Shown here one piece after another: positions 1 to 64,000 of a stretch of DNA of 64,000 nt. This DNA comes from Methanosarcina horonobensis HB-1 = JCM 15518 (GTDB taxonomy: Archaea > Halobacteriota > Methanosarcinia > Methanosarcinales > Methanosarcinaceae). Both the position numbers and the translations under genes were made by a program. Numbering within the stretch: the stretch's first letter is position 1; every line of letters begins with the position of its first letter. The notes beneath the pieces are model-generated. The model made no database searches and had not been told where the DNA came from. It saw only the letters and a list, made by a program, of their open reading frames with translations. The stretch covers positions 1,591,036 through 1,655,035 of the forward strand of contig NZ_CP009516.1 in assembly GCF_000970285.1 (NCBI RefSeq), written 5' to 3'.

Positions 1-41
1 TCAATGTTATATGGATTAAAAAGTTAGGGAGGGACATACCT

Positions 42-1289
42 TTAATATGAGATTAGTCGTATGGTCTCCTCATTTGGGATGTAGATATACCCACCTACTC
101 TCAACTGTTCCAATGCTTTTTCAAAGAAGAGACCGGGAACTCGGGTATTTTGTCTTACAGTCTCAAGAGTTAGCGGAACACCTGCATCATTCCTGAGAGT
201 CAGTTCTTTTAATAGTGTTTCTGCATGTGAATTCAGTCTATAGATTTGGTCTACATTCAGAGGCTCTATGTTCTGTCCTACCATTATCTCTGAAACCATA
301 GAGTACCATGCCTGGAAACTTTGAGCAAGTTCAGCAGGGGTAACAATAGACTTGAAGGTAATTCTCGCAAAAGCCGCTACAAGCTGGGGAATAGCTCCTC
401 CGATGTCCTGAAAAAAGGGAACCTCTTTCTGGTCAGTGATTCGGTCCAGCATATCATAAATCATAACCTCCACTCTTTTGTAATGCCTTGGAAGAAGCAC
501 AGGATTGAAAAGAAGAGTATCCAGCAGGTAATTTCTGATTAATGCCTCATTGTGCTCCACATTCTCTTTGATCTCACTGTACGGCTTAAACTCTGCATCA
601 AAGGCTATGGGAATATGTACAGGGACATTATTTGCATTATAGTAAGCAACACTGACCTCCTGGCTCTCGGGCAGGTTAATACGTTCATTCTTTGTAGTAG
701 TTTTATAAAAGTTGGGAGAGTCTATCTGCCTGAATTCGTTAGGAATTAGAGACATTATCCGGTTAAACTCTGCAAGCTTCTTGTTTTTTTGAGAGTTTGT
801 GAAAACTATGGTATTGACTCCCCCTTTTAAGATCTCGGCTACCTGGGGAGAGGAAACTGTATGCACTCCTATACAGTCTGCTATCTCATGGATGTTATAC
901 CTATCTTTGATAGGGTAGGTTATCAAATGCAAGTATTCCTCCCTATCTATCAGTCCCTTAGTCCTTAGTCTGTTTGGATCTACCGTTTCCCAGCCTGTGA
1001 TATATCTGATCTCAAAAGTCTGTAGCACTCCACCTATAACTTCATACTCTATGGAAGTCTCGGCAACAGTTACTCTTATGAGGGTCCTTTTTGGGGGGAT
1101 TTCTCCTATCTTAACTACATAAATTATATTTAAAGGATTCCTCAAAAATGGGGAAGGGTCTAAATAGAAAATTCCTAGCTTCTGGTTCCTGAATCGGACA
1201 TATCCCATATTCTCTTTTTCAAAAAGAAGTTTATATTCAGCACCAGAAAACTCATACCCACGTGTTCTTTCCTGCAATGGTAAGGACAT
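42..1289 (-). CDS. Unrecognised 415-aa protein with possible C-terminal winged helix
   Basis: I do not recognise this family. The protein is soluble, with no signal peptide or membrane segment. The first 130 residues look beta-rich. The last 60 residues (TLETVRQNTRVPGLFFEKAL followed by a short strand pair and an IPNEE turn) have the spacing of a winged-helix DNA-binding domain, so a nucleic-acid role is possible but only inferred. The ATG at 1289 has only a weak purine-rich stretch (AAGGAA) upstream. The gene stands alone, with about 400 bases of AT-rich sequence on its 5' side. Composition is like the neighbouring Methanosarcina genes. The reading frame is long and uninterrupted, so its reality is not in doubt. 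Confidence 0.75.
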   Translation of the reverse strand: MSLPLQERTRGYEFSGAEYKLLFEKENMGYVRFRNQKLGIFYLDPSPFLRNPLNIIYVVKIGEIPPKRTLIRVTVAETSIEYEVIGGVLQTFEIRYITGWETVDPNRLRTKGLIDREEYLHLITYPIKDRYNIHEIADCIGVHTVSSPQVAEILKGGVNTIVFTNSQKNKKLAEFNRIMSLIPNEFRQIDSPNFYKTTTKNERINLPESQEVSVAYYNANNVPVHIPIAFDAEFKPYSEIKENVEHNEALIRNYLLDTLLFNPVLLPRHYKRVEVMIYDMLDRITDQKEVPFFQDIGGAIPQLVAAFARITFKSIVTPAELAQSFQAWYSMVSEIMVGQNIEPLNVDQIYRLNSHAETLLKELTLRNDAGVPLTLETVRQNTRVPGLFFEKALEQLRVGGYIYIPNEETIRLISY

Positions 1290-1699
1290 AAGTCTCAGAT
1301 TCCTTTTACTTTCAACTCTATAAAACCCTTATTTTACTTTAGCCAGAAGTGTTTGTGATATTTCAGATTCTCATTTCAATCCTCTTAGGTCTGATTTTAT
1401 CTGGTTTCTTTATTTAGTATTCACTTCCAATATATTTATAACACCCAAATCCCATAGAATTTTTTTCTCTAATAGCCGAGAGATAGACTCATAGACCTGT
1501 ATTGCTCTGATATGAAGAGACTTTATTTTGTAGAATCAGATTGTTGTTAAAAAAAGCTAAGTAATGCAGTTCTTTTTTTCTTTTTTGAAGTCTCCATTTC
1601 GTGGGGGAATTGACATAAGCCGTTAAGTACTTATCCGAAAAGTCATAAGGCATTAGAAAATTACAATGGTTACAGTACTTTTGAATTACTCAAATCACC
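1290..1699. other. AT-rich intergenic stretch, nothing identified
   Basis: Between the start of the unknown 415-aa gene and the end of the small membrane-protein gene I see no reading frame with a ribosome site, no tRNA-like fold and no strong hairpin. It presumably holds the promoter of the minus-strand 415-aa gene. Confidence 0.5.
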
Positions 1700-1966
1700 T
1701 TACCTGCTTCCCGTTATTTTATTCCTTAACTTATCCCATACTTCAGAGCCCGGTGAATCGCTAGTTAGGTAAATAATAATATGATAGACTATCAGGACTA
1801 CGGCAAGAATGACATAACCAATTGCTGTTTTTTCGAGATAAGATATGCTAGCAAAAATCGCAGCTAAAAATACTATAGTTACCAACCAACCCTCTAAGCT
1901 GATGGGACGATAACCCCATCCAAGAATTCTCTTGCCAAACCATGCTTCTTTAGTAATTCTTGTCAT
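1700..1966 (-). CDS. Small two-TM membrane protein (88 aa)
   Basis: No family recognised. The N-terminus (about residues 1-24) is basic and aromatic. Two hydrophobic segments follow, at about residues 27-45 and 48-67, with very little between them, which suggests a helical hairpin in the cytoplasmic membrane. The C-terminal 20 residues are charged (WDKLRNKITGSR end). An AAGGAT site lies about 8-12 bases before the ATG, which supports the start. The gene is monocistronic, and the region towards mtaA is non-coding. Small proteins of this type are common and functionally unassigned in Methanosarcina. Confidence 0.6.
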   Translation of the reverse strand: MTRITKEAWFGKRILGWGYRPISLEGWLVTIVFLAAIFASISYLEKTAIGYVILAVVLIVYHIIIYLTSDSPGSEVWDKLRNKITGSR

Positions 1967-2533
1967 ATTTCACATATCCTTATTGAGATTATTCTAAAAA
2001 TATGAACTAACTGCTTATTAAATGGCTCTATGTATAACTGTACTGCTCTTGACTCTGATGTTTTTTTACATAACTTACCCGGAGTTTTATTCTGTACTTT
2101 AGAGTTTTTTCTGGTAGTGAGTTTCATATAATTTGTTTGTCTGGTTTATTCTTCTCGTCTTTTTTTTCCGTGATTATATTTATATCTGGATTTGCCGTTT
2201 TTGCATGGCTTTTATGTGTAGATAAGAAGGTTTTTTTCTTAAAGGTCATATTTTTTGATTTGCATGCTCCCAAACAATGATATAGCATAAAATCAAGATA
2301 ATAGTAGTCAGTCCGAAAACGGGGATTTCGGTGACCTGCAGGCGCAATTGCCCGCTTAAAAAGCTCTAAAAGCTTTCACGTGCCTCAAGGGGTTATCGAG
2401 GTAGTCCTGCTAAAAATTTTGTCTTAGACATTAAAAACTCTGATAGGTCAAAAGTAGATTCATTAAAGTAAACCAGCGGCTGAAATAAACCGATCTAACT
2501 GATCTGGAAGATTTCTTCAATATGTTTTTTGAC
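1967..2533. other. Intergenic region upstream of mtaA
   Basis: No protein-coding frame is supported here. The left two thirds are AT-rich. A GC-rich island with several possible stems occurs at about 2310-2410 and is listed separately. Several TATA-like stretches around 2275-2295 could serve a longer mtaA transcript. Confidence 0.5.
2337..2410 (+). ncRNA. Candidate structured RNA or leader element upstream of mtaA
   Basis: A GC-rich patch stands out in an AT-rich intergenic region. The outer ends can pair (GCAGG near 2338 with CCTGC near 2406). Inside are three short helices: GGC/GCC around an AATT-containing loop, AAAGCT/AGCTTT around a 5-base loop, and CCTC/GAGG. The total of about 73 bases resembles a cloverleaf in size, but the T-arm and anticodon-loop consensus are missing, so it is not a recognisable tRNA. 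It could be a small RNA, or part of a long mtaA leader if transcription starts further upstream. Confidence 0.25.
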
Positions 2534-2553
2534 CCTGGCTATATAAAGCCAGG
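2534..2553 (+). promoter_or_regulatory. mtaA TATA box inside a perfect inverted repeat
   Basis: A TATA-like core (ATATAA, 2541-2546) is flanked by perfect 7-base inverted arms, CCTGGCT at 2534-2540 and AGCCAGG at 2547-2553. If it is the promoter, transcription would start near 2570, leaving a leader of about 20 bases that carries the GAGGGGGAG ribosome site before the ATG at 2591. A regulator binding the palindrome would block TBP. Alternatively the arms form an RNA hairpin in a longer leader. Confidence 0.5.
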
Positions 2554-2590
2554 AGTAAATCTCTGAATTATTTCGAGGGGGAGACTAACC

Positions 2591-3610
2591 ATGAGCGATA
2601 TGACACTTAAGGAGAGACTTTTAAACGCATTGGAAGGAAAGCAAGTTGACAAAGTACCTGTTTGTTCCGTAACCCAGACCGGGATCGTGGAACTGATGGA
2701 GGAAGTGGGAGCTCCCTGGCCGGAGGCTCATTCTGATCCCGAACAGATGGCAAAGCTGGCAATAGCAAACTATGAGCTTAGCGGGCTTGAAGCTGTAAGA
2801 ATTCCTTTTTGCTTGACCGTGCTTGCTGAAGCCATGGGCTGTGAAATCAATATGGGCACGATTAACAGGCAACCGTCTGTTATTGCTCATCCTTACACCA
2901 AGGATCTGGAGGGTATGGAAATGCCTGAAAATCTGCTTGACATGGGCAGGATCCAGGCTGTCCTTGATGCAATTAAAATCATAAGAGAAAGAGTAGGGCC
3001 GGATGTACCTATTATAGGAGGAATGGAGGGTCCTGTTACTCTTGCCTCGGACCTTTCGAGTGTAAAGTCTTTTATGAAATGGTCGCTGAAAAAACCCGAG
3101 CTTCTTGAACAGGTGCTGGACTTTGCAACCGAAGCCACGATAGCGTACGCAAACTCGATGGTTCTTGCTGGGGCAGATATTGTTTCTATTGCAGACCCCG
3201 TAGCATCTCCTGACCTTATGAGTCCTGATTCATTCAAAAATGTACTTCAATCCAGGCTGCAGAAGTTCTCCTCAAACGTGAACTCAGTTACAGTTCTGCA
3301 TGTCTGCGGTAATGTAAACCCGATCCTTGACTACATGGCAGACTGCGGTTTCGAAGGCCTGAGCGTGGAAGAAAAAGTTGGCAGCATAAAAAAGGCTAAG
3401 GAAGTGCTTGGGGACAGGGCGAGGCTTGTAGGGAACATTTCGAGTCCATTCACACTGCTTCCAGGTCCGATTGATAAGATCAAAGAAGAATCCAAAAAAG
3501 CTATCGCAGAGGGAGTGGATGTACTTGCTCCTGGCTGTGGAATCGCGCCTATGACTCCGTTAACTCACATTAAAGCTATGGTCGAAGCAAGGGATGAGTA
3601 CTACACTTGA
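2591..3610 (+). CDS. mtaA: Methylcobamide:coenzyme M methyltransferase MtaA (methanol-specific)
   Basis: MtaA is a soluble zinc enzyme of the uroporphyrinogen-decarboxylase fold. It transfers the methyl group from the methylated corrinoid of MtaC to coenzyme M, giving methyl-CoM for methanogenesis from methanol. At 339 residues the length is normal. The zinc ligands known for the family are present at their published positions: His237 and Cys239 in the HVCG motif, and Cys316 in the APGCG motif. The ATG follows a strong GAGGGGGAG site, which fixes the start. The gene converges on mtaCB, so all three proteins needed for methanol:CoM methyl transfer are encoded within 4 kb, though on opposite strands and with separate promoters. 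The TATA box sits in an inverted repeat. Methylamine-specific MtbA is a relative, but the context favours MtaA. Confidence 0.95.
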   Translation: MSDMTLKERLLNALEGKQVDKVPVCSVTQTGIVELMEEVGAPWPEAHSDPEQMAKLAIANYELSGLEAVRIPFCLTVLAEAMGCEINMGTINRQPSVIAHPYTKDLEGMEMPENLLDMGRIQAVLDAIKIIRERVGPDVPIIGGMEGPVTLASDLSSVKSFMKWSLKKPELLEQVLDFATEATIAYANSMVLAGADIVSIADPVASPDLMSPDSFKNVLQSRLQKFSSNVNSVTVLHVCGNVNPILDYMADCGFEGLSVEEKVGSIKKAKEVLGDRARLVGNISSPFTLLPGPIDKIKEESKKAIAEGVDVLAPGCGIAPMTPLTHIKAMVEARDEYYT

Positions 3611-4091
3611 ACGCGAATATTGCGTTTGAATAAACGAATTAAAAACAACTTTACTAGTTTTTTAATTTAATTTTAATTCAATTTTTAATTTAATTCTTAA
3701 TTTAATTTTTAGTTTGTTTTTGGTTTAACATTTTTGGTTTGACGTCTTTGTTTACTCCTGATTTTATATGTTCTAAATTATCCTTTAGCTTTCTGAATTT
3801 GATTTATATTATATTGTCTCATTATTTTGTCTCTAGGCTTTCTTAACAATAGCATACATATCTTCTGCTATTCTCAACTATTGCAGGCTGGTCACAGTCC
3901 AGTTAAGTGCAAAGTAGGAAAAAATTTTTTAGTCCAAAAAATAGTCAGTGGCATGGCCTTTTTAAAAGTTTCAGGCTGCAGGATAATTAACTGAAACATG
4001 AATTCCGGTTCGAAACAGAAAATCCAGGAGTTATCTATAAATTTATTTAACTCGTTTTTTAAAAAAAGAAAAAAAGGAAGAACAACCCCAT
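3611..4091. terminator. Convergent intergenic region with oligo-T terminators for mtaA and mtaB
   Basis: After the mtaA stop the plus strand becomes T-rich, with a series of near-repeats of TTTTTAATTTAATT at 3655-3725, typical of archaeal oligo-T termination. On the other strand, reading out of mtaB, two T7 runs at 4078-4061 followed by an A/T stretch provide a similar terminator. No gene or stable RNA is visible in the 480 bases. Confidence 0.55.
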
Positions 4092-5477
4092 TTAGAGGCC
4101 GTAGTTCCCTGGCCGGAAGACTTTGACTTCCTTCTTATACTTGTCCAGGCAGTCGCTCATGAACTTGTCTTTGTCATCGGTAAGACCTTCAAAAGCAGCT
4201 TTTGCGTCTGCAAGAGCCTTGGTTTCGAACCTGGAAAGTTCAAGTTTACCTTTTGCCCCTTCTTCAACGATTTTAATACTCTCCAATGCTGCGTTCTTTG
4301 CACGGAGATAAATGTCGTTTCCGTTCTTTGCGATCGCCTCTCCAACTCTATAGGCGTTCTGATACGCAAGTACATAGCCCTGGGCATCTCTGTACATGTC
4401 AGAAGCTGCGAATAGATCTCTCAGAACCTTTTCATTGCCTGAGTTAAGAGCCACATTCATCAGAGCACAGTCGTATGCAAGGGATTCGGACCAGCACTGA
4501 ACGGTGGTACCACCGAATTCACCGTGGTATTCAACGGACTCGTTGGACCAGAGGTCACAGCACTGCATTGTCAGGTTACCCATCAGGTCAGAGTGTGCAC
4601 ACGTTGAGGTCTTACCTTCCTGAGCAATCGGCACACCTGCAACGGATTTGACAATAGTGTTTTCGTATCCGCAGTCTTTTCCAGGACCAGTTGCACCGGA
4701 TTCATATGCAACAAGAGTTCTTGCTGCAGAGATTGCTCTTGCAATAATTGCAATGGTGTGGGCAAGGTTCTTGTCGAGCAGACCGCCTGCGATGAACATT
4801 GCAGTGTTTGCCTGGGCACAGTCTGTGTCACCGGCTGCAACTACATTGTTCTTCTTTGCAATATCTGCAATGTCGGACCAGATCATCTCCATGTCCATGC
4901 TGCCAAGCACACCGATGCCGAAAAGTACACCTGGCATATCGTTCCTGAGAATTGCGTAGTCAAATACTTCTTTCCCACCCATGCTCTCAACGGAAAGCAT
5001 ATCAGCACCATTCTGAGCGCACTGTTCAAAGGCCTCCATAAAGGTATTGTATTTATCGCCTCTGAGCTCGAGGTAGTCTCTGCTCTCACGGATATCACCG
5101 ATTGTGTGGCGGAGGGCGCACTTTATGCCGTGTTCGTCATGGTAGTCTTCCATGATGGTCTTCTGGGCGTGTGCGACTTCTGCTCCCCAGGAGGGGTTGT
5201 TGGACATCTGCTGGACGTGTTCGGTTTCAAGAACAACTGAAGGAGCTCCGATCTGGACCATCCTTGCCATAATGTCGGTGGTGATCCTCTCGTATTCCTT
5301 TACGAGTTTTTCTTTGGATGCACCGGCTTCAGGTCTTGGAGCATAGTTGACTTCAGGAGTTGTGTAGCCGGCACCAATCTCGAGCCCGAGTCCTGCTTTG
5401 ACCGGTTTTGTAGCCTTTCCGAAGACCATCTCATCTGCTGAAGAATAAGCCATTTTAGTGAATCTGTTTACTGCCAT
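4092..5477 (-). CDS. mtaB: Methanol:corrinoid methyltransferase MtaB
   Basis: MtaB is the zinc subunit that activates methanol and methylates the Co(I) corrinoid carried by MtaC. It is a cytoplasmic TIM-barrel protein of 461 residues, the usual length. The three zinc ligands known from the M. barkeri enzyme are all present at the same numbers: Glu164 (SVES), Cys220 (GDTDC) and Cys269 (KDCG). The ATG is preceded by a very strong GAGGAGGTGGAG site, and the gap from the mtaC stop is only 13 bases, so the two genes form one transcript in the order mtaC-mtaB. Oligo-T runs follow the stop. Methanosarcina genomes usually carry several mtaCB copies under different regulation, and I cannot tell from sequence alone which isozyme this is. 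Confidence 0.96.
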   Translation of the reverse strand: MAVNRFTKMAYSSADEMVFGKATKPVKAGLGLEIGAGYTTPEVNYAPRPEAGASKEKLVKEYERITTDIMARMVQIGAPSVVLETEHVQQMSNNPSWGAEVAHAQKTIMEDYHDEHGIKCALRHTIGDIRESRDYLELRGDKYNTFMEAFEQCAQNGADMLSVESMGGKEVFDYAILRNDMPGVLFGIGVLGSMDMEMIWSDIADIAKKNNVVAAGDTDCAQANTAMFIAGGLLDKNLAHTIAIIARAISAARTLVAYESGATGPGKDCGYENTIVKSVAGVPIAQEGKTSTCAHSDLMGNLTMQCCDLWSNESVEYHGEFGGTTVQCWSESLAYDCALMNVALNSGNEKVLRDLFAASDMYRDAQGYVLAYQNAYRVGEAIAKNGNDIYLRAKNAALESIKIVEEGAKGKLELSRFETKALADAKAAFEGLTDDKDKFMSDCLDKYKKEVKVFRPGNYGL

Positions 5478-5490
5478 CTACTCCACCTCC

Positions 5491-6273
5491 TCAGTGTTTA
5501 TGGAATTTCTCCCTAAGTTTTACGATGTTATCACCGTGTGCCTTGACAAAGTCAGCCATTTTCGGGGCATCTGATGCTTCTTCACCATATACTCCGAGTT
5601 CGTACTGAGAAACGAAGTCCTGGTTAACTGCTCCGCCTCCGCATGCAAAAGGAATCCTGTAGCCTTTCTCAAGAAGTTTGTCATTAATCTCCTTAAAGGC
5701 ATACATGGTTGTAGTCATTAGAGCTGTACCCGTAAGCATGAGTGGGCTTTCTTTTTCTACGGCAGATATAACTTCATCGACAGGAACATCTCTTCCCAGG
5801 TCCACTACGTCATATCCGTTTGCCCTGAGCAGTGCGGCTACAATGTTCTTTCCGATGTCATGGACGTCCCCTTCTGCGACGTGGCAGACGATCTTTCCTT
5901 TGACTTCAGGCGCTTTCCCGGCTTTTTTCTTGAGGAATTCGATACCTTCCAGCATGGCATCAGCAGACATCATGACATTTGGGAGGAAAATTACTCCATC
6001 GTCGTAAAGCTTGGAAACAACACCCATCCCTACCATCAAAGAATCATTGATAAGAGAAATCGGGTCTTTTCCGGAGTCGATAGCTTTCTGCAGACCTTCT
6101 ACAACGTCATCTTCTTCCCCCTCGAAGATGGCTTTTGCAACCGGGTATATTGTCGAGTCTTTTGGATAAAGCTCTTCTGCGGCCTCTTCCGGTGTCATTT
6201 CCTTTTCCATTTTAACGTTGTAACGAACCAGAATACCACTGGGATCTATGTCTATCAAATATCTAACCTCCAT
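5491..6273 (-). CDS. mtaC: Methanol-specific corrinoid protein MtaC
   Basis: MtaC is the B12-binding shuttle of the methanol methyltransferase complex: its cob(I)amide is methylated by MtaB and demethylated by MtaA. The protein has 260 residues. An N-terminal helical methyltransferase-2 cap (about 20-110) is followed by a Rossmann-type B12 domain. The cobalt ligand is His138 in the EGDVHDIGKN motif, with the downstream SGT-like TGTAL and CGGGA motifs that hold the nucleotide tail. The C-terminus (REKFHKH) matches known MtaC proteins. It is the first gene of the mtaCB operon. The first 15 residues differ from the M. barkeri form, so this may be a diverged isozyme. A TATA box about 215 bases upstream implies a long leader, as is known for mtaCB operons. 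Confidence 0.95.
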   Translation of the reverse strand: MEVRYLIDIDPSGILVRYNVKMEKEMTPEEAAEELYPKDSTIYPVAKAIFEGEEDDVVEGLQKAIDSGKDPISLINDSLMVGMGVVSKLYDDGVIFLPNVMMSADAMLEGIEFLKKKAGKAPEVKGKIVCHVAEGDVHDIGKNIVAALLRANGYDVVDLGRDVPVDEVISAVEKESPLMLTGTALMTTTMYAFKEINDKLLEKGYRIPFACGGGAVNQDFVSQYELGVYGEEASDAPKMADFVKAHGDNIVKLREKFHKH

Positions 6274-6483
6274 TTAAACACTTGAGGAGCAATCCCTGGT
6301 TTACAGGGGCAAAGCCGGGTTAAAATAAAAGCTCCTAGAAAGATCGTAAAAAGGTTTAAGATGTACTCTAATTCCCCATTTTTAGATAATAACACCTAAC
6401 CGTGATCTAAATAGGCATTAATTCCCAAAGTCTTCCCAATTTCTTAAAGGGACTTGTAACTCCCCTTAATTTAGTTGTGATTC

Positions 6484-6497
6484 GATATATATAAAAC
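6484..6497 (-). promoter_or_regulatory. Probable mtaCB promoter (TATA box)
   Basis: Read on the minus strand this is TTTTATATATATCG, the best TATA match upstream of mtaC. Transcription would start about 25 bases downstream (near 6460), giving an untranslated leader of almost 190 bases. Long leaders have been reported for mtaCB operons in Methanosarcina. The leader itself shows no strong hairpin. Confidence 0.5.
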
Positions 6498-6940
6498 TCA
6501 CTGAGCTAGTTTAAGGTTCTAAGACTGAAAATAAGTAGTTCTAATTCCTCCAGGTATTCTGTTTTTCTGGCTCATGCGATTGGATTTTCTTTCTTAACAA
6601 AGTATAGATCTGTGTACTGTTAGTGTGAAACTCGTAGTACTCATATAAGATGAATATTAGAAGAGATAGTCTAGAAGTTAAAAGGTATTATTCAGGAGAA
6701 ACCCATTATACTACACACTGCTCTGTACATTGTCCTCGTGTCATTTCTGTTCTTTTTTTTATATTCAGAATCCATTTGAATCCTTTTGAACTGAATACCT
6801 GATAATTACAATAGAAAAGTATTTATTCAAGTACTGCGTTTAGAAGTTTCCTGGTCATGAGAGATCAGGCGGCATGCGCTTTTGAATTTATTGCAAAAGT
6901 AATTTTACAATAAAACCTATATGCAACTGAGCTGCCGGAT
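6498..6940. other. Intergenic region between the mtaCB promoter and the rRNA promoters
   Basis: AT-rich DNA with no supported reading frame. It should contain regulator sites for the divergent mtaCB and rRNA transcripts, but I see no clear repeat or palindrome. Confidence 0.4.
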
Positions 6941-7297
6941 AAAAAGCTATATATATAAGAGATGTCTTGTATGTATCCCTCGTACAGTGAATGTGCGAGC
7001 CTCATCTGCTTCCGATTTTAGTAATTGGGGCTGCAGAGTCTTTGTAGATTCAAGCAAAATTCTTTTGTGTGAAGTCTGCTTTGAAATTCTGCGAGGTGGG
7101 ATAAGCTTTATATATAAGAAACGTTTTGTATGTGTTCCTCACACAATCAAACGTGTGTACGGTCCATAAAAAAGCTTTATATCTAATAAATCTCTGTATG
7201 TGTTCTCCACACAATAAATGTTGTGAAAAGGACAATACAAAGCTTTATATACAAGAAATGCCTTGTATGAATCCCTCACACAAAGCAAATGTGTGGG
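6941..7297 (+). promoter_or_regulatory. Array of four tandem rRNA promoters
   Basis: Four related units precede the rRNA operon, each with the order AAAGCTTTATATATAAG-like TATA element, then (T)CTTGTATG or a close variant, then a short hairpin. TATA cores lie at about 6947-6958, 7106-7117, 7175-7184 and 7243-7252. The hairpins are at 6980-6998, 7140-7157 (CACAC/GTGTG), 7210-7225 (CACAA/TTGTG) and 7277-7295 (CACAC/GTGTG). Each hairpin begins about 30 bases after its TATA box, so each falls at the predicted start of its transcript. Multiple promoters are normal for rRNA operons that must be expressed strongly. The conserved start-site hairpin is the unusual part. Confidence 0.7.
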
Positions 7298-7330
7298 TTG
7301 AAATTCAAAATCTCTGTTATCTTTTAATGG

Positions 7331-7352
7331 AGTCAGGAGTTGTTTCCTGACT
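7331..7352 (+). other. Hairpin in the rRNA leader
   Basis: AGTCAGGA at 7331-7338 pairs perfectly with TCCTGACT at 7345-7352 across a 6-base loop. It lies after the last promoter and before the 16S processing stem, so every rRNA transcript carries it. A role in antitermination or processing is conceivable but not shown. Confidence 0.4.
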
Positions 7353-7379
7353 GACGAGGATTTGTCGGTTCGGTTAATT

Positions 7380-7396
7380 CTGGGTGATAGATGTTT
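7380..7396 (+). other. 5' arm of the pre-16S processing stem
   Basis: Bases 7380-7390 (CTGGGTGATAG) pair with 8983-8993 (CTGTCACCCGG) over 11 pairs, two of them G-U. After one bulged base, 7392-7396 pairs with 8978-8982. The helix closes around the whole 16S gene, as expected for the stem cut by the archaeal splicing endonuclease or another processing nuclease. Confidence 0.6.
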
Positions 7397-7495
7397 CAAA
7401 CATTTTATCGCGAAATGAACTAACTGAATTGATAGTTGTTAGTGCAAGTTTCTGCGACCAAGACCTTTAATTTTGAAGTGTGCGATACATTAACA

Positions 7496-8970
<1,475 letters not shown>

Positions 8971-9052
8971 AAGCATAAAACACTGTCACCCGGATGCCGA
9001 TAAACCTACAAATCCTCAAACCTGAGATCCATTTGGATCTCTTGTCTCTCTC

Positions 9053-9125
9053 GGGCTTGTAGATCAGCTGGAAGATCGCTGCCTTTGCAAGGCAGAGGCC
9101 CTGGGTTCGAGTCCCAGCAAGTCCA
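9053..9125 (+). tRNA. tRNA-Ala (anticodon TGC)
   Basis: A full cloverleaf in the 16S-23S spacer. Acceptor arms GGGCTTG (9053-9059) and CAAGTCC (9118-9124) include the G3-U70 pair that marks alanine tRNAs. The anticodon stem CTGCC/GGCAG encloses the loop TTTGCAA with TGC at 9086-9088. The T-arm is CTGGG TTCGAGT CCCAG. The discriminator is A at 9125 and CCA is not encoded. A spacer tRNA-Ala is usual in euryarchaeal rRNA operons. Confidence 0.96.
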
Positions 9126-9227
9126 TTTTTGTGCACCCGGAAAGTAAATTTTCGGGGAAGGATGGATAGCCTGCGCGGAACCGCAGGCAGATGAAGTCGT
9201 GTATAGGTGCTGTATACTGGACGCTTA

Positions 9228-9252
9228 CTGGACCTGGTTAGGTAATTAGGAA
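9228..9252 (+). other. 5' arm of the pre-23S processing stem
   Basis: CTGGACCTG (9228-9236) and TTAGGT (9238-9243) pair perfectly with CAGGTCCAG (12151-12159) and ACCTAA (12143-12148), separated by a small internal loop. AGGAA (9248-9252) then pairs with TTCCT (12135-12139). The helix with spaced loops around the whole 23S is the expected substrate for precursor processing. Confidence 0.65.
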
Positions 9253-12134
<2,882 letters not shown>

Positions 12135-12221
12135 TTCCTTTCACCTAATTCAGGTCCAGGCGAAATCCGGTATGCAGCACCATACATGACTTCTTATTCC
12201 ACAAAATATCCATTTTATAGG

Positions 12222-12353
12222 TTGAGTTTGGCGGCCATAGCGGCAGGGCAACTCCTGTACCCATCCCGAACACAGCAGATAAGCCTGCCCGCGTTCCTTA
12301 CTGTACTGAAGTGTGCGAGCCTTCGGGAACTCTGGATCGCTGCCAAGCTCACC
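12222..12353 (+). rRNA. 5S ribosomal RNA
   Basis: Helix I is visible: TGAGTTTGGCGGC near 12223 pairs with GCTGCCAAGCTCA near 12339 over 13 pairs. The loop-B/C segment CCCATCCCGAACAC lies near 12258. The length of about 132 bases is right for Methanosarcina. T-rich sequence after it (12356-12420) probably terminates the operon. Confidence 0.93.
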
Positions 12354-12868
12354 TTATAATACTTTAATACTTCTAATTTTAAAACTGATTTTTTGAATTG
12401 CTTTTTCTCAATGATTTCTGATTTGTTTTCAAGAATTCCTTAGTTTCTTATTCTATGATCATTAATAATATCCTTTCAGAAACTTCTCTTTATGAAATTC
12501 TATAGCTTCAGACTTTTAAACTCTGGCCTGTCTATAAATTGAGCCATGTGTCTTAAACTTCTTACATTTTTCTAGAATTTGGTAGTTTCTTTTGATTGAA
12601 ACCATTTTTTTATTTTAATCAAAGGTATTTAGAAGATTTATAGCATTAATTAACGTTATACCGAGCTAGATGCTCTTAATAAGAAGATAATAATCCCTGT
12701 TATTGTAAGTATGAGAGTTTGAAAGCTAAATTTCCGAAAATCAAGGTTTATTTTTCAGAATATATGTTTCAAAATCATTTTATTATCTCAAATTATTATT
12801 TTACTATTCATTATAAACCTAATATTTCTTTTTTCGGACTTTGGCTAATTAAGGGGGATCACTTGCTC
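12354..12868. other. Operon-end T-tracts and promoter region of the thioredoxin gene
   Basis: The first 60 bases after 5S contain several T runs that suit archaeal termination. The rest is AT-rich. A weak open frame extends the thioredoxin frame upstream from a TTG at 12719, but it lacks a ribosome site and its composition is non-coding. I see no other gene. Confidence 0.45.
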
Positions 12869-13447
12869 ATGAAAGGAAAATTGATTCTGAATATTTGCAT
12901 ATTTTTATCTTATGTACTAATGGCGACAGTAGCCCAAGCAGATGATGCAGTTATTACCGCTAATATTAATGGGGGGGAAAATTATAGTTCGATTCAGGAA
13001 ACTATCGACAATGCACATAACGGGAATACGAATTCCCAGGAAGAAGCCGCTGTTATTGAAGTAACCGAAATTGGGCAGATAAACACGTCTCTTCAGGAAG
13101 GTCCGGTTTTTTTGAGACTCGGAGCTGAGTGGTGCTCTTCTTGCCAGTCTCTGAAACCGATCATGAGTGAGCTGGCAGCGGAATATGGAGGAAAAGCAAC
13201 TATCATGTCTGCGGACATAGACCAGAATCCCGAACTTAAAACCTATTTCGGAGTAAAATACATTCCTGATTCCTCAGTAATAGTAGGTATTGAAGAAGGA
13301 GAATATGTTTACATGCAGGAGAATGGGAGTGTTAGCAAGGACAGGTCTCAGGCTAGAATAGTCAGGTTAAAGAATAAGCAAGCATTTGAAAGACTTCTGA
13401 ATCTTTCTCTTCTCAACGAAAAAGAGATAGATCAGGTTAAAGATTAG
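12869..13447 (+). CDS. Secreted thioredoxin-fold protein
   Basis: A 192-residue protein with an N-terminal signal peptide (basic MKGK, hydrophobic core about 5-20, AQA cleavage site near 24) and a thioredoxin domain from about residue 65. The active site is WCSSC at 88-92, so it is probably a thiol-disulfide oxidoreductase facing outside the membrane. Residues 27-52 (ITANINGGENYSSIQETIDN and following) look like the first turn of the beta-helix domains found in Methanosarcina surface proteins, suggesting a fusion or a remnant. AAGGGGG at 12851-12857 supports either the ATG at 12869 or a TTG two codons earlier. The hairpin terminator at 13596 follows. It faces cbiZ convergently. Confidence 0.82.
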   Translation: MKGKLILNICIFLSYVLMATVAQADDAVITANINGGENYSSIQETIDNAHNGNTNSQEEAAVIEVTEIGQINTSLQEGPVFLRLGAEWCSSCQSLKPIMSELAAEYGGKATIMSADIDQNPELKTYFGVKYIPDSSVIVGIEEGEYVYMQENGSVSKDRSQARIVRLKNKQAFERLLNLSLLNEKEIDQVKD

Positions 13448-13595
13448 CCTTACTGAAAGGCTTATTTTCAAAATCACAATATATTTGAGGGTTCAGATCC
13501 TCAATAAAACCGGAATTTTGGAAAAAAACATGATGAACATCAAAATGTAAAAACAATCCAAAAGAAAAAGAAAGATGAAGAAAGTAAATAGTAAA

Positions 13596-13632
13596 GTGAG
13601 ATAGTCTGCTATCTCACGTGTTTTTCGTTTTC
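13596..13632 (+). terminator. Hairpin plus T-run terminator
   Basis: GTGAGATAG (13596-13604) and CTATCTCAC (13609-13617) form a perfect 9-bp stem with a TCTG loop, followed by TTTTT and TTTT. It lies in the convergent gap between the thioredoxin gene and cbiZ and can serve the former, and as a symmetrical stem possibly both. Confidence 0.6.
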
Positions 13633-13675
13633 GTCTCATAAAAGTATTTTTTGTACTGCAGTTAATTACTCCACC

Positions 13676-14281
13676 TTATTCTCCTCTCAGCTCAAGCCCT
13701 GCCTTAATTCCTTTTATAACTGCTTCAGTGATCTTTTTTCCAAACTCCGTACTCGAACCTGCATATGGAATTCCCTGATTTTTTTCACTTTCAGAGTCAG
13801 GTTCTGAGTCTATCTCATAGGCAACAACAACTGCATCCGTATTGGTGCCCAGAAAAGTATATCCTTTCTCAAGAAGCGCAAGCCCTTTAGCTTCGGTGGC
13901 TGTAATTATTGCGCCGAGGAGAGCTGTCTCTGATAGTCTTGCTTTTGAGACCAGAATTATATTTATGGTTCCTACCTTTGCCCTGAATTTCGAGCCATTG
14001 CTTACGCCAGCAGTTATAAAAGCTGTAAGATAGTCGTCTTCGATGACCTGGAGATATTCCATATTTACTGCTGTCAGGAGGCCGAAGGTATTGGCTACCT
14101 CAAGGCCCATTTTCAGAGCTTCTTCTTTTATGAACTCTCTTGGATCAGGTGGGTTGAAAGTTCTTGGCACCTGCCTGTTGAAAATGTACTTTACCCGTGC
14201 ACGTCCCCCATTTAAACCCGTGCTCACGGCTTCGAAATTACCTTCAATGACAAGAGTACTGTCTTTTGCATAGTATCTCAT
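13676..14281 (-). CDS. cbiZ: Adenosylcobinamide amidohydrolase CbiZ
   Basis: CbiZ removes the aminopropanol arm from adenosylcobinamide to give adenosylcobyric acid, the archaeal route for salvaging incomplete corrinoids. The 201-residue protein carries the family blocks RTFNPPDPREFIKEEA, GLLTAVNM, AFITAGVSNG, GTINIILV and TATEAKGLALLE. The frame remains open to 14362, but that would need a TTG start without a ribosome site. The ATG at 14281 has GTGATC (complementary to the 16S tail) five bases upstream, so I prefer it. The job fits a genome that depends on corrinoid methyltransferases such as mtaABC nearby. It is separated by 146 bases from the kinase-like gene upstream on the same strand. 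Confidence 0.88.
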   Translation of the reverse strand: MRYYAKDSTLVIEGNFEAVSTGLNGGRARVKYIFNRQVPRTFNPPDPREFIKEEALKMGLEVANTFGLLTAVNMEYLQVIEDDYLTAFITAGVSNGSKFRAKVGTINIILVSKARLSETALLGAIITATEAKGLALLEKGYTFLGTNTDAVVVAYEIDSEPDSESEKNQGIPYAGSSTEFGKKITEAVIKGIKAGLELRGE

Positions 14282-14427
14282 ATAATGATCACGTTTTTTC
14301 CAGATGATAATATGCCAGTGGTATCTATTGAGATTTGTGCTCATTGAAATAATACTTTTCAATTATAGTTTGAATGGAAGGTCTGGAAAACACAGTAGGC
14401 AATTCACAAGTTTAGCCGGGAAGAATG

Positions 14428-15393
14428 TCACATTTTCTCAATTGCTTTCAGACAGCTCTTTGCTTCTTTCAGGAGATAATTTCTGTATTTTGAGTTACAT
14501 TTTAAGATGGCAATTCTCAGCAGACCATAAGCCATATAAAACGGAATAATTTCAGTTATTTTTCGAAATTCTTCCTCGTCTTTGCTGTAATGTCTTAGAA
14601 AGTGATGAATATAAGGCTCTGCCCTTTGATCAGACCCTTTCCGCGCAAAGTAGTGCTTTAACTCGGCGCAAAGTATCCCAAGGTCACATGCAAAATGTCC
14701 ATGCCTGGATGCCAGTTCGAAATCAAGAAGAAACGGTCTTCCCTTGTGAAATATATAGTTTACAGGTGTAGAGTCATTGTGGACCATGCAGCCCTTTTCT
14801 CTGTCCAGAAAGGAGCTGTACCACCATTTTCCAAGGAGATGTTCATACTTTTCTTTTTCGTGAAGATTGATCTTGAGATGCTTCAAAACATAATGAAATT
14901 TTGAAAACTCATTTTCTTTGTCATAGTGTGCCTGCGTATTTTCATGAAGTTTTCTGAGCATATCTGCCAAATATTCTAATTTTTTCTTCGGTTCCTTCCT
15001 GTGGTCAAAGTACCAGAATAGGGGCTTTCCGGGCACGTATTCGCTGACAAGGACACAGTGAAAACCTTTATTTATTGCAATCGGCTCAGGGACATCAATT
15101 ATTCTCCTGGCTTTTTTAAGATATTTATATTCTTTTTTCATCAAGTCGTAGCTATCGTATTTTTTGATCATTCCGGTGGGTATCCCGAAAAATTTAGCTA
15201 TAACGCTAAATCCTTCCCCTTTAAACTCATACCTGCAGACCCTGTGCGATGCATGGCTGAGTTTGAAAACGCGAACTTCGCAATCTTTGTTCCGTAACCT
15301 ATCCCCGAGCACCTCTATAAGCCAGTCCCCGAAAGTGTTTCCTGGCTTTATAGTCCTGATGTATTCAAAAGATGCCATGAAATGTCCCAACAT
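14428..15393 (-). CDS. Aminoglycoside phosphotransferase-like (APH/choline kinase fold) protein
   Basis: A 321-residue soluble protein with the protein-kinase-like APH fold. An ATP-binding lysine is likely at 67 (VIAKFFG). The catalytic loop HNDSTPVN (205-212) has the HxDxxxxN Brenner motif with Asp207 and Asn212, and the metal-binding motif is DFE at 224-226. The natural substrate is unknown: this family phosphorylates sugars, choline, lipids or small molecules, and antibiotic resistance should not be assumed. The ATG at 15393 lacks a good ribosome site. A second ATG at 15378 has TTGGGA about 6 bases before it and may be the real start. It sits between cbiZ and a TnpB element. Confidence 0.78.
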   Translation of the reverse strand: MLGHFMASFEYIRTIKPGNTFGDWLIEVLGDRLRNKDCEVRVFKLSHASHRVCRYEFKGEGFSVIAKFFGIPTGMIKKYDSYDLMKKEYKYLKKARRIIDVPEPIAINKGFHCVLVSEYVPGKPLFWYFDHRKEPKKKLEYLADMLRKLHENTQAHYDKENEFSKFHYVLKHLKINLHEKEKYEHLLGKWWYSSFLDREKGCMVHNDSTPVNYIFHKGRPFLLDFELASRHGHFACDLGILCAELKHYFARKGSDQRAEPYIHHFLRHYSKDEEEFRKITEIIPFYMAYGLLRIAILKCNSKYRNYLLKEAKSCLKAIEKM

Positions 15394-15592
15394 TTATGGT
15401 TTACTATACCCTGAAATTATTTTGCATATAAAAAATAATTATATTGTTCATTTGATGATATAAACGCAGATGATTTAACTTTAAGGCGGGAAGTCTCCCC
15501 TTCCTCGGAGCGAAGCGACAGGTGGGGGATGAAAGCCGTCAACTTCACTATATTAAGTTTAACAGAACCTATATATCTTTTTAAAACGCATA

Positions 15593-16716
15593 ATGTATAG
15601 TATGTTAAAAGCCTACAAATATCGAATCTACCCTAGCAAAAAACAAAAGGAAATGATACAAGTTCATTTTGGTGCATGTAGATTTGTCTATAACTGGGCT
15701 TTAGAACAAAAGATAAAAACTTATGAACAAACTGGGAAATCAATATCGAGGTTTGATTTACAGCACATTTTAGTCCATGAAGTAAAACCTTCTAACGAAT
15801 GGTTAAAAGAAGCTAATTCACAGGCTCTACTTGCCTCTTTAGTAAATGTAGAATCAGCATTTACTAAATTCTTTAGAGAGAAATCCGGATTTCCTAAGTT
15901 CAAGTCTAAGAAAAATCCGGTTCAATCATATCAAATGGCTCAACATTATGCGGTAGATTTTGAGAAGCAGATAATTAAGCTTCCTAAAATAGGTGAAGTT
16001 AAAACCATACTTCATAGAAGGTTTGAAGGCAAACTTAAAACCGCAACAATTTCAAGATCAAGTACAGGAAAATATTATATCAGTATCCTTGTAGATAATG
16101 AAAAAGATATTCTGAAAAGCAGAACTTTTCAGAATCAACTACAATAGGTATTGATGCAGGCATCAAAGATTTTGCAGTTCTATCAAATGGAGAAAAGGTT
16201 GAAAATCCAAAATACCTTAAAAATTCTCTAAAAAGAATGAAAGTTCTCCAAAAAAGAGTATCGAGAAAAGTTAAAGGCTCTAAGAATAGGAATAAGGCTA
16301 GACAGCATCTTTCAAAAATCCATGAAACTATTAGCAATCAGAGAAATAATTTCCAGCATCAACTCTCTTTTAGACTGATTAGCGAGAACCAAGCTATTGC
16401 GCTGGAAACTCTGAATGTTAAAGGTATGGTAAAAAATCATTGTCTGGCTCAATCTATTTCAGATGCTTCGTTCAGTGGTTTTGTAACAAAATTAGAGTAT
16501 AAAGCTGAATGGTTGGGAAAAACCATTTTACGAATAGGAAGATTTGAGCCATCTTCTAAATTATGCAATGTTTGTGGGCATCACAATTCTAATCTAACTC
16601 TTGATGTTAGAGAGTGGACGTGTCCTGATTGCAAAACAAAGCATGACAGAGACGTAAATGCTGCAATCAATATCAAAAAGTTCTCTCTTCAAGATCAAAA
16701 TCTTATAGTTATCTGA
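15593..16716 (+). pseudogene. tnpB: tnpB, RNA-guided endonuclease, frameshifted
   Basis: TnpB proteins are RuvC-type nucleases guided by an RNA from the element's end. The first 184 codons (MYSMLKAYKYRIYPSKKQKE start) read well up to 16147. The protein then continues in another frame with the RuvC-I motif GIDAGIKDF, RuvC-II ALETLNVKG, a zinc finger (CNVCG and CPDC) and RuvC-III HDRDVNAA, ending at 16716. Adding one A to the A4 run at 16115-16118 restores one frame, reading L-K-K-Q-N-F-S-E-S-T-T-I-G-I-D-A-G. So a single-base deletion inactivates an otherwise complete gene, and all catalytic residues remain encoded. The decay is therefore recent, or this is programmed frameshifting, which is less likely. 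Confidence 0.85.
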
Positions 16717-16825
16717 CACCTACGGAACGTAGGGGATGAGCTTGTGGACTTGCGAACGGTAGTTCGAGGGATGAAGCAAGAAGCCACTTCCTCGCTTTCA
16801 TCAGAAAGCAGGGAGGGGTAGTTCA
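16690..16825 (+). ncRNA. Possible TnpB guide (omega) RNA region
   Basis: By analogy with known IS605-family elements, the RNA that guides TnpB covers the 3' end of tnpB and the right end of the element. Here that region is GC-rich and contains several short stems (ACCTACGGAACGTAGGGG, and GCTTTC ATCA GAAAGC). There is no direct evidence of transcription. Confidence 0.3.
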
Positions 16826-18142
16826 CAATAAAGCTTCAAAACTTCAAAATTGCAACTTTACTACAACTTTAGGAGGCTGTAAAGGCTTTTCTCTTTAGAT
16901 CTCCTAATTTTATTCTTGTCTATATTGAAATATGATGATTATGTATAGATATTTGGGTTATCTACGAAATCCCATTTTTCCTAAATCATAAGAGTTTTCT
17001 GGATATCTCATTATCAAAGTCCCTGTGTGTTTAAATGTCTGAAAATTCGGTATTGATTTCATGGAATAAATTAATCGATAAAATCAAAAAGAAGAGCAAA
17101 TTTTCAGCAGATTTTCAGCAAAATTTCATTGCACTGGAAACTCAATCATGAAAATATCAACCATATAACGAAGGACATCGCTGAAGTCAAACACAGCTAA
17201 AAGTGAAACCGTCATAAGACAATCTGTGAAAAAGAATGAAGTAAAATAAAGGGGAGGTAAAATAATGGCCGGATATCTTAAAATCGCTGAGATTTTACAC
17301 TAGATGACCTCACGTAAATATAGTAGCGGCAGGATCAGCTATTGAGAATACTAAACATGGGATTTACTTTTCGAGCTTCCGTAACATAGCTAATTTGACT
17401 GTTTTTTTACTTGATCAACAACTCACTGACATGACATGGATTTGATTTTAAAATATGCATTTTTTACTCTATCTGTGTTACTCCTCTCCTATCTCTTTTC
17501 TGAATTCTATATAATCTCTCTCAACCTCTTCGAGTTCGTATTCCATTTTATTACTCCGTTTTATGGTTATAGCAGTTGAAATTCTTTCCATGGGCTTACA
17601 AAATTAAAGAGAATTTTCACTTCATCAAAGGCTGAAACTATGCTATTGCCGAAAATTACCATGTAAAACTATTTTTAGAATCTTTTTCTCCAGTATTTTT
17701 CATATTCAAAATCATTATCCTGCTACTATATGGCTCACATTTCATGCTTGTATATTCTATCATATATACTTTTTGTGGGCAATCTATATAATAATAGTGT
17801 ATTCTATATAACTATAAAGATATATGTGCTATTTTTCAACATTAGCAAAAACGCAAGGATGCTAGCCTGATTAATCATCTTTTAACAAACATTTGATTTG
17901 AACTCTTTTTTTATATTATATTACATAAATAGTAAATGGAGGTTGGGCAACTGGATTTGGGAAGGCAATAGATATCTGAATCTAGAAGATAAGCTTATCA
18001 AGAGAAGTTCGAGATATTGAGAGTTTATAAAATATGAGGTCGTGGAAGGTCAAGGACCTTTTTCGGACAGGGACCAAACTCATACCTGATGTCAGCGAGG
18101 AACTCCAGGACAAATAAACTAAAAGATGGGGGAGGAAATTGA
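16826..18142. other. 1.3-kb region without a convincing gene
   Basis: AT-rich. Three fragments could be remnants: a 38-codon frame at 17035-17151 (+, MSENSVLISWNK start), a 12-codon frame after a strong GGGGAGGT site at about 17265 (MAGYLKIAEILH then stop), and a 37-codon acidic frame at 17478-17591 (-, MEYELEEVERDYIEF core). The strong ribosome site before a 12-codon frame suggests a truncated gene. None can be assigned. The last 200 bases should contain the promoter of the DUF2795 gene. Confidence 0.4.
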
Positions 18143-18523
18143 ATGCAAGCAAGTGCTACTGAAGTTCAAAATGCTTTAGGAAACTTGAATTATCCTATAA
18201 AGAAGAGACAACTTGTCGAGGAAGCTAAAAGGCAAAATGTCAGTAACGATGTAATGCAGATTCTTGAGAATATTCCAAATAGGGAATACGATAGTTCTTC
18301 CAATGTCATGCAAGAATTCGAAGGTTTTCAGAAGGCTGTACAGGTTTTTCATAACAGGCAGTATCCTGCAAGAAAGCAGGAACTTGTTGAGGAAGCTAAA
18401 AATCTGCACGTTCGCGATGTGATAGTAAGAGCTCTTGAGGCCTGTCCGGACAAGGAATACAGCAGTCCTGCCGATGTTTTCAACGAATGCAGAGCTAGGC
18501 TACAGGGTGAAAACTCAATTTAG
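18143..18523 (+). CDS. Tandem DUF2795-domain protein (126 aa)
   Basis: Two copies of a DUF2795-like helical unit, at about residues 7-58 and 65-115. Each follows the pattern L-x-x-Y-P-x-x-K-x-x-L-V-E-E-A-K, then a V-IL stretch, then P-x-x-E-Y-x-S. The family is common in actinobacteria and methanogens, and its function is unknown. No membrane segment or signal is seen. GGGGGAGG seven bases before the ATG makes the start secure. A second tandem-DUF2795 gene follows after 158 bases, probably from duplication. Confidence 0.72.
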   Translation: MQASATEVQNALGNLNYPIKKRQLVEEAKRQNVSNDVMQILENIPNREYDSSSNVMQEFEGFQKAVQVFHNRQYPARKQELVEEAKNLHVRDVIVRALEACPDKEYSSPADVFNECRARLQGENSI

Positions 18524-18681
18524 AGCAAGTCAGTTCAAACGAGAAGAGAGAAAAGATATGACTGTTGGTTAATCCCTACTTTTTTCCATTTCCCAACATC
18601 CACTTTTTTACAATTCTAAGCACCCAAAAATCAGAGTAGCCTTTTTTTGAGTATCTCGGTTTTCAGAGCAACAGGACTTTT

Positions 18682-19110
18682 ATGATAGGCTCTTCTTTGG
18701 ACACAAGAATAAAACTTCAAAATCCGAGCAAAAGCAGAATGCTTATTGAGATTGCACCGGCAGCAAGACAGGCTTTCAGAGATATGTTGTTTCCGGCGCC
18801 AAAGGAGGCTCTCATAAATAAAGCTAGTGAATCTGACATCCGAAGCGATGTCATTCAAGCACTCTCGTACATTCCTAACAGACAATACCTGAATATCGGC
18901 GACGCCATCGGCGAAATAGATGTTGTTCAGAATATTGTACAGCCTTTCATATGTTTAGATTATCCTGTGACGAAAGAACAACTTATTGAGGCAGCCAGGG
19001 ACTATAATTCTCCGGGTTATGTAATGGGTGGACTCACTAATTGTCCAGATAGAACTTATGACAGCTTCAGTGATGTAGTCAATTGTTGTGGCGGCATGTT
19101 TAATTGGTGA
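18682..19110 (+). CDS. Second tandem DUF2795-domain protein (142 aa)
   Basis: Also built from two DUF2795-like units. The first (about 28-78, FPAPKEALINKASESDIRSD) is more diverged, and the second (about 85-135, YPVTKEQLIEAARDYNSPGY) is typical. The ribosome site before the ATG at 18682 is weak (CAGGAC), and an internal ATG at 18739 would still leave both units intact. The C-terminus contains CCGG. Relationship and spacing to the preceding gene suggest tandem duplication. Function unknown. Confidence 0.62.
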   Translation: MIGSSLDTRIKLQNPSKSRMLIEIAPAARQAFRDMLFPAPKEALINKASESDIRSDVIQALSYIPNRQYLNIGDAIGEIDVVQNIVQPFICLDYPVTKEQLIEAARDYNSPGYVMGGLTNCPDRTYDSFSDVVNCCGGMFNW

Positions 19111-19390
19111 GGCTGTAAACATCTCAATTTAAGAAGGATTTGGTTTTTTCTTTCTTTTCAGGGATTTTTCGCGCCTTTAAAGTCAACTTCTTTTTTCATA
19201 TATGTTCGGTACTGAACCTCTCTTATGCTCTTTTTTCTTCGTATATCAAGATTTAAAAATCACAGGGACCGGCCATTTCGGCATAATAAAAAATTGGAAT
19301 AATATTTTGAGTCTGAAATGATTATTAAATATAAGTTATATTTTTCGATTACGGAAATTTTGATTATAGAAATATCTATGGGGGGTAAAA

Positions 19391-20386
19391 TTGCTTAAAA
19401 TAGGATATAAAATTGCACCTGAACAGTTTCCTCCTTCCGAGTTGCTGCAGCAGGTAATAGCTGCTGAACAGGCAGGTTTTGAGAGTATTGATGCAAGTGA
19501 CCATTTTCATCCCTGGAGTGAAGAAGGACAGGCCTGCTTTGTCTGGAGCTGGCTCGGAGCTGCAGCTGCAAGGACAAATACTATTGAACTTGGAACAGGC
19601 CTGACCTGTCCTATCCTTCGCTATAATCCCGCTATCATTGCTCAGGCTGCTGCGACAGTATCTTCACTTGCCGGAGGAAGAACGTATCTCGGAGTTGGAA
19701 CAGGGGAAGCCTTAAGTGAGTATTCAATAACCTTAAAATGGCCGACGTATGATAAGCGTCAGGCTCGCATGATAGAGGCAATAGAACTTATCCGTAAACT
19801 CTGGACAGGGGAAAAAATCAGTTTTGATGGGTCCTACTATCGAACAAAAAAAGCCAAATTATACACTCTACCAAAAAATGAGATACCGATTTATATTTCC
19901 TCTCTTGTGCCTGAAAGTGCATATGTTGCAGGCTATTATGGAGACGGTCTTTTAACTGTAGGAGGGAAAGAAAGCCTGGATAAGTGTAAACAGATTCTCT
20001 CCCAGTTTGAAAAAGGAGCCATGGATGCTGGAAGATATATAGAGAAGATGCCAAAGGCAATAGAAATCAATGTTGAATATGGAGTAGACATTGAAGAGGC
20101 TGTTGAGAACCGCAAGAAGTTCTGGGCTGGAGCTAAAGTTCATGCGCTTTACTTAAATAAGATTTACACTCCAGAAATGTCTGCTCAAAACGGAAAAGTT
20201 GTGAGTACCGAACATATACGGAAAAGTGGCTGCTTCTCCGAAAACCCTGACAAACAAATTGAGTTCGTAAAGAAATTTATCGATATCGGTTTCACCCATG
20301 TTTATGTCCATTCGGCAGCTTCGGACCAGATAGCTTTCATCAAAGCTTACGGAAGAGACGTTTTGCCAGCATTAAAAGAGAAGTGA
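19391..20386 (+). CDS. F420-dependent LLM-class oxidoreductase (FGD-like)
   Basis: A 331-residue luciferase-like TIM barrel of the coenzyme F420-dependent group, closest in pattern to the glucose-6-phosphate-dehydrogenase-like subfamily (SDHFHPW near residue 37, TGLTCPILRYNPAIIAQAAA, YLGVGTGEALSEY). Such enzymes pass a hydride between F420 and a small substrate. In methanogens the substrate is usually not glucose-6-phosphate and is unknown here. The start is a TTG at 19391 directly after GGGGGGT. No ATG is available nearby in frame, so TTG is well supported. It stands alone and converges on the homospermidine synthase gene. Confidence 0.85.
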   Translation: MLKIGYKIAPEQFPPSELLQQVIAAEQAGFESIDASDHFHPWSEEGQACFVWSWLGAAAARTNTIELGTGLTCPILRYNPAIIAQAAATVSSLAGGRTYLGVGTGEALSEYSITLKWPTYDKRQARMIEAIELIRKLWTGEKISFDGSYYRTKKAKLYTLPKNEIPIYISSLVPESAYVAGYYGDGLLTVGGKESLDKCKQILSQFEKGAMDAGRYIEKMPKAIEINVEYGVDIEEAVENRKKFWAGAKVHALYLNKIYTPEMSAQNGKVVSTEHIRKSGCFSENPDKQIEFVKKFIDIGFTHVYVHSAASDQIAFIKAYGRDVLPALKEK

Positions 20387-20544
20387 TTGGTATCCTGAAA
20401 AAAATATCAAAAATTAGACTCATATAGGATAAAAAGTAGTTACTCGCATTCCCTCTTATCGAAACCGTACTTGAAGTTTACGATATCTGAAACTGTCAAT
20501 AATATCAAGTATGACTTCAGTATTGTTCCTGTTGCCTTCTGGTA

Positions 20545-20620
20545 TTTAACGCGGAGGCAAAGTGGAAAGGCGCCCCTTCCTAGACAGACATCAGTCTGCC
20601 CTGGGGGGGGCACTTGGAAT
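20545..20620. repeat. GC-rich nested inverted repeat in the convergent gap
   Basis: GCGCCCC and GGGGGGC arms (about 20570 and 20606) enclose an inner CAGAC-ATCA-GTCTG hairpin. The CCCCTTCCT motif followed by a G-run resembles the left end of the tnpB element at 15.5 kb. It may be a terminator or a solo insertion-sequence end. Confidence 0.3.
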
Positions 20621-20632
20621 ATTTACTTCGGA

Positions 20633-22081
20633 TTAACCTACGAAAAGGAAATTTTCGAATTGCCATGGATCGGGATTGTGTTTCACGGCTGGATTTTCTT
20701 TGAAAAATATTTTGCGATTTTTAAGCGGTGTCCAGTCCGACGGTGTGGAAATTAACTTTCCAAGGTACGGTTTAGCAATATCCAGGACAAAATCATGAGG
20801 CAGGTCCTCAGGTGTTTTTATACCTTCTCTCGGGTTTTCAAGCATCCAGAGTATAGCAGCAACAATGCCTGCAGCTACCTGAACAGTAGTAGCATTCTGA
20901 CCGGGAGCAAGGGATCTGGCCTCTTCAATGCTCAACGAACTCCCAGTCCACCAGGAATTATAAGAATGGCCCATCAAGAGTGCTCCCATCACATCCTCCC
21001 CAGATATAATTTCATTTGTCATAATCCTGAGTCTGGGTTGAAGCTCATAATTCCGGCCTCGCAATTCACAAAGAGAGGAAAGTGTATCATGACATGGCAT
21101 ATAAGCATAATGAACAGTAGGCCGATAGATCGCCTCATCATTTTCCCAAACAGTTAACAGTTTTGAAAGGCCATATGATTCGCCATGACGAATCGCCATA
21201 CCTACAATTTCTTCATCCGGTATCCACGATCTGACCCAGGTATTAATGCCCATCCGGGGCAAGAAAATCGTATTTTTCAGTCCGTAAGGAGGTATATGCG
21301 CCAGGGGCGGCAATTTGCTCTCATGCGTTCCCCAGGCTATTTCAACCGGAGCCGTCCCTTCTTCCCTCAATCCTTCAATGCTCCATGTTCCTACAAATTC
21401 ATTAACTTCCTTTGGCCGGTTGGTAATTTGAGTATCCCGCTCGCTACAATGGATCACTTTGATTCCCAATTTCTCAGCCAGGCGGGCAAAATCCCTGTTT
21501 TTTGCAAGAAGAGTAATTTCGTTTTCATCTTCGGGAGAGACTTTCTTATCCGCACAGGTGCGGGCGGCAATATCCAGCAAACCTTGCTTTACGAAGTGAG
21601 TTATCAGGCCAGGATTTGCTCCATGGTCAACAACAGCAGTCGGTGCATCTTTCCAGTCACGGGAAAGTTCAAGCAATCTCATTTGCCGTAAATAAAGCGA
21701 TTTTTCCAGTAGACTTTGAGTCAAAAATTTCTCAGCAGGATCCCATACTTCAACTGAAGTGTTAACGTACAATACATTGTGATCATGGCACCACTTAATA
21801 ATGTCATTGGCATCAATATTCCATGAAAGATCAATGATCAAGCCTTCATTTTCCATATATTGTGACAGAACCTGATCCAAATTTTTCGGGGTAATCTTTT
21901 CACAGACAAATCTCAGTCCCTGATTAGTATACTTTTTCAGGGCTTTTGATTTGTCTTCAAAATCAATTAAGGTAATGTTTTCTAGCGGAACATCGAGTTT
22001 GTCCAGTAAAAGGGGTAGGGTGCATTGTGAGACGGATCCATAGCCAATAATGAGGACTTTATTGGAAAACCTTTTTTTCAT
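20633..22081 (-). CDS. hss: Homospermidine synthase
   Basis: A 482-residue NAD-dependent enzyme of the saccharopine-dehydrogenase-like group that joins putrescine or spermidine aminobutyl units into homospermidine. The N-terminal Rossmann motif is VLIIGYGSVSQCTLP (9-23). The signature VDHGANPGLITHFVKQGLLD is near 145-165, and the YAYMPCHDTL segment lies later. Length is normal for the bacterial-type enzyme. The ATG at 22081 has no obvious ribosome site. The polyamine role fits archaea, but this family is patchily distributed and could have been acquired from bacteria. Confidence 0.85.
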   Translation of the reverse strand: MKKRFSNKVLIIGYGSVSQCTLPLLLDKLDVPLENITLIDFEDKSKALKKYTNQGLRFVCEKITPKNLDQVLSQYMENEGLIIDLSWNIDANDIIKWCHDHNVLYVNTSVEVWDPAEKFLTQSLLEKSLYLRQMRLLELSRDWKDAPTAVVDHGANPGLITHFVKQGLLDIAARTCADKKVSPEDENEITLLAKNRDFARLAEKLGIKVIHCSERDTQITNRPKEVNEFVGTWSIEGLREEGTAPVEIAWGTHESKLPPLAHIPPYGLKNTIFLPRMGINTWVRSWIPDEEIVGMAIRHGESYGLSKLLTVWENDEAIYRPTVHYAYMPCHDTLSSLCELRGRNYELQPRLRIMTNEIISGEDVMGALLMGHSYNSWWTGSSLSIEEARSLAPGQNATTVQVAAGIVAAILWMLENPREGIKTPEDLPHDFVLDIAKPYLGKLISTPSDWTPLKNRKIFFKENPAVKHNPDPWQFENFLFVG

Positions 22082-22304
22082 GGTTTCGTAAAACGTAAGG
22101 CACAGATATAACTTTTCTCATATTAACTTTTCTCAATAATGTGACCTGATTCCTCCAAACATGAGCGGATATCCATGATTGAAAAAGACAGTCATCCCGC
22201 ATATTTTCTAAAAATCTGAACAATCTTCGTCCTAGATTAACAAAACAGATCGGGTGCAAATATGAAAAGTCAAGTTCTAAATTAAAAAATACATAATATC
22301 AGAG

Positions 22305-22389
22305 TGCGAGGAGTGCAATTCGAACGCAAGAACTCCTACGAGACTAGACTCTGAATCTGGCGCCTTTGACTTGGCTGGGCAATCCTCGC
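22305..22389 (-). tRNA. Degenerate tRNA-Leu (anticodon CAG), probably non-functional
   Basis: Read on the minus strand it has a perfect acceptor (GCGAGGA/TCCTCGC), a D-arm GCC/GGC, the anticodon loop TTCAGAG and a long variable arm, 85 bases in all with discriminator A. Damage is visible: a C-A mismatch in the anticodon stem, a mismatch plus a G-T pair in the T-stem, and loss of one of the two D-loop Gs. The four truncated copies at 24.9, 31.6, 35.1 and 36.7 kb match its 3' half. Three of those have better T-arms than this copy. Confidence 0.6.
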
Positions 22390-22601
22390 ATTTTGGTTTG
22401 TTTAATGTTAAATAAAATTTAGTCATCTATATTAATCTCTGAAAGAAATATAATAGCCTCGGACTCGTAAGGTAAAAAATAGAAGGAAGTAATAATCATT
22501 CTTTATAATTAAGTTTCACCTTTGTTGCTTCCAGTACTTGACAAACTACAATAGTTCGAGTAAGGATTATTTTATTACAATCAGTAATACCTCTTCTGTA
22601 A

Positions 22602-24188
22602 TTACAAAGCTACGAAAAGGCTCTGAATAAGGCTAGTTACCGCTTTATATAATTGTTCCACTGTGGCTGTCTTAAGGCTTTCTCCGCCAGTGTGTGGGTT
22701 CATTATAGTAGGTCCTATAGAGATGCAGTCCATCTCATCACCATATTTTTCTAAAACATAGCTGCATTCGAGACCAGCATGAATTACAGTTGCTTTGAAC
22801 GCGTCACCATGAATTTCTTTGTACACATTTTTCGCTTTGTCAAGTAAGGCAGAATTATCATTTGGTTTCCACGATGGAAAAGGATTACCTGTTTCTACGG
22901 TGTATCTGTAGAGTCTCCCTATTGTCTTTTGTATTTGAATGAGGTTTTTCATAGAATCAAAATCAGAGCTGCGATTTGAAACATTTATTTCCACAATACC
23001 TTCTATTGAACTACCTTCTTTTGGCCTAATGGCAATATTAGCCAGATTGCATGAAGTCTCAACCAGGTTAGGTAATGTCGGAATCGTGCGGATAACGCCA
23101 TATGGTATCTGCCGAAGCAAGCAAAGAAGCGTATCCGTTGATGCTTCATCAAGGGAATTCTGGATATAATCAGCTTTTTGGACATCACAAACAAATTCAC
23201 TCTTCTCGAGTTGAGACTGCACCCTTAAAGCTTCACAATAGGCCTTAAAATCACTTCCAAATTCTGCCTCATTGTTACCTGAAAGAGTAATTATGGCACT
23301 TGCGCAGCTTGGAATTTTGTATAGATTAGGATCTTCGTCCCTTTCCATTGAAATGAGACGCAGATCATAGCTTTTAATACTTTTACCCAAAGAATCAAGG
23401 TTTGTGAGTCGGTTATTGAGTCGGATGAGAGCTTCAGTGAGAACTTTGATAGAATTAAGTCTTCCAGCGTTGATGTTAACTCCTGAATGTCCACCAAGTA
23501 GCCCTGAGATCGATAATTTCAGTGTAATAAAATCAGAAGGTATAGGCAATAAAGTAACATTTCCTTCATACTGAGTACGACACCCTCCAGCACTGCCGTA
23601 AATAATAATTTTTGCATTTTCTGCATCAAGATTTATGTACATTCTTCCTTCCAAGAGATTCTTGTTAAAACTCGCAGCCCCAATCATTTCGGTTTCTTCT
23701 TGGGCAGTAAATAAACACTCAATTGGGTAATCTTTGAGTTTCTTATCTTCTAAGAGGGCAAGTATGGTAGCTAAACCAATTCCATCATCTGCTCCCAATG
23801 TAGTGCCTTTTTCTGGATAAAAGACACTTTCCTTATCTCCGGCTTTTATCCACTTTACTCCCTCTTCATCAGTATAACCAAAGACATTTAAGGGGAAAAT
23901 ATTCTTATTAGGGGAACATACCATATCCATGTGAGCCTGCAAAGTGACATAAGGAGCACCAGAATACTTCCCTGAACCCTTTCTTCGAAGAACAATAACT
24001 CTTTCTCCAGGATATTTGGCATCTGGCTCGTAATAAGTGACTTCTACACCTTCCATTTCTTTAGCACACTGTATAATGTATTCCCGAACACTGTCCTCCT
24101 CGCCGGAGGGATGATATAGTTTTGTTAGTTCTATAAAATGATCATGAACGGCCTTTGGCTCAAAATAATCGTCCAATATTTTTGACAT
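22602..24188 (-). CDS. pepD: M20-family dipeptidase (PepD / aminoacyl-histidine dipeptidase type)
   Basis: A 528-residue cytosolic metallopeptidase that hydrolyses dipeptides with two metal ions. Metal-site motifs are intact: HMD at 86-88 (LQAHMDMV), GADD at 132-135, the catalytic EE at 164-165 (FTAQEET), NLD at 186-188, and PHTGGE near the C-terminus. The length includes the lid domain inserted in PepD proteins. AGGAG about 10 bases before the ATG supports the start. PepD-type enzymes are mainly bacterial, so transfer is likely. The gene lies between two tRNA-Leu fragments. Confidence 0.85.
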   Translation of the reverse strand: MSKILDDYFEPKAVHDHFIELTKLYHPSGEEDSVREYIIQCAKEMEGVEVTYYEPDAKYPGERVIVLRRKGSGKYSGAPYVTLQAHMDMVCSPNKNIFPLNVFGYTDEEGVKWIKAGDKESVFYPEKGTTLGADDGIGLATILALLEDKKLKDYPIECLFTAQEETEMIGAASFNKNLLEGRMYINLDAENAKIIIYGSAGGCRTQYEGNVTLLPIPSDFITLKLSISGLLGGHSGVNINAGRLNSIKVLTEALIRLNNRLTNLDSLGKSIKSYDLRLISMERDEDPNLYKIPSCASAIITLSGNNEAEFGSDFKAYCEALRVQSQLEKSEFVCDVQKADYIQNSLDEASTDTLLCLLRQIPYGVIRTIPTLPNLVETSCNLANIAIRPKEGSSIEGIVEINVSNRSSDFDSMKNLIQIQKTIGRLYRYTVETGNPFPSWKPNDNSALLDKAKNVYKEIHGDAFKATVIHAGLECSYVLEKYGDEMDCISIGPTIMNPHTGGESLKTATVEQLYKAVTSLIQSLFVAL

Positions 24189-24887
24189 GAATTACCCGCT
24201 CCTGAAGATCTCTCGTAATTCCATAACAGTTTATGGTTCCATTATCAGCGCTAGGGAAAGTAGATTCAAGAGATGTTTCTTGCTAAATCCTAATAGGGCA
24301 ATATACTTCGAATTATCTACATGATGAAGATAATGCGTAATAATGCGAACTAAGTAACCATTCACAACAGGATTATTAGGGAAGGAAGGCAAGTACTTAC
24401 TTTTCTTATTATAATATCTGTGCAGCGTTGCCACTCCAAATTCTTTTCCATTTATCCCTTTAAGAAATGTACTTTATCAATATCAAATTCGATAATTTTT
24501 ATGAAATCTTACTGCCTAATATATAATACTTCTCTGGCGAAAAGGAATGTCTGATTAAATAATATAGAAGGAGAAGATAATTCTACTTTAGTTTGAGGAA
24601 GTCAAAGTGAAGAATAATACAATTTTTCTCCTTAGTTTCTCTCAATAAACTTGTCAGTTAGAAATTAAATATTAATAAGCGTAACTAAAAAATTTGGCCA
24701 TGTTAGGCTTTTTAGGTATACATTAACCCATTCCTGAACTAATCTATATTAAAAAATTAGATATTTAAACTACTCAAATTTAGTTTCTAATAAGTTCAAG
24801 GATCTGAGATAATTAAGTCTTGAAGATTAATTACAGGATGTAAAAAAAGAGCTACAAATTACTACTGATTACAGGAGAAAAGTTTGA
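24189..24887. other. AT-rich gap, nothing convincing
   Basis: A 67-codon frame on the minus strand (24231-24434) lacks a good ribosome site and a recognisable match, so I do not call it. The rest is AT-rich with many stop codons. Confidence 0.4.
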
Positions 24888-24939
24888 TGCGAGGAGTGCG
24901 ATTCGAACGCACGAACTCCTACGAAACTGAACTCTGAAT
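24888..24939 (-). repeat. tRNA-Leu 3' fragment (att-like), copy 2
   Basis: On the minus strand this runs from the anticodon loop (ATTCAGAG) through the variable arm and an intact T-arm (GTGCG TTCGAAT CGCAC) to the acceptor end CTCGCA. Similarity to the near-complete copy at 22305 stops at the anticodon loop, the usual crossover point of tRNA-targeting tyrosine integrases. Confidence 0.75.
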
Positions 24940-24947
24940 AAGTCATA

Positions 24948-25121
24948 ATTCCTCCAGCTACTCCAGATAGGAACCCAACAGAATATTGTTGGAAAATGAC
25001 AAGAGAAGAACTAATGTCAATAAAATCGTTCAAAAATATTAAAGTATTAAAAGAAGAATTGGAAGAATTTTGGGAAAGACATACCTTTTCATATAAAATG
25101 TCACACTATTTAAAGTGGTGA
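24948..25121 (+). pseudogene. IS630-family transposase, C-terminal remnant
   Basis: 57 codons without a start, reading PPATPDRNPTEYCWKMTREE through a helical tail to HYLKW and a stop. The P-D-x-N-P-x-E-x-x-W motif carries the last catalytic Glu of the DDE transposase. The 5' part is missing: the frame begins 9 bases after the tRNA-Leu fragment, so the element was cut by the integration or deletion that left that fragment. Confidence 0.75.
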
Positions 25122-25162
25122 CTTATGTGTGATTCCAATCCAGCAGCGCAGGTAGCGACCCT

Positions 25163-25990
25163 TTATTTGTTAGCTTTCGCGTCTTCTTCAATAAGCTTGC
25201 GGTAATTTTCTGTGATCTTTGCAAGGAATATGCGGTGAATTCCCGGCGTGTACCGGTACAGTCGCCATACGATATGTGCGCTGGCTGTCAGCGGTATAAT
25301 AGCCTTGTTGCGCGCAACACCACGCAAGATATGTTTTGCGGCGGTGTCGGCCGACATTAAGTGCGATTTCGCTATTCTCTTTTGGACAATAGCACTGGAG
25401 GCGCCCACGACCTTGATCGTGTTAAATATATTGGTTTTAACATTTCCTGGGCACACCACGCTTACCTTGATGCCATAGCCTTCGGCTTCGGCACGCAGTG
25501 AGGTAGATAGTCCGACGACACCGTGCTTGGCGGTGGTATATGGTATACGCATAGAGGACGGTACTAATCCAGCAGCGGAAGAGATGTTGACGATATGACC
25601 ACTCCCTTGTGCGATCATTTTTTTATAGGCAACATCGGTAACGTAAATCGCACCCCAGAGATTCACGTTGATTATGGATTTCCAGTTTTCTATGGGGATG
25701 TCTTTCATTTCACCGAAGATAGCGATACCGGCGCTGTTGATAACGAGGTTGAGTTGATCATGCTGCGCTATTATATTATCTATGGTCGCATTGATGGCAG
25801 CATAATCGGTGACATCGAGCAGCATGGCGAAACACTTACCACCTTCATCGATTAATGATTTCGCGGCAGTATCCACCTGTTCTTTGTTGCAATCAGTGAG
25901 AATAACCGTCCAGTTATCTCGAGCCAAGAGACGTGCTAATGCAAACCCAATACCTGAGGCTGCCCCTGTGATGAGTGCTACTTTTTCCAT
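25163..25990 (-). CDS. Short-chain dehydrogenase/reductase
   Basis: A 275-residue classical SDR. The cofactor motif TGAASGIG is at 8-15, NSAG at 85-88, catalytic Asn110, Ser138 and Tyr151-x-x-x-Lys155. Asp33 after the second strand (LTDCN) suggests NAD(H) rather than NADP(H). The substrate is unknown. The C-terminal extension of about 40 residues is basic. GAGGAGGAG six bases before the ATG is a very strong ribosome site. The GC-richer codon use and best resemblance to bacterial SDRs suggest transfer. It ends the minus-strand run that begins with the ABC exporter genes, but a 24-base gap and its own ribosome site separate it from them. Confidence 0.85.
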   Translation of the reverse strand: MEKVALITGAASGIGFALARLLARDNWTVILTDCNKEQVDTAAKSLIDEGGKCFAMLLDVTDYAAINATIDNIIAQHDQLNLVINSAGIAIFGEMKDIPIENWKSIINVNLWGAIYVTDVAYKKMIAQGSGHIVNISSAAGLVPSSMRIPYTTAKHGVVGLSTSLRAEAEGYGIKVSVVCPGNVKTNIFNTIKVVGASSAIVQKRIAKSHLMSADTAAKHILRGVARNKAIIPLTASAHIVWRLYRYTPGIHRIFLAKITENYRKLIEEDAKANK

Positions 25991-26014
25991 TGCTTCTCCT
26001 CCTCAATAAATTGT

Positions 26015-27622
26015 TTATGCTTTTGTCAAAACATCTCTATTTCTTAATCCAAGCAATCCAATACCTGTCAGTATAGCTGAAAGGCAAAGCAGCCAAAACA
26101 GCGGAAGCAGCGGCAGATTTGTAATACTAATGGTATAGTGAGCATAAGAAAAAGGAGAAATACCCATCAGCGACCAATCGATTATCTGCGCTTCCCAAGC
26201 AAACTCCAACATACTAAACAATAACCAAACCACCCATCCCAGCGCTGTTATTCGGGGCCATAAGCCATACAATAAAGCTGTTACGCCTAACAGTATCCAT
26301 ACAGGTGGAATTTTTGAAACGCTCATGCCAAAAATGTGCCAAAATTCATTGCTTAAATCGCCGGTTGCAAGCCCATAAACCAGTCCCCCGACAATGCCCA
26401 TAACCAGCAGCAATGCAGCAGAACATAAAGATGCTACGATTAAATGGCTGCTCATCCATCGAATCCTACTAACTTTCTTATCCATCAGTATTTCTGCTCT
26501 GCCTTCGTTTTCTTCTTTTTTCAGATGCAATACAGCGGTCATGGCATAGACAGCCACAAAAAGAGATATCAGATAAAAGCTGATACTAATAAAGACATGG
26601 CCCAAACCCACCTCATCAGACCAACCTGTGCCACCCAGGTTCGACAGCCAATCACTCATTCCGCCGGTATTGGATAAACCGGGAGAAATGGCCGCAAACA
26701 CAGCAATATACAATACTGTCCCCACTAACCAACCGATAAAACTTCTCTTATGCAGCCTCCAAGCTAACGCTAAAGGACTGGAAAAATGGAGAGTTGCTTC
26801 TGGGGGCCCGTTCCGGGCCAAAAGAACACCTGCCCCCAGGTCTCTGCGAGCAGAAAGCACATAAGCAATAACGATGGGTACAATCGCAAAAGCAACACAA
26901 TATAACAGGTTCCAGCCATGATTGCCGGCAAATGGTTGGGTCAGCCGTTGCCATGCCATGGGTGTAATCCATCTTAATAAGGTATCGCCGCCTCCGAAGT
27001 TATTTAAAATCGCCATTGCGATTCCCAATCCCAAAGTTGCGACACCAATGCCTCGCGCAGTTCCGCTGTTTTCCCGGAGCTGAACACCTAAAGTGCCTAT
27101 TCCAGCAAAAAAGAACCCAACGGCCGACATGGTCGCTCCAAACAGAAAGGAACCATCTGCAGCACCCCCAAGGGAAATGATACTCAAGGCTATCAGCACT
27201 CCTGCTGCCAAGTTTCCAACACAAGTCAAAATTAGCGCAGCAGTCAGGTTGGCATAACGGCCTACCACACAGGCACGAACCAACTCGCTGCGGCCCGTTT
27301 CTTCATCTGCGCGGGTGTGTCGGATTACGGTAAGTATGCTGCCGATCCCCAATGTCAATGCGATTTGTGAAACACCTCGCCATACAATAGCTCCTGGAAG
27401 ATCAAAGGACATGACCGGGCCAAGAAGTGCAGAAATCAATGGATCTTTATCAAATTCAGTTAGAACACTCTGCAGTCCTTGGCTGGCCATTGCGATGAAA
27501 GTAGCTGCCGTTACCAAACTCAGAATCGCAGGAAGGAATATCCAGAGGGGCAGCAAGAACCTATCCCGGCGCAGAAATAGCCTGAAAAGTGTTCCGGTGC
27601 CTGCAAAATCACTGGTTTTCAT
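26015..27622 (-). CDS. ABC-2-type exporter permease (535 aa)
   Basis: A polytopic membrane protein with about 12 hydrophobic segments in two similar halves, of the large permease type found beside TetR regulators and an ATPase in Gram-positive bacteria (exporter of polyketide-type drugs). It should form the channel of an efflux pump with the ATPase encoded just upstream: only two bases separate the ATPase stop from this ATG, and the GAGGAGGAG ribosome site lies inside the ATPase gene, so the two are co-translated. Codon use is GC-richer than that of the Methanosarcina core genes nearby. Confidence 0.82.
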   Translation of the reverse strand: MKTSDFAGTGTLFRLFLRRDRFLLPLWIFLPAILSLVTAATFIAMASQGLQSVLTEFDKDPLISALLGPVMSFDLPGAIVWRGVSQIALTLGIGSILTVIRHTRADEETGRSELVRACVVGRYANLTAALILTCVGNLAAGVLIALSIISLGGAADGSFLFGATMSAVGFFFAGIGTLGVQLRENSGTARGIGVATLGLGIAMAILNNFGGGDTLLRWITPMAWQRLTQPFAGNHGWNLLYCVAFAIVPIVIAYVLSARRDLGAGVLLARNGPPEATLHFSSPLALAWRLHKRSFIGWLVGTVLYIAVFAAISPGLSNTGGMSDWLSNLGGTGWSDEVGLGHVFISISFYLISLFVAVYAMTAVLHLKKEENEGRAEILMDKKVSRIRWMSSHLIVASLCSAALLLVMGIVGGLVYGLATGDLSNEFWHIFGMSVSKIPPVWILLGVTALLYGLWPRITALGWVVWLLFSMLEFAWEAQIIDWSLMGISPFSYAHYTISITNLPLLPLFWLLCLSAILTGIGLLGLRNRDVLTKA

Positions 27623-27624
27623 CT

Positions 27625-28533
27625 CTAAACTCCTCCTCTTTCACGAATATCGTCACCATAATGGCGCATGAACAACTCCTCCAAGCTGGGAGGTTCAGCC
27701 GCCAAAGATTTGATCCCCAAAGGCAGCAATACCTCCATCACCTCGGTCATGGCATTGGAGTCTACAGAAAAACGGTACTTCAATCCATCTTGTAAAATAT
27801 CATGAACTCCAGACAATTTTTCCAGCCCGATGGCAACGCTACCGGTCTCCACATTAACGGTGGTACGGGTAAGATGCCGAAGTTGGGATAAAGTTCCAGA
27901 TTCTACAATCTGCCCTTGCCGGATAATGCTTACCTGGTCGCAAAGGGTCTCCACCTCAGACAGGATATGGCTTGACAGGAGCACGGTCTTGCCGGCTTTT
28001 TTTATTTCCGCCATGCACTCCTGAAAGATCACTTCCATCAGAGGGTCAAGTCCCGAGGTGGGCTCATCCAAAAGATATAGTTCCGCTTCACAGGAAAAGG
28101 CTGCCACCAAAGCTACTTTCTGCCGATTTCCTTTGGAATAGGTTCTGCTCTTTTTGGTTGGATCAAGCTGAAAGCGTTCCAGCAGTTGTTTTTTTCGAGA
28201 AACGTTAAGTCCTCCATGCAGCCGCCCAAGAAGGTCGATGATTTCACCTCCTGATAGATCTGGCCATAGAGTAACATCACCGGGGACATAAACAAGTCGG
28301 CGATGCAATTTCACTGCATCCTGCCAGGGATCTCCACCAAACAATGTAATTTCTCCCGACGTTTTTTGCAAAATTCCCAGCAGGATGCGAATAGTCGTAG
28401 ACTTCCCAGCGCCGTTGGGACCAATAAACCCGTGTACTTCCCCTTGCTTCACTGTGAGATCAATTCCCTTTAATGCCTGGGTAGTGCCAAAGGACTTGGT
28501 CAGCTTCTGAATATGAATCACATTCATGTACAT
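27625..28533 (-). CDS. ABC exporter ATPase subunit
   Basis: A 302-residue nucleotide-binding subunit. Walker A is GPNGAGKST at 38-46, the signature region is the degenerate YSKGNRQK near 134, and Walker B with D-loop is LYLLDEPTSGLDP near 153-165, followed by an HILSEVE switch segment. The C-terminal 90 residues are the accessory domain usual in drug-exporter ATPases. Two ATGs compete: the second (28527) is better placed relative to AAAGGA. It forms an exporter with the permease gene downstream. The divergent TetR gene 140 bases away is the probable repressor. Confidence 0.9.
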   Translation of the reverse strand: MYMNVIHIQKLTKSFGTTQALKGIDLTVKQGEVHGFIGPNGAGKSTTIRILLGILQKTSGEITLFGGDPWQDAVKLHRRLVYVPGDVTLWPDLSGGEIIDLLGRLHGGLNVSRKKQLLERFQLDPTKKSRTYSKGNRQKVALVAAFSCEAELYLLDEPTSGLDPLMEVIFQECMAEIKKAGKTVLLSSHILSEVETLCDQVSIIRQGQIVESGTLSQLRHLTRTTVNVETGSVAIGLEKLSGVHDILQDGLKYRFSVDSNAMTEVMEVLLPLGIKSLAAEPPSLEELFMRHYGDDIRERGGV

Positions 28534-28548
28534 TCCTTTTGAATTTAT

Positions 28549-28644
28549 ATGTTTTATAATGATTTACTCTAATATCTCTATAACGTCTAACAATAAAAAT
28601 TTTGCCAAATTTTATATATTTTATATTAACTCATTGTAAAACAT
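28549..28644. promoter_or_regulatory. Inverted pair of putative TetR operators between the exporter and its regulator
   Basis: ATGTTTTATAATGA at 28549-28562 recurs in inverted orientation as TCATTGTAAAACAT at 28631-28644, with one mismatch. The similarity continues several bases beyond (TTTACT against TTAAT). One copy lies close to each divergent gene start, the layout expected for a repressor controlling both promoters. The DNA between is AT-rich with TATA-like elements. Confidence 0.45.
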
Positions 28645-28671
28645 TTAGTATTATTAAAATAAGGTGAAAAT

Positions 28672-29259
28672 ATGAACGGATTTAAACGTAGAACAGAGTT
28701 AAAAAAGGATAAAATACGCACCGCCGCTTTAGAGCTTTTTTGTACGTACGGTACAGATAAAACCAGTATAAATGAAATTGCTCAAAAGGCAGGGGTTGCG
28801 CCGGCCAGCATTTATAATTATTTTGGGAGCAAGGAGGGCCTGATGAAGGATACATTCATAAACCTCCTTGAAAGCGGTTGGAAAGCAAAAAAAGAACTAT
28901 GGGAAACCGACCTTCCTTTTCCTGAATTAATGAAACGTGCCGTATCAATGAAGGATGATTTCATTGATCAAATCAATTTGGAGCTTCTTACCGATCCGGA
29001 GATAAAGAAGCTGATAGACGATTTTTATGAACGCAGATATCCTTATATCGTAAGCCAATTTATTGAGAAAGGGCGCAGGGAAGGGTATATACGCAGAGAG
29101 CTTTCTATTGAAGCGGCTATGCTTTATCTAAATATGTATCAAAATGCGGTTCAGCACCCTGAAATGCTGAAGAATAGAAACAAGAATTTGTTGAAAGAAT
29201 TATATGATTTAATGCTATATGGGCTGGCGGGACAGCCTATCGCCGATAAGACGGAATAA
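28672..29259 (+). CDS. TetR/AcrR-family transcriptional regulator
   Basis: A 195-residue regulator. The N-terminal helix-turn-helix is typical (IRTAALELFCTYGTDKTSIN, then EIAQKAGVAPASIYNYFGSK at about 38-57), followed by a helical ligand-binding domain. It is divergent from an ABC exporter operon, the standard arrangement in which TetR represses the pump until a ligand binds. AAGGTGA seven bases before the ATG fixes the start. TetR proteins are mostly bacterial, and the exporter, regulator and SDR look like one acquired cassette. Confidence 0.88.
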   Translation: MNGFKRRTELKKDKIRTAALELFCTYGTDKTSINEIAQKAGVAPASIYNYFGSKEGLMKDTFINLLESGWKAKKELWETDLPFPELMKRAVSMKDDFIDQINLELLTDPEIKKLIDDFYERRYPYIVSQFIEKGRREGYIRRELSIEAAMLYLNMYQNAVQHPEMLKNRNKNLLKELYDLMLYGLAGQPIADKTE

Positions 29260-29705
29260 GGCGGATTCTTTTCTGCTGCGTACTTCATTTCATTTACCAT
29301 GCCTACTCATTCCATCTGCATAGCCGCCTTATCCGGCAGCCTTAGCCTTCAATACGCCTGTAATTAATTTAGAATCTATCATAAAAGTGTTCTGACCCAC
29401 TTAAAATCACAATTAGCACTAGAAATTGTATGGAAGAGATGCTTGGTTTTACAGATCTATTGCAGCTTATCAACATGATACTATTGATTTTTTTTGCTTT
29501 CTCTCCTGTTCACTCAGCAGTAGTTTCAACCAGTACAGCCTCTTGTCATCTTCTTTTACCTGTACTTCAAGGAGTAGACTCCAACACCAGGGGCATATTA
29601 CTTGTTTTCCTCCGAGTTACTAATTTCCCACTACAGAAGGAATTTACATTCAATTAAATAGAAGACTATGAAGTAAGAGTATTTTTAGGAAACTGGAGAT
29701 TAAAA
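29260..29705. other. Gap after the TetR gene, with a long-range inverted repeat
   Basis: CGGAATAAGGCGG at 29252-29264, overlapping the TetR stop, is complementary to CCGCCTTATCCG at 29324-29335 except for one extra base. The 60-base loop makes it an unusual terminator. It may mark the edge of the transferred cassette. The remaining 370 bases hold no supported gene: short plus-strand frames at 29426-29657 lack ribosome sites. Confidence 0.35.
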
Positions 29706-30089
29706 ATGGCAGTAAGTGAAGAAACTAAACTGGCTAACCTGAACAGGTTAAAGGCTGCAATTGAAGAGTTTGAAAAAAACCCGAGTTTAGATTTAGTAGT
29801 TGAGCTGAAGGAGTTGGCAAAGAAACGATATCCTGTGACTGATGAGTGGATACTATGGCACTTTGAGAAAGGTTCCCCTAGCTTCCTGAGTGACAGCATA
29901 CGAAAAGAACAGACACGGCTTACTATCCGTTTGTTGAACGATGTTATAAATGAGATACACTATAAGAAACTCAATAATTTTTCTTACAAATATTTGGTTA
30001 ATCACATAAAATGGATGATTACTGAAAATAGCTTACGTGCTCCTAGATGTGGAGCACGTGGTTTAATGTGGGATGAAATTAAGGAGTAA
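29706..30089 (+). CDS. Hypothetical protein (127 aa)
   Basis: I do not recognise it. It is an all-helical, charged, soluble protein, rich in Lys/Glu in the first half (LKAAIEEFEKNPSLDLVVEL) with conserved-looking RYPVTDEWILWHFEKG in the middle. The C-terminus contains CGARG. TGGAGA about 8 bases before the ATG supports translation. No coding neighbour on its strand is close, so there is no operon hint. Confidence 0.6.
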   Translation: MAVSEETKLANLNRLKAAIEEFEKNPSLDLVVELKELAKKRYPVTDEWILWHFEKGSPSFLSDSIRKEQTRLTIRLLNDVINEIHYKKLNNFSYKYLVNHIKWMITENSLRAPRCGARGLMWDEIKE

Positions 30090-30278
30090 TGATAAAATAA
30101 TTGATTTTGAAAGTTTCTACGTAACTATTCAACCCGGATAAAACAACATCAACAGTCACTTTTATAAAAATCAAATTAACTACCTCTATAAATTGACTTT
30201 TTTTGATCGTTGGCTATTGATTGCGTTTATATATTGTCCAGCAGTTAGTTATCAAATTCCTCTTATATTTGATCTCTT

Positions 30279-30776
30279 TTAAAATTTCCTGAGATATTCG
30301 GAGAGCTTGTCTAAGGATTCGTTCCAACCGGCTTTAGCCAAATCCCTATTTTCACCCGCGGGAATGCCTTCATGTCGCAGAGTGATCTTAGTTTTACCGT
30401 CGTTTTCTTCGAATATTACCGTCACAAGTAACTCTAAGGGCCAGTCTCCGCTCATTCCATAATGAGAAGCTGGTACAACGTTACCTTGAGCGTCTGAAAA
30501 TGAATCGGTAGTGACAAGCTTCTCCTGCTCGACAATTTCCCGATAAACGCCTGTACTCCAGTAATCCTCACCTTCAGGTGATCGCATGCACCAAAGATAC
30601 TTCCCTCCCACGCGGAAATCCATCTTGATAACAGGCGCAGTGAAATCTTTCGGTCCCCACCATTGCATTAAGTGCTCTGGCTTAGTCCATGCCTTCCAAA
30701 CGAGCTCCCGCGGTGCATCAAAAAATCGTGTAATGACAAGCTCTTGATCCACAGTTTTCTGATTCAATTCTACCAT
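30279..30776 (-). CDS. SRPBCC / AHSA1-like domain protein
   Basis: A 165-residue START-like ligand-binding fold of the activator-of-Hsp90-homologue-1 group. The motifs are typical: [20 protein letters not shown] (17-36), MQWWGP, FRVGGKY, and the C-terminal helix [16 protein letters not shown]. Members bind small hydrophobic ligands, and bacterial homologues are often paired with ArsR regulators. None is adjacent here. GGGGGT nine bases before the ATG supports the start. Confidence 0.85.
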
Positions 30777-31575
30777 TTATGCTTACCCCCTTTACGCCAG
30801 ATAATTGTGAGTAGAATAATTCCTGATCTCAGCTTTTTGTTTTCATAAATTTCAGTTTAAATGTCCACTTCTTTTTTAAATGCAGGTCTTCTACTCCCCA
30901 AAATAAAAGGATTTTTATGTATATGACTTAGGCGGTTGAACTGAAAAATAAATTACGTTAAGCCTTCAACTGTCTAAAACCCATGTTTGACAGTAATACC
31001 TATTGATCTTAATTTGAACCTCAACCGCGTAAGTCTAATAGTATTACCTTTTTAGTTCTCAAACTCATATTAGTGCGAAAACAAAATTGGTTTTGGGATA
31101 GCTCAAAGTGAGAGTTTTATGGATAAAGGCAAAAAGTATGTCAGTAAATTCTGAATCAAAGTCCTCTTGCTATCGGTTAACTAGTAAAAGATAGGAGTAT
31201 ATCCCTACTCAAACTATGAAACTAAAGCAAAACAGCTTTCTACAAAAAAACTAATCTGCCGCTATGACCACATTTTATCAGATTATCTATCTAATTCTAA
31301 TAGTTGATACCATAGTAATTCTGGTTGCAGGAATTGAATTTAGCTATAGGAAGCTTCGCCAAAAACAAATAACGAATATGAATAACCCAATTTCTTTTCC
31401 TCATTTCTTATCCTGAAATTTCTTTGCTTTTGTGCCCGTTCCAGAGTGAGAAGGTACAACAAACTCTCCACCATAGGACTTAGATCTGAGAACAGAACTC
31501 CACAGGAAAAATTTAAGATTGACGGCAAAATAGAAGGATAAATCATGAGCTTTGGAATTACAAAAAAAATTTTGA
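30777..31575. other. Gap with one possible 50-aa membrane peptide
   Basis: Mostly AT-rich non-coding sequence. A 50-codon plus-strand frame at 31264-31416 encodes one hydrophobic helix (YLILIVDTIVILVAGIEF) followed by a basic stretch. It lacks a clear ribosome site, so it is only a possibility. Confidence 0.3.
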
Positions 31576-31626
31576 TGCGAGAGGTGCGATTTGAACGCAC
31601 GAATTCCTACGAAACTGGACTCTGAA
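31576..31626 (-). repeat. tRNA-Leu 3' fragment (att-like), copy 3
   Basis: Same orientation and extent as the fragment at 24888: acceptor end, T-arm (one loop change), variable arm, and the end of similarity in the anticodon loop (TTCAGAG). It separates the SRPBCC segment from the histidine kinase segment. Confidence 0.72.
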
Positions 31627-31988
31627 AAACTTATAGATCGATTAGGCTCATCTAGACCTTTTGCTTAAAATTGAAAATCTGCAAAAATTGTTATACATTA
31701 TTATAAAAACAGAAAATAGTATATTTTACCTTTTGCAGATTAGCTATCCAAAAGTGATTTTTGTTTCATTTTCGAAATTTCTTTGAAGAAAGTTATTAGA
31801 TATACAAAATATAATATGCATTTTTTCCGATAAATCAAATAGACAAAATATTTATTATATTGTTTATATTAATAACTCTTTATATAAATATCAAATTGTA
31901 ATATTTACTTCTGTAAATAAATTAAAACTGGTAAAGTTTGAAAGCTTAGACAAAGTAGAAATATTGTGACATATTTTGACTCTTCATC

Positions 31989-32248
31989 ATGACCAGAGAA
32001 AAATATGAGATTGTTAGTATAGATCAGGAGCAACAGGACGGTGAAAAACTTTACCACATGCTATCCGATCGTAATATATGGTATTATCCTGACTAGCCCA
32101 AGAGATGGTTGAAAAATTCTCTCGGCTAACTTATCCGCTTGCCGGATTCTCTGATGGACGGAAGAAGGAATTGGCAAAGGATATGGTGTAGCGTTTAATC
32201 TGGAAAATCCAGCTCTATCCATATTATTGGATGAACGTTCACAATTAA
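31989..32248 (+). pseudogene. Decayed gene upstream of the histidine kinase
   Basis: Two consecutive open fragments look like pieces of one protein. The first is MTREKYEIVSIDQEQQDGEK followed by a short tail, ending with a stop at 32096. The second, at 32105-32248, is MVEKFSRLTYPLAGFSDGRK and so on, interrupted by a TAG and then reading RLIWKIQLYPYYWMNV. I cannot name the family. Confidence 0.35.
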
Positions 32249-32285
32249 GGACTTATAAAATAATCGGCTTTTGGAAGGGTAAAAT

Positions 32286-35078
32286 ATGAGTTTAAAAGGG
32301 GCAAAAGACCAAGAGCCCATACCATATCAGGTACTATTAGATGAAAACCGTGCTTTAAAAGATGAGATACAGAACCTTAGAGTGTGCCTGGAAGAAGCTG
32401 ATGAACTCCGGCGAGCCATAAGTGAAAGGGAGCTTGAGAGTAAGAGGGCTGAGGAGACATTGGCTTTCGAAAGATCGCAGCTCCTGTCAATTTTCGATGG
32501 AATGGACGATGTGGTGTACGTGACCGATCCGTACACCTACGAGGTGCTGTATGCGAATAGAGCGATGAAGGAGAAGTTCGGCGGTGAACTCATGGAAGGG
32601 ATTTGCTACCGGGAGTTCCAGCGGAGGGTTTCTCCCTGCGATTTCTGCACCAATCCGATTATTTTAAAGGAGAGGGATAAGCCCTACCACTGGGAGTATT
32701 ACAACCCAACTGTGGACCGATATTTCATGATTATGGACCGGATCATCAAGTGGCCGGATGGTAGAGATGTGCGGTTAGAGATTGCGAAGGACATTACTGA
32801 ACGCAAAAGAGCTGAAGAAGCCTTGCGGATTTCTGAAGAGAGATATCGTTCGCTGTTCAATTCAATCGACGAAGGCTTCAATATTATCGAGATGATCTTC
32901 GACGACAATGGAAAAGCAGTGGACCATCGGATCCTTGAGGCCAATCCGTCGCAAGAGAAGATGACAGGACTTAAGGATGTCGTAGGCAAGCGAGCTCGTG
33001 AGCTTCTCCCTAATTTCGAAGATTATTGGATCGAGAGCTTCGGCCAGGTAGCAATAACTGGCGAGCCAGTCCGGTTAGAAAACCGGATTGAAGAACTTGA
33101 TCGCTGGTTTGACGTCTACGCTTCGCGTTTCGGGGGTGAAGGCAGCAGAAAAGTAGCTGTTGTTTTCAATGACATTACCCAGCGAAAATTGGCTGAAGAG
33201 GCACTGCACCAGAGTGAAAAGCGGTTGAACTTCGCACTCGAAACCATACACACCGGCGCGTGGGATCTCGACCTAGTGAATTATGATTTTTCCCATCGAT
33301 CACTCGAGCACGACCGCATCTTCGGCTACGAGCAACTTCTCCCGAAGTGGACCTACGAAATGTTCCTCAACCACGTGTTGCCTGAGGACCGAGCGATGGT
33401 GGACAAAGAATTCCAGAAGGCTATAACCTCGGGTGGCGATTGGAGTTTCGAGTGTCGTATCAGGCGCGTGGATGGTGTAATCCGGTGGATCTGGGCAGCA
33501 GGACGGCACCAAGTAGATTATACCGGAAATGTTCGTTGGATGGCGGGGATAGTCCAAGACATTACAGAGCGCAAGCGGGCGGAGGAGACGCTGCGCGAGA
33601 CTGAATTGAGTTGTAAGGTTGCCGAAGCTGTCGAGTCTGAACGGCAGCGGCTCTTTGATGTGCTGGAGACATTGCCGGTAATGATAGCTCTGCTAACACC
33701 TGACCATCGAATTGCCTTTGCCAACCGCAGTTTCCGTGAAAAGTTCGGTGAGTCAGAAGGTCTGCACTGTTATGAGTGTTGCTTTGGGAGCACCCAGCCC
33801 TGTGAGTTCTGTGAATCATATAAAGTGCTTGAAACCGGTCAACCTCACCATTGGGAAGTTACTACCCCAGAAGGAAGTGTGATTGATGTCTACAATTTCC
33901 CCTTTACTGATGTAGACGACTCTCCCATGATCCTCAAGATGGACATTGACATTACCGAGCGCAGGAAAGCAGAAGAAAAACTTCGGGATAGTGAGGAAAA
34001 GTACCGAAACATTGTAGAGACAGCAAATGAAGGCATACTCATAACCGACGATAAAGCCACAATCACGTATGTTAACCAGAAGCTAGTAGACATGCTAGGA
34101 TATACCCTGGAAAATTTTATTGGTAAACCAATATGGGGTTTCATCAGTGAAGAATATAGACCTATTGTCAAACAAAATCTTAAAAAGAGGATGAAGGGTG
34201 CAAGTGGGAGTTATGAATTGAAATTGATACGTAAAGACGGCTCATCCCTCTGGACATTTCTAAATGCCAAACCTCTTCTTTCTAAGGACGGTAATTATTT
34301 GGGCGCTATGAGCATGCTAACTGATATTACTGAGCGCAAAAAAGCTGAAGAATCTCTGGCAAATATTGAGACTGCCCGTAAGAAGGAAATTCACCACAGA
34401 ATAAAGAATAACCTTCAGGTAATTTCCTCCCTGCTGGACCTTCAGGCTGAGCAGTTCAAAAATCGGGTGAATATTAAGGATTCGGAGGTTCTTGAAGCCT
34501 TTAGGGAAAGCCAGGATAGAGTGATATCTATGGCTCTTATTCATGAAGAGCTTTACAAAGGTGGAGGGTTCGAAACACTAAACTTTTCTTCTTATATTCA
34601 GGAACTCGCAGAGAATCTTTTCGAGACATATAGCCTTGGAAGCTCCAATATTAGCTTAAAGCTGGATCTTAAAGAGAATATTTTATTTGACATGGATACT
34701 GCAGTCCCATTAGGAATAATTGTCAATGAACTTGTTTCCAACTCCCTCAAACATGCATTTATAGGCAGAGATAAAGGAGAGATTCTGATCAAACTCAGTC
34801 GAGAAGAAAATGAAGGATGTATAAAAAGTGTAACCGAAGATTGTAAGAGTACCAGCTTCATTCTCACTGTTTCAGATGATGGTGCAGGTATTCCAGAAAA
34901 TCTTGATATTGAAGAGCTTGATAGTCTTGGGTTTCAACTTATAACTTCCCTTGTAGACCAATTAGGTGGGAAGTTTGAATTGAAAGGGAACACTGGCACA
35001 GAGTTCACTATGAGATTCACAGTGATAGAGAAAGATGATCTTACTCAAGTTGACTTAAAACCACAGGAAAATGAGTAA
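32286..35078 (+). CDS. Multi-PAS sensor histidine kinase
   Basis: A 930-residue cytoplasmic kinase without membrane segments. After a short N-terminal coiled coil (about 15-65) come about five PAS units (roughly 65-180, 182-300, 300-425, 445-560, 565-690), each ending in a DITERKxAEE linker. Next are a HisKA_2-type dimer domain with the phosphoacceptor region EIHHRIKNNLQ (His703/His704) and an HATPase domain (N-box NELVSNSLKHA, G-box SDDGAGIP). PAS 1 and PAS 4 both contain a Cys cluster (CDFC and CEFC with an upstream Cys), which could bind metal or sense redox state. No receiver domain or partner regulator is adjacent. The gene is bracketed by tRNA-Leu fragments, the second only 9 bases after its stop. 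Confidence 0.9.
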   Translation: MSLKGAKDQEPIPYQVLLDENRALKDEIQNLRVCLEEADELRRAISERELESKRAEETLAFERSQLLSIFDGMDDVVYVTDPYTYEVLYANRAMKEKFGGELMEGICYREFQRRVSPCDFCTNPIILKERDKPYHWEYYNPTVDRYFMIMDRIIKWPDGRDVRLEIAKDITERKRAEEALRISEERYRSLFNSIDEGFNIIEMIFDDNGKAVDHRILEANPSQEKMTGLKDVVGKRARELLPNFEDYWIESFGQVAITGEPVRLENRIEELDRWFDVYASRFGGEGSRKVAVVFNDITQRKLAEEALHQSEKRLNFALETIHTGAWDLDLVNYDFSHRSLEHDRIFGYEQLLPKWTYEMFLNHVLPEDRAMVDKEFQKAITSGGDWSFECRIRRVDGVIRWIWAAGRHQVDYTGNVRWMAGIVQDITERKRAEETLRETELSCKVAEAVESERQRLFDVLETLPVMIALLTPDHRIAFANRSFREKFGESEGLHCYECCFGSTQPCEFCESYKVLETGQPHHWEVTTPEGSVIDVYNFPFTDVDDSPMILKMDIDITERRKAEEKLRDSEEKYRNIVETANEGILITDDKATITYVNQKLVDMLGYTLENFIGKPIWGFISEEYRPIVKQNLKKRMKGASGSYELKLIRKDGSSLWTFLNAKPLLSKDGNYLGAMSMLTDITERKKAEESLANIETARKKEIHHRIKNNLQVISSLLDLQAEQFKNRVNIKDSEVLEAFRESQDRVISMALIHEELYKGGGFETLNFSSYIQELAENLFETYSLGSSNISLKLDLKENILFDMDTAVPLGIIVNELVSNSLKHAFIGRDKGEILIKLSREENEGCIKSVTEDCKSTSFILTVSDDGAGIPENLDIEELDSLGFQLITSLVDQLGGKFELKGNTGTEFTMRFTVIEKDDLTQVDLKPQENE

Positions 35079-35087
35079 AAAGTTTAG

Positions 35088-35138
35088 TGCGAGAGATGCG
35101 ATTCGAACATACGAACTCCTGCGAGACCAGGCTCTAAT
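35088..35138 (-). repeat. tRNA-Leu 3' fragment (att-like), copy 4
   Basis: Same orientation as the other copies but the most diverged (T-arm GTATG TTCGAAT CGCAT, anticodon-loop end ATTAGAG). It begins 9 bases downstream of the histidine kinase stop codon. Confidence 0.65.
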
Positions 35139-35205
35139 TCCATTAACATCTCCATAATACAAGTATAAAAAATGGATATAAGTATAAAAGATGGTATTTA
35201 TAGTT

Positions 35206-35409
35206 TTAAGATGAGCTCAATGTTAAACCTTCTTCTTTCATAAAGCAAGTCAATGGATTCAAATGCTCATAATCTGAGTAGTTACCGTCAACTGTACAGA
35301 ATACATAATCACCACTCTTCCTACCATAATTTATCTTCTCCCAAAGGCCAAAGGTACTGTTTTCAGCATCATTCAAAATTGCAGAGTATCTCACTCCGAC
35401 AATAATCAT
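35206..35409 (-). CDS. Possible small hypothetical protein or gene remnant (67 aa)
   Basis: The composition is protein-like and mixed (GVRYSAILNDAENSTFGLWE), but there is no recognised family and no good ribosome site. It could be the tail of a larger gene cut by integration, since it lies between a tRNA-Leu fragment and the regulator gene. Confidence 0.3.
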   Translation of the reverse strand: MIIVGVRYSAILNDAENSTFGLWEKINYGRKSGDYVFCTVDGNYSDYEHLNPLTCFMKEEGLTLSSS

Positions 35410-35466
35410 CCTAGGCTACAGCACTCTGCCACCGAGTTCATTATGTGATCTAGAGTTAGCAATAAC

Positions 35467-35955
35467 TTAATCCTGATTCTTTTTTAGATAATTAATTTGA
35501 TAGTATATATAGTGGATCAATTCTTCAAACTTATTAATTTCAGATAGATAATTTTCATACGTATGGAGTTTAGTTTTTTGTTCCTGAGTAGTGGCATTTT
35601 TTCTATATTCTTCTATAAGGGGAGTTATTCTCGTTTTTGCAATGTCCAATTCGGTTTCAAATCCATTCCTGATTTGGATAGCAAAAGCATCTAACAGGTT
35701 TTTTTCCATATACAGATATGTCCTGCGAGATCCTGGCTTGTATATCCTTTTTATGCTCCAAAATTGTTCAATATTTTTAATCTTAAGGCTGATAGAAGCA
35801 AGACTATATCCGGTTCTCTGTGCTAATTCCTCCATACTTATTTCATTTGATTCAAAGTTAAGTATCGATAGGATTTGTGCAGTGATATCATCAACCCCAT
35901 AGCCTTTAAAAATCTCATGACCGATGTCAATTATCTTTTCTTCAATATCCTTCAT
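35467..35955 (-). CDS. GbsR/MarR-like transcriptional regulator
   Basis: A 162-residue protein with a winged helix in its first half (ISMEELAQRTGYSLASISLK as recognition region, then a wing with YKPGSRRTYLYME) and a helical dimerisation tail, the plan of GbsR-type regulators in archaea. The ATG at 35955 is preferred over the GTG at 35964. It lies 53 bases downstream of the sugE-type gene on the same strand, so the two are probably one operon. The regulator may act on the perfect palindrome in front of that gene. Confidence 0.75.
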   Translation of the reverse strand: MKDIEEKIIDIGHEIFKGYGVDDITAQILSILNFESNEISMEELAQRTGYSLASISLKIKNIEQFWSIKRIYKPGSRRTYLYMEKNLLDAFAIQIRNGFETELDIAKTRITPLIEEYRKNATTQEQKTKLHTYENYLSEINKFEELIHYIYYQINYLKKNQD

Positions 35956-36008
35956 TTTTCTCACTCATGAATCGGAGTATTTCTTATCAAATATTAGGAG
36001 ATAGATAA

Positions 36009-36326
36009 TCAGGCTGATACCAGTTTTAATCCGCCAATACCAATGACAATTAATCCAATAAAGAAGATTCGTGTTATATTCATTGACTCATTGAAAAGGA
36101 GTATTCCCAATACTGTTGTCCCAATAATACCAATACCTGTCCAAACTGCATAAGCTGTTCCAACAGGCAATGTTCTCAAAGCTCTTTCCAATAAATACAT
36201 GCTTAAAATCAAAGTAATGACCGTAAATACCACTGGATAGAATCTGGTTAATCCGTTACTGTATTTTAATCCGATTGCCCATCCGGTTTCAAATAATCCT
36301 GCAATTATTAAAATTATCCATTCCAT
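36009..36326 (-). CDS. sugE: SMR-family exporter, SugE/Gdx type
   Basis: A 105-residue four-helix membrane protein of the small multidrug resistance family. The WIILIIAGLFETGWAIGLKY start with the essential Glu13 (second helix-1 position FET), and the following SNGLTR, match the SugE/Gdx branch, whose known members export guanidinium, rather than EmrE. The functional unit is a dual-topology dimer. Although the frame extends to a GTG at 36341, AAAGGA seven bases before the ATG at 36326 and the exact family length support the shorter start. It is followed by a GbsR-like regulator gene. Confidence 0.85.
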   Translation of the reverse strand: MEWIILIIAGLFETGWAIGLKYSNGLTRFYPVVFTVITLILSMYLLERALRTLPVGTAYAVWTGIGIIGTTVLGILLFNESMNITRIFFIGLIVIGIGGLKLVSA

Positions 36327-36340
36327 GATTATTCCTTTCA

Positions 36341-36366
36341 CAGCTTTTAATAATTATTAAAAGCTG
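36341..36366. promoter_or_regulatory. Perfect 26-bp palindrome upstream of the exporter gene
   Basis: Half-site CAGCTTTTAATAA (36341-36353) is followed directly by its exact reverse complement up to 36366. It lies immediately before the ribosome site of the sugE-type gene, where a bound dimer would cover the transcription start. It is a strong operator candidate for the GbsR-like regulator encoded downstream in the operon. Confidence 0.6.
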
Positions 36367-36524
36367 TTGATGTTAAATTTGTATTTATACATTTTGGAAA
36401 AGAATTCGTTTAGCTCACAGTAAGAAATCAAAATAAACTTGAGCAAAAAGTCAAAACACGGTTATGCAATAAAAACTACACAAGCTCGTACCTTTTCCGG
36501 CTTCGTATATGCCAGTAGATCAGT

Positions 36525-36606
36525 TCGAGGGGTGGGACTCGAGCTCACGGGATCCTTCGATACCAGATCTTAATTCTACCGCCTTAGAAAAGCATCTTGC
36601 CACAAC
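36525..36606 (-). pseudogene. Relic of a tRNA-Leu (UAA)
   Basis: On the minus strand the segment contains TAAGGCGGTAGA, an anticodon arm with TAA, a leucine-type long variable arm (TATCGAAGGATC) and a T-arm of the form CGAGTCCCACCCCTCGA. The 5' acceptor and D-arm do not pair properly, so it is a decayed copy. It lies 55 bases from another tRNA-Leu fragment. Confidence 0.5.
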
Positions 36607-36661
36607 TTAAAAGAAACGTAAAAAACCAAAATAGTTATAGGATTAATTAAAAAAAGTTAAA

Positions 36662-36713
36662 TGCAAGAGGTGCGATTCGAACGCACGAACTCCTACAAGA
36701 CTGGACTCTGAAT
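36662..36713 (-). repeat. tRNA-Leu 3' fragment (att-like), copy 5, next to the integrase
   Basis: An intact T-arm (GTGCG TTCGAAT CGCAC) and variable arm, ending in the anticodon loop (ATTCAGAG). It lies 62 bases before the integrase gene, as expected for the left attachment site of an element that targets the 3' half of a tRNA-Leu gene. Confidence 0.8.
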
Positions 36714-36747
36714 CCTATATGAAATACGATACTGGATTTAGACATAT

Positions 36748-36757
36748 TTTTATATAA
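36748..36757 (+). promoter_or_regulatory. TATA box for a leaderless integrase transcript
   Basis: TTTTATATAA lies about 23 bases before the integrase ATG at 36776. At the normal archaeal distance, transcription would start at the ATG itself. No ribosome site is present, which agrees with leaderless translation. Confidence 0.5.
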
Positions 36758-36775
36758 TGCCGTTATATTACTTTT

Positions 36776-37891
36776 ATGAAAAACCCTCCCGAGTTTACGG
36801 AAAAGAATAGAGAAATTATTGACGATTATATACGTTATGCTGTCTTAGCTGGGAAGAAAGAAAAGTCGATTCTTGGGGAACAGTGGAGATTAAAAGCATT
36901 TGTCGAGTTCATGAAAAATGAACCTCTTAATACAGTTGAAAAGAAAGATTTAGAGAATTTCATAATTCACCGCAAAAAGACATGCAGTAAGACAACTGTG
37001 CACAATAACTTTTTGACCCTAAGAACTTTCTTTCAATGGCTAAAGCCTGGCAATGATTTTTTTACGGGAATCAAAAGCAAGCAACCCAAAAATAACTTAC
37101 CTGTAGATGAAGTCCTTTTATCTAGAGATGTCCTTACTCTACGGGATGCTGCAAACAATCAGAGGGATAGGGCTTTAGTTATGGTACTCTGGGACTCCGC
37201 AACAAGAAAAGGTGAACTATTGAACATAAATATAGGACATATCCAGCCTGATAAATACGGAGCTACAGTTATTGTTGACGGAAAGACGGGGAAAAGAAGA
37301 ATAAGGCTTATCGATAGCGTCCCAGACCTGCAGCTTTATCTAAATATTCATCCCCTCAGGGACGATCCTAGCGCGCCTCTGTTCATTACAGATAGGAAAT
37401 ATAATGGAAATTACAGAAGGCTCAATGAACAAACAGTAAACAATATGCTAAATAGCCTCGCAGATAAGGCTGGAATAAAAAAGAATGTTTATCCTCATGC
37501 ATTTCGACATGGTCGGTTAACAGATCTTGCTAAAAGAGGATTTAATGAGATGGAATTAAGAATATTTGCAGGTTGGACTAAGGAGAGCAACATGCCTGCA
37601 ACATATTTACATCTTTCAGGTGCAGATATTGAAAAGAAATTGCTTGCTAAGAATGGAATTATTGAAGACGATAGTAAGGAAAGAGAGGAAGAACTTAAAC
37701 CTGCAGAATGCCCTCGATGCAAAACCAAGAACCCTGTAGGTGCAAAGTATTGTTATATATGTTCAATGATCCTAGATCACAAACTTGCTGTAGATGTCCA
37801 AGACATAAAGACCGTAACTGTTGGACAGGCAGACAATACTATGATGTTAGAACTTTTAAACCTCGTGAAGAAATTCAACGAAACACAATAA
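36776..37891 (+). CDS. Tyrosine recombinase (integrase) with C-terminal zinc ribbon
   Basis: A 371-residue site-specific recombinase. An N-terminal SAM-like core-binding domain (about 12-95) is followed by the catalytic domain with Arg144 (SATRKGELL), Lys173 in the beta-hairpin, His241-x-x-Arg244 (HAFRHGRL), Trp267 and the nucleophile Tyr277 (PATYLHLSG). After the catalytic domain come two CxxC pairs (Cys312/315, Cys326/329) forming a zinc ribbon, an extension seen in some archaeal integrases. The gene is intact and adjacent to a tRNA-Leu 3' fragment, so it probably inserted the element that starts here. It appears leaderless. Confidence 0.9.
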   Translation: MKNPPEFTEKNREIIDDYIRYAVLAGKKEKSILGEQWRLKAFVEFMKNEPLNTVEKKDLENFIIHRKKTCSKTTVHNNFLTLRTFFQWLKPGNDFFTGIKSKQPKNNLPVDEVLLSRDVLTLRDAANNQRDRALVMVLWDSATRKGELLNINIGHIQPDKYGATVIVDGKTGKRRIRLIDSVPDLQLYLNIHPLRDDPSAPLFITDRKYNGNYRRLNEQTVNNMLNSLADKAGIKKNVYPHAFRHGRLTDLAKRGFNEMELRIFAGWTKESNMPATYLHLSGADIEKKLLAKNGIIEDDSKEREEELKPAECPRCKTKNPVGAKYCYICSMILDHKLAVDVQDIKTVTVGQADNTMMLELLNLVKKFNETQ

Positions 37892-38000
37892 ATGCGTTCA
37901 ATCTAGTGAGGATGTAAATTTGTTAATTTAAACATTTATAAAATAACAGTTCAAAAGGGTTTTCAAGCTGAGTGAGACGTTTAATGCATTCCAATGGCAC

Positions 38001-39251
38001 TCAGCTAAGCGATTTTTCAATTTTTTCGATAATATGCTGATAACCATAGAAATTCAATAAATCATATAATACAACTTTAGAGTCATCAGAAATGTTCTCT
38101 AAAACCGAGGGTATTTTAATTTTATCCTTAGCCATTACCTCGCTTATGTTTCTTAGCTCGCTTAAAATTAATTCATCTATTATGTCTACGTCGTCTTCTG
38201 ATTTCTTCTTAGAATATTCTTCAATAATCTTTTTTGAGTTTTGTGCAAATGTTATTTCTGTGGTGGAAGCAGTGCCATCAAATATGTCTTGATAATAAAA
38301 ATGCTCGAATAGTAAATCTAGATATAATCTATTAAATGTCTTATTTTGATCTCTCATCAAAGAAAGTATTTCTTCCATTTCCAGACACATATTTTGATAC
38401 TCATCGGGCGTTTTCAAGATTGCTTCTATTTCTATTTTTGATAATTCCGGAATATTTTCTCTGAACTTCATATAAAAACTCTTTATCCAAGGTATTGGTT
38501 CGAGAGGGAATAAGCTCGGGTTTTGAGATCTATTTCTTTTTATTGCTTGGATAGCGTTGTCTCCAGTGGGTTTACTTCTCTTTCTTTCTCTCGCCTCTTC
38601 GCTGTAGCAACCACATACTCGCCAAGCATATTCTTCAAGGATTTCGTCATTTTTCTGAGCTAACTCTTCCATTATTTCCCGGAACCTCTTTTTAGGCAGT
38701 TCAACATTAAGCTTGCCCTTAATATGTTTAGCATTACACTCATTTAGAAGTTCTTCGATGCGTTGTTCTTTTTTAAAACCCTTATCGTGGTTGAAGATTT
38801 CTCGAGCACGGGAATGTAACGTTTTAATATCAGTATTCATGCATGCATTAAAAAACGAGGTTGATAACCTCAATAGAACAAAGAAGTAAACATAACGCAA
38901 AGACTTTTTATCAATACCAAATTTGCGGAGGAGAATAGCTAAGGATTTTTCATATTCATTTAATTGTATATCATGGAGCTGAGAGCGAATACTTTCCAAA
39001 TTTAGGACGCTTGTTATATCCCATAAGTTATACTTACGCCGACCTTTTTTAGTTTTCGTCGGTACGATACACTCATGGTCTTCTAACTCGTGTAAGTGTC
39101 GATTAATGTTTCCCTGATTTGCTTTTTCATCTTTTTTGTTTAATTTCTCTCTAATTTTTGACTCTTCAAGTGGTCCATTATTTTCAAGAATATATATTAT
39201 GATTTTTTGTTTTACGCCGCTTTGCGATATTTCTCCTTTTTTTCTTGCCAT
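38001..39251 (-). CDS. Winged-helix protein of unknown function (416 aa)
   Basis: The first 75 residues form a winged helix-turn-helix (KIIIYILENNGPLEESKIRE then HLHELEDHECIVPTKTKKGR with a basic wing). The remaining 340 residues are helical and charged, without a recognised domain. A regulatory or replication-control role in the integrated element is likely but inferred. The ATG at 39251 has a TATA-like ATATATTTTAAATA about 25-40 bases upstream, so the transcript may have almost no leader. It is divergent from the AbrB-like gene and converges on the integrase gene. Confidence 0.75.
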   Translation of the reverse strand: MARKKGEISQSGVKQKIIIYILENNGPLEESKIREKLNKKDEKANQGNINRHLHELEDHECIVPTKTKKGRRKYNLWDITSVLNLESIRSQLHDIQLNEYEKSLAILLRKFGIDKKSLRYVYFFVLLRLSTSFFNACMNTDIKTLHSRAREIFNHDKGFKKEQRIEELLNECNAKHIKGKLNVELPKKRFREIMEELAQKNDEILEEYAWRVCGCYSEEARERKRSKPTGDNAIQAIKRNRSQNPSLFPLEPIPWIKSFYMKFRENIPELSKIEIEAILKTPDEYQNMCLEMEEILSLMRDQNKTFNRLYLDLLFEHFYYQDIFDGTASTTEITFAQNSKKIIEEYSKKKSEDDVDIIDELILSELRNISEVMAKDKIKIPSVLENISDDSKVVLYDLLNFYGYQHIIEKIEKSLS

Positions 39252-39416
39252 ATTGTATGATATGTATTGAGGGTATTTAAAATATATGTTATCACAATGG
39301 TCTTTGATTAGCAGAGATATTTTGTATGTAGCTATTGAATATTTAGTACATATATGTAATTTATTTCTAAAAAATCCTAGAAATAGCTTTTATAGAAAAT
39401 CCGCGTACAATTAGAC

Positions 39417-39638
39417 GTGATTAAAATGAATATATCACTTGGACAACGGAAAATTCAAAAAACGGGTTACAGTTTTCTTTGCCCTTTGCCCACAATATGG
39501 ATAAGAAATGTCAATCTCAACCAGAGTAGCTCAGTGAACATTGAACTAATGGATGACAATTCGTTAAGAATTACACCCAGCTCGACAGGCCCTGCAAGAT
39601 CTGAGAGAGCCGAGTGTACTACACCCAACAAAAAGTAA
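39417..39638 (+). CDS. AbrB/SpoVT-like DNA-binding protein (73 aa)
   Basis: Residues 9-55 follow the swapped-hairpin AbrB pattern: RKIQKTGYSFLCPLPTIWIR, then a hydrophobic strand and LMDDNSLRITP. Such proteins bind DNA as dimers and often act as antitoxins or regulators in archaeal plasmids. The start is uncertain: GTG at 39417 lies 26 bases after a TTTATA element, so it could be leaderless, and the next ATG is at 39426. It heads the plus-strand gene run leading to the replication protein. Confidence 0.68.
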   Translation: MIKMNISLGQRKIQKTGYSFLCPLPTIWIRNVNLNQSSSVNIELMDDNSLRITPSSTGPARSERAECTTPNKK

Positions 39639-39649
39639 AGGTGCAGATA

Positions 39650-39814
39650 ATGAATTCAATTACTACAAATTATTTATCATTTTCCTCTTATGCGAAACAA
39701 ATCTATACAACAAAAAAGGAAGCCGTAGACTTTCTGGAAAACTCTTTAGACCCCTATGAACATGCTATAGGAGTTCTGATTAAAAAGTATGCGGGGGTGT
39801 CAAACTCTGAGTAA
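39650..39814 (+). CDS. Small hypothetical protein (54 aa)
   Basis: AAAGGTG at 39637-39643 places the start at the ATG at 39650 rather than at the upstream ATG of the same frame. The peptide (MNSITTNYLSFSSYAKQIYT and on) has a mixed helical composition and no recognised family. It belongs to the short plus-strand run before the PrimPol gene. A further 36-codon frame (39789-39896) overlaps both neighbours and ends in an ATGA overlap with the next gene, but it lacks a ribosome site. Confidence 0.5.
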   Translation: MNSITTNYLSFSSYAKQIYTTKKEAVDFLENSLDPYEHAIGVLIKKYAGVSNSE

Positions 39815-39892
39815 AACAACAACTTTTGATTTCAATACTATACGAAATTATGAGTTTTCCTTTGCTTTAATTTTAGAGGGAGGAGAAAGTTT

Positions 39893-40063
39893 ATGAACTC
39901 TTTCTTTGAGGAAGATGATGATATACTTCCTCCAGAGCCTGACCTTTCTCAGTACATCGATGCTAGCATTTTTGAACAGCATTGTAAAGCCTGCAGACAT
40001 AGAATAATAGAAAGACAACAGGCAAGAAAACACAAACCTCAGACATTCAAGAGGGGAAAATAA
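39893..40063 (+). CDS. Small CxxC protein upstream of the primase (56 aa)
   Basis: A very strong ribosome site (GAGGGAGGAG) precedes the ATG at 39893, and the stop directly abuts the primase ATG (TAAATG), so the two are translationally coupled. The N-terminus is acidic (EEDDD), the middle has CKAC followed by His (CKACRHR), and the tail is basic. It may be a small zinc-binding accessory of the replication protein. No family recognised. Confidence 0.65.
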   Translation: MNSFFEEDDDILPPEPDLSQYIDASIFEQHCKACRHRIIERQQARKHKPQTFKRGK

Positions 40064-43000
40064 ATGTCCCTTTCTTCAGGAAATACTGATCCAGAGGAGT
40101 TTAAAAAGTTCCATCAGTTATTAACAAAAGGCAAACATGATTATCAGCCTTTTTATTTTCCTTTGGTCAAAAAAGGAAAAGACCCATTACCTGGAATAAG
40201 CTGGAAGAATAACAGAAAAACGTTTTCTGAAGCTTACAGCCTAATGGAAAAGGGATTTAATATCGGTATTGCAAGCACGGATAAAGATAACCTCTGCATA
40301 GTTGATATAGACAATCTGGAGGCAGTAGGAGAAGCTAAAACAACCTTAACAGTAAAATCCAGAAAACAAATTGGAAGGCACTGTTTTTATTTTACTGATG
40401 ACGAACCAGCACAGGGGGAAGGTGCAATATTTAAAAACAGTGCTAAACAGAACATAGCAACAGAGAAAGCAGGAGAAGTTCGTGCAAACTGGCAGTATGT
40501 TGTATGTTCGGGGTCATTCGTTCCTTGTTCAGAAGAGGAAATTAACAGGATTCCAGAGGAAGACCGCATACATGCTGGAAAGTACAGGCTCTGTTTAAAG
40601 TCTGATGTCTCGAATATAACTTATGAAGAGTTACCGGAAATATACAAGGCAACGCTAGAAGAAAGAAGAGCAACTGAAGTAGTTGCTAATATAAGGAAAA
40701 TAGAACAAAGGCAGTCTAAAAGCTGGGAGCAGGGGCAAAAAAATAAAAGTGCTCTGTTTGGTCTGGATATACATGATGTTACCGGAAGGAGCAACCAACC
40801 TGGGAAACGTTTTGAAATGTTTGCTGAGTTGCATGGTTCTGAAACGGGTAAAAATGCCAGCATTTCCGGGGATGTTTTGCACTGTTGGCGGCATAATGTC
40901 AGCCATAATGCTATAACTTATCTGGCGGTAGCCTCTGGGGTTTCTACATGTTCTAGGGCTGGCTTTCCACATGGTGGGGGAAGTTCAGGAGTAGACATAG
41001 AAGACCCATATACTCAGTTTACTATCTGGAAATATGCTAAAGATCATGGATATATTCCAAAAAGCGATCCTATACCCTCTAAAGCATTAATTTACTGCGC
41101 ACTGAATCAGAAGCTATGTACAAAGGAAGAAATAACCGATGGCTGGAAGCTCCCGGTATCTATCTATAACAAGGTTCTGGAAGACTGCAAGAAGGAGGGA
41201 ATAGAGACTGGAAGACAGCCAACAAAAGAAAAGAAAGGAAAACAGAAAATCAGTGAAGTTAGACCCGAAAAAATAAGCGTTCCTTTTGACGTAGTTGCAG
41301 AGCATATATTGAAGAATAATCATATTTTTTCAATGAGGGACAATAGGCAAATATACCTTTACAAAGACGGAGTTTACAAAAGCGAAGGCACTGAAGCAGT
41401 TTTAGATACTAAAATCAGGAACGTACACAATGAATATTATGTAAAATATTGGAATGAAGCTAACCCTGGATTTCCTTTAACTCATGTTTCAAAAGCTACG
41501 GCAAAATATGTAAGTGAGGTGCTGGCCTATATAAGATCTTATACTCACATTACACGTGACAGTATCGAAGAAAACCAGGACAAATATATTAACCTGAAAA
41601 ACGGGCTTTTCAATCTTGAAACGTGGGAACTTAAACCCCACACACCGGATATAAAATTGATTAGACAAATTCCGGTTTTCTATGACAAAGATGCAGAATG
41701 TCCTCAAATAAGCAAGTTTTTACATGATATAGTTTCAGAGCCGGATATAGATTTGTTGTGTGAGATTGCAGGCTATTGTTTAACTACGGATTGCTCTCAT
41801 CAAAAGGCGTTCATGCTCTATGGTGTCGGCTCAAACGGTAAAAGCGTGTTTCTTGCACTGTTAGAGGCGCTTGTTGGCGGAGAAAATACCTCCGCGGAGA
41901 GTCTGCAAAAACTTGAGTTCGATAAGTACAGGACCGCAAAACTATATGGAAAGCTGGTTAATATTTGTGGAGATATTCCTGACAGCAAAATGCATAAATC
42001 GGAAGTCTTCAAGAAGTTGACCAGCGGACTAGATCTGATAGACGGAGAGAATAAATATCAGGACTCTTTTCAGTTTCGCAATACAGCTAAGCTCGTTTTC
42101 TCAGCAAATGTGCTGCCAGAAGGGAAGAAAGATAAGGCATATTACCGCAGATGGGTTTTAGTTCGGTTCCCTAATAATTTTGAAGGTGGGAAGGAGGATA
42201 AAACGCTAATTACGAGGCTAAAAGATCCTGAAGAACTTTCGGGTTTTCTTAATCTTGCCCTTCAAGGACTTAAAAGACTTAAAGAAAATGGGAAATTCTC
42301 AAACGATAAATCTGTAGAAGATACTCAAAGGGAATATGAGTTTAATAGTAATCCAATAGCTGCTTTTATGGACGAGTGTACGAAAGGTAGCCAAGAAGAT
42401 ATAGATGCTATAATCCTTTACAGCACTTACGTGCTATGGGCTGAAGTCAACGATAAAAGGGTAACGCCTTTTAATCAATTTGGGAAAGAACTTAAAAAGT
42501 TAGGTTATGAAAATTACAGAGACAACGAGCCGGGGAAAAACTGTAGGAAAAAAATTACCCATTGGTGCAATATAGAAATCATTAAAGAGGCACAGGACAG
42601 GCTTAATTGGAAAAAAGACATAGAAGCCTGTCCTAAATATTTATTGGCGACTGATGCTGAAAAAATGCAATTAGGACAGGATGGACAGGCTTTACCCCTT
42701 CCTCAAACTTGTCTGGTAAATAAACCCTACTGTCATTCTTGTGTTTATTACACTGAAGATGCGAACATAAAAGGTAAAAATGAGAAAAAAATAGAAAACT
42801 CACTAACAAATAACCTTTATGCTTGTCCTAAAATGCATTTTTTCGATAACAAGAGAGTTAGGACAGGCTCACAGGATATACACATAGACGAGCCTGTCCT
42901 GACGCAAAAAAAGCTAATTTCTGAGCAACAAAATGAAGAATACAGTATGAAAAACCTAGAATATATCACGTCTTTCAGAGCTGATTTAAAAAAATTGGTG

Positions 43001-43144
43001 AGTAGTAGTCATAATCATTCAGTTGATAATATACCGAGTTTATTGGATGAGTTCAATAGAAGATATCCGGGATATAAACAGGTGTTAGGAAATCAGACTT
43101 TACTAGATGAAGCCGAAAGGCTCAGTAAATGGGGGTGGGAGTAA
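40064..43144 (+). CDS. PrimPol-D5 helicase replication protein
   Basis: A 1026-residue plasmid/virus replication protein. The N-terminus is a bifunctional primase-polymerase domain (about 10-200) with the metal-binding DID at 81-83. Next is a linker, then a D5_N-type region and a superfamily-3 helicase from about 540, with Walker A GVGSNGKS at 587-594, a B-like LVNICGDIP and motif C with the sensor Asn in LVFSANVLP. The C-terminal 250 residues contain Cys pairs (CHSC, CPKM) and are less conserved. Such proteins start and unwind replication of archaeal integrative plasmids and head-tail viruses, so the element could once replicate on its own. The intact frame suggests recent acquisition. Confidence 0.9.
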   Translation: MSLSSGNTDPEEFKKFHQLLTKGKHDYQPFYFPLVKKGKDPLPGISWKNNRKTFSEAYSLMEKGFNIGIASTDKDNLCIVDIDNLEAVGEAKTTLTVKSRKQIGRHCFYFTDDEPAQGEGAIFKNSAKQNIATEKAGEVRANWQYVVCSGSFVPCSEEEINRIPEEDRIHAGKYRLCLKSDVSNITYEELPEIYKATLEERRATEVVANIRKIEQRQSKSWEQGQKNKSALFGLDIHDVTGRSNQPGKRFEMFAELHGSETGKNASISGDVLHCWRHNVSHNAITYLAVASGVSTCSRAGFPHGGGSSGVDIEDPYTQFTIWKYAKDHGYIPKSDPIPSKALIYCALNQKLCTKEEITDGWKLPVSIYNKVLEDCKKEGIETGRQPTKEKKGKQKISEVRPEKISVPFDVVAEHILKNNHIFSMRDNRQIYLYKDGVYKSEGTEAVLDTKIRNVHNEYYVKYWNEANPGFPLTHVSKATAKYVSEVLAYIRSYTHITRDSIEENQDKYINLKNGLFNLETWELKPHTPDIKLIRQIPVFYDKDAECPQISKFLHDIVSEPDIDLLCEIAGYCLTTDCSHQKAFMLYGVGSNGKSVFLALLEALVGGENTSAESLQKLEFDKYRTAKLYGKLVNICGDIPDSKMHKSEVFKKLTSGLDLIDGENKYQDSFQFRNTAKLVFSANVLPEGKKDKAYYRRWVLVRFPNNFEGGKEDKTLITRLKDPEELSGFLNLALQGLKRLKENGKFSNDKSVEDTQREYEFNSNPIAAFMDECTKGSQEDIDAIILYSTYVLWAEVNDKRVTPFNQFGKELKKLGYENYRDNEPGKNCRKKITHWCNIEIIKEAQDRLNWKKDIEACPKYLLATDAEKMQLGQDGQALPLPQTCLVNKPYCHSCVYYTEDANIKGKNEKKIENSLTNNLYACPKMHFFDNKRVRTGSQDIHIDEPVLTQKKLISEQQNEEYSMKNLEYITSFRADLKKLVSSSHNHSVDNIPSLLDEFNRRYPGYKQVLGNQTLLDEAERLSKWGWE

Positions 43145-43262
43145 TTACTTTCCTCTTCCTTTATAGTACAATTTCTTCTCTATGTGTTAACGCCGTGAAC
43201 CTTATCAACTTATAAATAAAATGTTATGTCATATAAGAACCACTTGTATATAAAGAGAAAAT

Positions 43263-43547
43263 ATGAAAACCGATAACAATAGCCCACTAGTTCCTCTAAA
43301 TTTCTCCTCTAGGGATTCACTGTTAAATGCTAATTCTGAATTAATCGGACAGCTGCAGGATAGACTAAAAGCTAAACGTTTCAGGCCTCAGGAAGGAGAT
43401 GGTACAAAACTTGCGTATATTAGGGTATACCTCCAAGCTCTTCAGGTCCAAAATACAATTCTAAAGGATACTGAACTAGACGAAATCAAAAACGAAATCG
43501 AAGAGCTCAAAGAAGCTTTGAAATGTCAATCTAAAAGTAAAGCATGA
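43263..43547 (+). CDS. Small coiled-coil protein (94 aa)
   Basis: Residues 20-40 and 60-88 are heptad-like and charged (TELDEIKNEIEELKEALKCQ). No family recognised. It follows the PrimPol gene by 118 bases and precedes another helical protein by 31 bases, so it is probably part of the element's accessory operon. Confidence 0.6.
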   Translation: MKTDNNSPLVPLNFSSRDSLLNANSELIGQLQDRLKAKRFRPQEGDGTKLAYIRVYLQALQVQNTILKDTELDEIKNEIEELKEALKCQSKSKA

Positions 43548-43578
43548 ATTAAAAGAGCTCGCTTTAGGGGCTTAAAAT

Positions 43579-44022
43579 ATGAGATTGCAACAGATGAGAA
43601 GGGAAGTACAAGAGCTCAGGAAAGCCATAATACCACCAAATAGATCAAGCGAAAATTTATTGCCCACTCCTGAGTTCTTGCGATGCTCTAAAGAGCTTGA
43701 GATGGCACAGGCAAGATCTAGGCAGCGGTTAATAGATAATGGAATATCTGAATCCGAACTACTTGAACGCGAACGCAGGGGCTTAATCTGTGATGCTGAA
43801 GTCATGAAAGTACGTCATAATTTGTTAAGGGCTGCATGGAACGCAAAAAATTTGGATGATCCACAAATAAAAATTAATTATCTTTTCGATTGCCCGGTAG
43901 AGGTTGAGAATTACAAAAAAGCATTTGATAAAATGAATGCGTTATTAAACAAAGATAGAACTCCTGAAGTTGTTAACGCAGAGAAAGAATTATTTCAAAT
44001 AATGCAAGACGCAGGTAGATGA
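43579..44022 (+). CDS. Hypothetical helical protein (147 aa)
   Basis: Charged and largely helical (LQQMRREVQELRKAI at the start, then SRQRLIDNGISESELLERER), without membrane segments or recognised motifs. It is the last gene in the run PrimPol, coiled-coil protein, this gene. The gap after it (44023-44258) has no gene and may contain the border of the integrated element. Confidence 0.6.
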   Translation: MRLQQMRREVQELRKAIIPPNRSSENLLPTPEFLRCSKELEMAQARSRQRLIDNGISESELLERERRGLICDAEVMKVRHNLLRAAWNAKNLDDPQIKINYLFDCPVEVENYKKAFDKMNALLNKDRTPEVVNAEKELFQIMQDAGR

Positions 44023-44258
44023 GGTTTTATTATTGTCAGTCTACTCTGTAAAAACCATTTTTTAATAAATCTTTAGCATAGTTTTTGTATTTTCGGTTGT
44101 ATACTGCTACGCAGTTGACGATTTCAGAATAAAATCTCTATACTTTTATGTCAGAAGAATTTAAGTATTGATGTCAATGCTAACCTAGCAAAGAGAAATA
44201 TGATCGGTACAAATACATAAGAAGAATTTGATGCTGAAATTTAAAGACTGGTGAATAA

Positions 44259-44468
44259 ATGACCCCTGAACTTGTTAAATGTCCTCGCTGCGGGTACAAG
44301 TACCGCACAGATGTAAAAAAAGTTATTGAAGACGGGGAAACTGTTGCAGTACGCCTCGGATTTTCTGATATTAAAAAGCTATTAAGCCGAAAAACTACCA
44401 AAAGCCTGAATTTAGACCTTATCTGCCCCAATTGTAAGAAAGAATTTGAATGGAAAGTGAAAACGTGA
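44259..44468 (+). CDS. Zinc-ribbon protein, first gene of the ribbon/membrane/CHAT module
   Basis: 69 residues with two CxxC knuckles (CPRCGY at 8-13 and CPNCKK near 56-61), the plan of a zinc ribbon. The middle is a helix-rich linker (VIEDGETVAVRLGFSDIKKL). GGTGA before the ATG supports the start. Its last 19 bases overlap the next gene, a membrane protein, so the two are coupled. A broken homologue sits at 50654-50445 in the same relation to another membrane-protein remnant and a CHAT gene, so this is a conserved partner, not a chance neighbour. The ribbon may bind nucleic acid or act as an adaptor. Confidence 0.75.
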   Translation: MTPELVKCPRCGYKYRTDVKKVIEDGETVAVRLGFSDIKKLLSRKTTKSLNLDLICPNCKKEFEWKVKT

Positions 44469-44938
44469 CTGAGGAAGAGGTTGAGAGCACAGGTGATGAG
44501 GAAGATATTCCTTTTATTCCTACCGAGCCCAATTCTTTCTGGAAGAAGAATGCTGAAAAGATAGTAGGGGAATCTATTTCGGTTGTGGAAGATACGGCAA
44601 AACAGTTTGTTGTCGTCACAGGGCTACTTCAGGGGATCTATTTTCACGCAATCACATTTTCTGATATCAAAGGTACAGGGGGATACTCGACCTTAATATA
44701 CATGGCTCCTCTTATTCTATGGTTTTTGAGCCTTATTTTTGCAGTGATGGTTCTTCTCAGGAATAGATACATGATTAACATAAATTCTACCAGTGACTCA
44801 AAGGAAAAATTCGAGGAAATGGTAAACACTAAGTACACGTATATCCAGATTTCAGGTGGGTTCTTGGTTCTCAGTTTTTTGGCACTAGCTATTGCTGTTT
44901 TGCATTACTTGGATATTGTCCCTATTGGGACATCGTGA
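44450..44938 (+). CDS. Two-TM membrane protein of the ribbon/membrane/CHAT module
   Basis: 162 residues. An acidic N-terminus (EEEVESTGDEEDIPFIPTEP) leads to an amphipathic segment, then two strong hydrophobic helices at about 82-106 and 130-152. The conserved core FWKKNAEKIVGESISVVEDT is nearly identical in the truncated homologue at 50463-50194. It overlaps the zinc-ribbon gene. A membrane partner for a CHAT protease/STAND protein could be the cleavage target or a membrane-damaging effector, by analogy with other caspase-like defence systems. That role is inferred. Confidence 0.72.
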   Translation: MESENVTEEEVESTGDEEDIPFIPTEPNSFWKKNAEKIVGESISVVEDTAKQFVVVTGLLQGIYFHAITFSDIKGTGGYSTLIYMAPLILWFLSLIFAVMVLLRNRYMININSTSDSKEKFEEMVNTKYTYIQISGGFLVLSFLALAIAVLHYLDIVPIGTS

Positions 44939-45123
44939 GTTGATATCCTTTAATTTTGTATTTTAAGTTCCAAGCTTTATCTTTATTAAACAAACTTAGC
45001 CTTTTATAGATATTATCGGATTTATAGCAGCCTCTATTAATTTTTCAGATATGTTTTATTATACTTAATTTATAATATCTGCTTTAAATTTATTATGTTC
45101 AAATAGTGGTTGGTGGTTTTTTG

Positions 45124-45455
45124 GAGTATTCTCCTCTCTATTTTCAGATTACCCGATCCCTGAATTTCCTTCTTATCCTATCATGCCTCAATTCTGGAGG
45201 ATGGGGATGTTGTAGCAAGCAGTGATTTCGAACTCAGACAAGATTTGAGACTTCATCAGGTGCTTAAAAGTATAGAAAGGGCAGTTACTGAAAGTCCAGA
45301 GGAATCAAAGAGACAGAACGAGAAAATATAATCATGGGAAGTAAGGGAGAGAAGAGCCAAACATTGAATTTGAGAAAATGTTCTACAACAGAGTGCTTTC
45401 TAAAGGACTCAGCGATTATTTCAACAAATCAATAAGGAAGTTCAAGGTAAAGCAT
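45124..45455 (+). pseudogene. 5' stub of a third CHAT-STAND-TPR gene
   Basis: On the plus strand the sequence can be aligned with the first 90 codons of the two intact minus-strand CHAT genes, for example HASILEDGDVVASSDFELRQ against RASILENGDTKVTQSFELRH, and NIEFEKMFYNRVLSKGLSDY against HIEFGKMLYNTVFSGELGDY. Stops and frame changes interrupt it, and it ends 17 bases before the 3' end of the convergent CHAT gene. It follows the intact ribbon and membrane genes, so this copy of the module has lost its protease. Confidence 0.7.
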
Positions 45456-45471
45456 ATTGAGGAGTCGTCTT

Positions 45472-48400
45472 TTACCCTTGATTTAAAAAATTTCTAAATA
45501 TTTTCCACCATTTTCTATTTTTCTCCTCCCTCATTTCCGCTGTTTTCCTCTCAGCCCTCAGCCCAATTTTTTCTTCCCTTTTTTCCTCCATTTTTCCTTC
45601 TAATCTTTCAATATCTTTTCTTGCCATCTCTATATATGGAGATCCTAACTTCTCAAATATTTCAAACGCAGTGGAAGAAGCTTGAATGGCAAGTTTATAT
45701 TCTTCTCTCTTTTCGTATATTCTCCCTATCTGCCCTAATGTTGATGCAATTCCGCTTTTGTTCCCCAATTCTTCAAACATTACCAGTGCTTGGTTAAACT
45801 TTTTCATCGCTTCTTCATAGTTGCTCTGATTCTGATGAATCATTCCAATCGCGTGCAGAATTGCTGCAATTTCCCCTTTATCTCCCAACTCCTCTTGAAT
45901 TTTCAGTGCTTGGTTAAACTTTTTCACTGCTTCTTCATAGTTGCGTTGATCCTGATCAATCATTCCAAGCACGTGTAATGTTTTCGCAGCTCCATTTTTA
46001 TCCCCAAGATCTTCAAAATATTTCAGGGCTTCATTTAAATTTTTCGCTGCTTCTCCATAGTTTTCCTTCTCTTCATGAATAATTCCAAGTATGAAAAATA
46101 TCTGTTCGATTTCACTTTTGTCTCCTAGTTCTTCTTTAATTTCCAGAGATTGGTTACATAATTTCACTGCATATTCATAGTTTCCCTGGAGATAATGAAT
46201 TTTTCCAAGCGCGTACAGTATTTGTGAAATCTTACTTTTGTCCCCTAATTCTTTAAATATTTGTAGAGAATGTTTTAACTTTTCAAATGCTTCTTTATAG
46301 TTTCCACAATGCTGATCAATCAATCCAAGCTGGCACATTGCTACTGCAATTCCGTGTCTGTTCCCCACTTCTTCTGCAATTTCCAGAGACTCGTTATACT
46401 TTTTGATTGCTTTTGCATATTCATTCTGAAGATAGTAGATATTCGCAAGCTTGTAAAATGCTGACCCAATTAAGTATTTATTCCCCAGTTCCTCTGCACT
46501 TTTTAGAAATTGGCTATAGTTTTTAATCGCTCCTTCATAATCTCCCTGGTCCTGATGAATAGATCCAAGCTGGTCTGATGTTACTGCAATTCCACTTTTG
46601 TCCTCTAGTTCTTCAAACATTTTTAGGGCTTGGTTATAATTTTTTACTGATTCCTGCAAATCACCTAGAATGTAGTGAATATTTCCAAGTTGGTGTAATG
46701 TATCAGCGATTTCTTTTTTGTTTCCCAGCTCTTCAAATTTATCCAGACACTGGATATAAATTCTCCCTGCTTCTTCATAATTTCCATGTAGAAAATGAAT
46801 ATTTCCAAGCCTATCAAGCGTCGTTGCAATATCACTTATGTTTTTTAGTTCCTTTTTAATTTCTAAGGATTTACTATAACTGTCTATAGCCCCTTCATAG
46901 TTATTTTGTTTAAAATTCGCTTCACCGAGACGATCTAATAATTCCATGATTTCTATTTTGTTTTCAACTTCCGGATATATTTTTAGAGAATCTTCATACA
47001 TACTTACTGCTTCTCTGTAGTTACCTTCTTTGTAGTGGATCCTTCCAAGCTGGTATAATATTTTTGAAATTCCTCTTCTGTCTCCTATTTCTTTTTTTAA
47101 TTTCAGGGATTGTTTATACATTTTTGCTGCTTCTTCATATTTCCCCTGTGAATAATTTAAATTTCCAATTTGGAGCATTGTTATTGAAATTCCGTATTTA
47201 TTTCTCATCATTTCTGAAATTTCGAGAGATTGGTAATAGTACTTTTCTGCTTCTTCATAATTTCCTTGATCCTGATAAATCATCCCAAATGAATGAAATA
47301 CTTCTGAAATTCCACCCTTATCTCCAAGTTCCTCAAATATTTCCAGAGCTTGGTTATACTTTTTCATGGCTTCTTCGTAATTTCCCTGATGATAATGAAC
47401 GCTTCCAAGCTGGTAAAGTGCTCCTACAATTATATCCTTGCTTCCTATATCTTTTTGAATTTCAAGAACTTGGTTATATATATTCATCGCTTCTTCATAT
47501 TCTCCTCTATGCTCATGGACTATTCCGATATGATTCAATAATAGCGAAACTCCTCCTTTGTTTCCTGACTCTTCACATGTATTTTTTGCTTGGTTATATA
47601 TTTTATATGCTGTTTTCACATCTCCGAGACGATCAAAAATCATAGCAAGGGAAACTTCAGCGACCATTTTTTCTTCATCAGAAACTGTTTTAATGGATTC
47701 ATTCAAGAGACTCATTGATAGTTCAATGTAACCCCAACGGATTAGAGCATCTACAATTGTTAATACAATATGAGAGGCACATTCCCATTCCTCTGCTTGA
47801 AAATAGTAATCTCGCGCTCTCAGAATATCCCATATGTTTTTATTTTGATCTGCAAGATTTTCGTAATATTTGGCGGCTCTAAGAAGTAACTTCTTTTTAT
47901 CCAATGTTTCTTCTTTCAGCTTATTCTGAGCGAAATCTCTAACAATTGTATGTTCAGTATAAACTTTTCGATTATACACTTCTTCCTTTGAAAATAAACC
48001 CCGTTGGATTAGTTTCTGCAGTAGTTCTCCAACAAAAGGACTTTCATCAATTTCATCTCCTATAATCCACGATAAAGCTTCAACAGTGACTGCTTCTTCA
48101 TAAACTGAAGCGTAAAGAAAAAGTTTTTTAGTATCTGAATCCAGTTTCGAAAAAGATTTCTCCAGTAGAGTAAACTCAATTAATTCCTTTTTCAGAGATT
48201 GTAGGTCCAGTAGTAAGTCATCTACACCTTGAACAGAAGCAAGCCTTGCAAACTGTCCAACTGCCCAGGGGTTTCCACCTATTACATCATAGAGCTGCTT
48301 CTTTTTCTGGAGATCAAGAGTTGCAAGTTCATTATAATTATTCATCAGCCAGTTAGTCTGAGGGAAATGGAGTTCGGAAAGAGAAATATGTTCAATGCTT

Positions 48401-50064
48401 TCAGACAGCTTGCTTTCCATAGGATCGAAATCATAACGAGATGTTATGATGACTTTTGTATTGCTGATGGTGTTGTTCAGGAGGTACAGAATGAATGCTT
48501 TAAGTTCAGGGTTTTGAATTTCATTCCTGTCCTCGCTCAAGCAGTCTTCAAAACTGTCGAATATTATTAAGAAACGAAAATGGTTAAGTATACCTACTAG
48601 TACAGAGCTTTTAACCTCAAAAGATACCTGCTGATTGATAATCTGGCTAAGCTCATACCTTCCGTTCATTATAAGAAAGTCGTTTACCTTAGTAAGAATA
48701 TCTTCGGGTCTGGTACTCGAAGTACATTTCATTCCAAAAGTTCCGTCAAAGTACTCACCCATCTTTTGCTCAAATCTGGTTGCAAAAGCAGTTTTCCCTA
48801 TACCGCCAAAGCCATGAATAATTGCAGCTCTTTTTAAATCGGACTTAAAACATTTTTCAAGAATATGAAGCTCTTTTCTTCTGGCAACAAAACCCTTGTT
48901 CATCCTAGGTATATCTAACAATAACTTAGGTTTTATTGCAAATTCTGTGGGCTCTGGTTTAGAGTCTTTCACTTGTATACAATTATAATCTGATAGGTAC
49001 AGCACCGGCGTTCCAAAATCAAAGCCATTACTCTTTTCCGAGATATTTATTTCAATCCGGGCTTCTTTTAAAGCAAGGTCTACAGTTTTTCCGCTTGCAA
49101 TTGTCTTATAAAAAACAGATGCAAATTTTATTGCTATATCATCAAGTACTGAATATTGCATTGCCACGACAGCAGGAATTCCCTTTTTGGAAAGCATACT
49201 GGCTACATCATCAAAAGCTTCTTTATTTGAGCCTTTGGCCGATTCACAAGAACTAAGAACTACAAGCCTTATACCCATGTCTGAAAAGAGCTCAGCAAGA
49301 GTAATATTGTCTTCAAGCTTTGCTTTCCTGTCTTCGGTCTCGAGTATAAGATATCCTTTTCCATCAATGTTAGTCCCGTGTCCAGTGAAATGCACTATGT
49401 GATAGTTTCGCTCATTCAAGTAATTCTGGATGGTTTCAACAGTCGCGTCTTCTGTAAAATCCACTCTTATCTTATGGTCTCTTTGGAGCTTGTCCACAGC
49501 TTCTAGAATGATTTTCTGTTCTTTTTCAATGTTCAGGGGAGTAATCTTGGTATCATCTGGACTTGAGATTACTACAAGCATTCGGAGAATGGAATCCAGA
49601 GGCTTAGATTCTGTCTTCTTTATCCCAACCGGAAGCCTTGAGAGCAAAAACCTTCTCTTTGTGATTAAAAAGTCATCTTCGTCGTGGAGATATTCCCATG
49701 GTAATGCTGCAATATCAGGAACATCTTCACCGAATCTCATGGAAATCCTGAGCCCACAATTTTCATCCTGTGATTCTCTGGAACGTTTGTCGAAATAATC
49801 TCCCAGTTCTCCCGAAAATACAGTATTGTACAACATTTTTCCAAATTCTATATGAGTTATCTCCTCAGGCTGAGGTCTTGGAACTATAGCTTTCTTCTCA
49901 AGTTGATCCAGCATTTGAATAAGTTTAAGATCATGTCTGAGTTCAAAACTCTGAGTAACTTTAGTATCTCCGTTTTCCAAAATTGAAGCCCTATATAGAT
50001 TATGTGAACCTTCAGGTTCTTTTGTAATCTGCAGATCAAGAGAATAATAGTCCAGAATAATCAC
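45472..50064 (-). CDS. CHAT protease / STAND NTPase / TPR protein (1530 aa)
   Basis: Three parts. A caspase-like CHAT domain (about 70-365) has the His-Cys dyad His229 (HFTGHG) and Cys273 (LSSCES). A STAND/NB-ARC-type NTPase (about 390-700) has Walker A GFGGIGKT at 418-425 and Walker B FLIIFDSFED. A long array of about 17 TPRs of 40 residues (about 800-1480) is followed by a charged, coiled C-terminus. Such proteins are expected to sense a trigger through the TPRs, oligomerise and activate the protease. The start is GTG at 50064, embedded in AAAAGGTGATTATT, so the ribosome site and start codon overlap. It is last in the order CHAT paralogue, broken ribbon, broken membrane gene, this gene. The TPR region repeats with a 120-base period. 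Confidence 0.88.
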   Translation of the reverse strand: MIILDYYSLDLQITKEPEGSHNLYRASILENGDTKVTQSFELRHDLKLIQMLDQLEKKAIVPRPQPEEITHIEFGKMLYNTVFSGELGDYFDKRSRESQDENCGLRISMRFGEDVPDIAALPWEYLHDEDDFLITKRRFLLSRLPVGIKKTESKPLDSILRMLVVISSPDDTKITPLNIEKEQKIILEAVDKLQRDHKIRVDFTEDATVETIQNYLNERNYHIVHFTGHGTNIDGKGYLILETEDRKAKLEDNITLAELFSDMGIRLVVLSSCESAKGSNKEAFDDVASMLSKKGIPAVVAMQYSVLDDIAIKFASVFYKTIASGKTVDLALKEARIEINISEKSNGFDFGTPVLYLSDYNCIQVKDSKPEPTEFAIKPKLLLDIPRMNKGFVARRKELHILEKCFKSDLKRAAIIHGFGGIGKTAFATRFEQKMGEYFDGTFGMKCTSSTRPEDILTKVNDFLIMNGRYELSQIINQQVSFEVKSSVLVGILNHFRFLIIFDSFEDCLSEDRNEIQNPELKAFILYLLNNTISNTKVIITSRYDFDPMESKLSESIEHISLSELHFPQTNWLMNNYNELATLDLQKKKQLYDVIGGNPWAVGQFARLASVQGVDDLLLDLQSLKKELIEFTLLEKSFSKLDSDTKKLFLYASVYEEAVTVEALSWIIGDEIDESPFVGELLQKLIQRGLFSKEEVYNRKVYTEHTIVRDFAQNKLKEETLDKKKLLLRAAKYYENLADQNKNIWDILRARDYYFQAEEWECASHIVLTIVDALIRWGYIELSMSLLNESIKTVSDEEKMVAEVSLAMIFDRLGDVKTAYKIYNQAKNTCEESGNKGGVSLLLNHIGIVHEHRGEYEEAMNIYNQVLEIQKDIGSKDIIVGALYQLGSVHYHQGNYEEAMKKYNQALEIFEELGDKGGISEVFHSFGMIYQDQGNYEEAEKYYYQSLEISEMMRNKYGISITMLQIGNLNYSQGKYEEAAKMYKQSLKLKKEIGDRRGISKILYQLGRIHYKEGNYREAVSMYEDSLKIYPEVENKIEIMELLDRLGEANFKQNNYEGAIDSYSKSLEIKKELKNISDIATTLDRLGNIHFLHGNYEEAGRIYIQCLDKFEELGNKKEIADTLHQLGNIHYILGDLQESVKNYNQALKMFEELEDKSGIAVTSDQLGSIHQDQGDYEGAIKNYSQFLKSAEELGNKYLIGSAFYKLANIYYLQNEYAKAIKKYNESLEIAEEVGNRHGIAVAMCQLGLIDQHCGNYKEAFEKLKHSLQIFKELGDKSKISQILYALGKIHYLQGNYEYAVKLCNQSLEIKEELGDKSEIEQIFFILGIIHEEKENYGEAAKNLNEALKYFEDLGDKNGAAKTLHVLGMIDQDQRNYEEAVKKFNQALKIQEELGDKGEIAAILHAIGMIHQNQSNYEEAMKKFNQALVMFEELGNKSGIASTLGQIGRIYEKREEYKLAIQASSTAFEIFEKLGSPYIEMARKDIERLEGKMEEKREEKIGLRAERKTAEMREEKNRKWWKIFRNFLNQG

Positions 50065-50142
50065 CTTTTCAGAAAAAAACGTCTGAAATTATCAAATTTA
50101 TAGTTATTGTTTCTTGCCCGAATTAAAATATAAAAGGAAATT
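49805..50142 (-). repeat. 338-bp segment nearly identical to 53951-54287
   Basis: The promoter and first 86 codons of the two CHAT genes differ at only about ten positions by eye. Beyond this segment the genes diverge strongly. Both copies share the TATA element (minus strand, about 50136-50127 and 54282-54271). The sharp edges suggest recent gene conversion or a partial duplication. Confidence 0.75.
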
Positions 50143-50193
50143 GTTTTCTATGAAAAACAAGGTATAGATAAAAATTTTAAGCTGACAATCTGG

Positions 50194-50463
50194 TCACAGG
50201 GGAAAGAAGAAAAAAATGAAAACTGAATAACCCTCTGCCCTTCTTATCTCGGAAAATGCAATAGAGTGAAAATAAATCTCTTGAAGCAGCCCCGTAGCAA
50301 CAACAAATTGTTTTGCCGTATCCTTTACAGCCGAAATAGATTCTCCAACAAGCTTTTCAGCGTTCCTCTCCCAGAAAGGATCGGGTTCGGCGGGAACAAA
50401 AGGAATTTCTTCCTCACCACCCTCGCCTTCAATTTTCCTTTCAGTCACACCTTTACTTCCCAC
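50194..50463 (-). pseudogene. Truncated membrane-protein gene of the second module copy
   Basis: The first 75 residues match the intact 162-residue membrane protein at 44450 (FWERNAEKLVGESISAVKDT against FWKKNAEKIVGESISVVEDT), starting from a GTG. The frame ends in an unrelated FIFFFFPL tail, so both transmembrane helices are lost. It sits between the broken zinc ribbon and the CHAT gene at 50064. Confidence 0.8.
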
Positions 50464-50654
50464 TCGAATTATTTCTTACAATTGGGGAAGGCAATGTCTA
50501 TATACTGACTTTTAGGAGCTCTTTGCCTGAAATCTTATTAATACTAGGAAAATCTAAGCGCACTACAACCGTTTCACCGTCTTCAACAATTTTTTTCTGT
50601 ATCTGAGTAATATTTGTACCAACAAAAAGGGCATTTGATGAATTCAGAAATCAT
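50445..50654 (-). pseudogene. Broken zinc-ribbon gene of the second module copy
   Basis: Starting at the ATG at 50654, it reads MISEFIKCPFCWYKYYSDTE, aligned without gaps to the intact ribbon at 44259. An extra A in the run near 50590 then shifts the frame. The rest is recognisable in other frames (VEDGETVVVRL, and PNCKK followed by a stop codon). The first Cys of the second knuckle is replaced by Phe. Its start overlaps the stop of the upstream CHAT gene by 11 bases, and its end overlaps the membrane-protein remnant, as in the intact pair. Confidence 0.78.
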
Positions 50655-53600
50655 CTTTCAGCAGCCTCAAATACACATAAAATTCTTCTTTTCCTATTTT
50701 ATCTCGTAACTTGGAAAGGTATCCTACAACAATTTCCTTCTTTGGTGAATTCAGTTGCTTGAAGATTGAATAAGAATTGAGATAATTCTTGAGAGCACTA
50801 TAATATTCTTCCTTTTCTACATCTATTATTCCTATACTAAGCAGTGCAATTGCAATCCCACTTTTGTTCCCTAGCTCATTAAATTTTTCCAGAGACAGAT
50901 TATACTTTCTTACTGCTTCGTCATAGTTTCCCTGACGATAATGAATCATTCCAAGCTGGTGCAGCGTACCTGCGATTTCTTTTTTTTGCCCTAACTCTTC
51001 TGCGATTTTTAGAGACTGGTTATACTTTTTCATCGCTTCTTTGTAGTTTCCCTGGTACTCATGAGTCATTCCTATCTGATGGAGTATTTGTGCAGTTTCG
51101 CTTTTGTCTCCTAACTCTTCATTAATTTTTAGGGCTAGGTTATATTTTTCCGCTGCTTCTTCATAGTTGCCTTGAAGAAAATGAATATTTCCAAGCCCGT
51201 GCAGTGTTTGTGTAGTTCCCCTTTTGTCCCCTAGCTCCTCTTTAATTTTTAGGGCCAGGTTATATTTTTCCACTGCTTCTTCGTAGTTGCCCTGATTCTG
51301 ATAAATCACACCAAGCTCATGCAATGTATATGCAATTCCGCTTTTGTCTCCTAACTCTTCATTAATTTTTAGGGTTTGGTTATACATTTTAACTGCTTCT
51401 TCGTAGTTCCCCTGATCCTGATAAATCACACCAAGCTGGTGCAATGTACTTGCAATTCCGCTTTTGTCTCCCAGCTCCTCGTCAATTTTTAGGGCTTGAT
51501 TATACATTTTAACTGCTTCTTCGTAGTTCCCCTGATCCTGATAAATCATACCAAGCTGGCGCAATGTACATGCAATTCCGCTTTTGTCTCCCAGCTCCTC
51601 GTCAATTTTCAGGGACTGTTTGTATAATTTAAATGCCTCTTCGTAGTTTCCCTGATCCTGATAAATCACGCCAAGCGCATGAAGAACTGCAGCAACCCCT
51701 TTGTTATTCTCCCTTTTCTTAAATTTATATTTGAGGTTATTATATAATTCCAATGCTGTACTTAAATCTCCAATGCGATGATAAATTGTCGCAAGGGTAT
51801 ACTCGACATTTAATTTTGTATCACCTGATGTCGTATCGATAGAATCGTTTAACAGGCTCATTGCAAGTACGATATATCCCCCGCGGATCAGATAATTTAC
51901 TGTATTTTCTACAATTGCATTTGCACTTTCCCACTCTTCTGCCAGGAAGTAGTAATCTCGCGCCTTCAGGTAATCCCAGATGTTTCGAATTTGAAAAAAC
52001 AGATTCTCATAGTATCTGGCAGCTCTGATGAGAAGTTCTTTTTTGTCCAGTCCATCTTCTTCGAGTTTCTTCCGTGCAAAATCTTTTACAATGGTGTGCT
52101 CAAAGTAAACATTCTTGCCGTTATCCAGTTCTTTTGAGATGAGACCCCATTGAAGGAGTTTCTTAAGAGGTTCTCCTACAGAAGAACTTTCATCTTTTTC
52201 ATCTCCTATAATCCAGGATAATGCCTCGATTGGAATGGATTCTTCGTAGATTGAGGCGCACTGGAGCAGTTTTCTTGCTCTTTGATCCAGTTTGGAATAT
52301 GACTTGTCCAGCAGGGTGAACTCGATAAGCTCTTTTTTTAGGAGTTGAAGGTCCAGCAGTAAATCGTCCACTCCCTGACTGGAGGCAAGCACTGCGAATT
52401 GGCCTATTGTCCAGGGATGCCCTCCTATGGCATCGTATATTTCCTTTTTCTTTCTTATTCCCAGATATGTCAGTTCCGTAAAATTATTCATTAGCCACAT
52501 TGTCTGAGGAAAATAGAGTTCAGGAAGGGAAATATGTTCGATTCCTGAGGCTAGCCTGCCTTCAAGGGGATCAAAGTCATAGCGGGTTGTAATAATAAAT
52601 TTTGAGTTTCTGGTTGTGTTGTTAAGGAGATACTGGATGAATGTTTTAAGTTCGTGGTTTTCAATATCGTTCCTGTCTTCATTCAGACAATCTTCAAAGT
52701 TGTCGAAGATAACAAGGAACCTTATCTGATTCAATATCGTAACCAGTAAAGCAGTTTTAACTTCAAGTGGGATTTGCTGGTTCGTGATCTGGTTCAGCTC
52801 AGGTCTTCCCTTCATCAGCAAAAAGCTGTTGAATTTATTCAGGACATCTTCGGGTCTTGTTGTAGAGGTGCATTTTATCCCTAAGGTACCCTCGAAGTAA
52901 TAACCCATTTTCAACGCAAGTCGAGTTGCGAGTACGGTTTTTCCAATACCACCGAAGCCGTGGATGATTGCTGCCCGTTTTATTTCGGATTTGAAGCCTT
53001 TTTCAAGAAGCCTGAGTTCTTTTCTTCTGGCAACAAAGCCTTTTTCCATAACCTGCAAATCCAGCATCATATTCGGCTTGAAAACAAATTCAGAAGGATC
53101 CGGTTTTAAGTCCCCTACATGAACGCAATTGTGGTCTGATAAATATAGTACCGGAGTTGCAAAGTCAAATCCGTTGCTCTTATCCAAGTTCCTCATCGCG
53201 ATCCTTGCTTCTCTTAAAGCAAGATCAACAGGTTTCCCACTTACAATTGTTTTGTAAAAATTGTACGCAAACTTTGTGGCGACATCATCAAGTACGGAAT
53301 ATTGCATAGCTACTACAGCTGGTATTCTATTTTTTGATAGCATACTGGCTAAGTCACCGAAAGCTTCTTTGTTCGAACCTTTAGCTGATTCACAGGAACT
53401 GAGCACAACAAGCCTTATGCCTATGTCTGAAAAAAGATCTGCAAGGGTTTTGTTGTCTATAAGCTTGGCTTTTCGGTCTTCGGTTTCAAATACAAGGTGT
53501 CCTTTGTCGTTTATACTTATTCCATGTCCTGTGAAATGTACTATGTGATAATCTTGCTCGTTGAGATAGCCTTGGATGTTTTCAAAAGTGGCGTCTTCTG

Positions 53601-54210
53601 TAAAATCGACCTTGATTTTCTGGTCTTTCTGAAGTTTGTCTAGGGCTTCAAGAATAATTTCCTGCTCTTTTTCGGTGTTTAAGGGTGAAATTCCGGGATC
53701 ATCCGGGCTTGAAATTACTACCAGCATTCGGAGAATGGAATCCAGAGGCTTAGATTCGGTTTTCTTTACCCCTGCCGGAAGCCTTGAGAGCAAAATACTT
53801 CTTCTGGTAACTAAAAAGTCTTCTCCATCGTGTAAAAATTCCCATGGTAGAGCTGCAATTTCAGGAACATCATCATTTAATTGTATAGAAACCCTAAGTC
53901 CATAATTTTTCTCTTGTGCTTCATTAAAATGTTTATTGAAATAATTTCTCAGTTCTCCCGAAAATACAGTATTGTACAACATTTTTCCAAATTCTATATG
54001 AGTTATCTCTTGAGGCTGAGGTCTTGGAACTATAGCTTTCTTCTCAAGTTGATCCAGCATTTGAATAAGTTTAAGATCACGTTTGAGTTCAAAACTCTGA
54101 GTAACTTTAGTATCTCCATTTTCCAAAATTGAAGCCCTATATAGATTATGTGAACCTTCAGGTTCTTTTGTTATCTGCAGATCAAGAGAATAATAGTCCA
54201 GAACAATCAC
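50644..54210 (-). CDS. Second CHAT protease / STAND NTPase / TPR protein
   Basis: A paralogue of the gene at 45472 with the same plan but a shorter array. The CHAT domain has His229 and Cys273 (HFTGHG, LSSCES), the STAND NTPase has Walker A GFGGIGKT near 418, and there are about nine TPRs before a short non-repetitive tail. With the GTG at 54210 the protein has 1188 residues and aligns from residue 1 with its paralogue. The frame remains open for ten more codons upstream, but those codons fall in the shared promoter region. The dyad and P-loop are intact, so it is probably active. The different TPR number suggests that the paralogues recognise different triggers. A broken ribbon gene overlaps its 3' end. 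Confidence 0.87.
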   Translation of the reverse strand: MIVLDYYSLDLQITKEPEGSHNLYRASILENGDTKVTQSFELKRDLKLIQMLDQLEKKAIVPRPQPQEITHIEFGKMLYNTVFSGELRNYFNKHFNEAQEKNYGLRVSIQLNDDVPEIAALPWEFLHDGEDFLVTRRSILLSRLPAGVKKTESKPLDSILRMLVVISSPDDPGISPLNTEKEQEIILEALDKLQKDQKIKVDFTEDATFENIQGYLNEQDYHIVHFTGHGISINDKGHLVFETEDRKAKLIDNKTLADLFSDIGIRLVVLSSCESAKGSNKEAFGDLASMLSKNRIPAVVAMQYSVLDDVATKFAYNFYKTIVSGKPVDLALREARIAMRNLDKSNGFDFATPVLYLSDHNCVHVGDLKPDPSEFVFKPNMMLDLQVMEKGFVARRKELRLLEKGFKSEIKRAAIIHGFGGIGKTVLATRLALKMGYYFEGTLGIKCTSTTRPEDVLNKFNSFLLMKGRPELNQITNQQIPLEVKTALLVTILNQIRFLVIFDNFEDCLNEDRNDIENHELKTFIQYLLNNTTRNSKFIITTRYDFDPLEGRLASGIEHISLPELYFPQTMWLMNNFTELTYLGIRKKKEIYDAIGGHPWTIGQFAVLASSQGVDDLLLDLQLLKKELIEFTLLDKSYSKLDQRARKLLQCASIYEESIPIEALSWIIGDEKDESSSVGEPLKKLLQWGLISKELDNGKNVYFEHTIVKDFARKKLEEDGLDKKELLIRAARYYENLFFQIRNIWDYLKARDYYFLAEEWESANAIVENTVNYLIRGGYIVLAMSLLNDSIDTTSGDTKLNVEYTLATIYHRIGDLSTALELYNNLKYKFKKRENNKGVAAVLHALGVIYQDQGNYEEAFKLYKQSLKIDEELGDKSGIACTLRQLGMIYQDQGNYEEAVKMYNQALKIDEELGDKSGIASTLHQLGVIYQDQGNYEEAVKMYNQTLKINEELGDKSGIAYTLHELGVIYQNQGNYEEAVEKYNLALKIKEELGDKRGTTQTLHGLGNIHFLQGNYEEAAEKYNLALKINEELGDKSETAQILHQIGMTHEYQGNYKEAMKKYNQSLKIAEELGQKKEIAGTLHQLGMIHYRQGNYDEAVRKYNLSLEKFNELGNKSGIAIALLSIGIIDVEKEEYYSALKNYLNSYSIFKQLNSPKKEIVVGYLSKLRDKIGKEEFYVYLRLLKDDF

Positions 54211-54430
54211 CTTTTTAGAAAAAAAGTCTGAAATTATCAAATTTATAGTTATTGTTTCTTGCCTGAATTAAAATATAAAAGGAAATTAATTTTTACGAAA
54301 AATTAGGGATGAAAATAAGACTCGAAGCCTATAGCCTGGTCTATATTGAAAAAAAAGAAAATGCGACAAAGTAAAGTTACATTCTAAGCGTAAAAAACGT
54401 AAAATTTATTAATCTATGCTTAATTCACTC

Positions 54431-54440
54431 TCTATATAAG
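54431..54440 (+). promoter_or_regulatory. TATA box for the STAND-TPR-ABC operon
   Basis: TCTATATAAG is the best TATA match upstream of the operon. It predicts a start near 54460 and a leader of about 108 bases. The divergent CHAT promoter lies 150 bases away, so the two defence-like operons share one intergenic region (54288-54567). Confidence 0.5.
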
Positions 54441-54567
54441 TCCATAGATTCCAGAGATTAATCATTAATTCACTTCAATAAAGCCTTGTAGCTGATTAAT
54501 GAGGGTAAACATAAGAAAGCCTCAACAATGAATAAGCCACAGATGCTACATTGGAGGTACTTAACCT

Positions 54568-57500
54568 ATGTTAAATAGTATGTTTCTTGATAGAGAAGAG
54601 TACATTGAGTCTTTTAAATCTAATCTCAAAAATATAGACAAAAACAGCTGTAAGGTTTTATTTTATTATGGTATTTCTGGAGTGGGAAAGACTGCTCTAA
54701 TGAAGAAATTATCAACAGTAATAGAGGAGTACAATTCTCTCCAGCATTCTATAGAAATTCTATGGGAAGAGATGAATTTAGCAACAACCCCTATGGAAAT
54801 AGACACTTTCTTATTTGCTTTAAGAGACAAACTTAGTAGAAAATATAAAATTGGTTTTCCTTTTTTTGATATTGTTCATGCCATTTATTTTAAGAAAGCT
54901 TATCCTGATAAGCGGTTGAAGAATGAAAATTATTTTTTTTACGATGAAAATAGTATTATGGGCGGAATTAAGGCTATAAATCTCATAGAGACACTAGATA
55001 CAATTTCACAAAGAAAATTCCAAAGAGAACTTACAAACTATTTTGCAAATTTCTCTCTCCAATTTAATCACTTACAGAATAAACATATAGAAGAATTGTC
55101 TAAGTTACCTTATAAAGAGGTTGATGAAATAAAAAAATCTTTGCCATTTTATTGGGCTTTAGATTTCTGTGAGCATCTTTTACGAAACTCAAAGCCTGCT
55201 GTTATTTTTTTAGATACATATGAAGCTCTCAGAATAAATTCCATAAAAAATCTAGATTTTTATATAAGTGAGGACTGGTTAAGAGAATTTATATCCAGTA
55301 CCCCTTATACAATATGGGTCATTTGTGGGAGAGATGAGCTTAATTGGAAAGAGTTCGATGCTAGGTTTAAATGTATAATTGAAAAATATAAGCTTACTGG
55401 GCTTTCAGAAATATATTCTCGCAAATTGTTAAGTCACTATCAAATTGAAAGCAAAGAAATTCAAGACAAGATTTTAGACATTAGTGATGGTATTCCAGGT
55501 TATTTATCGATCTCTATTGATTCCTATGATGAGATTATAAGAACTGAAAATCGCTTACCCACAATACGTGATATATCTAAAGCATCTCCTTTAAATATAG
55601 AAAATATTTTGCAATATTTGACACCATCTGAAATTGAGCTTATTGAGATTCTTTCTATACCTAGATATTGGGATTATGATCTAGCTAAAAGTTTAACTGA
55701 TGAGTTTAATATCAGTTATAGATTAGAGGATTTTCCTACGTTATGTAATTTTTCCTTTGTAATCGAAAAGACGAAAGATAAATGGTTTATTCAGCAAACA
55801 ATTAGAGACAGCTTATTGGATTATATAGGGGTAAATGTCAAAAGAGAAGTAAATGCTTTTTTACTTAAATATTATAGCCGCAAACTAGAAAACCTCGACA
55901 TCAAAAAAATTACCTTCGAACACGAAACTGCTCTAACAGAGTCTTTTTACTATGCAAAAGAGATTCTAGATGCTGAAAACTTATTAAACTGGTTTATCAA
56001 ATATTCAGATACGTTTTACAGAGCTTCTTTCTGGCAATTGATTTCTCCAATGTATGAAGAAATATTATCAATTCTTGAAACTAATCTTGGTTCAGAGCAT
56101 CCATACGTTGTAAATACTTTGGATATTTTCGGAGGCATTCTTCAGAGACAGGGAAGACTTAACGAAGCAGAAAAAATGTTCAGAAAATACCTAAAAACCA
56201 TGGAAAGCATGGACGAAGAAAAATCTCAACCAATTGGTCTAAGAAGTCTGGAAAGTGAACTTTACGAAGACGGAATATTAGAAAAAACAGTAGAGATATT
56301 TAATGAAAACTTAAAAATCAATGAAAAAGTTCATGATTCAAAACCTCAGTTAGCTATTCTGAATAAGTTAGGAACAATTCTCAAAGATCAAGGCAAGTTG
56401 TTGGAAGCAGAAGAAACACTTCTAAAAAGCTTGAGTATAGCGGAAAAATATGACGACTCCAAATCCAAGTCAATTATTCTCAACAGTTTGGGAAGCATTC
56501 TTCAAAAACAGGGTAAATTGAGGGAAGCAGAAGAGATATTTAAACAAAGTCTACGTATTGCAGAAAAGCTCGATGATTTTAACTCCCAGTTAATTATATT
56601 TTTCAATTTGGGAAGTACTCTTGAGAAACAAGGTAGATTGAGGGAGGCAGAAACTACTTTTCAAGAGAGCTTGCATATAGCGAAAAAACTCGATGATTCA
56701 AAATTTCTGTCAATTATCCTGAACAGTTTGGGAAGCATTCTTCAGAGACAGGGTAGATTGAGGGAAGCAGAAACTACTTTTCAAGAGAGCTTGCATATAG
56801 CGAAAAAACTCGATGATTCAAAATTTCTGTCAATTATCCTGAACAGTTTGGGAAGCATTCTTCAAAAACAGGGTAAATTGAGGGAAGCAGAAGATATATT
56901 TAGAGAAAGTCTACGTATTGCAGAAAAGCTCGATGATTTTAACTCCCAGTTAATTATATTTTTCAATTTGGGAAGTACTCTTGAGAAACAAGGTAGATTG
57001 AGGGAAGCAGAAACTACTTTTCAAGAGAGCTTGCATATAGCGAAAAAACTCGATGATTCCAAATTTCAGTCAATTATCCTGAACAGTTTGGGAAGCATTC
57101 TTCAAAAACAGGGTAAATTGAGGGAAGCAGAAACTACTTTTCAAGAGAGCTTGCATATAGCGAAAAAACTCGATGATTCCAAATTTCAGTCAATTATCCT
57201 GAACAGTTTGGGAAGCATTCTTCAAAAACAGGGTAAATTGAGGGAAGCAGAAGAGATATTTAGAGAAAGTCTACGTATTGCAGAAAGGCTCGATGATTTT
57301 AACTCTCAATCTATTGCTCTTATCAGTTTGGGTAGCACTCTTGAGGAACAGGATAGATTGAGGGAATCTGAAGAGATATTTAGGGAAAGCTTGCGTATTG
57401 CGGAAAGACTCGATGATTCTAAATCCAAGTTAGTTGCTCTTAATAGTTTAGGAAGTATCTATCAGAAACAAAGAAGGTTTAAGGAAGCAGAAAAAATATT

Positions 57501-59667
57501 GAGGAAATCATTGAGTCTCGCACAGGAAATTGACGATATAACTTCTCAATATCTAGCATTGAACAATCTTGGAAGGATGTTTAAAGAGCAGGGAAAACTC
57601 AGAAAAGCCCTTCTATATTATCAGCGGGTACTTGAATCTCGTGAAGAATTGTTTGGATCCGAACATCCAGACGTCGCTACTACACTTGACGATATTGCTG
57701 ATCTTTATGGAAGTATGGGAGAATACAAAAAAGCCCTCCAGTTTTATCAGCGCTCACTTAAAATTAATGAAAAGGCGCTAGGTCCACAACACCCAGATTT
57801 TGCAACTACATTAGATAATCTTGCTGGTCTTTACGGAAAAATTGGGGAATACGAAAAATCACTCAATTTTTATCAGCGGGCTCTTGAAATCCGTGAAAAG
57901 ATATTTGGACCTGAACATCCAGAAGTTGCTACAACACTTGACAATTTTGCGGGTCTTTATGAACATATGAGAGAATATGAAAAAGCCCTCCTATTTTACC
58001 AGCGAGTTCTTGAAATCCGTGAAAAGATATTTGGGCCAGAACATTTAAAAGTGGCTACTACGCTAAACAATTTAGCTAGGATATATCACCAAATTAGAGT
58101 CAGATCTAAAAGAGATTCGAAATCTCTTTATGCTGATTGTGAAACTATACCTCCCATCAAGGAAATTATTCTAGAGAGATATAGAGATTATCCAATAAAC
58201 AAAAATTTCTGTTTCGGAAAGGTAAACCTCTTTTGCGGAGAAAATGGAAGTGGTAAAACATCTTTACTTGAGGCAATTGAATTATTAGTTTGTGGAAATA
58301 ATTTGAGAAATCCAGCAAAACCTGATAGATTAACTTCTATAAAAGTGCGTTATGATGGTAGATCTTATTTTGAATCTTTAGATTTAGATAACAATGAAAT
58401 ATTCAAACTAAGAGACTCTTATTGGTATAACAACCGTGATCAGGAAAATAATAATCTTTGTCTGAGTTTCAACAGGTACAATTTCTATAATACAGATACG
58501 TCATTTAGACTATTTTATGAAGAATCATCAGGGGGGCTCAGAGAAATATTTGAGACTGTAGCTTTAGGCAAAGATATAAACAAAATTGAAAAAAAAATTG
58601 ATGCGTATAAATCTATAATTAAGGCAGAATTGGACAGACAAAAGAATACTCTTCTTGAGTTTTCGAATATAATAAACAGAGAAAAAGATAACATACAAAA
58701 ATTAATTAATATAAATAGAGAGTATAATAATGATGTCAATTATTCTCTTCAAGACGATATTCTGGAACTTGAGTCAGAGTTTCAAGCTTTTTGTCAAGTT
58801 TATAACGAGTTTAAAAGTCAGAGTGTCGATCTCTACTCTATTGATGATCAATTCCAAAATATTAAATCACAATTTTATGACTTCAATAAAATCTATTTAG
58901 AACTAAGAGACAAAGACCATTATAGTAATTTTTTATCAACAATTAAAGAAAATGTATCCATCATCAAACAACATATAGAAAAGATAGAAAAAATTAAGGA
59001 AAATAATGAAAAGCTACTGCAAGGACACCTTACAATTGAAAATATCCAAAAGAATTACAGTAAAGAAACATATTTCCTCGATTTTTTAAATGAGAATAAA
59101 AAAGAGATATTTAAAATATTTAGTGTTATTCATTCGCCTGAAGAATTTGATGATATTGATTTCGATAGCGACTCAAATATAATTTTAAAACGCAAAGATT
59201 CTTCTGAATTCGCAAATTTGTCTACAATAAGTACTGGACAAAGATCTGCATTGGCACTATCTATATTTTTGTCGTTAAATAAAAAATTAACGAGGGGTCC
59301 TCCTTATCTAATTTTTGACGATCCGGTCTCCTTTATAGATGATATAAACACTTTATCTTTTATTGACTATTTGAGGGAGATCGCATTACAGACTGATAAG
59401 CAAATATTTTTTGCCACCGCAAACGAGAACTTAGCATTTTTATTTTCTCAAAAATTTAAATTTTTAGGTGACTCTTTCAAGGCTTACAAACTAACCCGAA
59501 AAAGAGATGTATTGGATTTGAGATCATATGACATTGATAAAGAATCTAAATTAAAAACGAGTGAAATCAGAAAGAAAACTTTAGAAGTTAATGATTTTTC
59601 GCCACTTGAACTGAACTCAAATATTATCTCTATTAAATGGAATAATTCTGATACACTGCCTTTCTAA
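54568..59667 (+). CDS. STAND NTPase-TPR-ABC (SMC-like) ATPase fusion protein (1699 aa)
   Basis: An unusual fusion. The N-terminus is a STAND/AAA NTPase with Walker A GISGVGKT at 35-42 and Walker B VIFLDTYEAL at 212-221. About 16 TPRs follow (about 500-1180): the first dozen are 40-residue units ending in DDSK or DDFN, the last four are 42-residue kinesin-light-chain-like units. The C-terminal 500 residues are a complete ABC ATPase of the SMC/Rad50 kind: Walker A GENGSGKT at 1224-1231, a long coiled-coil insert (about 1320-1500), signature STGQRSALALS from 1555, and Walker B with D-loop YLIFDDPVSFIDD from 1580. GGAGGT precedes the ATG. It is followed after 24 bases by a nitrilase-like gene. 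I infer a sensor-activated DNA- or effector-controlling machine. Confidence 0.88.
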   Translation: MLNSMFLDREEYIESFKSNLKNIDKNSCKVLFYYGISGVGKTALMKKLSTVIEEYNSLQHSIEILWEEMNLATTPMEIDTFLFALRDKLSRKYKIGFPFFDIVHAIYFKKAYPDKRLKNENYFFYDENSIMGGIKAINLIETLDTISQRKFQRELTNYFANFSLQFNHLQNKHIEELSKLPYKEVDEIKKSLPFYWALDFCEHLLRNSKPAVIFLDTYEALRINSIKNLDFYISEDWLREFISSTPYTIWVICGRDELNWKEFDARFKCIIEKYKLTGLSEIYSRKLLSHYQIESKEIQDKILDISDGIPGYLSISIDSYDEIIRTENRLPTIRDISKASPLNIENILQYLTPSEIELIEILSIPRYWDYDLAKSLTDEFNISYRLEDFPTLCNFSFVIEKTKDKWFIQQTIRDSLLDYIGVNVKREVNAFLLKYYSRKLENLDIKKITFEHETALTESFYYAKEILDAENLLNWFIKYSDTFYRASFWQLISPMYEEILSILETNLGSEHPYVVNTLDIFGGILQRQGRLNEAEKMFRKYLKTMESMDEEKSQPIGLRSLESELYEDGILEKTVEIFNENLKINEKVHDSKPQLAILNKLGTILKDQGKLLEAEETLLKSLSIAEKYDDSKSKSIILNSLGSILQKQGKLREAEEIFKQSLRIAEKLDDFNSQLIIFFNLGSTLEKQGRLREAETTFQESLHIAKKLDDSKFLSIILNSLGSILQRQGRLREAETTFQESLHIAKKLDDSKFLSIILNSLGSILQKQGKLREAEDIFRESLRIAEKLDDFNSQLIIFFNLGSTLEKQGRLREAETTFQESLHIAKKLDDSKFQSIILNSLGSILQKQGKLREAETTFQESLHIAKKLDDSKFQSIILNSLGSILQKQGKLREAEEIFRESLRIAERLDDFNSQSIALISLGSTLEEQDRLRESEEIFRESLRIAERLDDSKSKLVALNSLGSIYQKQRRFKEAEKILRKSLSLAQEIDDITSQYLALNNLGRMFKEQGKLRKALLYYQRVLESREELFGSEHPDVATTLDDIADLYGSMGEYKKALQFYQRSLKINEKALGPQHPDFATTLDNLAGLYGKIGEYEKSLNFYQRALEIREKIFGPEHPEVATTLDNFAGLYEHMREYEKALLFYQRVLEIREKIFGPEHLKVATTLNNLARIYHQIRVRSKRDSKSLYADCETIPPIKEIILERYRDYPINKNFCFGKVNLFCGENGSGKTSLLEAIELLVCGNNLRNPAKPDRLTSIKVRYDGRSYFESLDLDNNEIFKLRDSYWYNNRDQENNNLCLSFNRYNFYNTDTSFRLFYEESSGGLREIFETVALGKDINKIEKKIDAYKSIIKAELDRQKNTLLEFSNIINREKDNIQKLININREYNNDVNYSLQDDILELESEFQAFCQVYNEFKSQSVDLYSIDDQFQNIKSQFYDFNKIYLELRDKDHYSNFLSTIKENVSIIKQHIEKIEKIKENNEKLLQGHLTIENIQKNYSKETYFLDFLNENKKEIFKIFSVIHSPEEFDDIDFDSDSNIILKRKDSSEFANLSTISTGQRSALALSIFLSLNKKLTRGPPYLIFDDPVSFIDDINTLSFIDYLREIALQTDKQIFFATANENLAFLFSQKFKFLGDSFKAYKLTRKRDVLDLRSYDIDKESKLKTSEIRKKTLEVNDFSPLELNSNIISIKWNNSDTLPF
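56461..57420 (+). repeat. In-frame 120-bp tandem repeats within the TPR array
   Basis: Eight consecutive 120-base units, each one TPR. Several are almost identical: the unit starting AGGGA(A/G)GCAGAAACTACTT occurs at 56641, 56761, 57001 and 57121. A higher-order 360-base period is visible, since 56521-56760 closely matches 56881-57120. The near-identity at DNA level means recent expansion by unequal crossing over or slippage. Confidence 0.9.
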
Positions 59668-59691
59668 ATATTTTTCATTTTGGTGGGTACA

Positions 59692-61515
59692 ATGGCAACT
59701 TTAGAATTTATAGATGATTTTTTAAAAAATAAGTTTGAGAATCCTCGTTTAAATATGCTAAACGCTGAGAACGAATCATATAGTATGCTACTTTTTCAAC
59801 CAATTGGGGAAATATATACTACAAGTGTGATTCGTAGTGTAGGAAGTTCAGAGAAACGAAATTACTTCGTAAAAAATAATGATCCCCAGTCTTATGAAAA
59901 ATTTAAAGGGTTTTTTAAATTAGCAATTGATAATAAAGCAGATCTTGCTGTCACTCCTGAGTACTCATGCCCTTGGAAAGCAGTTATCGAATTGATAAAG
60001 AATCGTAAATTTCCAGAATACGGGAAGTTATGGGTTATTGGGTGTGAATCGATTAAGCCTGAGTGCTTAGGAAATATCATTAAATATTATCGTAATGAGA
60101 AACATGGATATAATGACAAGATAACATGGATTTGTGAGGAAGATAAGCTAAAATCTAAGAAAAGTGGGCAGTTTTTAGACGCCATGTGCTATATATTTAA
60201 AGTGAAAAAATTAGACGGCATTGAAGAACATACTATTATTTTAGTGCAGTTCAAAACAGATCCTATGGGCTCTATACCTCATGAAATTGAACACATGTTA
60301 AAAGGGAATATAATATATGTGATTCGAAACCAGGAAAGTGGAATTAATTTATTTACATTGATTTGCTCTGATAGCTTGAATTTTAGAATTGAAGATATCA
60401 TAAAAAATAAAAATATTAACTTTGAACAGTTAGCGTATGTTATAATTCATCTCCAATTAAACACAAGTCCAAGAAATAGTCAATTCTCTAAGTATAGAAA
60501 AGATTGCTATTTTAAAAAATCTTCCAATAAAAATATTATATGTTTAAATTGGGCAAGAGACACTAAGATTTGTGAAGAAACATTAAAATTTGGAGGTTCT
60601 GCTCTATATTTTAAACGATCAGAGAATCCCGCATCAAAATATAGAACTTTGGAAGAAAATGACTTAATAATGAATGATAACCATAAAAAAGGTCTTTACT
60701 ATAATTTTTGCGAACCTTATCGTGGAGATATTTACTTCTTTAATTACAGTGAGCATGTATTTTTTTTAAGTAGTCCAACTGCTTCTCAATTCATGTTACA
60801 ACCTCAACAACAAATCTCATTAGAACCACAGATGATTTCTGTTTATCATTGGAATAGAGATTTTTTAGATGATTCTAATGCAAATGATGGATTTAATGAG
60901 CAAGTAAAAAAATTAAGACAAAATAAGATTTACTCGAATTTAATAGACTCAACTCTCGATCCAATTAATAAGGAAAGGCTAATTGCATTATCCACTGGTC
61001 AAGCGAGATTTAATGACTGGTATGATTTAAGAAAATCCAAATTATTTTTTGCCAACGATAATGAATCAAATAACAGAATTTCTTGTTGGCATGATCCAGA
61101 TTCTGATTCTGTTCGAAAAAAATATATATTGAATCTTTTTGGGGAGTTAAATAAGTATGTAAAGGATGAAAATAATTTTCCGGATGGTATCCAAAATCTT
61201 CAAAATAAATGTTTTGTGTCATACGAAATAGATCCAAAGAATAAAGAATCTTATAATTATAATTTGTACCCTAAAAAGAATTATAAAAATAAAATTCCTC
61301 CTGCAACAGTATCTTATCTCGGTACTGAGGATAAAAACACAGCTATGAATGTTTGGAAAGATATGTGTAAACTGTTTCGCGGAAGTCAGGCAGTTAAAAG
61401 GGTTGTAGTTTGGTATGTTGACGGAAGTCGTATAATACCTATAGTCAAAAAAGGCCCTCCAAAAATCAATGATAATACTAGTATTTCCTGCACTTCCTAT
61501 AAGAAGGCGAGATAA
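59692..61515 (+). CDS. Nitrilase-superfamily-like protein (607 aa)
   Basis: The first 300 residues have the carbon-nitrogen hydrolase pattern: catalytic Glu90 in AVTPEYS, Lys188 in VQFKTDP, and nucleophile Cys225 in LFTLICSDSLNF, followed by the expected YVIIHLQLN and IICLNWAR strands. The C-terminal 300 residues are unrecognised. The enzyme would hydrolyse an amide, nitrile or similar bond, but the substrate is unknown. The ATG at 59692 follows GGTGGG. The frame also runs back to a TTG at 59680. It lies 24 bases after the STAND-TPR-ABC gene and directly abuts the next TPR gene (TAAATG), so the three are co-expressed. It could be the effector of the system. The assignment rests on motif pattern only. 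Confidence 0.7.
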   Translation: MATLEFIDDFLKNKFENPRLNMLNAENESYSMLLFQPIGEIYTTSVIRSVGSSEKRNYFVKNNDPQSYEKFKGFFKLAIDNKADLAVTPEYSCPWKAVIELIKNRKFPEYGKLWVIGCESIKPECLGNIIKYYRNEKHGYNDKITWICEEDKLKSKKSGQFLDAMCYIFKVKKLDGIEEHTIILVQFKTDPMGSIPHEIEHMLKGNIIYVIRNQESGINLFTLICSDSLNFRIEDIIKNKNINFEQLAYVIIHLQLNTSPRNSQFSKYRKDCYFKKSSNKNIICLNWARDTKICEETLKFGGSALYFKRSENPASKYRTLEENDLIMNDNHKKGLYYNFCEPYRGDIYFFNYSEHVFFLSSPTASQFMLQPQQQISLEPQMISVYHWNRDFLDDSNANDGFNEQVKKLRQNKIYSNLIDSTLDPINKERLIALSTGQARFNDWYDLRKSKLFFANDNESNNRISCWHDPDSDSVRKKYILNLFGELNKYVKDENNFPDGIQNLQNKCFVSYEIDPKNKESYNYNLYPKKNYKNKIPPATVSYLGTEDKNTAMNVWKDMCKLFRGSQAVKRVVVWYVDGSRIIPIVKKGPPKINDNTSISCTSYKKAR

Positions 61516-64000
61516 ATGGACACTAATAAGCTGATAAACATACTGAAAGATTATAATTATACAAAAATAGAAAAAATCAAGAGAGAAAAGGTAATTAGAT
61601 GTGAAAAACATCATAATGAATTACCGTATGAGATCTATTATTATGACTATTCAGAGAAATGTTGGACTGAAAGCAATTTTAGTTTGGATGAATATTTAAC
61701 TAAAGTTATAGCAAACAATTATTATTTAAATTCTGGTCCTTTACAATGGAACTATTATATTGTATTTTTGTATAGTGATATGCAAAAAATAATCGAAGCA
61801 ATAAAACAAAATAAAAAAGTTAATAGTACGAAAAAGGCTGTTGAAATATTCGAAAGTACAAAAGAGGCTATTAAGAGAAATGACGATTTTGCTAAAAAAA
61901 ATATTGTTTGTTTTAATGCTTTATCAGATTGGTTAGATAAAAAGTACAAAATTAACTTTGATAGCCCGATATCAGTGGATCGAAGTTTAAGCACATTGTG
62001 GATTAATGAGCTTAAAGTAAACAATCTAGATTTCGTTTATTCTAATGATATTGGTTTAAATGAAAGTTTTGATTCATTTATAAAAAATAACATATTTAAA
62101 GATTACTTTGATGAATCTCACGCCCTTTATCAACGTGCATTAGAAATTCGTGCCCGTATTTTAGGCGAAAATCATCCAGATTACATAAACACTTTGAGCA
62201 GTATAGCTGAGTTATACAAAGATATGGAAAAGTATGATGAAGCCTTGGTTGTGTATCAGAATATTTTAGAAATTCGTGCCCGTACTTTAGGCGAAAATCA
62301 TCCAGATTACATAAACACTTTGAGCAGTATAGCTGAGTTATACAAAGATATGGAAAAGTATGACGAAGCCTTGGTTGTGTATCAGAATATTTTAGAAATT
62401 CGTGCCCGTTTCTTAGATGAGAATTATCCAGATAATATAAACACTTTAAACAGTATAGCTGAATTATATAAAAATATTGGAGAGTATAAGGATGCAATGG
62501 GATGCTATAAGCGTATATTAAATATGTACGAAAAAGCTTCCGGTATTACAGATGTTGACGTAGCAGTTACTACTAATAATTTAGCTAATTGTTATCAATA
62601 TCTAGCAATGTATGATGAAGCTTTACCGCTTTATAAGAGAGTTATTGATATTTTAAATTCGTCTCCAAATTCCAAAGATCTTGCACTAGGAAGTGCTTTA
62701 AATAATCTTTCTGAACTTCACAAAAACCTAGGTCAGTTTCAAGAAGCTTTACATTTTTGTAAACAAGCTCTCAATGTTAGCGAGAATCTCTTAGGTCCAA
62801 ATCATCCTAAAGTAGCTACAATCTTAAATAATCTTGCAGGTATTCATACAAAAATGGGAAGATATGAAGAAGCTATGCGTCTCTATTATCGTGCCTTAGA
62901 GATCCGTGAAAGATCATTTGGAGAGAAAAATCCGTATGTTGCCATAACTCTGAACAATCTTGCAGGACTTTACACGAGTATAGGAAGACATGAGGAAGCT
63001 TTGCTTTTTTATAACCGTTCTTTAGAGATCAATGAAAAATTGTTTGGAGAAGAGCACCCCTTTATTGCAACGGCACTAAACAATCTTGCAGGACTTTACC
63101 AAAATAAGGGAGAGTATGAAAAAGCTGAATCTCTTTACAACCGTGCTCTTGAAATCATAAGAAATTCTCTTGGAGAGGAACATCCCAATGTTGCTATTAC
63201 TCTGAACAATCTTGCAGGACTTTACGTGAGCGTAGGAAGATTCGAGGAAGCTTTACTTTTTTATAATCATTCTTTAGAGATCAATAAAAAATTGTTTGGA
63301 GAAGAGCACCCCTTTATTGCAACGACACTAAACAATCTTGCAGGACTTTACCAAAATAAGGGAGAGTATGAAAAAGCTGAATCTCTTTACAATCGTGCTC
63401 TTGAAATCATAAGAAATTCTCTTGGAGAGGAACATCCCCATATTGCTGTTACTCTAAACAATCTTGCAGGACTCTACAAGAATTTAAAAAGGTATGACGA
63501 AGCACTACTTTACTATACTGAAGTCTTCAATATTAATAAACGCATCTTAAAACCAAAAGATCCAGAATTAGGATTAATACTTAACAATCTTGGTCTTTTG
63601 CTTTTAGATATGGATCTTTTCGAAGAAGCTAAGCAAATGTTCGAAAAAGCACTCGAGATCTACACCGAACCTACGAAGCAACAGATTATAGGTAAGAAAG
63701 CAGAATCAATAATACGGCTTATCACACTGAACTCAAAACAAGCGGAAAGAGAAACTAATCCCTTTAATCAGATGAAATATCTGAGAGAAGCATTTAACCT
63801 ATGCAAAAAAAATAGGGATTTTTTTCTCAAATATGAACTAAAGCAAGAAAGAAAATTAGTTACAGAAATGGGTTTGAGCGCATACATCGACTTTTTAATG
63901 ATAAATATAAGATTTGAAGTTAATTCCAATAAAAGAGCGAGAGAATATGAACAGGCTTTACAAACTGTCGAAAAACTAGGTGAAAATGAAAGTGATGAAC
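61516..64000 (+). CDS. TPR (kinesin-light-chain-like) protein, runs off the window
   Basis: The ATG at 61516 directly follows the stop of the nitrilase-like gene, and the frame is open for at least 828 codons to the window end. Residues 1-195 form an unrecognised, aromatic-rich domain (YEIYYYDYSEKCW, LQWNYYIVFLYSD). TPRs of 42 residues follow from about 198 to 700, with the typical ALNNLAGLY and LGENHPD signatures, and then a helical region. It was probably translated together with the two upstream genes. It may be a sensor or scaffold partner of the ABC fusion. The position next to an ABC ATPase is reminiscent of the middle component of ABC three-component conflict systems, but I cannot assign that domain. 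Confidence 0.82.
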   Translation, partial: MDTNKLINILKDYNYTKIEKIKREKVIRCEKHHNELPYEIYYYDYSEKCWTESNFSLDEYLTKVIANNYYLNSGPLQWNYYIVFLYSDMQKIIEAIKQNKKVNSTKKAVEIFESTKEAIKRNDDFAKKNIVCFNALSDWLDKKYKINFDSPISVDRSLSTLWINELKVNNLDFVYSNDIGLNESFDSFIKNNIFKDYFDESHALYQRALEIRARILGENHPDYINTLSSIAELYKDMEKYDEALVVYQNILEIRARTLGENHPDYINTLSSIAELYKDMEKYDEALVVYQNILEIRARFLDENYPDNINTLNSIAELYKNIGEYKDAMGCYKRILNMYEKASGITDVDVAVTTNNLANCYQYLAMYDEALPLYKRVIDILNSSPNSKDLALGSALNNLSELHKNLGQFQEALHFCKQALNVSENLLGPNHPKVATILNNLAGIHTKMGRYEEAMRLYYRALEIRERSFGEKNPYVAITLNNLAGLYTSIGRHEEALLFYNRSLEINEKLFGEEHPFIATALNNLAGLYQNKGEYEKAESLYNRALEIIRNSLGEEHPNVAITLNNLAGLYVSVGRFEEALLFYNHSLEINKKLFGEEHPFIATTLNNLAGLYQNKGEYEKAESLYNRALEIIRNSLGEEHPHIAVTLNNLAGLYKNLKRYDEALLYYTEVFNINKRILKPKDPELGLILNNLGLLLLDMDLFEEAKQMFEKALEIYTEPTKQQIIGKKAESIIRLITLNSKQAERETNPFNQMKYLREAFNLCKKNRDFFLKYELKQERKLVTEMGLSAYIDFLMINIRFEVNSNKRAREYEQALQTVEKLGENESDE
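62140..62391 (+). repeat. Two nearly identical 126-bp TPR-coding repeats
   Basis: Units starting TTAGAAATTCGTGCCCGT at 62140 and 62266 are almost identical over 126 bases, and a third starting at 62392 is already diverging. Each encodes one 42-residue TPR. Confidence 0.85.
62992..63495 (+). repeat. Duplicated 252-bp unit (two TPRs)
   Basis: 62992-63243 and 63244-63495 match closely over 252 bases, a duplication of a pair of TPRs within the same gene. Few differences are visible by eye. Confidence 0.85.

Follow-up and report, generated by a model that had tools for sequence, protein, structure and literature searches.

A probable tRNA-Leu-targeted integrative replicon of Methanosarcinales with exchangeable, often defence-related cargo

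The stretch of DNA analysed here, referred to as the window, covers 64,000 nt (bases 1591036-1655035) of the complete 5.02 Mb chromosome of Methanosarcina horonobensis HB-1 (genome G000). Within it begins what is very probably a modular, tRNA-Leu-targeted integrative replicon of Methanosarcinales, ~30.4 kb long, that ferries exchangeable cargo, often defence genes. This reading rests on att sites that flank a CHAT island, on a relative in which the site is empty, and on a sister element that carries other cargo at the same tRNA. Cargo and regulator differ between related elements, and the architecture recurs in other genomes. A first-pass annotation had placed the unit at 36662-44022; that interval holds the replicon-like backbone, the first 7.4 kb of the ~30.4 kb whole.

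The two ends of the element are marked by copies of one tRNA gene:

36663-36714, minus strand: left att scar, a tRNA-Leu(CAG) 3' half that starts at the anticodon loop and runs to the 3' end
67060-67146 in extended coordinates (genome 1658095-1658181), minus strand: right att, an intact tRNA-Leu(CAG) found by ARAGORN

The left fragment had been recognised at first pass, and its tRNA part is real. No second att had been seen up to 64 kb, which is correct, and the search beyond that point recommended at the time led to the intact tRNA, 3.1 kb past the window end and adjoining argF. When the 140-bp stretch at the left end is compared with its own genome, the next best match is at 1658074-1658148 (92% over 74 nt), and the att homology extends ~70 nt beyond the tRNA end (84% over 121 nt including flank). 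An intact integrase gene thus sits between two att copies, one of which restores the tRNA, as in classical Type II tRNA-targeted elements. A sequence search of the genome found the interval from 36.7 to 67.0 kb free of tRNA-Leu copies, and the CHAT/TPR genes at 44-66 kb therefore lie inside the ~30.4 kb element, in keeping with the earlier suggestion that genes after 44 kb could be its cargo. An element end near 44 kb, which would have separated the CHAT island from the backbone, is ruled out by the same result. The tRNA-Leu at 22304 was also considered as a partner and was rejected on orientation, as its 3' end points left, away from the element.

The uninterrupted site can be seen in G025, a complete genome that is colinear with the left flank of the window through the rRNA operon: a histidine kinase gene is followed after 8 nt by tRNA-Leu(CAG) and then by argF, with no insertion. 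The kinase adjoins the tRNA directly in G020 too, and tRNA-Leu adjoins argF in 28 of the 29 same-genus genomes for which the argF locus was recovered. In the window, the kinase (32286-35078) terminates on a tRNA-Leu 3' scar with the same junction as at the G025 empty site, and likewise in G002, a genome of another species:

35078-35135 (to 35147 in the array below), minus strand: older tRNA-Leu scar that directly adjoins the stop codon of the histidine kinase

Because the kinase ends on this scar as it does at the empty site, the DNA from 35.1 to 67.1 kb is inserted and is composed of a 1.5 kb remnant followed by the 30.4 kb element. The right-terminal ~65 nt of the element recur in diverged form (77%) at 36594-36656, immediately before the left scar, which is what a related element that once occupied the site would have left behind.

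An array of tRNA-Leu sequences lies to the left of the element (22304-22389, 24878-24947, 31566-31635, 35078-35147, and 36520-36577). Three of its members are further 3' halves of the CAG type, one is a degenerate 3' half resembling TAA, and the tRNA-Leu(CAG) at 22304 is complete although weakly paired. The scars at 24.9 and 31.6 kb are on the far side of the kinase, to its left, and are not accounted for by simple stacking at the argF tRNA.

The backbone consists of the following genes, for which identities refer to a sister element in G002 and, where given, to an element in G022:

36776-37891, plus strand: 371-aa tyrosine integrase carrying a zinc ribbon at its C-terminus (PF00589, 2e-17; 91% in G002)
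38001-39251, minus strand: winged-helix regulator, 416 aa, convergent with the integrase gene (weak HTH matches)
39417-39638, plus strand: AbrB/MazE-like small regulator (weak, E=1e-3)
39614-39814, plus strand: conserved ORF of up to 66 aa (~66% in G002 and G022)
39893-40063, plus strand: CxxC peptide, 56 aa, abutting the replicase gene (78% in G002)
40064-43144, plus strand: PrimPol-D5 (SF3 helicase) replication protein, 1026 aa (TIGR01613, D5_N, DUF5906; 89% in G002)
43263-43547, plus strand: conserved 94-aa ORF (88% in G002, 58% in G022)
43579-44022, plus strand: conserved 147-aa ORF, the end of the shared backbone (74% in G002)

The integrase gene starts ~60 nt to the right of the tRNA-Leu scar, and a TATA-like box ~20-28 nt upstream of its ATG is compatible with a leaderless gene. 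The protein has the active-site motifs ATRKGEL (from residue 142), HAFRHGRL (241), GWTKES (266), and TYLHLSG (276), and a zinc ribbon, CPRC..CYIC, at residue 312, all of which agree with its initial description as an intact zinc-ribbon tyrosine integrase. Of the two proposed regulators, the winged-helix protein has weak HTH matches only; the AbrB-like protein also has a weak match, but a homologue takes the same position in related elements. A regulator search of plasmid records returned nothing.

The reading frame of the CxxC peptide, initially described as coupled to a PrimPol-D5 gene, directly abuts that gene. The D5 helicase half of the replicase matches TIGR01613 above the cut-off (4e-62); the PrimPol half has no match in Pfam, and is recognised by a family profile that matches the pRN1 ORF904 primase-polymerase (E=0.003). 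Residues D81, D83, and H106 are kept in 7/7 homologues, and the AlphaFold model of this half (pLDDT 50) is uninformative and carries no weight here. The combination of PrimPol and SF3/D5 helicase is that of a plasmid or virus replicon, and integrase and replicase are, as first described, both intact. Searches with the replicase returned only distant primases from plasmid and phage records, a single MAG from genome contigs, and, as the relative in a named record, Methanosarcina. A viral contig, L090 (IMGVR_UViG_3300025725_000003), encodes a PrimPol that shares 54% identity with the N-terminus of the replicase, and it also has a large terminase (PF03237, PF17289).

The G022 element keeps the integrase, AbrB, and the 66-aa and 94-aa ORFs, yet its PrimPol-D5 is replaced by a primase of the DnaG type together with a DNA polymerase of family A, so that the 94-aa ORF adjoins a different replicase. 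PrimPol-D5 was also not seen near the integrase in most other members of the integrase family. By these comparisons the replicase is an exchangeable module.

To the right of the backbone lies the cargo:

44259-44468, plus strand: zinc-ribbon ORF, start of the cargo, absent from the G002 element
44450-44938, plus strand: membrane ORF, absent from the G002 element
45472-50064, minus strand: CHAT-NACHT-TPR protein, 1530 aa (PF12770, 4e-35; NACHT, 1e-8)
50644-54240, minus strand: second CHAT-TPR protein, 1198 aa, a diverged duplicate (PF12770, 3e-35)
54568-59667, plus strand: STAND-like protein, 1699 aa, with N-terminal ATPase, TPR array, and C-terminal SMC/RecF-like ATPase
59680-61515, plus strand: 611-aa protein without a family match
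61516-64000, continuing past the window end to extended coordinate 65889 (L012:2552-6925), plus strand: TPR protein, 1457 aa

The element itself extends beyond the TPR gene to 67.1 kb. The 611-aa protein has no match in Pfam, NCBIfam, or PADLOC and one relative among 60 genomes. Four of the cargo proteins were scanned against described anti-phage systems, and the scan gave no full-length match, only TPR and partial SAVED-CHAT models; an antiviral role for the CHAT/TPR cargo is suggested by its domains only. The region 44450-54310, with its two CHAT genes, resembles a diverged tandem duplication: each gene has a membrane ORF relative (44450-44938 and a truncated one at 50194-50463), both share a 92-nt upstream repeat (90%), and there seems to be a CHAT-like N-terminal remnant near 45.2-45.4 kb.

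The sister element in G002 is 17.8 kb long and occupies the same tRNA-Leu/argF site. DNA similarity between the two elements ends at 44042, and the cargo of the G002 element is a complete Hma system, with HmaA, HmaB, and HmaC lying side by side and each matched over its full length at E=0. The HTH regulators are unrelated (416 aa in G000 vs 265 aa in G002), and the AbrB proteins are only 35% identical. In an argF tree the two hosts belong to different clades, which other lineages separate. The nucleotide identity of the backbones, 84-86%, equals that of argF (85.9%), and vertical descent with local replacement of the cargo could therefore account for the pair, as could independent gain.

Relatives of the integrase (family cut-off E<=1e-85) occupy 34 places in 10 genera, spread over 30 of the order's 186 genomes. 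In nearly all members whose upstream region was read, the exception being G132 C7, the gene adjoins a tRNA-Leu 3' half, be it of the CAG, TAA, TAG, or CAA type. Eleven elements could be closed at both ends, and all have the 3' scar by the integrase and, at the far end, an intact tRNA of the same isoacceptor in matching orientation; their sizes are 30.4 kb (G000), 17.8 kb (G002), 29.4 kb (G168), 17.9 kb (G169), 20.0 kb (G170), 26.5 kb (G129), 34.3 kb (G139), 14.4 kb (G126), 13.7 kb (G082), 45.5 kb (G008), and about 33 kb (G022), where the last two hold further tRNA-Leu copies and may be composite. Cargo was identified by HMM. Among the closed elements, CRISPR-Cas I-B is found within G168 and, by the position of Cas7b, within G169 and G170, CRISPR-Cas I-E within G022, a type I methyltransferase or R-M system within G129 and G139, and a CHAT protein within G008; no clear defence system was found in G126, which carries an MttB methyltransferase, or in G082. 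Alongside members that are not closed there are BREX (G125, G132), Hma (G116), and I-B (G146) genes. At 8 of the 34 places one of the markers PglZ, HmaA, and Cas7b is found no more than 20 kb from the integrase, compared with 1 of ~66 other tyrosine integrases, which come from another genome set that partly overlaps this one (Fisher p about 6e-4, with 33 used in the calculation), a rough test whose true weight is lower because several of the eight positives (G168-G170) are close relatives. At G022:C21 (L095/L096), a CRISPR-like array and type I-E cas genes are interspersed with several tRNA-Leu genes, which represent three isoacceptors, and the locus is a nested hot spot of integration.

A mechanism consistent with these features would have the tyrosine integrase recombine the tRNA-Leu 3' half on the integrase side of the element with the chromosomal tRNA-Leu(CAG), leaving an intact tRNA at the far junction and a 3'-half scar at the integrase-side junction. 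Once excised, the circle would rely on the PrimPol-D5 protein for its replication, the winged-helix and AbrB proteins may control maintenance and immunity, and the two CHAT-TPR proteins together with the STAND/TPR operon may protect both host and element. Successive insertions at one tRNA would produce a tandem array of scars.

A related branch, represented in G013 and G015, keeps the winged-helix, AbrB, and PrimPol genes, has a helicase-like gene of its own after them (DUF927 in G013), and uses a different integrase. Both genomes have a small-terminase-like gene (PHROG 4102, 8e-9 and 8e-5), around which no large terminase was recognised. The G013 element, 31.5 kb from L092:5403 to L143:17972, lies between 25-bp direct repeats, its likely att, carries BrxA, BrxC, PglX, PglZ, and BrxL, and is a candidate archaeal virus satellite.

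P4 and PICI are bacterial satellites that are packaged by a helper virus, and the G000 element might similarly be a satellite of head-tailed archaeal viruses, excised and packaged by a helper, with its cargo directed against competing viruses. What makes this attractive is the P4-like layout (integrase, regulators, primase-helicase, and variable defence cargo), the terminase-like gene of the related G013/G015 elements, and the PrimPol of the large-terminase contig L090. We nevertheless consider it unlikely, as no small-terminase-like gene of the kind expected of a PICI-like satellite was found among the G000 backbone ORFs, the integrase has no relative in IMG/VR, and 30 kb exceeds the size of P4-type satellites (PMC8628076). 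Among the proteins scanned with Pfam, PHROGs, and NCBIfam, none matched the P4-like components psu, delta, sid, epsilon, and alpA, as defined in PMC8628076. Similarly doubtful is the broader proposal of an order-wide mobile family, with exchangeable integrase, immunity, replicase, and defence modules, that would move as satellites of head-tailed methanogen viruses and be a main vehicle for CRISPR-Cas, BREX, and Hma exchange at Methanosarcinales tRNA-Leu loci.

No conjugation or virion genes were found in the element, and this absence of transfer genes would also fit a decayed, immobile island, in which an old plasmid remnant beside the tRNA acquired unrelated defence genes through ordinary recombination. 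The older scars and remnants close by (24.9, 31.6, and 35.1 kb) and the att regions, which are 84-92% alike and not identical, point the same way. Such decay is hard to reconcile with the integrase, PrimPol-D5, and small ORFs, which are intact and 74-91% conserved in G002, with the intact tRNA at the far end, or with the recurrence of the same architecture with other cargo in other genera, and we judge it quite improbable. An integrated provirus stripped of its structural genes is very improbable, since the PrimPol relative in a tailed-virus contig is set against the absence of terminase, portal, capsid, or any other structural or packaging gene from the element's proteins and, by inspection, from the G002 element. 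The original description, an integrated element that resembles a plasmid or virus and encodes its own replicase, is supported, its viral part solely through that shared PrimPol.

Little is known of the spread of defence systems among archaea. The integrative replicon favoured here would provide a concrete vehicle, with both ends mapped and present in many genomes, in which different complete antiviral systems occupy one slot and in which replicase and regulator are themselves exchangeable. It also offers a handle on new archaeal defence genes, which can be sought in the interval from this integrase to its tRNA-Leu partner, and it places the CHAT/STAND genes of the window, as candidates for defence, in a defined context. 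We found no description of this tRNA-Leu integrase family in the open-access literature.

Archaeal classical (Type II, pNOB8-like) tyrosine integrases integrate at tRNA 3' halves (PMC8371274), and the present family resembles these elements in that the integrase gene stays intact, the att comprises the 3' part of the tRNA including the anticodon loop, and the tRNA is restored; it differs in its preference for tRNA-Leu across isoacceptors, its zinc-ribbon integrase, its PrimPol-D5 replicon, and its defence cargo. With the P2/P4 defence hotspots (PMC9122126) and P4-like satellites (PMC8628076) it has in common an integrase, a regulator, and a primase-helicase next to a high-turnover slot holding antiviral systems, although the present element is archaeal, has at least 10 kb of cargo, and has no known helper. 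The archaeal 'dark matter' islands, which combine an AEP primase with an integrase and overlap defence islands (PMC4158269), are similarly integrative but feature a superfamily I helicase fusion (arCOG07809) in place of PrimPol-D5 and a swappable replicase. Finally, a Methanosarcina casposon uses tRNA-Leu-like target sites (PMC10359463), although casposons are Cas1/PolB-based, have terminal inverted repeats, and rely on an unrelated recombinase. In G007, a casposon-like element (L101:5958-13140) lies at the same tRNA-Leu/argF site, with a Cas1 recognised by Pfam, a weak HNH match, and a PolB-like ORF that is apparently interrupted by an insertion.

Follow-up and report, generated by a model that had tools for sequence, protein, structure and literature searches.

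The three-gene operon at the end of the window (the whole stretch of 64,000 nucleotides analysed, G000:C1:1591036-1655035 of a genome in a single contig of 5.02 Mb) is, on sequence comparison, a rearranged Lamassu/ABC-3C system with a C-N hydrolase (nitrilase-fold) protein as predicted effector. Its unusual part, judged by the same comparison, is the STAND-TPR-SMC hybrid and not the nitrilase effector; earlier publication of the hybrid or of the two-gene form is possible. The explanation favoured as a whole, with somewhat better than even confidence, is a Lamassu/ABC-3C operon with its ATPase split and placed on a STAND-TPR protein, the products of which would form a three-protein complex with a receptor-gated nitrilase effector. 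We infer a defence role from family membership and genomic neighbourhood.

Gene layout

All three genes are real and intact (Table 1). The open reading frames named in the initial annotation are present in the ORF listing, the third continuing beyond the window to window-equivalent position 65889 (G000:C1:1656924, from the genome sequence). Chance ORFs are ruled out by lengths of 1699, 611, and 1457 amino acids and by homologues in the same order in Methanosarcina sp. KYL-1, which belongs to the same genus as the window genome. Gene 2 encodes 611 amino acids from TTG and 607 from an alternative ATG start at 59692; the gap between genes 1 and 2 is 12 nt (24 nt if gene 2 begins at ATG), and gene 3 abuts gene 2 with a gap of 0 nt. 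In the arrangement shared by the window and KYL-1, here called the split form, gene 1 has the SMC head after its STAND-TPR part and gene 3 has the MC1 domain before its TPRs; the nitrilase gene sits between the two ATPase parts, so that the same three modules as in the two-gene form stand in permuted order.

Table 1 Features of the operon, in window positions. Residue numbers are those of the respective protein.
Feature	Position	Strand	Remarks
Gene 1 (P1)	54568..59667	+	1699 aa; STAND NTPase, TPR, and LmuB/SMC-type ABC head
STAND NTPase region	54568..56007	+	Residues 1-480; family of stand-alone STAND-TPR proteins of related methanogens
TPR array, 120-nt (40-aa) units	56249..57508	+	From repeat analysis of gene 1
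TPR units of 126 nt (42 aa)	57603..58077	+	Adjoin SMC head; unit length equals that of gene 3
SMC/ABC N-terminal head half	58156..58602	+	Residues 1197-1345; Walker A GENGSGKTS
Short coil, 145 aa	58603..59037	+	Without CPxC zinc hook
SMC/ABC C-terminal head half	59038..59505	+	Residues 1491-1646; signature, Walker B
Gene 2 (P2)	59680..61515	+	LmuA-like predicted effector: nitrilase-fold domain and C-terminal region
Nitrilase (C-N hydrolase) fold	59764..60831	+	Residues 29-384; AlphaFold2 model, pLDDT 88
Predicted triad Glu94, Lys192, Cys229	59959-59961, 60253-60255, 60364-60366	+	Numbering from TTG
Gene 3 (P3)	61516..64000	+	Interrupted by window end; 1457 aa in full
ABC-3C middle component (MC1/LmuC-like) domain	61519..62061	+	Residues 2-182
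TPR array, 126-nt units	62100..63578	+	Gene 3; outer limits approximate
Start of exchanged 3' part	63579..64000	+	DNA match to TPR-nitrilase gene L127

Gene 2, the predicted effector

The nitrilase fold proposed earlier for gene 2 is supported by the predicted model, which matches the nitrilase superfamily over residues 29-384 (best match, glutamine-dependent NAD synthetase, Z 16.7, rmsd 3.6 over 229 residues). By title, the best 50 fold rows are NAD synthetases, amidases, carbamoylases, Nit proteins, Lnt, and similar proteins, with one titled hypothetical. The triad read in the initial annotation as Glu90-Lys188-Cys225 is 94/192/229 when counted from TTG and is invariant in all 35 aligned sequences of the gene 2 family, the window included. 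LmuA effectors combine an enzymatic N-terminus with a C-terminal docking domain; in the gene 2 family the enzyme domain is N-terminal, and the C-terminal part of the relatives matches no known domain family. Gene 2 itself has no significant match in Pfam, PADLOC, or NCBIfam. Of 35 relatives, one matches Pfam CN_hydrolase (0.033) and five match PADLOC LmuA PDLC03850 at E<=0.1 (best 4.1e-9; window gene 2 not among them), the match falling in the nitrilase domain in the two relatives inspected. Window gene 2 is retrieved at 2.8e-148 by a family profile made without the split-system rows. Against PDB sequences the nitrilase profile has no match at E<=1, and gene 2 has no homologue in phage records at E<=1e-3.

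Among the folds nearest to the model are the NAD synthetase glutaminase domain, amidases, and the N-acyltransferase Lnt, and the fold does not set the substrate. Such an enzyme might make or remove a small signal, or act as a glutaminase-like feeder of ammonia or an acyl group, and not as a cell poison. We consider this improbable, as no synthetase or transferase partner occurs among the family matches listed for the three proteins, the recurring partner is the MC1-SMC protein, and LmuA is described as an attacking effector in the available part of PMC10586767.

Gene 3, middle component and TPR array

Gene 3 had been described as a TPR partner with an unfamiliar N-terminal domain; it does abut gene 2 and carry TPRs, but its N-terminus is the ABC-3C middle component and its C-terminus is nitrilase-like. 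Pfam MComp1 matches 33 of 34 MC1 members (best 6.4e-10; the sole exception is the window row), a count made at E<=0.1 and not at Pfam's own cut-off, below which P0002 falls (20 vs 27.3 bits). PADLOC LmuC matches nine of the 34. The window domain has no direct match to Pfam MComp1 or PADLOC LmuC and joins the family via its relatives; an MC1 profile made without the split-system rows retrieves window gene 3 at 4.1e-25. For the MC1 domain model (61516-62055, pLDDT 89.7) nothing in the fold search reached E<=0.001; several chains of restriction-endonuclease fold stand among the top VIA rows (BstEII 7.9, BspD6I 6.9, EcoT38I 6.4), with Z values of a size that can be common background. MC1 against PDB sequences gave two chance-level rows (0.28 and 0.39), and no Lamassu structure is among the matches listed in the fold searches (gene 2, MC1) or the PDB sequence searches.

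Neighbouring 126-nt TPR units at 62140-62273 and 62266-62399 are 99% identical, probably through a recent in-frame duplication; the nearly identical pair suggests that the array is still changing. From about residue 688 to near its end, gene 3 has 73% DNA identity to a TPR-nitrilase gene (L127) of G096, another Methanosarcina. Its C-terminus, outside the window, is a second nitrilase-like domain with the catalytic Cys replaced by Gly. The TPR-nitrilase family has matches in 21 of 111 family genomes (the window genome and some short matches included). Its alignment has 20 rows, with L053 being the window gene again and L076 repeating L067, and the Cys is kept in all 17 other distinct loci; a role of the second nitrilase as an active second effector was rejected on this comparison. 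The gene 3 end has no match in plasmid records at E<=1e-3. Related to this C-terminus is the TPR-nitrilase protein family of methanogens (L054-L069, L075).

Gene 1, STAND-TPR part and SMC head

The earlier domain reading of gene 1, a STAND NTPase with TPRs and an SMC-like ABC ATPase, holds, with its motifs and both head halves now located. The STAND region contains GISGVGKT at residue 35, AVIFLDTYEA at 211, and GIPGYL at 308, which we take to be the P-loop, Asp motif, and GxP motif of STAND NTPases; Pfam AAA_16 scores 23.5 bits, below its cut-off of 32.6. The ABC motifs are intact (Walker A GENGSGKTS at 1224, signature STGQRSA at 1555, Walker B YLIFDDP at 1580). In PADLOC the best non-TPR match of gene 1 is LmuB (3.2e-19), beside mad3 (7.4e-19), and an SMC-head profile made without the split-system rows retrieves gene 1 at 4.9e-106.

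Two-gene form and split form

Scanning about 85,000 genomes, one for each species, for homologues yielded 38 nitrilase loci from many bacterial phyla and archaea. In 34 of these an MC1-SMC gene comes next after the nitrilase gene, on the same strand (two-gene operon), and one, KYL-1, has the split form. The co-occurrence check put forward in the initial annotation thus found an MC1/SMC partner in 35 of the 38 scanned loci, in three of three plasmid loci, and, as an MC1 neighbour beside the nitrilase gene, in four of four further archaeal loci. As for the three remaining scanned loci, L028 and L052 end at a contig border, and L024, the nitrilase frame of which is also short, showed no partner within 1.8 kb. 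Irregular two-gene loci are L032 (nitrilase in two frames) and L051 (short ATPase without C-terminal head); L044 was missed by the MC1 profile, yet matches MComp1.

The three gene 2 homologues in plasmid records are each followed by a gene for an SMC-like ATPase of 987-1041 aa with LmuB as best PADLOC match (2.5e-30, 6.1e-33, and 6e-31). In the Polaromonas plasmid ATPase, the N-terminal part corresponds to that of window gene 3 (3e-10) and the head to the C-terminus of gene 1 (4e-38, 40% identity over 178 columns). An unrelated trio is ruled out, MC1 and SMC being one protein in the relatives.

Two genomes, that of the window and KYL-1, are known to have the split form. Among 185 genomes of the order, five match the SMC head, with a frame of about 1690-1700 aa in G000 and G095 (KYL-1) only; the match in one of the five, G124, is interrupted by a contig end. 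In the SMC-head tree these two genomes group as a single clade (100/99), and their heads are 64% identical. In the nitrilase tree the window groups with L038 (98/84) and not with KYL-1, a single split clade not being rejected (p-AU 0.145); the MC1 tree left the split-system grouping without resolution. None of the loci examined has TPRs between MC1 and SMC, as an intermediate would.

Two-gene ATPases with both head halves have a coil of 493-550 aa and a CPxC hook in 35 of 36 distinct cases; the coil of the split form measures 145 aa in the window and 286 aa in KYL-1, and the zinc hook is absent in both. Since the long coil and hook, taken as DNA-sensing, are gone and a receptor-like STAND-TPR part is present, the receptor is proposed to gate the heads and thereby the effector. 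The main rival to the receptor as gate is that Lamassu still senses DNA via its SMC heads, the STAND-TPR and TPR parts being recombination passengers, a scaffold, or idle. It would agree with the intact ABC motifs, with a 3' part of gene 3 that varies by locus and in the window ends, passenger-like, in a nitrilase without catalytic Cys, and with L050 (Lachnospiraceae, L050:9965-13521), the exception above, a 615-aa MC1-SMC protein with a coil of 72 aa, no hook, and yet no STAND. We regard it as unlikely, given that coil and hook are otherwise kept in the two-gene ATPases and lost in both split systems, that the STAND motifs of the window are intact, and that both fusions are still open frames of 1687-1699 aa despite an identity of about 39% between their nitrilase proteins.

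Origin of the fusion

At E<=1e-5, 31 of 111 family genomes have a match to the STAND region family, a count that includes its own genome and a number of matches over short stretches only. The site of the KYL-1 operon was compared in six other genomes (G006, G007, G096, G008, G079, and G103). Between the same flanks it holds one uninterrupted STAND-TPR gene in G006 (1074 aa), G007 (1083 aa), G096 (785 aa), and G008 (1009 aa), three of which have further ORFs in the same interval. G079 and G103 have no STAND-TPR gene at the equivalent site; the second flanking gene was not found in G103. The STAND part of KYL-1 is 65-67% identical in G006, G007, and G096 and gives no DNA alignment in G008. From about residue 371, KYL-1 gene 3 and its flank share 81.5% DNA identity with the G006 gene over its 3' end and flank; this tail match is with G006 only, and in G007, G096, and G008 the match stops at the flank. 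The gene 3 tails thus match different TPR genes (the window that of G096, KYL-1 that of G006), so that the 3' ends differ between genomes, with junctions at TPR repeats.

As part of the favoured explanation as a whole, a two-gene operon would have been split and recombined with TPR-containing genes of the host. As an idea for the route, a circular molecule carrying nitrilase and MC1-TPR-SMC that integrated into a STAND-TPR gene via TPR homology would yield the permuted order. We offer as a tentative proposal, short of an even chance, that a STAND-TPR immune receptor took over a Lamassu effector complex by recombination of TPR arrays, with hook and long coil lost and the last gene gaining its 3' end from the TPR gene at the landing site.

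Genomic neighbourhood

In a neighbour scan (122 of 125 chosen ORFs from 21 of 38 loci, PADLOC at E<=1e-10, no control set) the families among the matches listed include type III methyltransferases, AbiE, MADS mad2, and GajB-like helicases. Of 269 matched families, the 25 listed have two members each, and some of these pairs may reflect the near identity of loci L046 and L047. An annotated Hachiman pair (HamA and helicase) is found about 4 kb away from one of the plasmid copies.

An amidase that serves metabolism or regulation together with an ATPase partner, and has no defence function, would be compatible with the literature covered, in the consulted parts of which no phage assay is reported for the nitrilase subfamily. 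We think this very improbable in view of the sparse spread of gene 2 homologues (four of 111 family genomes and seven of 392 phylum genomes, the window genome included) over many bacterial phyla and archaea, the plasmid copies and the Hachiman pair near one of them, the kinship to LmuB, LmuC, LmuA, and ABC-3C, and the restriction, AbiE, and MADS-type genes among the 122 scanned neighbours, a scan made without a control set.

Beside the operon, on the minus strand at 45472-50064 and 50644-54240, lie two genes (1530 and 1198 aa) whose products are much alike at the N-terminus and carry TPR arrays; both have NB-ARC matches, one above and one below cut-off, and they presumably resemble CHAT-type protease STAND-TPR proteins. 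The stretch 36776-43144 holds two ORFs, one resembling a tyrosine recombinase and a large one resembling a primase/helicase (both named by eye), which suggest an integrated element next to the STAND-TPR genes.

Relation to known systems

AVAST (Avs) systems are STAND NTPases with a repeat sensor. Gene 1 matches 17 PADLOC families, none of them an Avs model, and the STAND unit of the window is fused to an SMC head instead. The stand-alone STAND-TPR proteins of Methanosarcina and relatives share the N-terminal 480 residues and TPRs with gene 1 and, for KYL-1, the same chromosomal site, but in the compared loci they lack an SMC head, with neither a nitrilase nor an MC1 gene next to them.

With Lamassu/ABC-3C (LmuA-LmuC-LmuB; DdmABC) the operon shares an SMC/Rad50-like ATPase, a middle component, and an operon-borne effector with N-terminal enzyme domain. 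The initial annotation had hinted at ABC three-component systems, and the MComp1, LmuC, and LmuB matches of the relatives bear this out. In the sections of PMC10586767 covered, ABC-3C is treated as part of the Lamassu superfamily, and C-N hydrolase is listed among the LmuA effector types. Kinship to MComp1, LmuC, LmuA, and LmuB, the nitrilase fold, and this listing therefore point to Lamassu/ABC-3C with an already known effector class. The earlier claim that no described system has a nitrilase effector falls with that listing and with the LmuA model PDLC03850, and the effector was dropped as a novelty. The initial annotation had further allowed that the architecture might be an already named system; this applies to the core, which is Lamassu/ABC-3C, whereas the STAND-TPR fusion remains unusual.

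The same source (in the part available) reports that the middle component is missing in some Lamassu systems, that many but not all LmuB have a zinc hook, and that LmuB shows a Walker B Glu-to-Gln change; absence of the hook from some LmuB means that it is not a defining Lamassu feature. The window head differs from LmuB in being without the hook and in having DD in Walker B, not the Glu-to-Gln change (PMC10586767, as far as covered). In the ordinary nitrilase-type members found here, MC1 and the ATPase are one protein; the window has a split ATPase, with the head on STAND-TPR and MC1 on TPR.

The DRT/UG1 and UG5 RT-nitrilase systems likewise have a nitrilase domain in a phage-defence setting (PMC9122126 and PMC8934634, in the portions seen). 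No reverse transcriptase is among the matches listed for the three proteins in Pfam and NCBIfam or in the full PADLOC results, and RT-nitrilase models match two of 35 gene 2 homologues weakly (0.0089 and 0.016).

No description of a STAND-SMC fusion was found in the literature searched, which did not extend to Krishnan 2020, the Lamassu structure papers, or Millman 2022. The one paper found on Lamassu, STAND, and TPR together concerns, in the text available, nuclease-protease pairs and not a STAND-SMC fusion.

Proposed mechanism

Lamassu activation is described, in the parts of PMC12409362 and PMC12799240 covered, as release of the effector and its oligomerisation. For the receptor-gated operon favoured here, the three proteins would assemble into one complex, in which the STAND-TPR part would take over from the lost long coil and zinc hook and recognise an infection cue. 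NTP-dependent oligomerisation of STAND would lead to engagement of the SMC heads, by which the nitrilase effector would be freed or clustered; the nitrilase would then hydrolyse an essential amide, possibly a glutamine- or NAD-related metabolite, and growth would stop. An SMC-type defence machine may in this manner have come under the control of an immune-receptor-like STAND sensor.

With the two-gene form and its hook, the split form, and unsplit STAND-TPR genes at the same site all on record, the operon is a testable case of a sensor change in a defence machine. The two-gene relatives would constitute a nitrilase-bearing Lamassu subfamily, spread over many bacterial phyla and archaea, of which the PADLOC LmuA models catch five of 35 at E<=0.1. 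If the proposed reading is true, a single polypeptide would join two large branches of prokaryotic immunity, the NLR-like STAND receptors and the SMC-type complexes.
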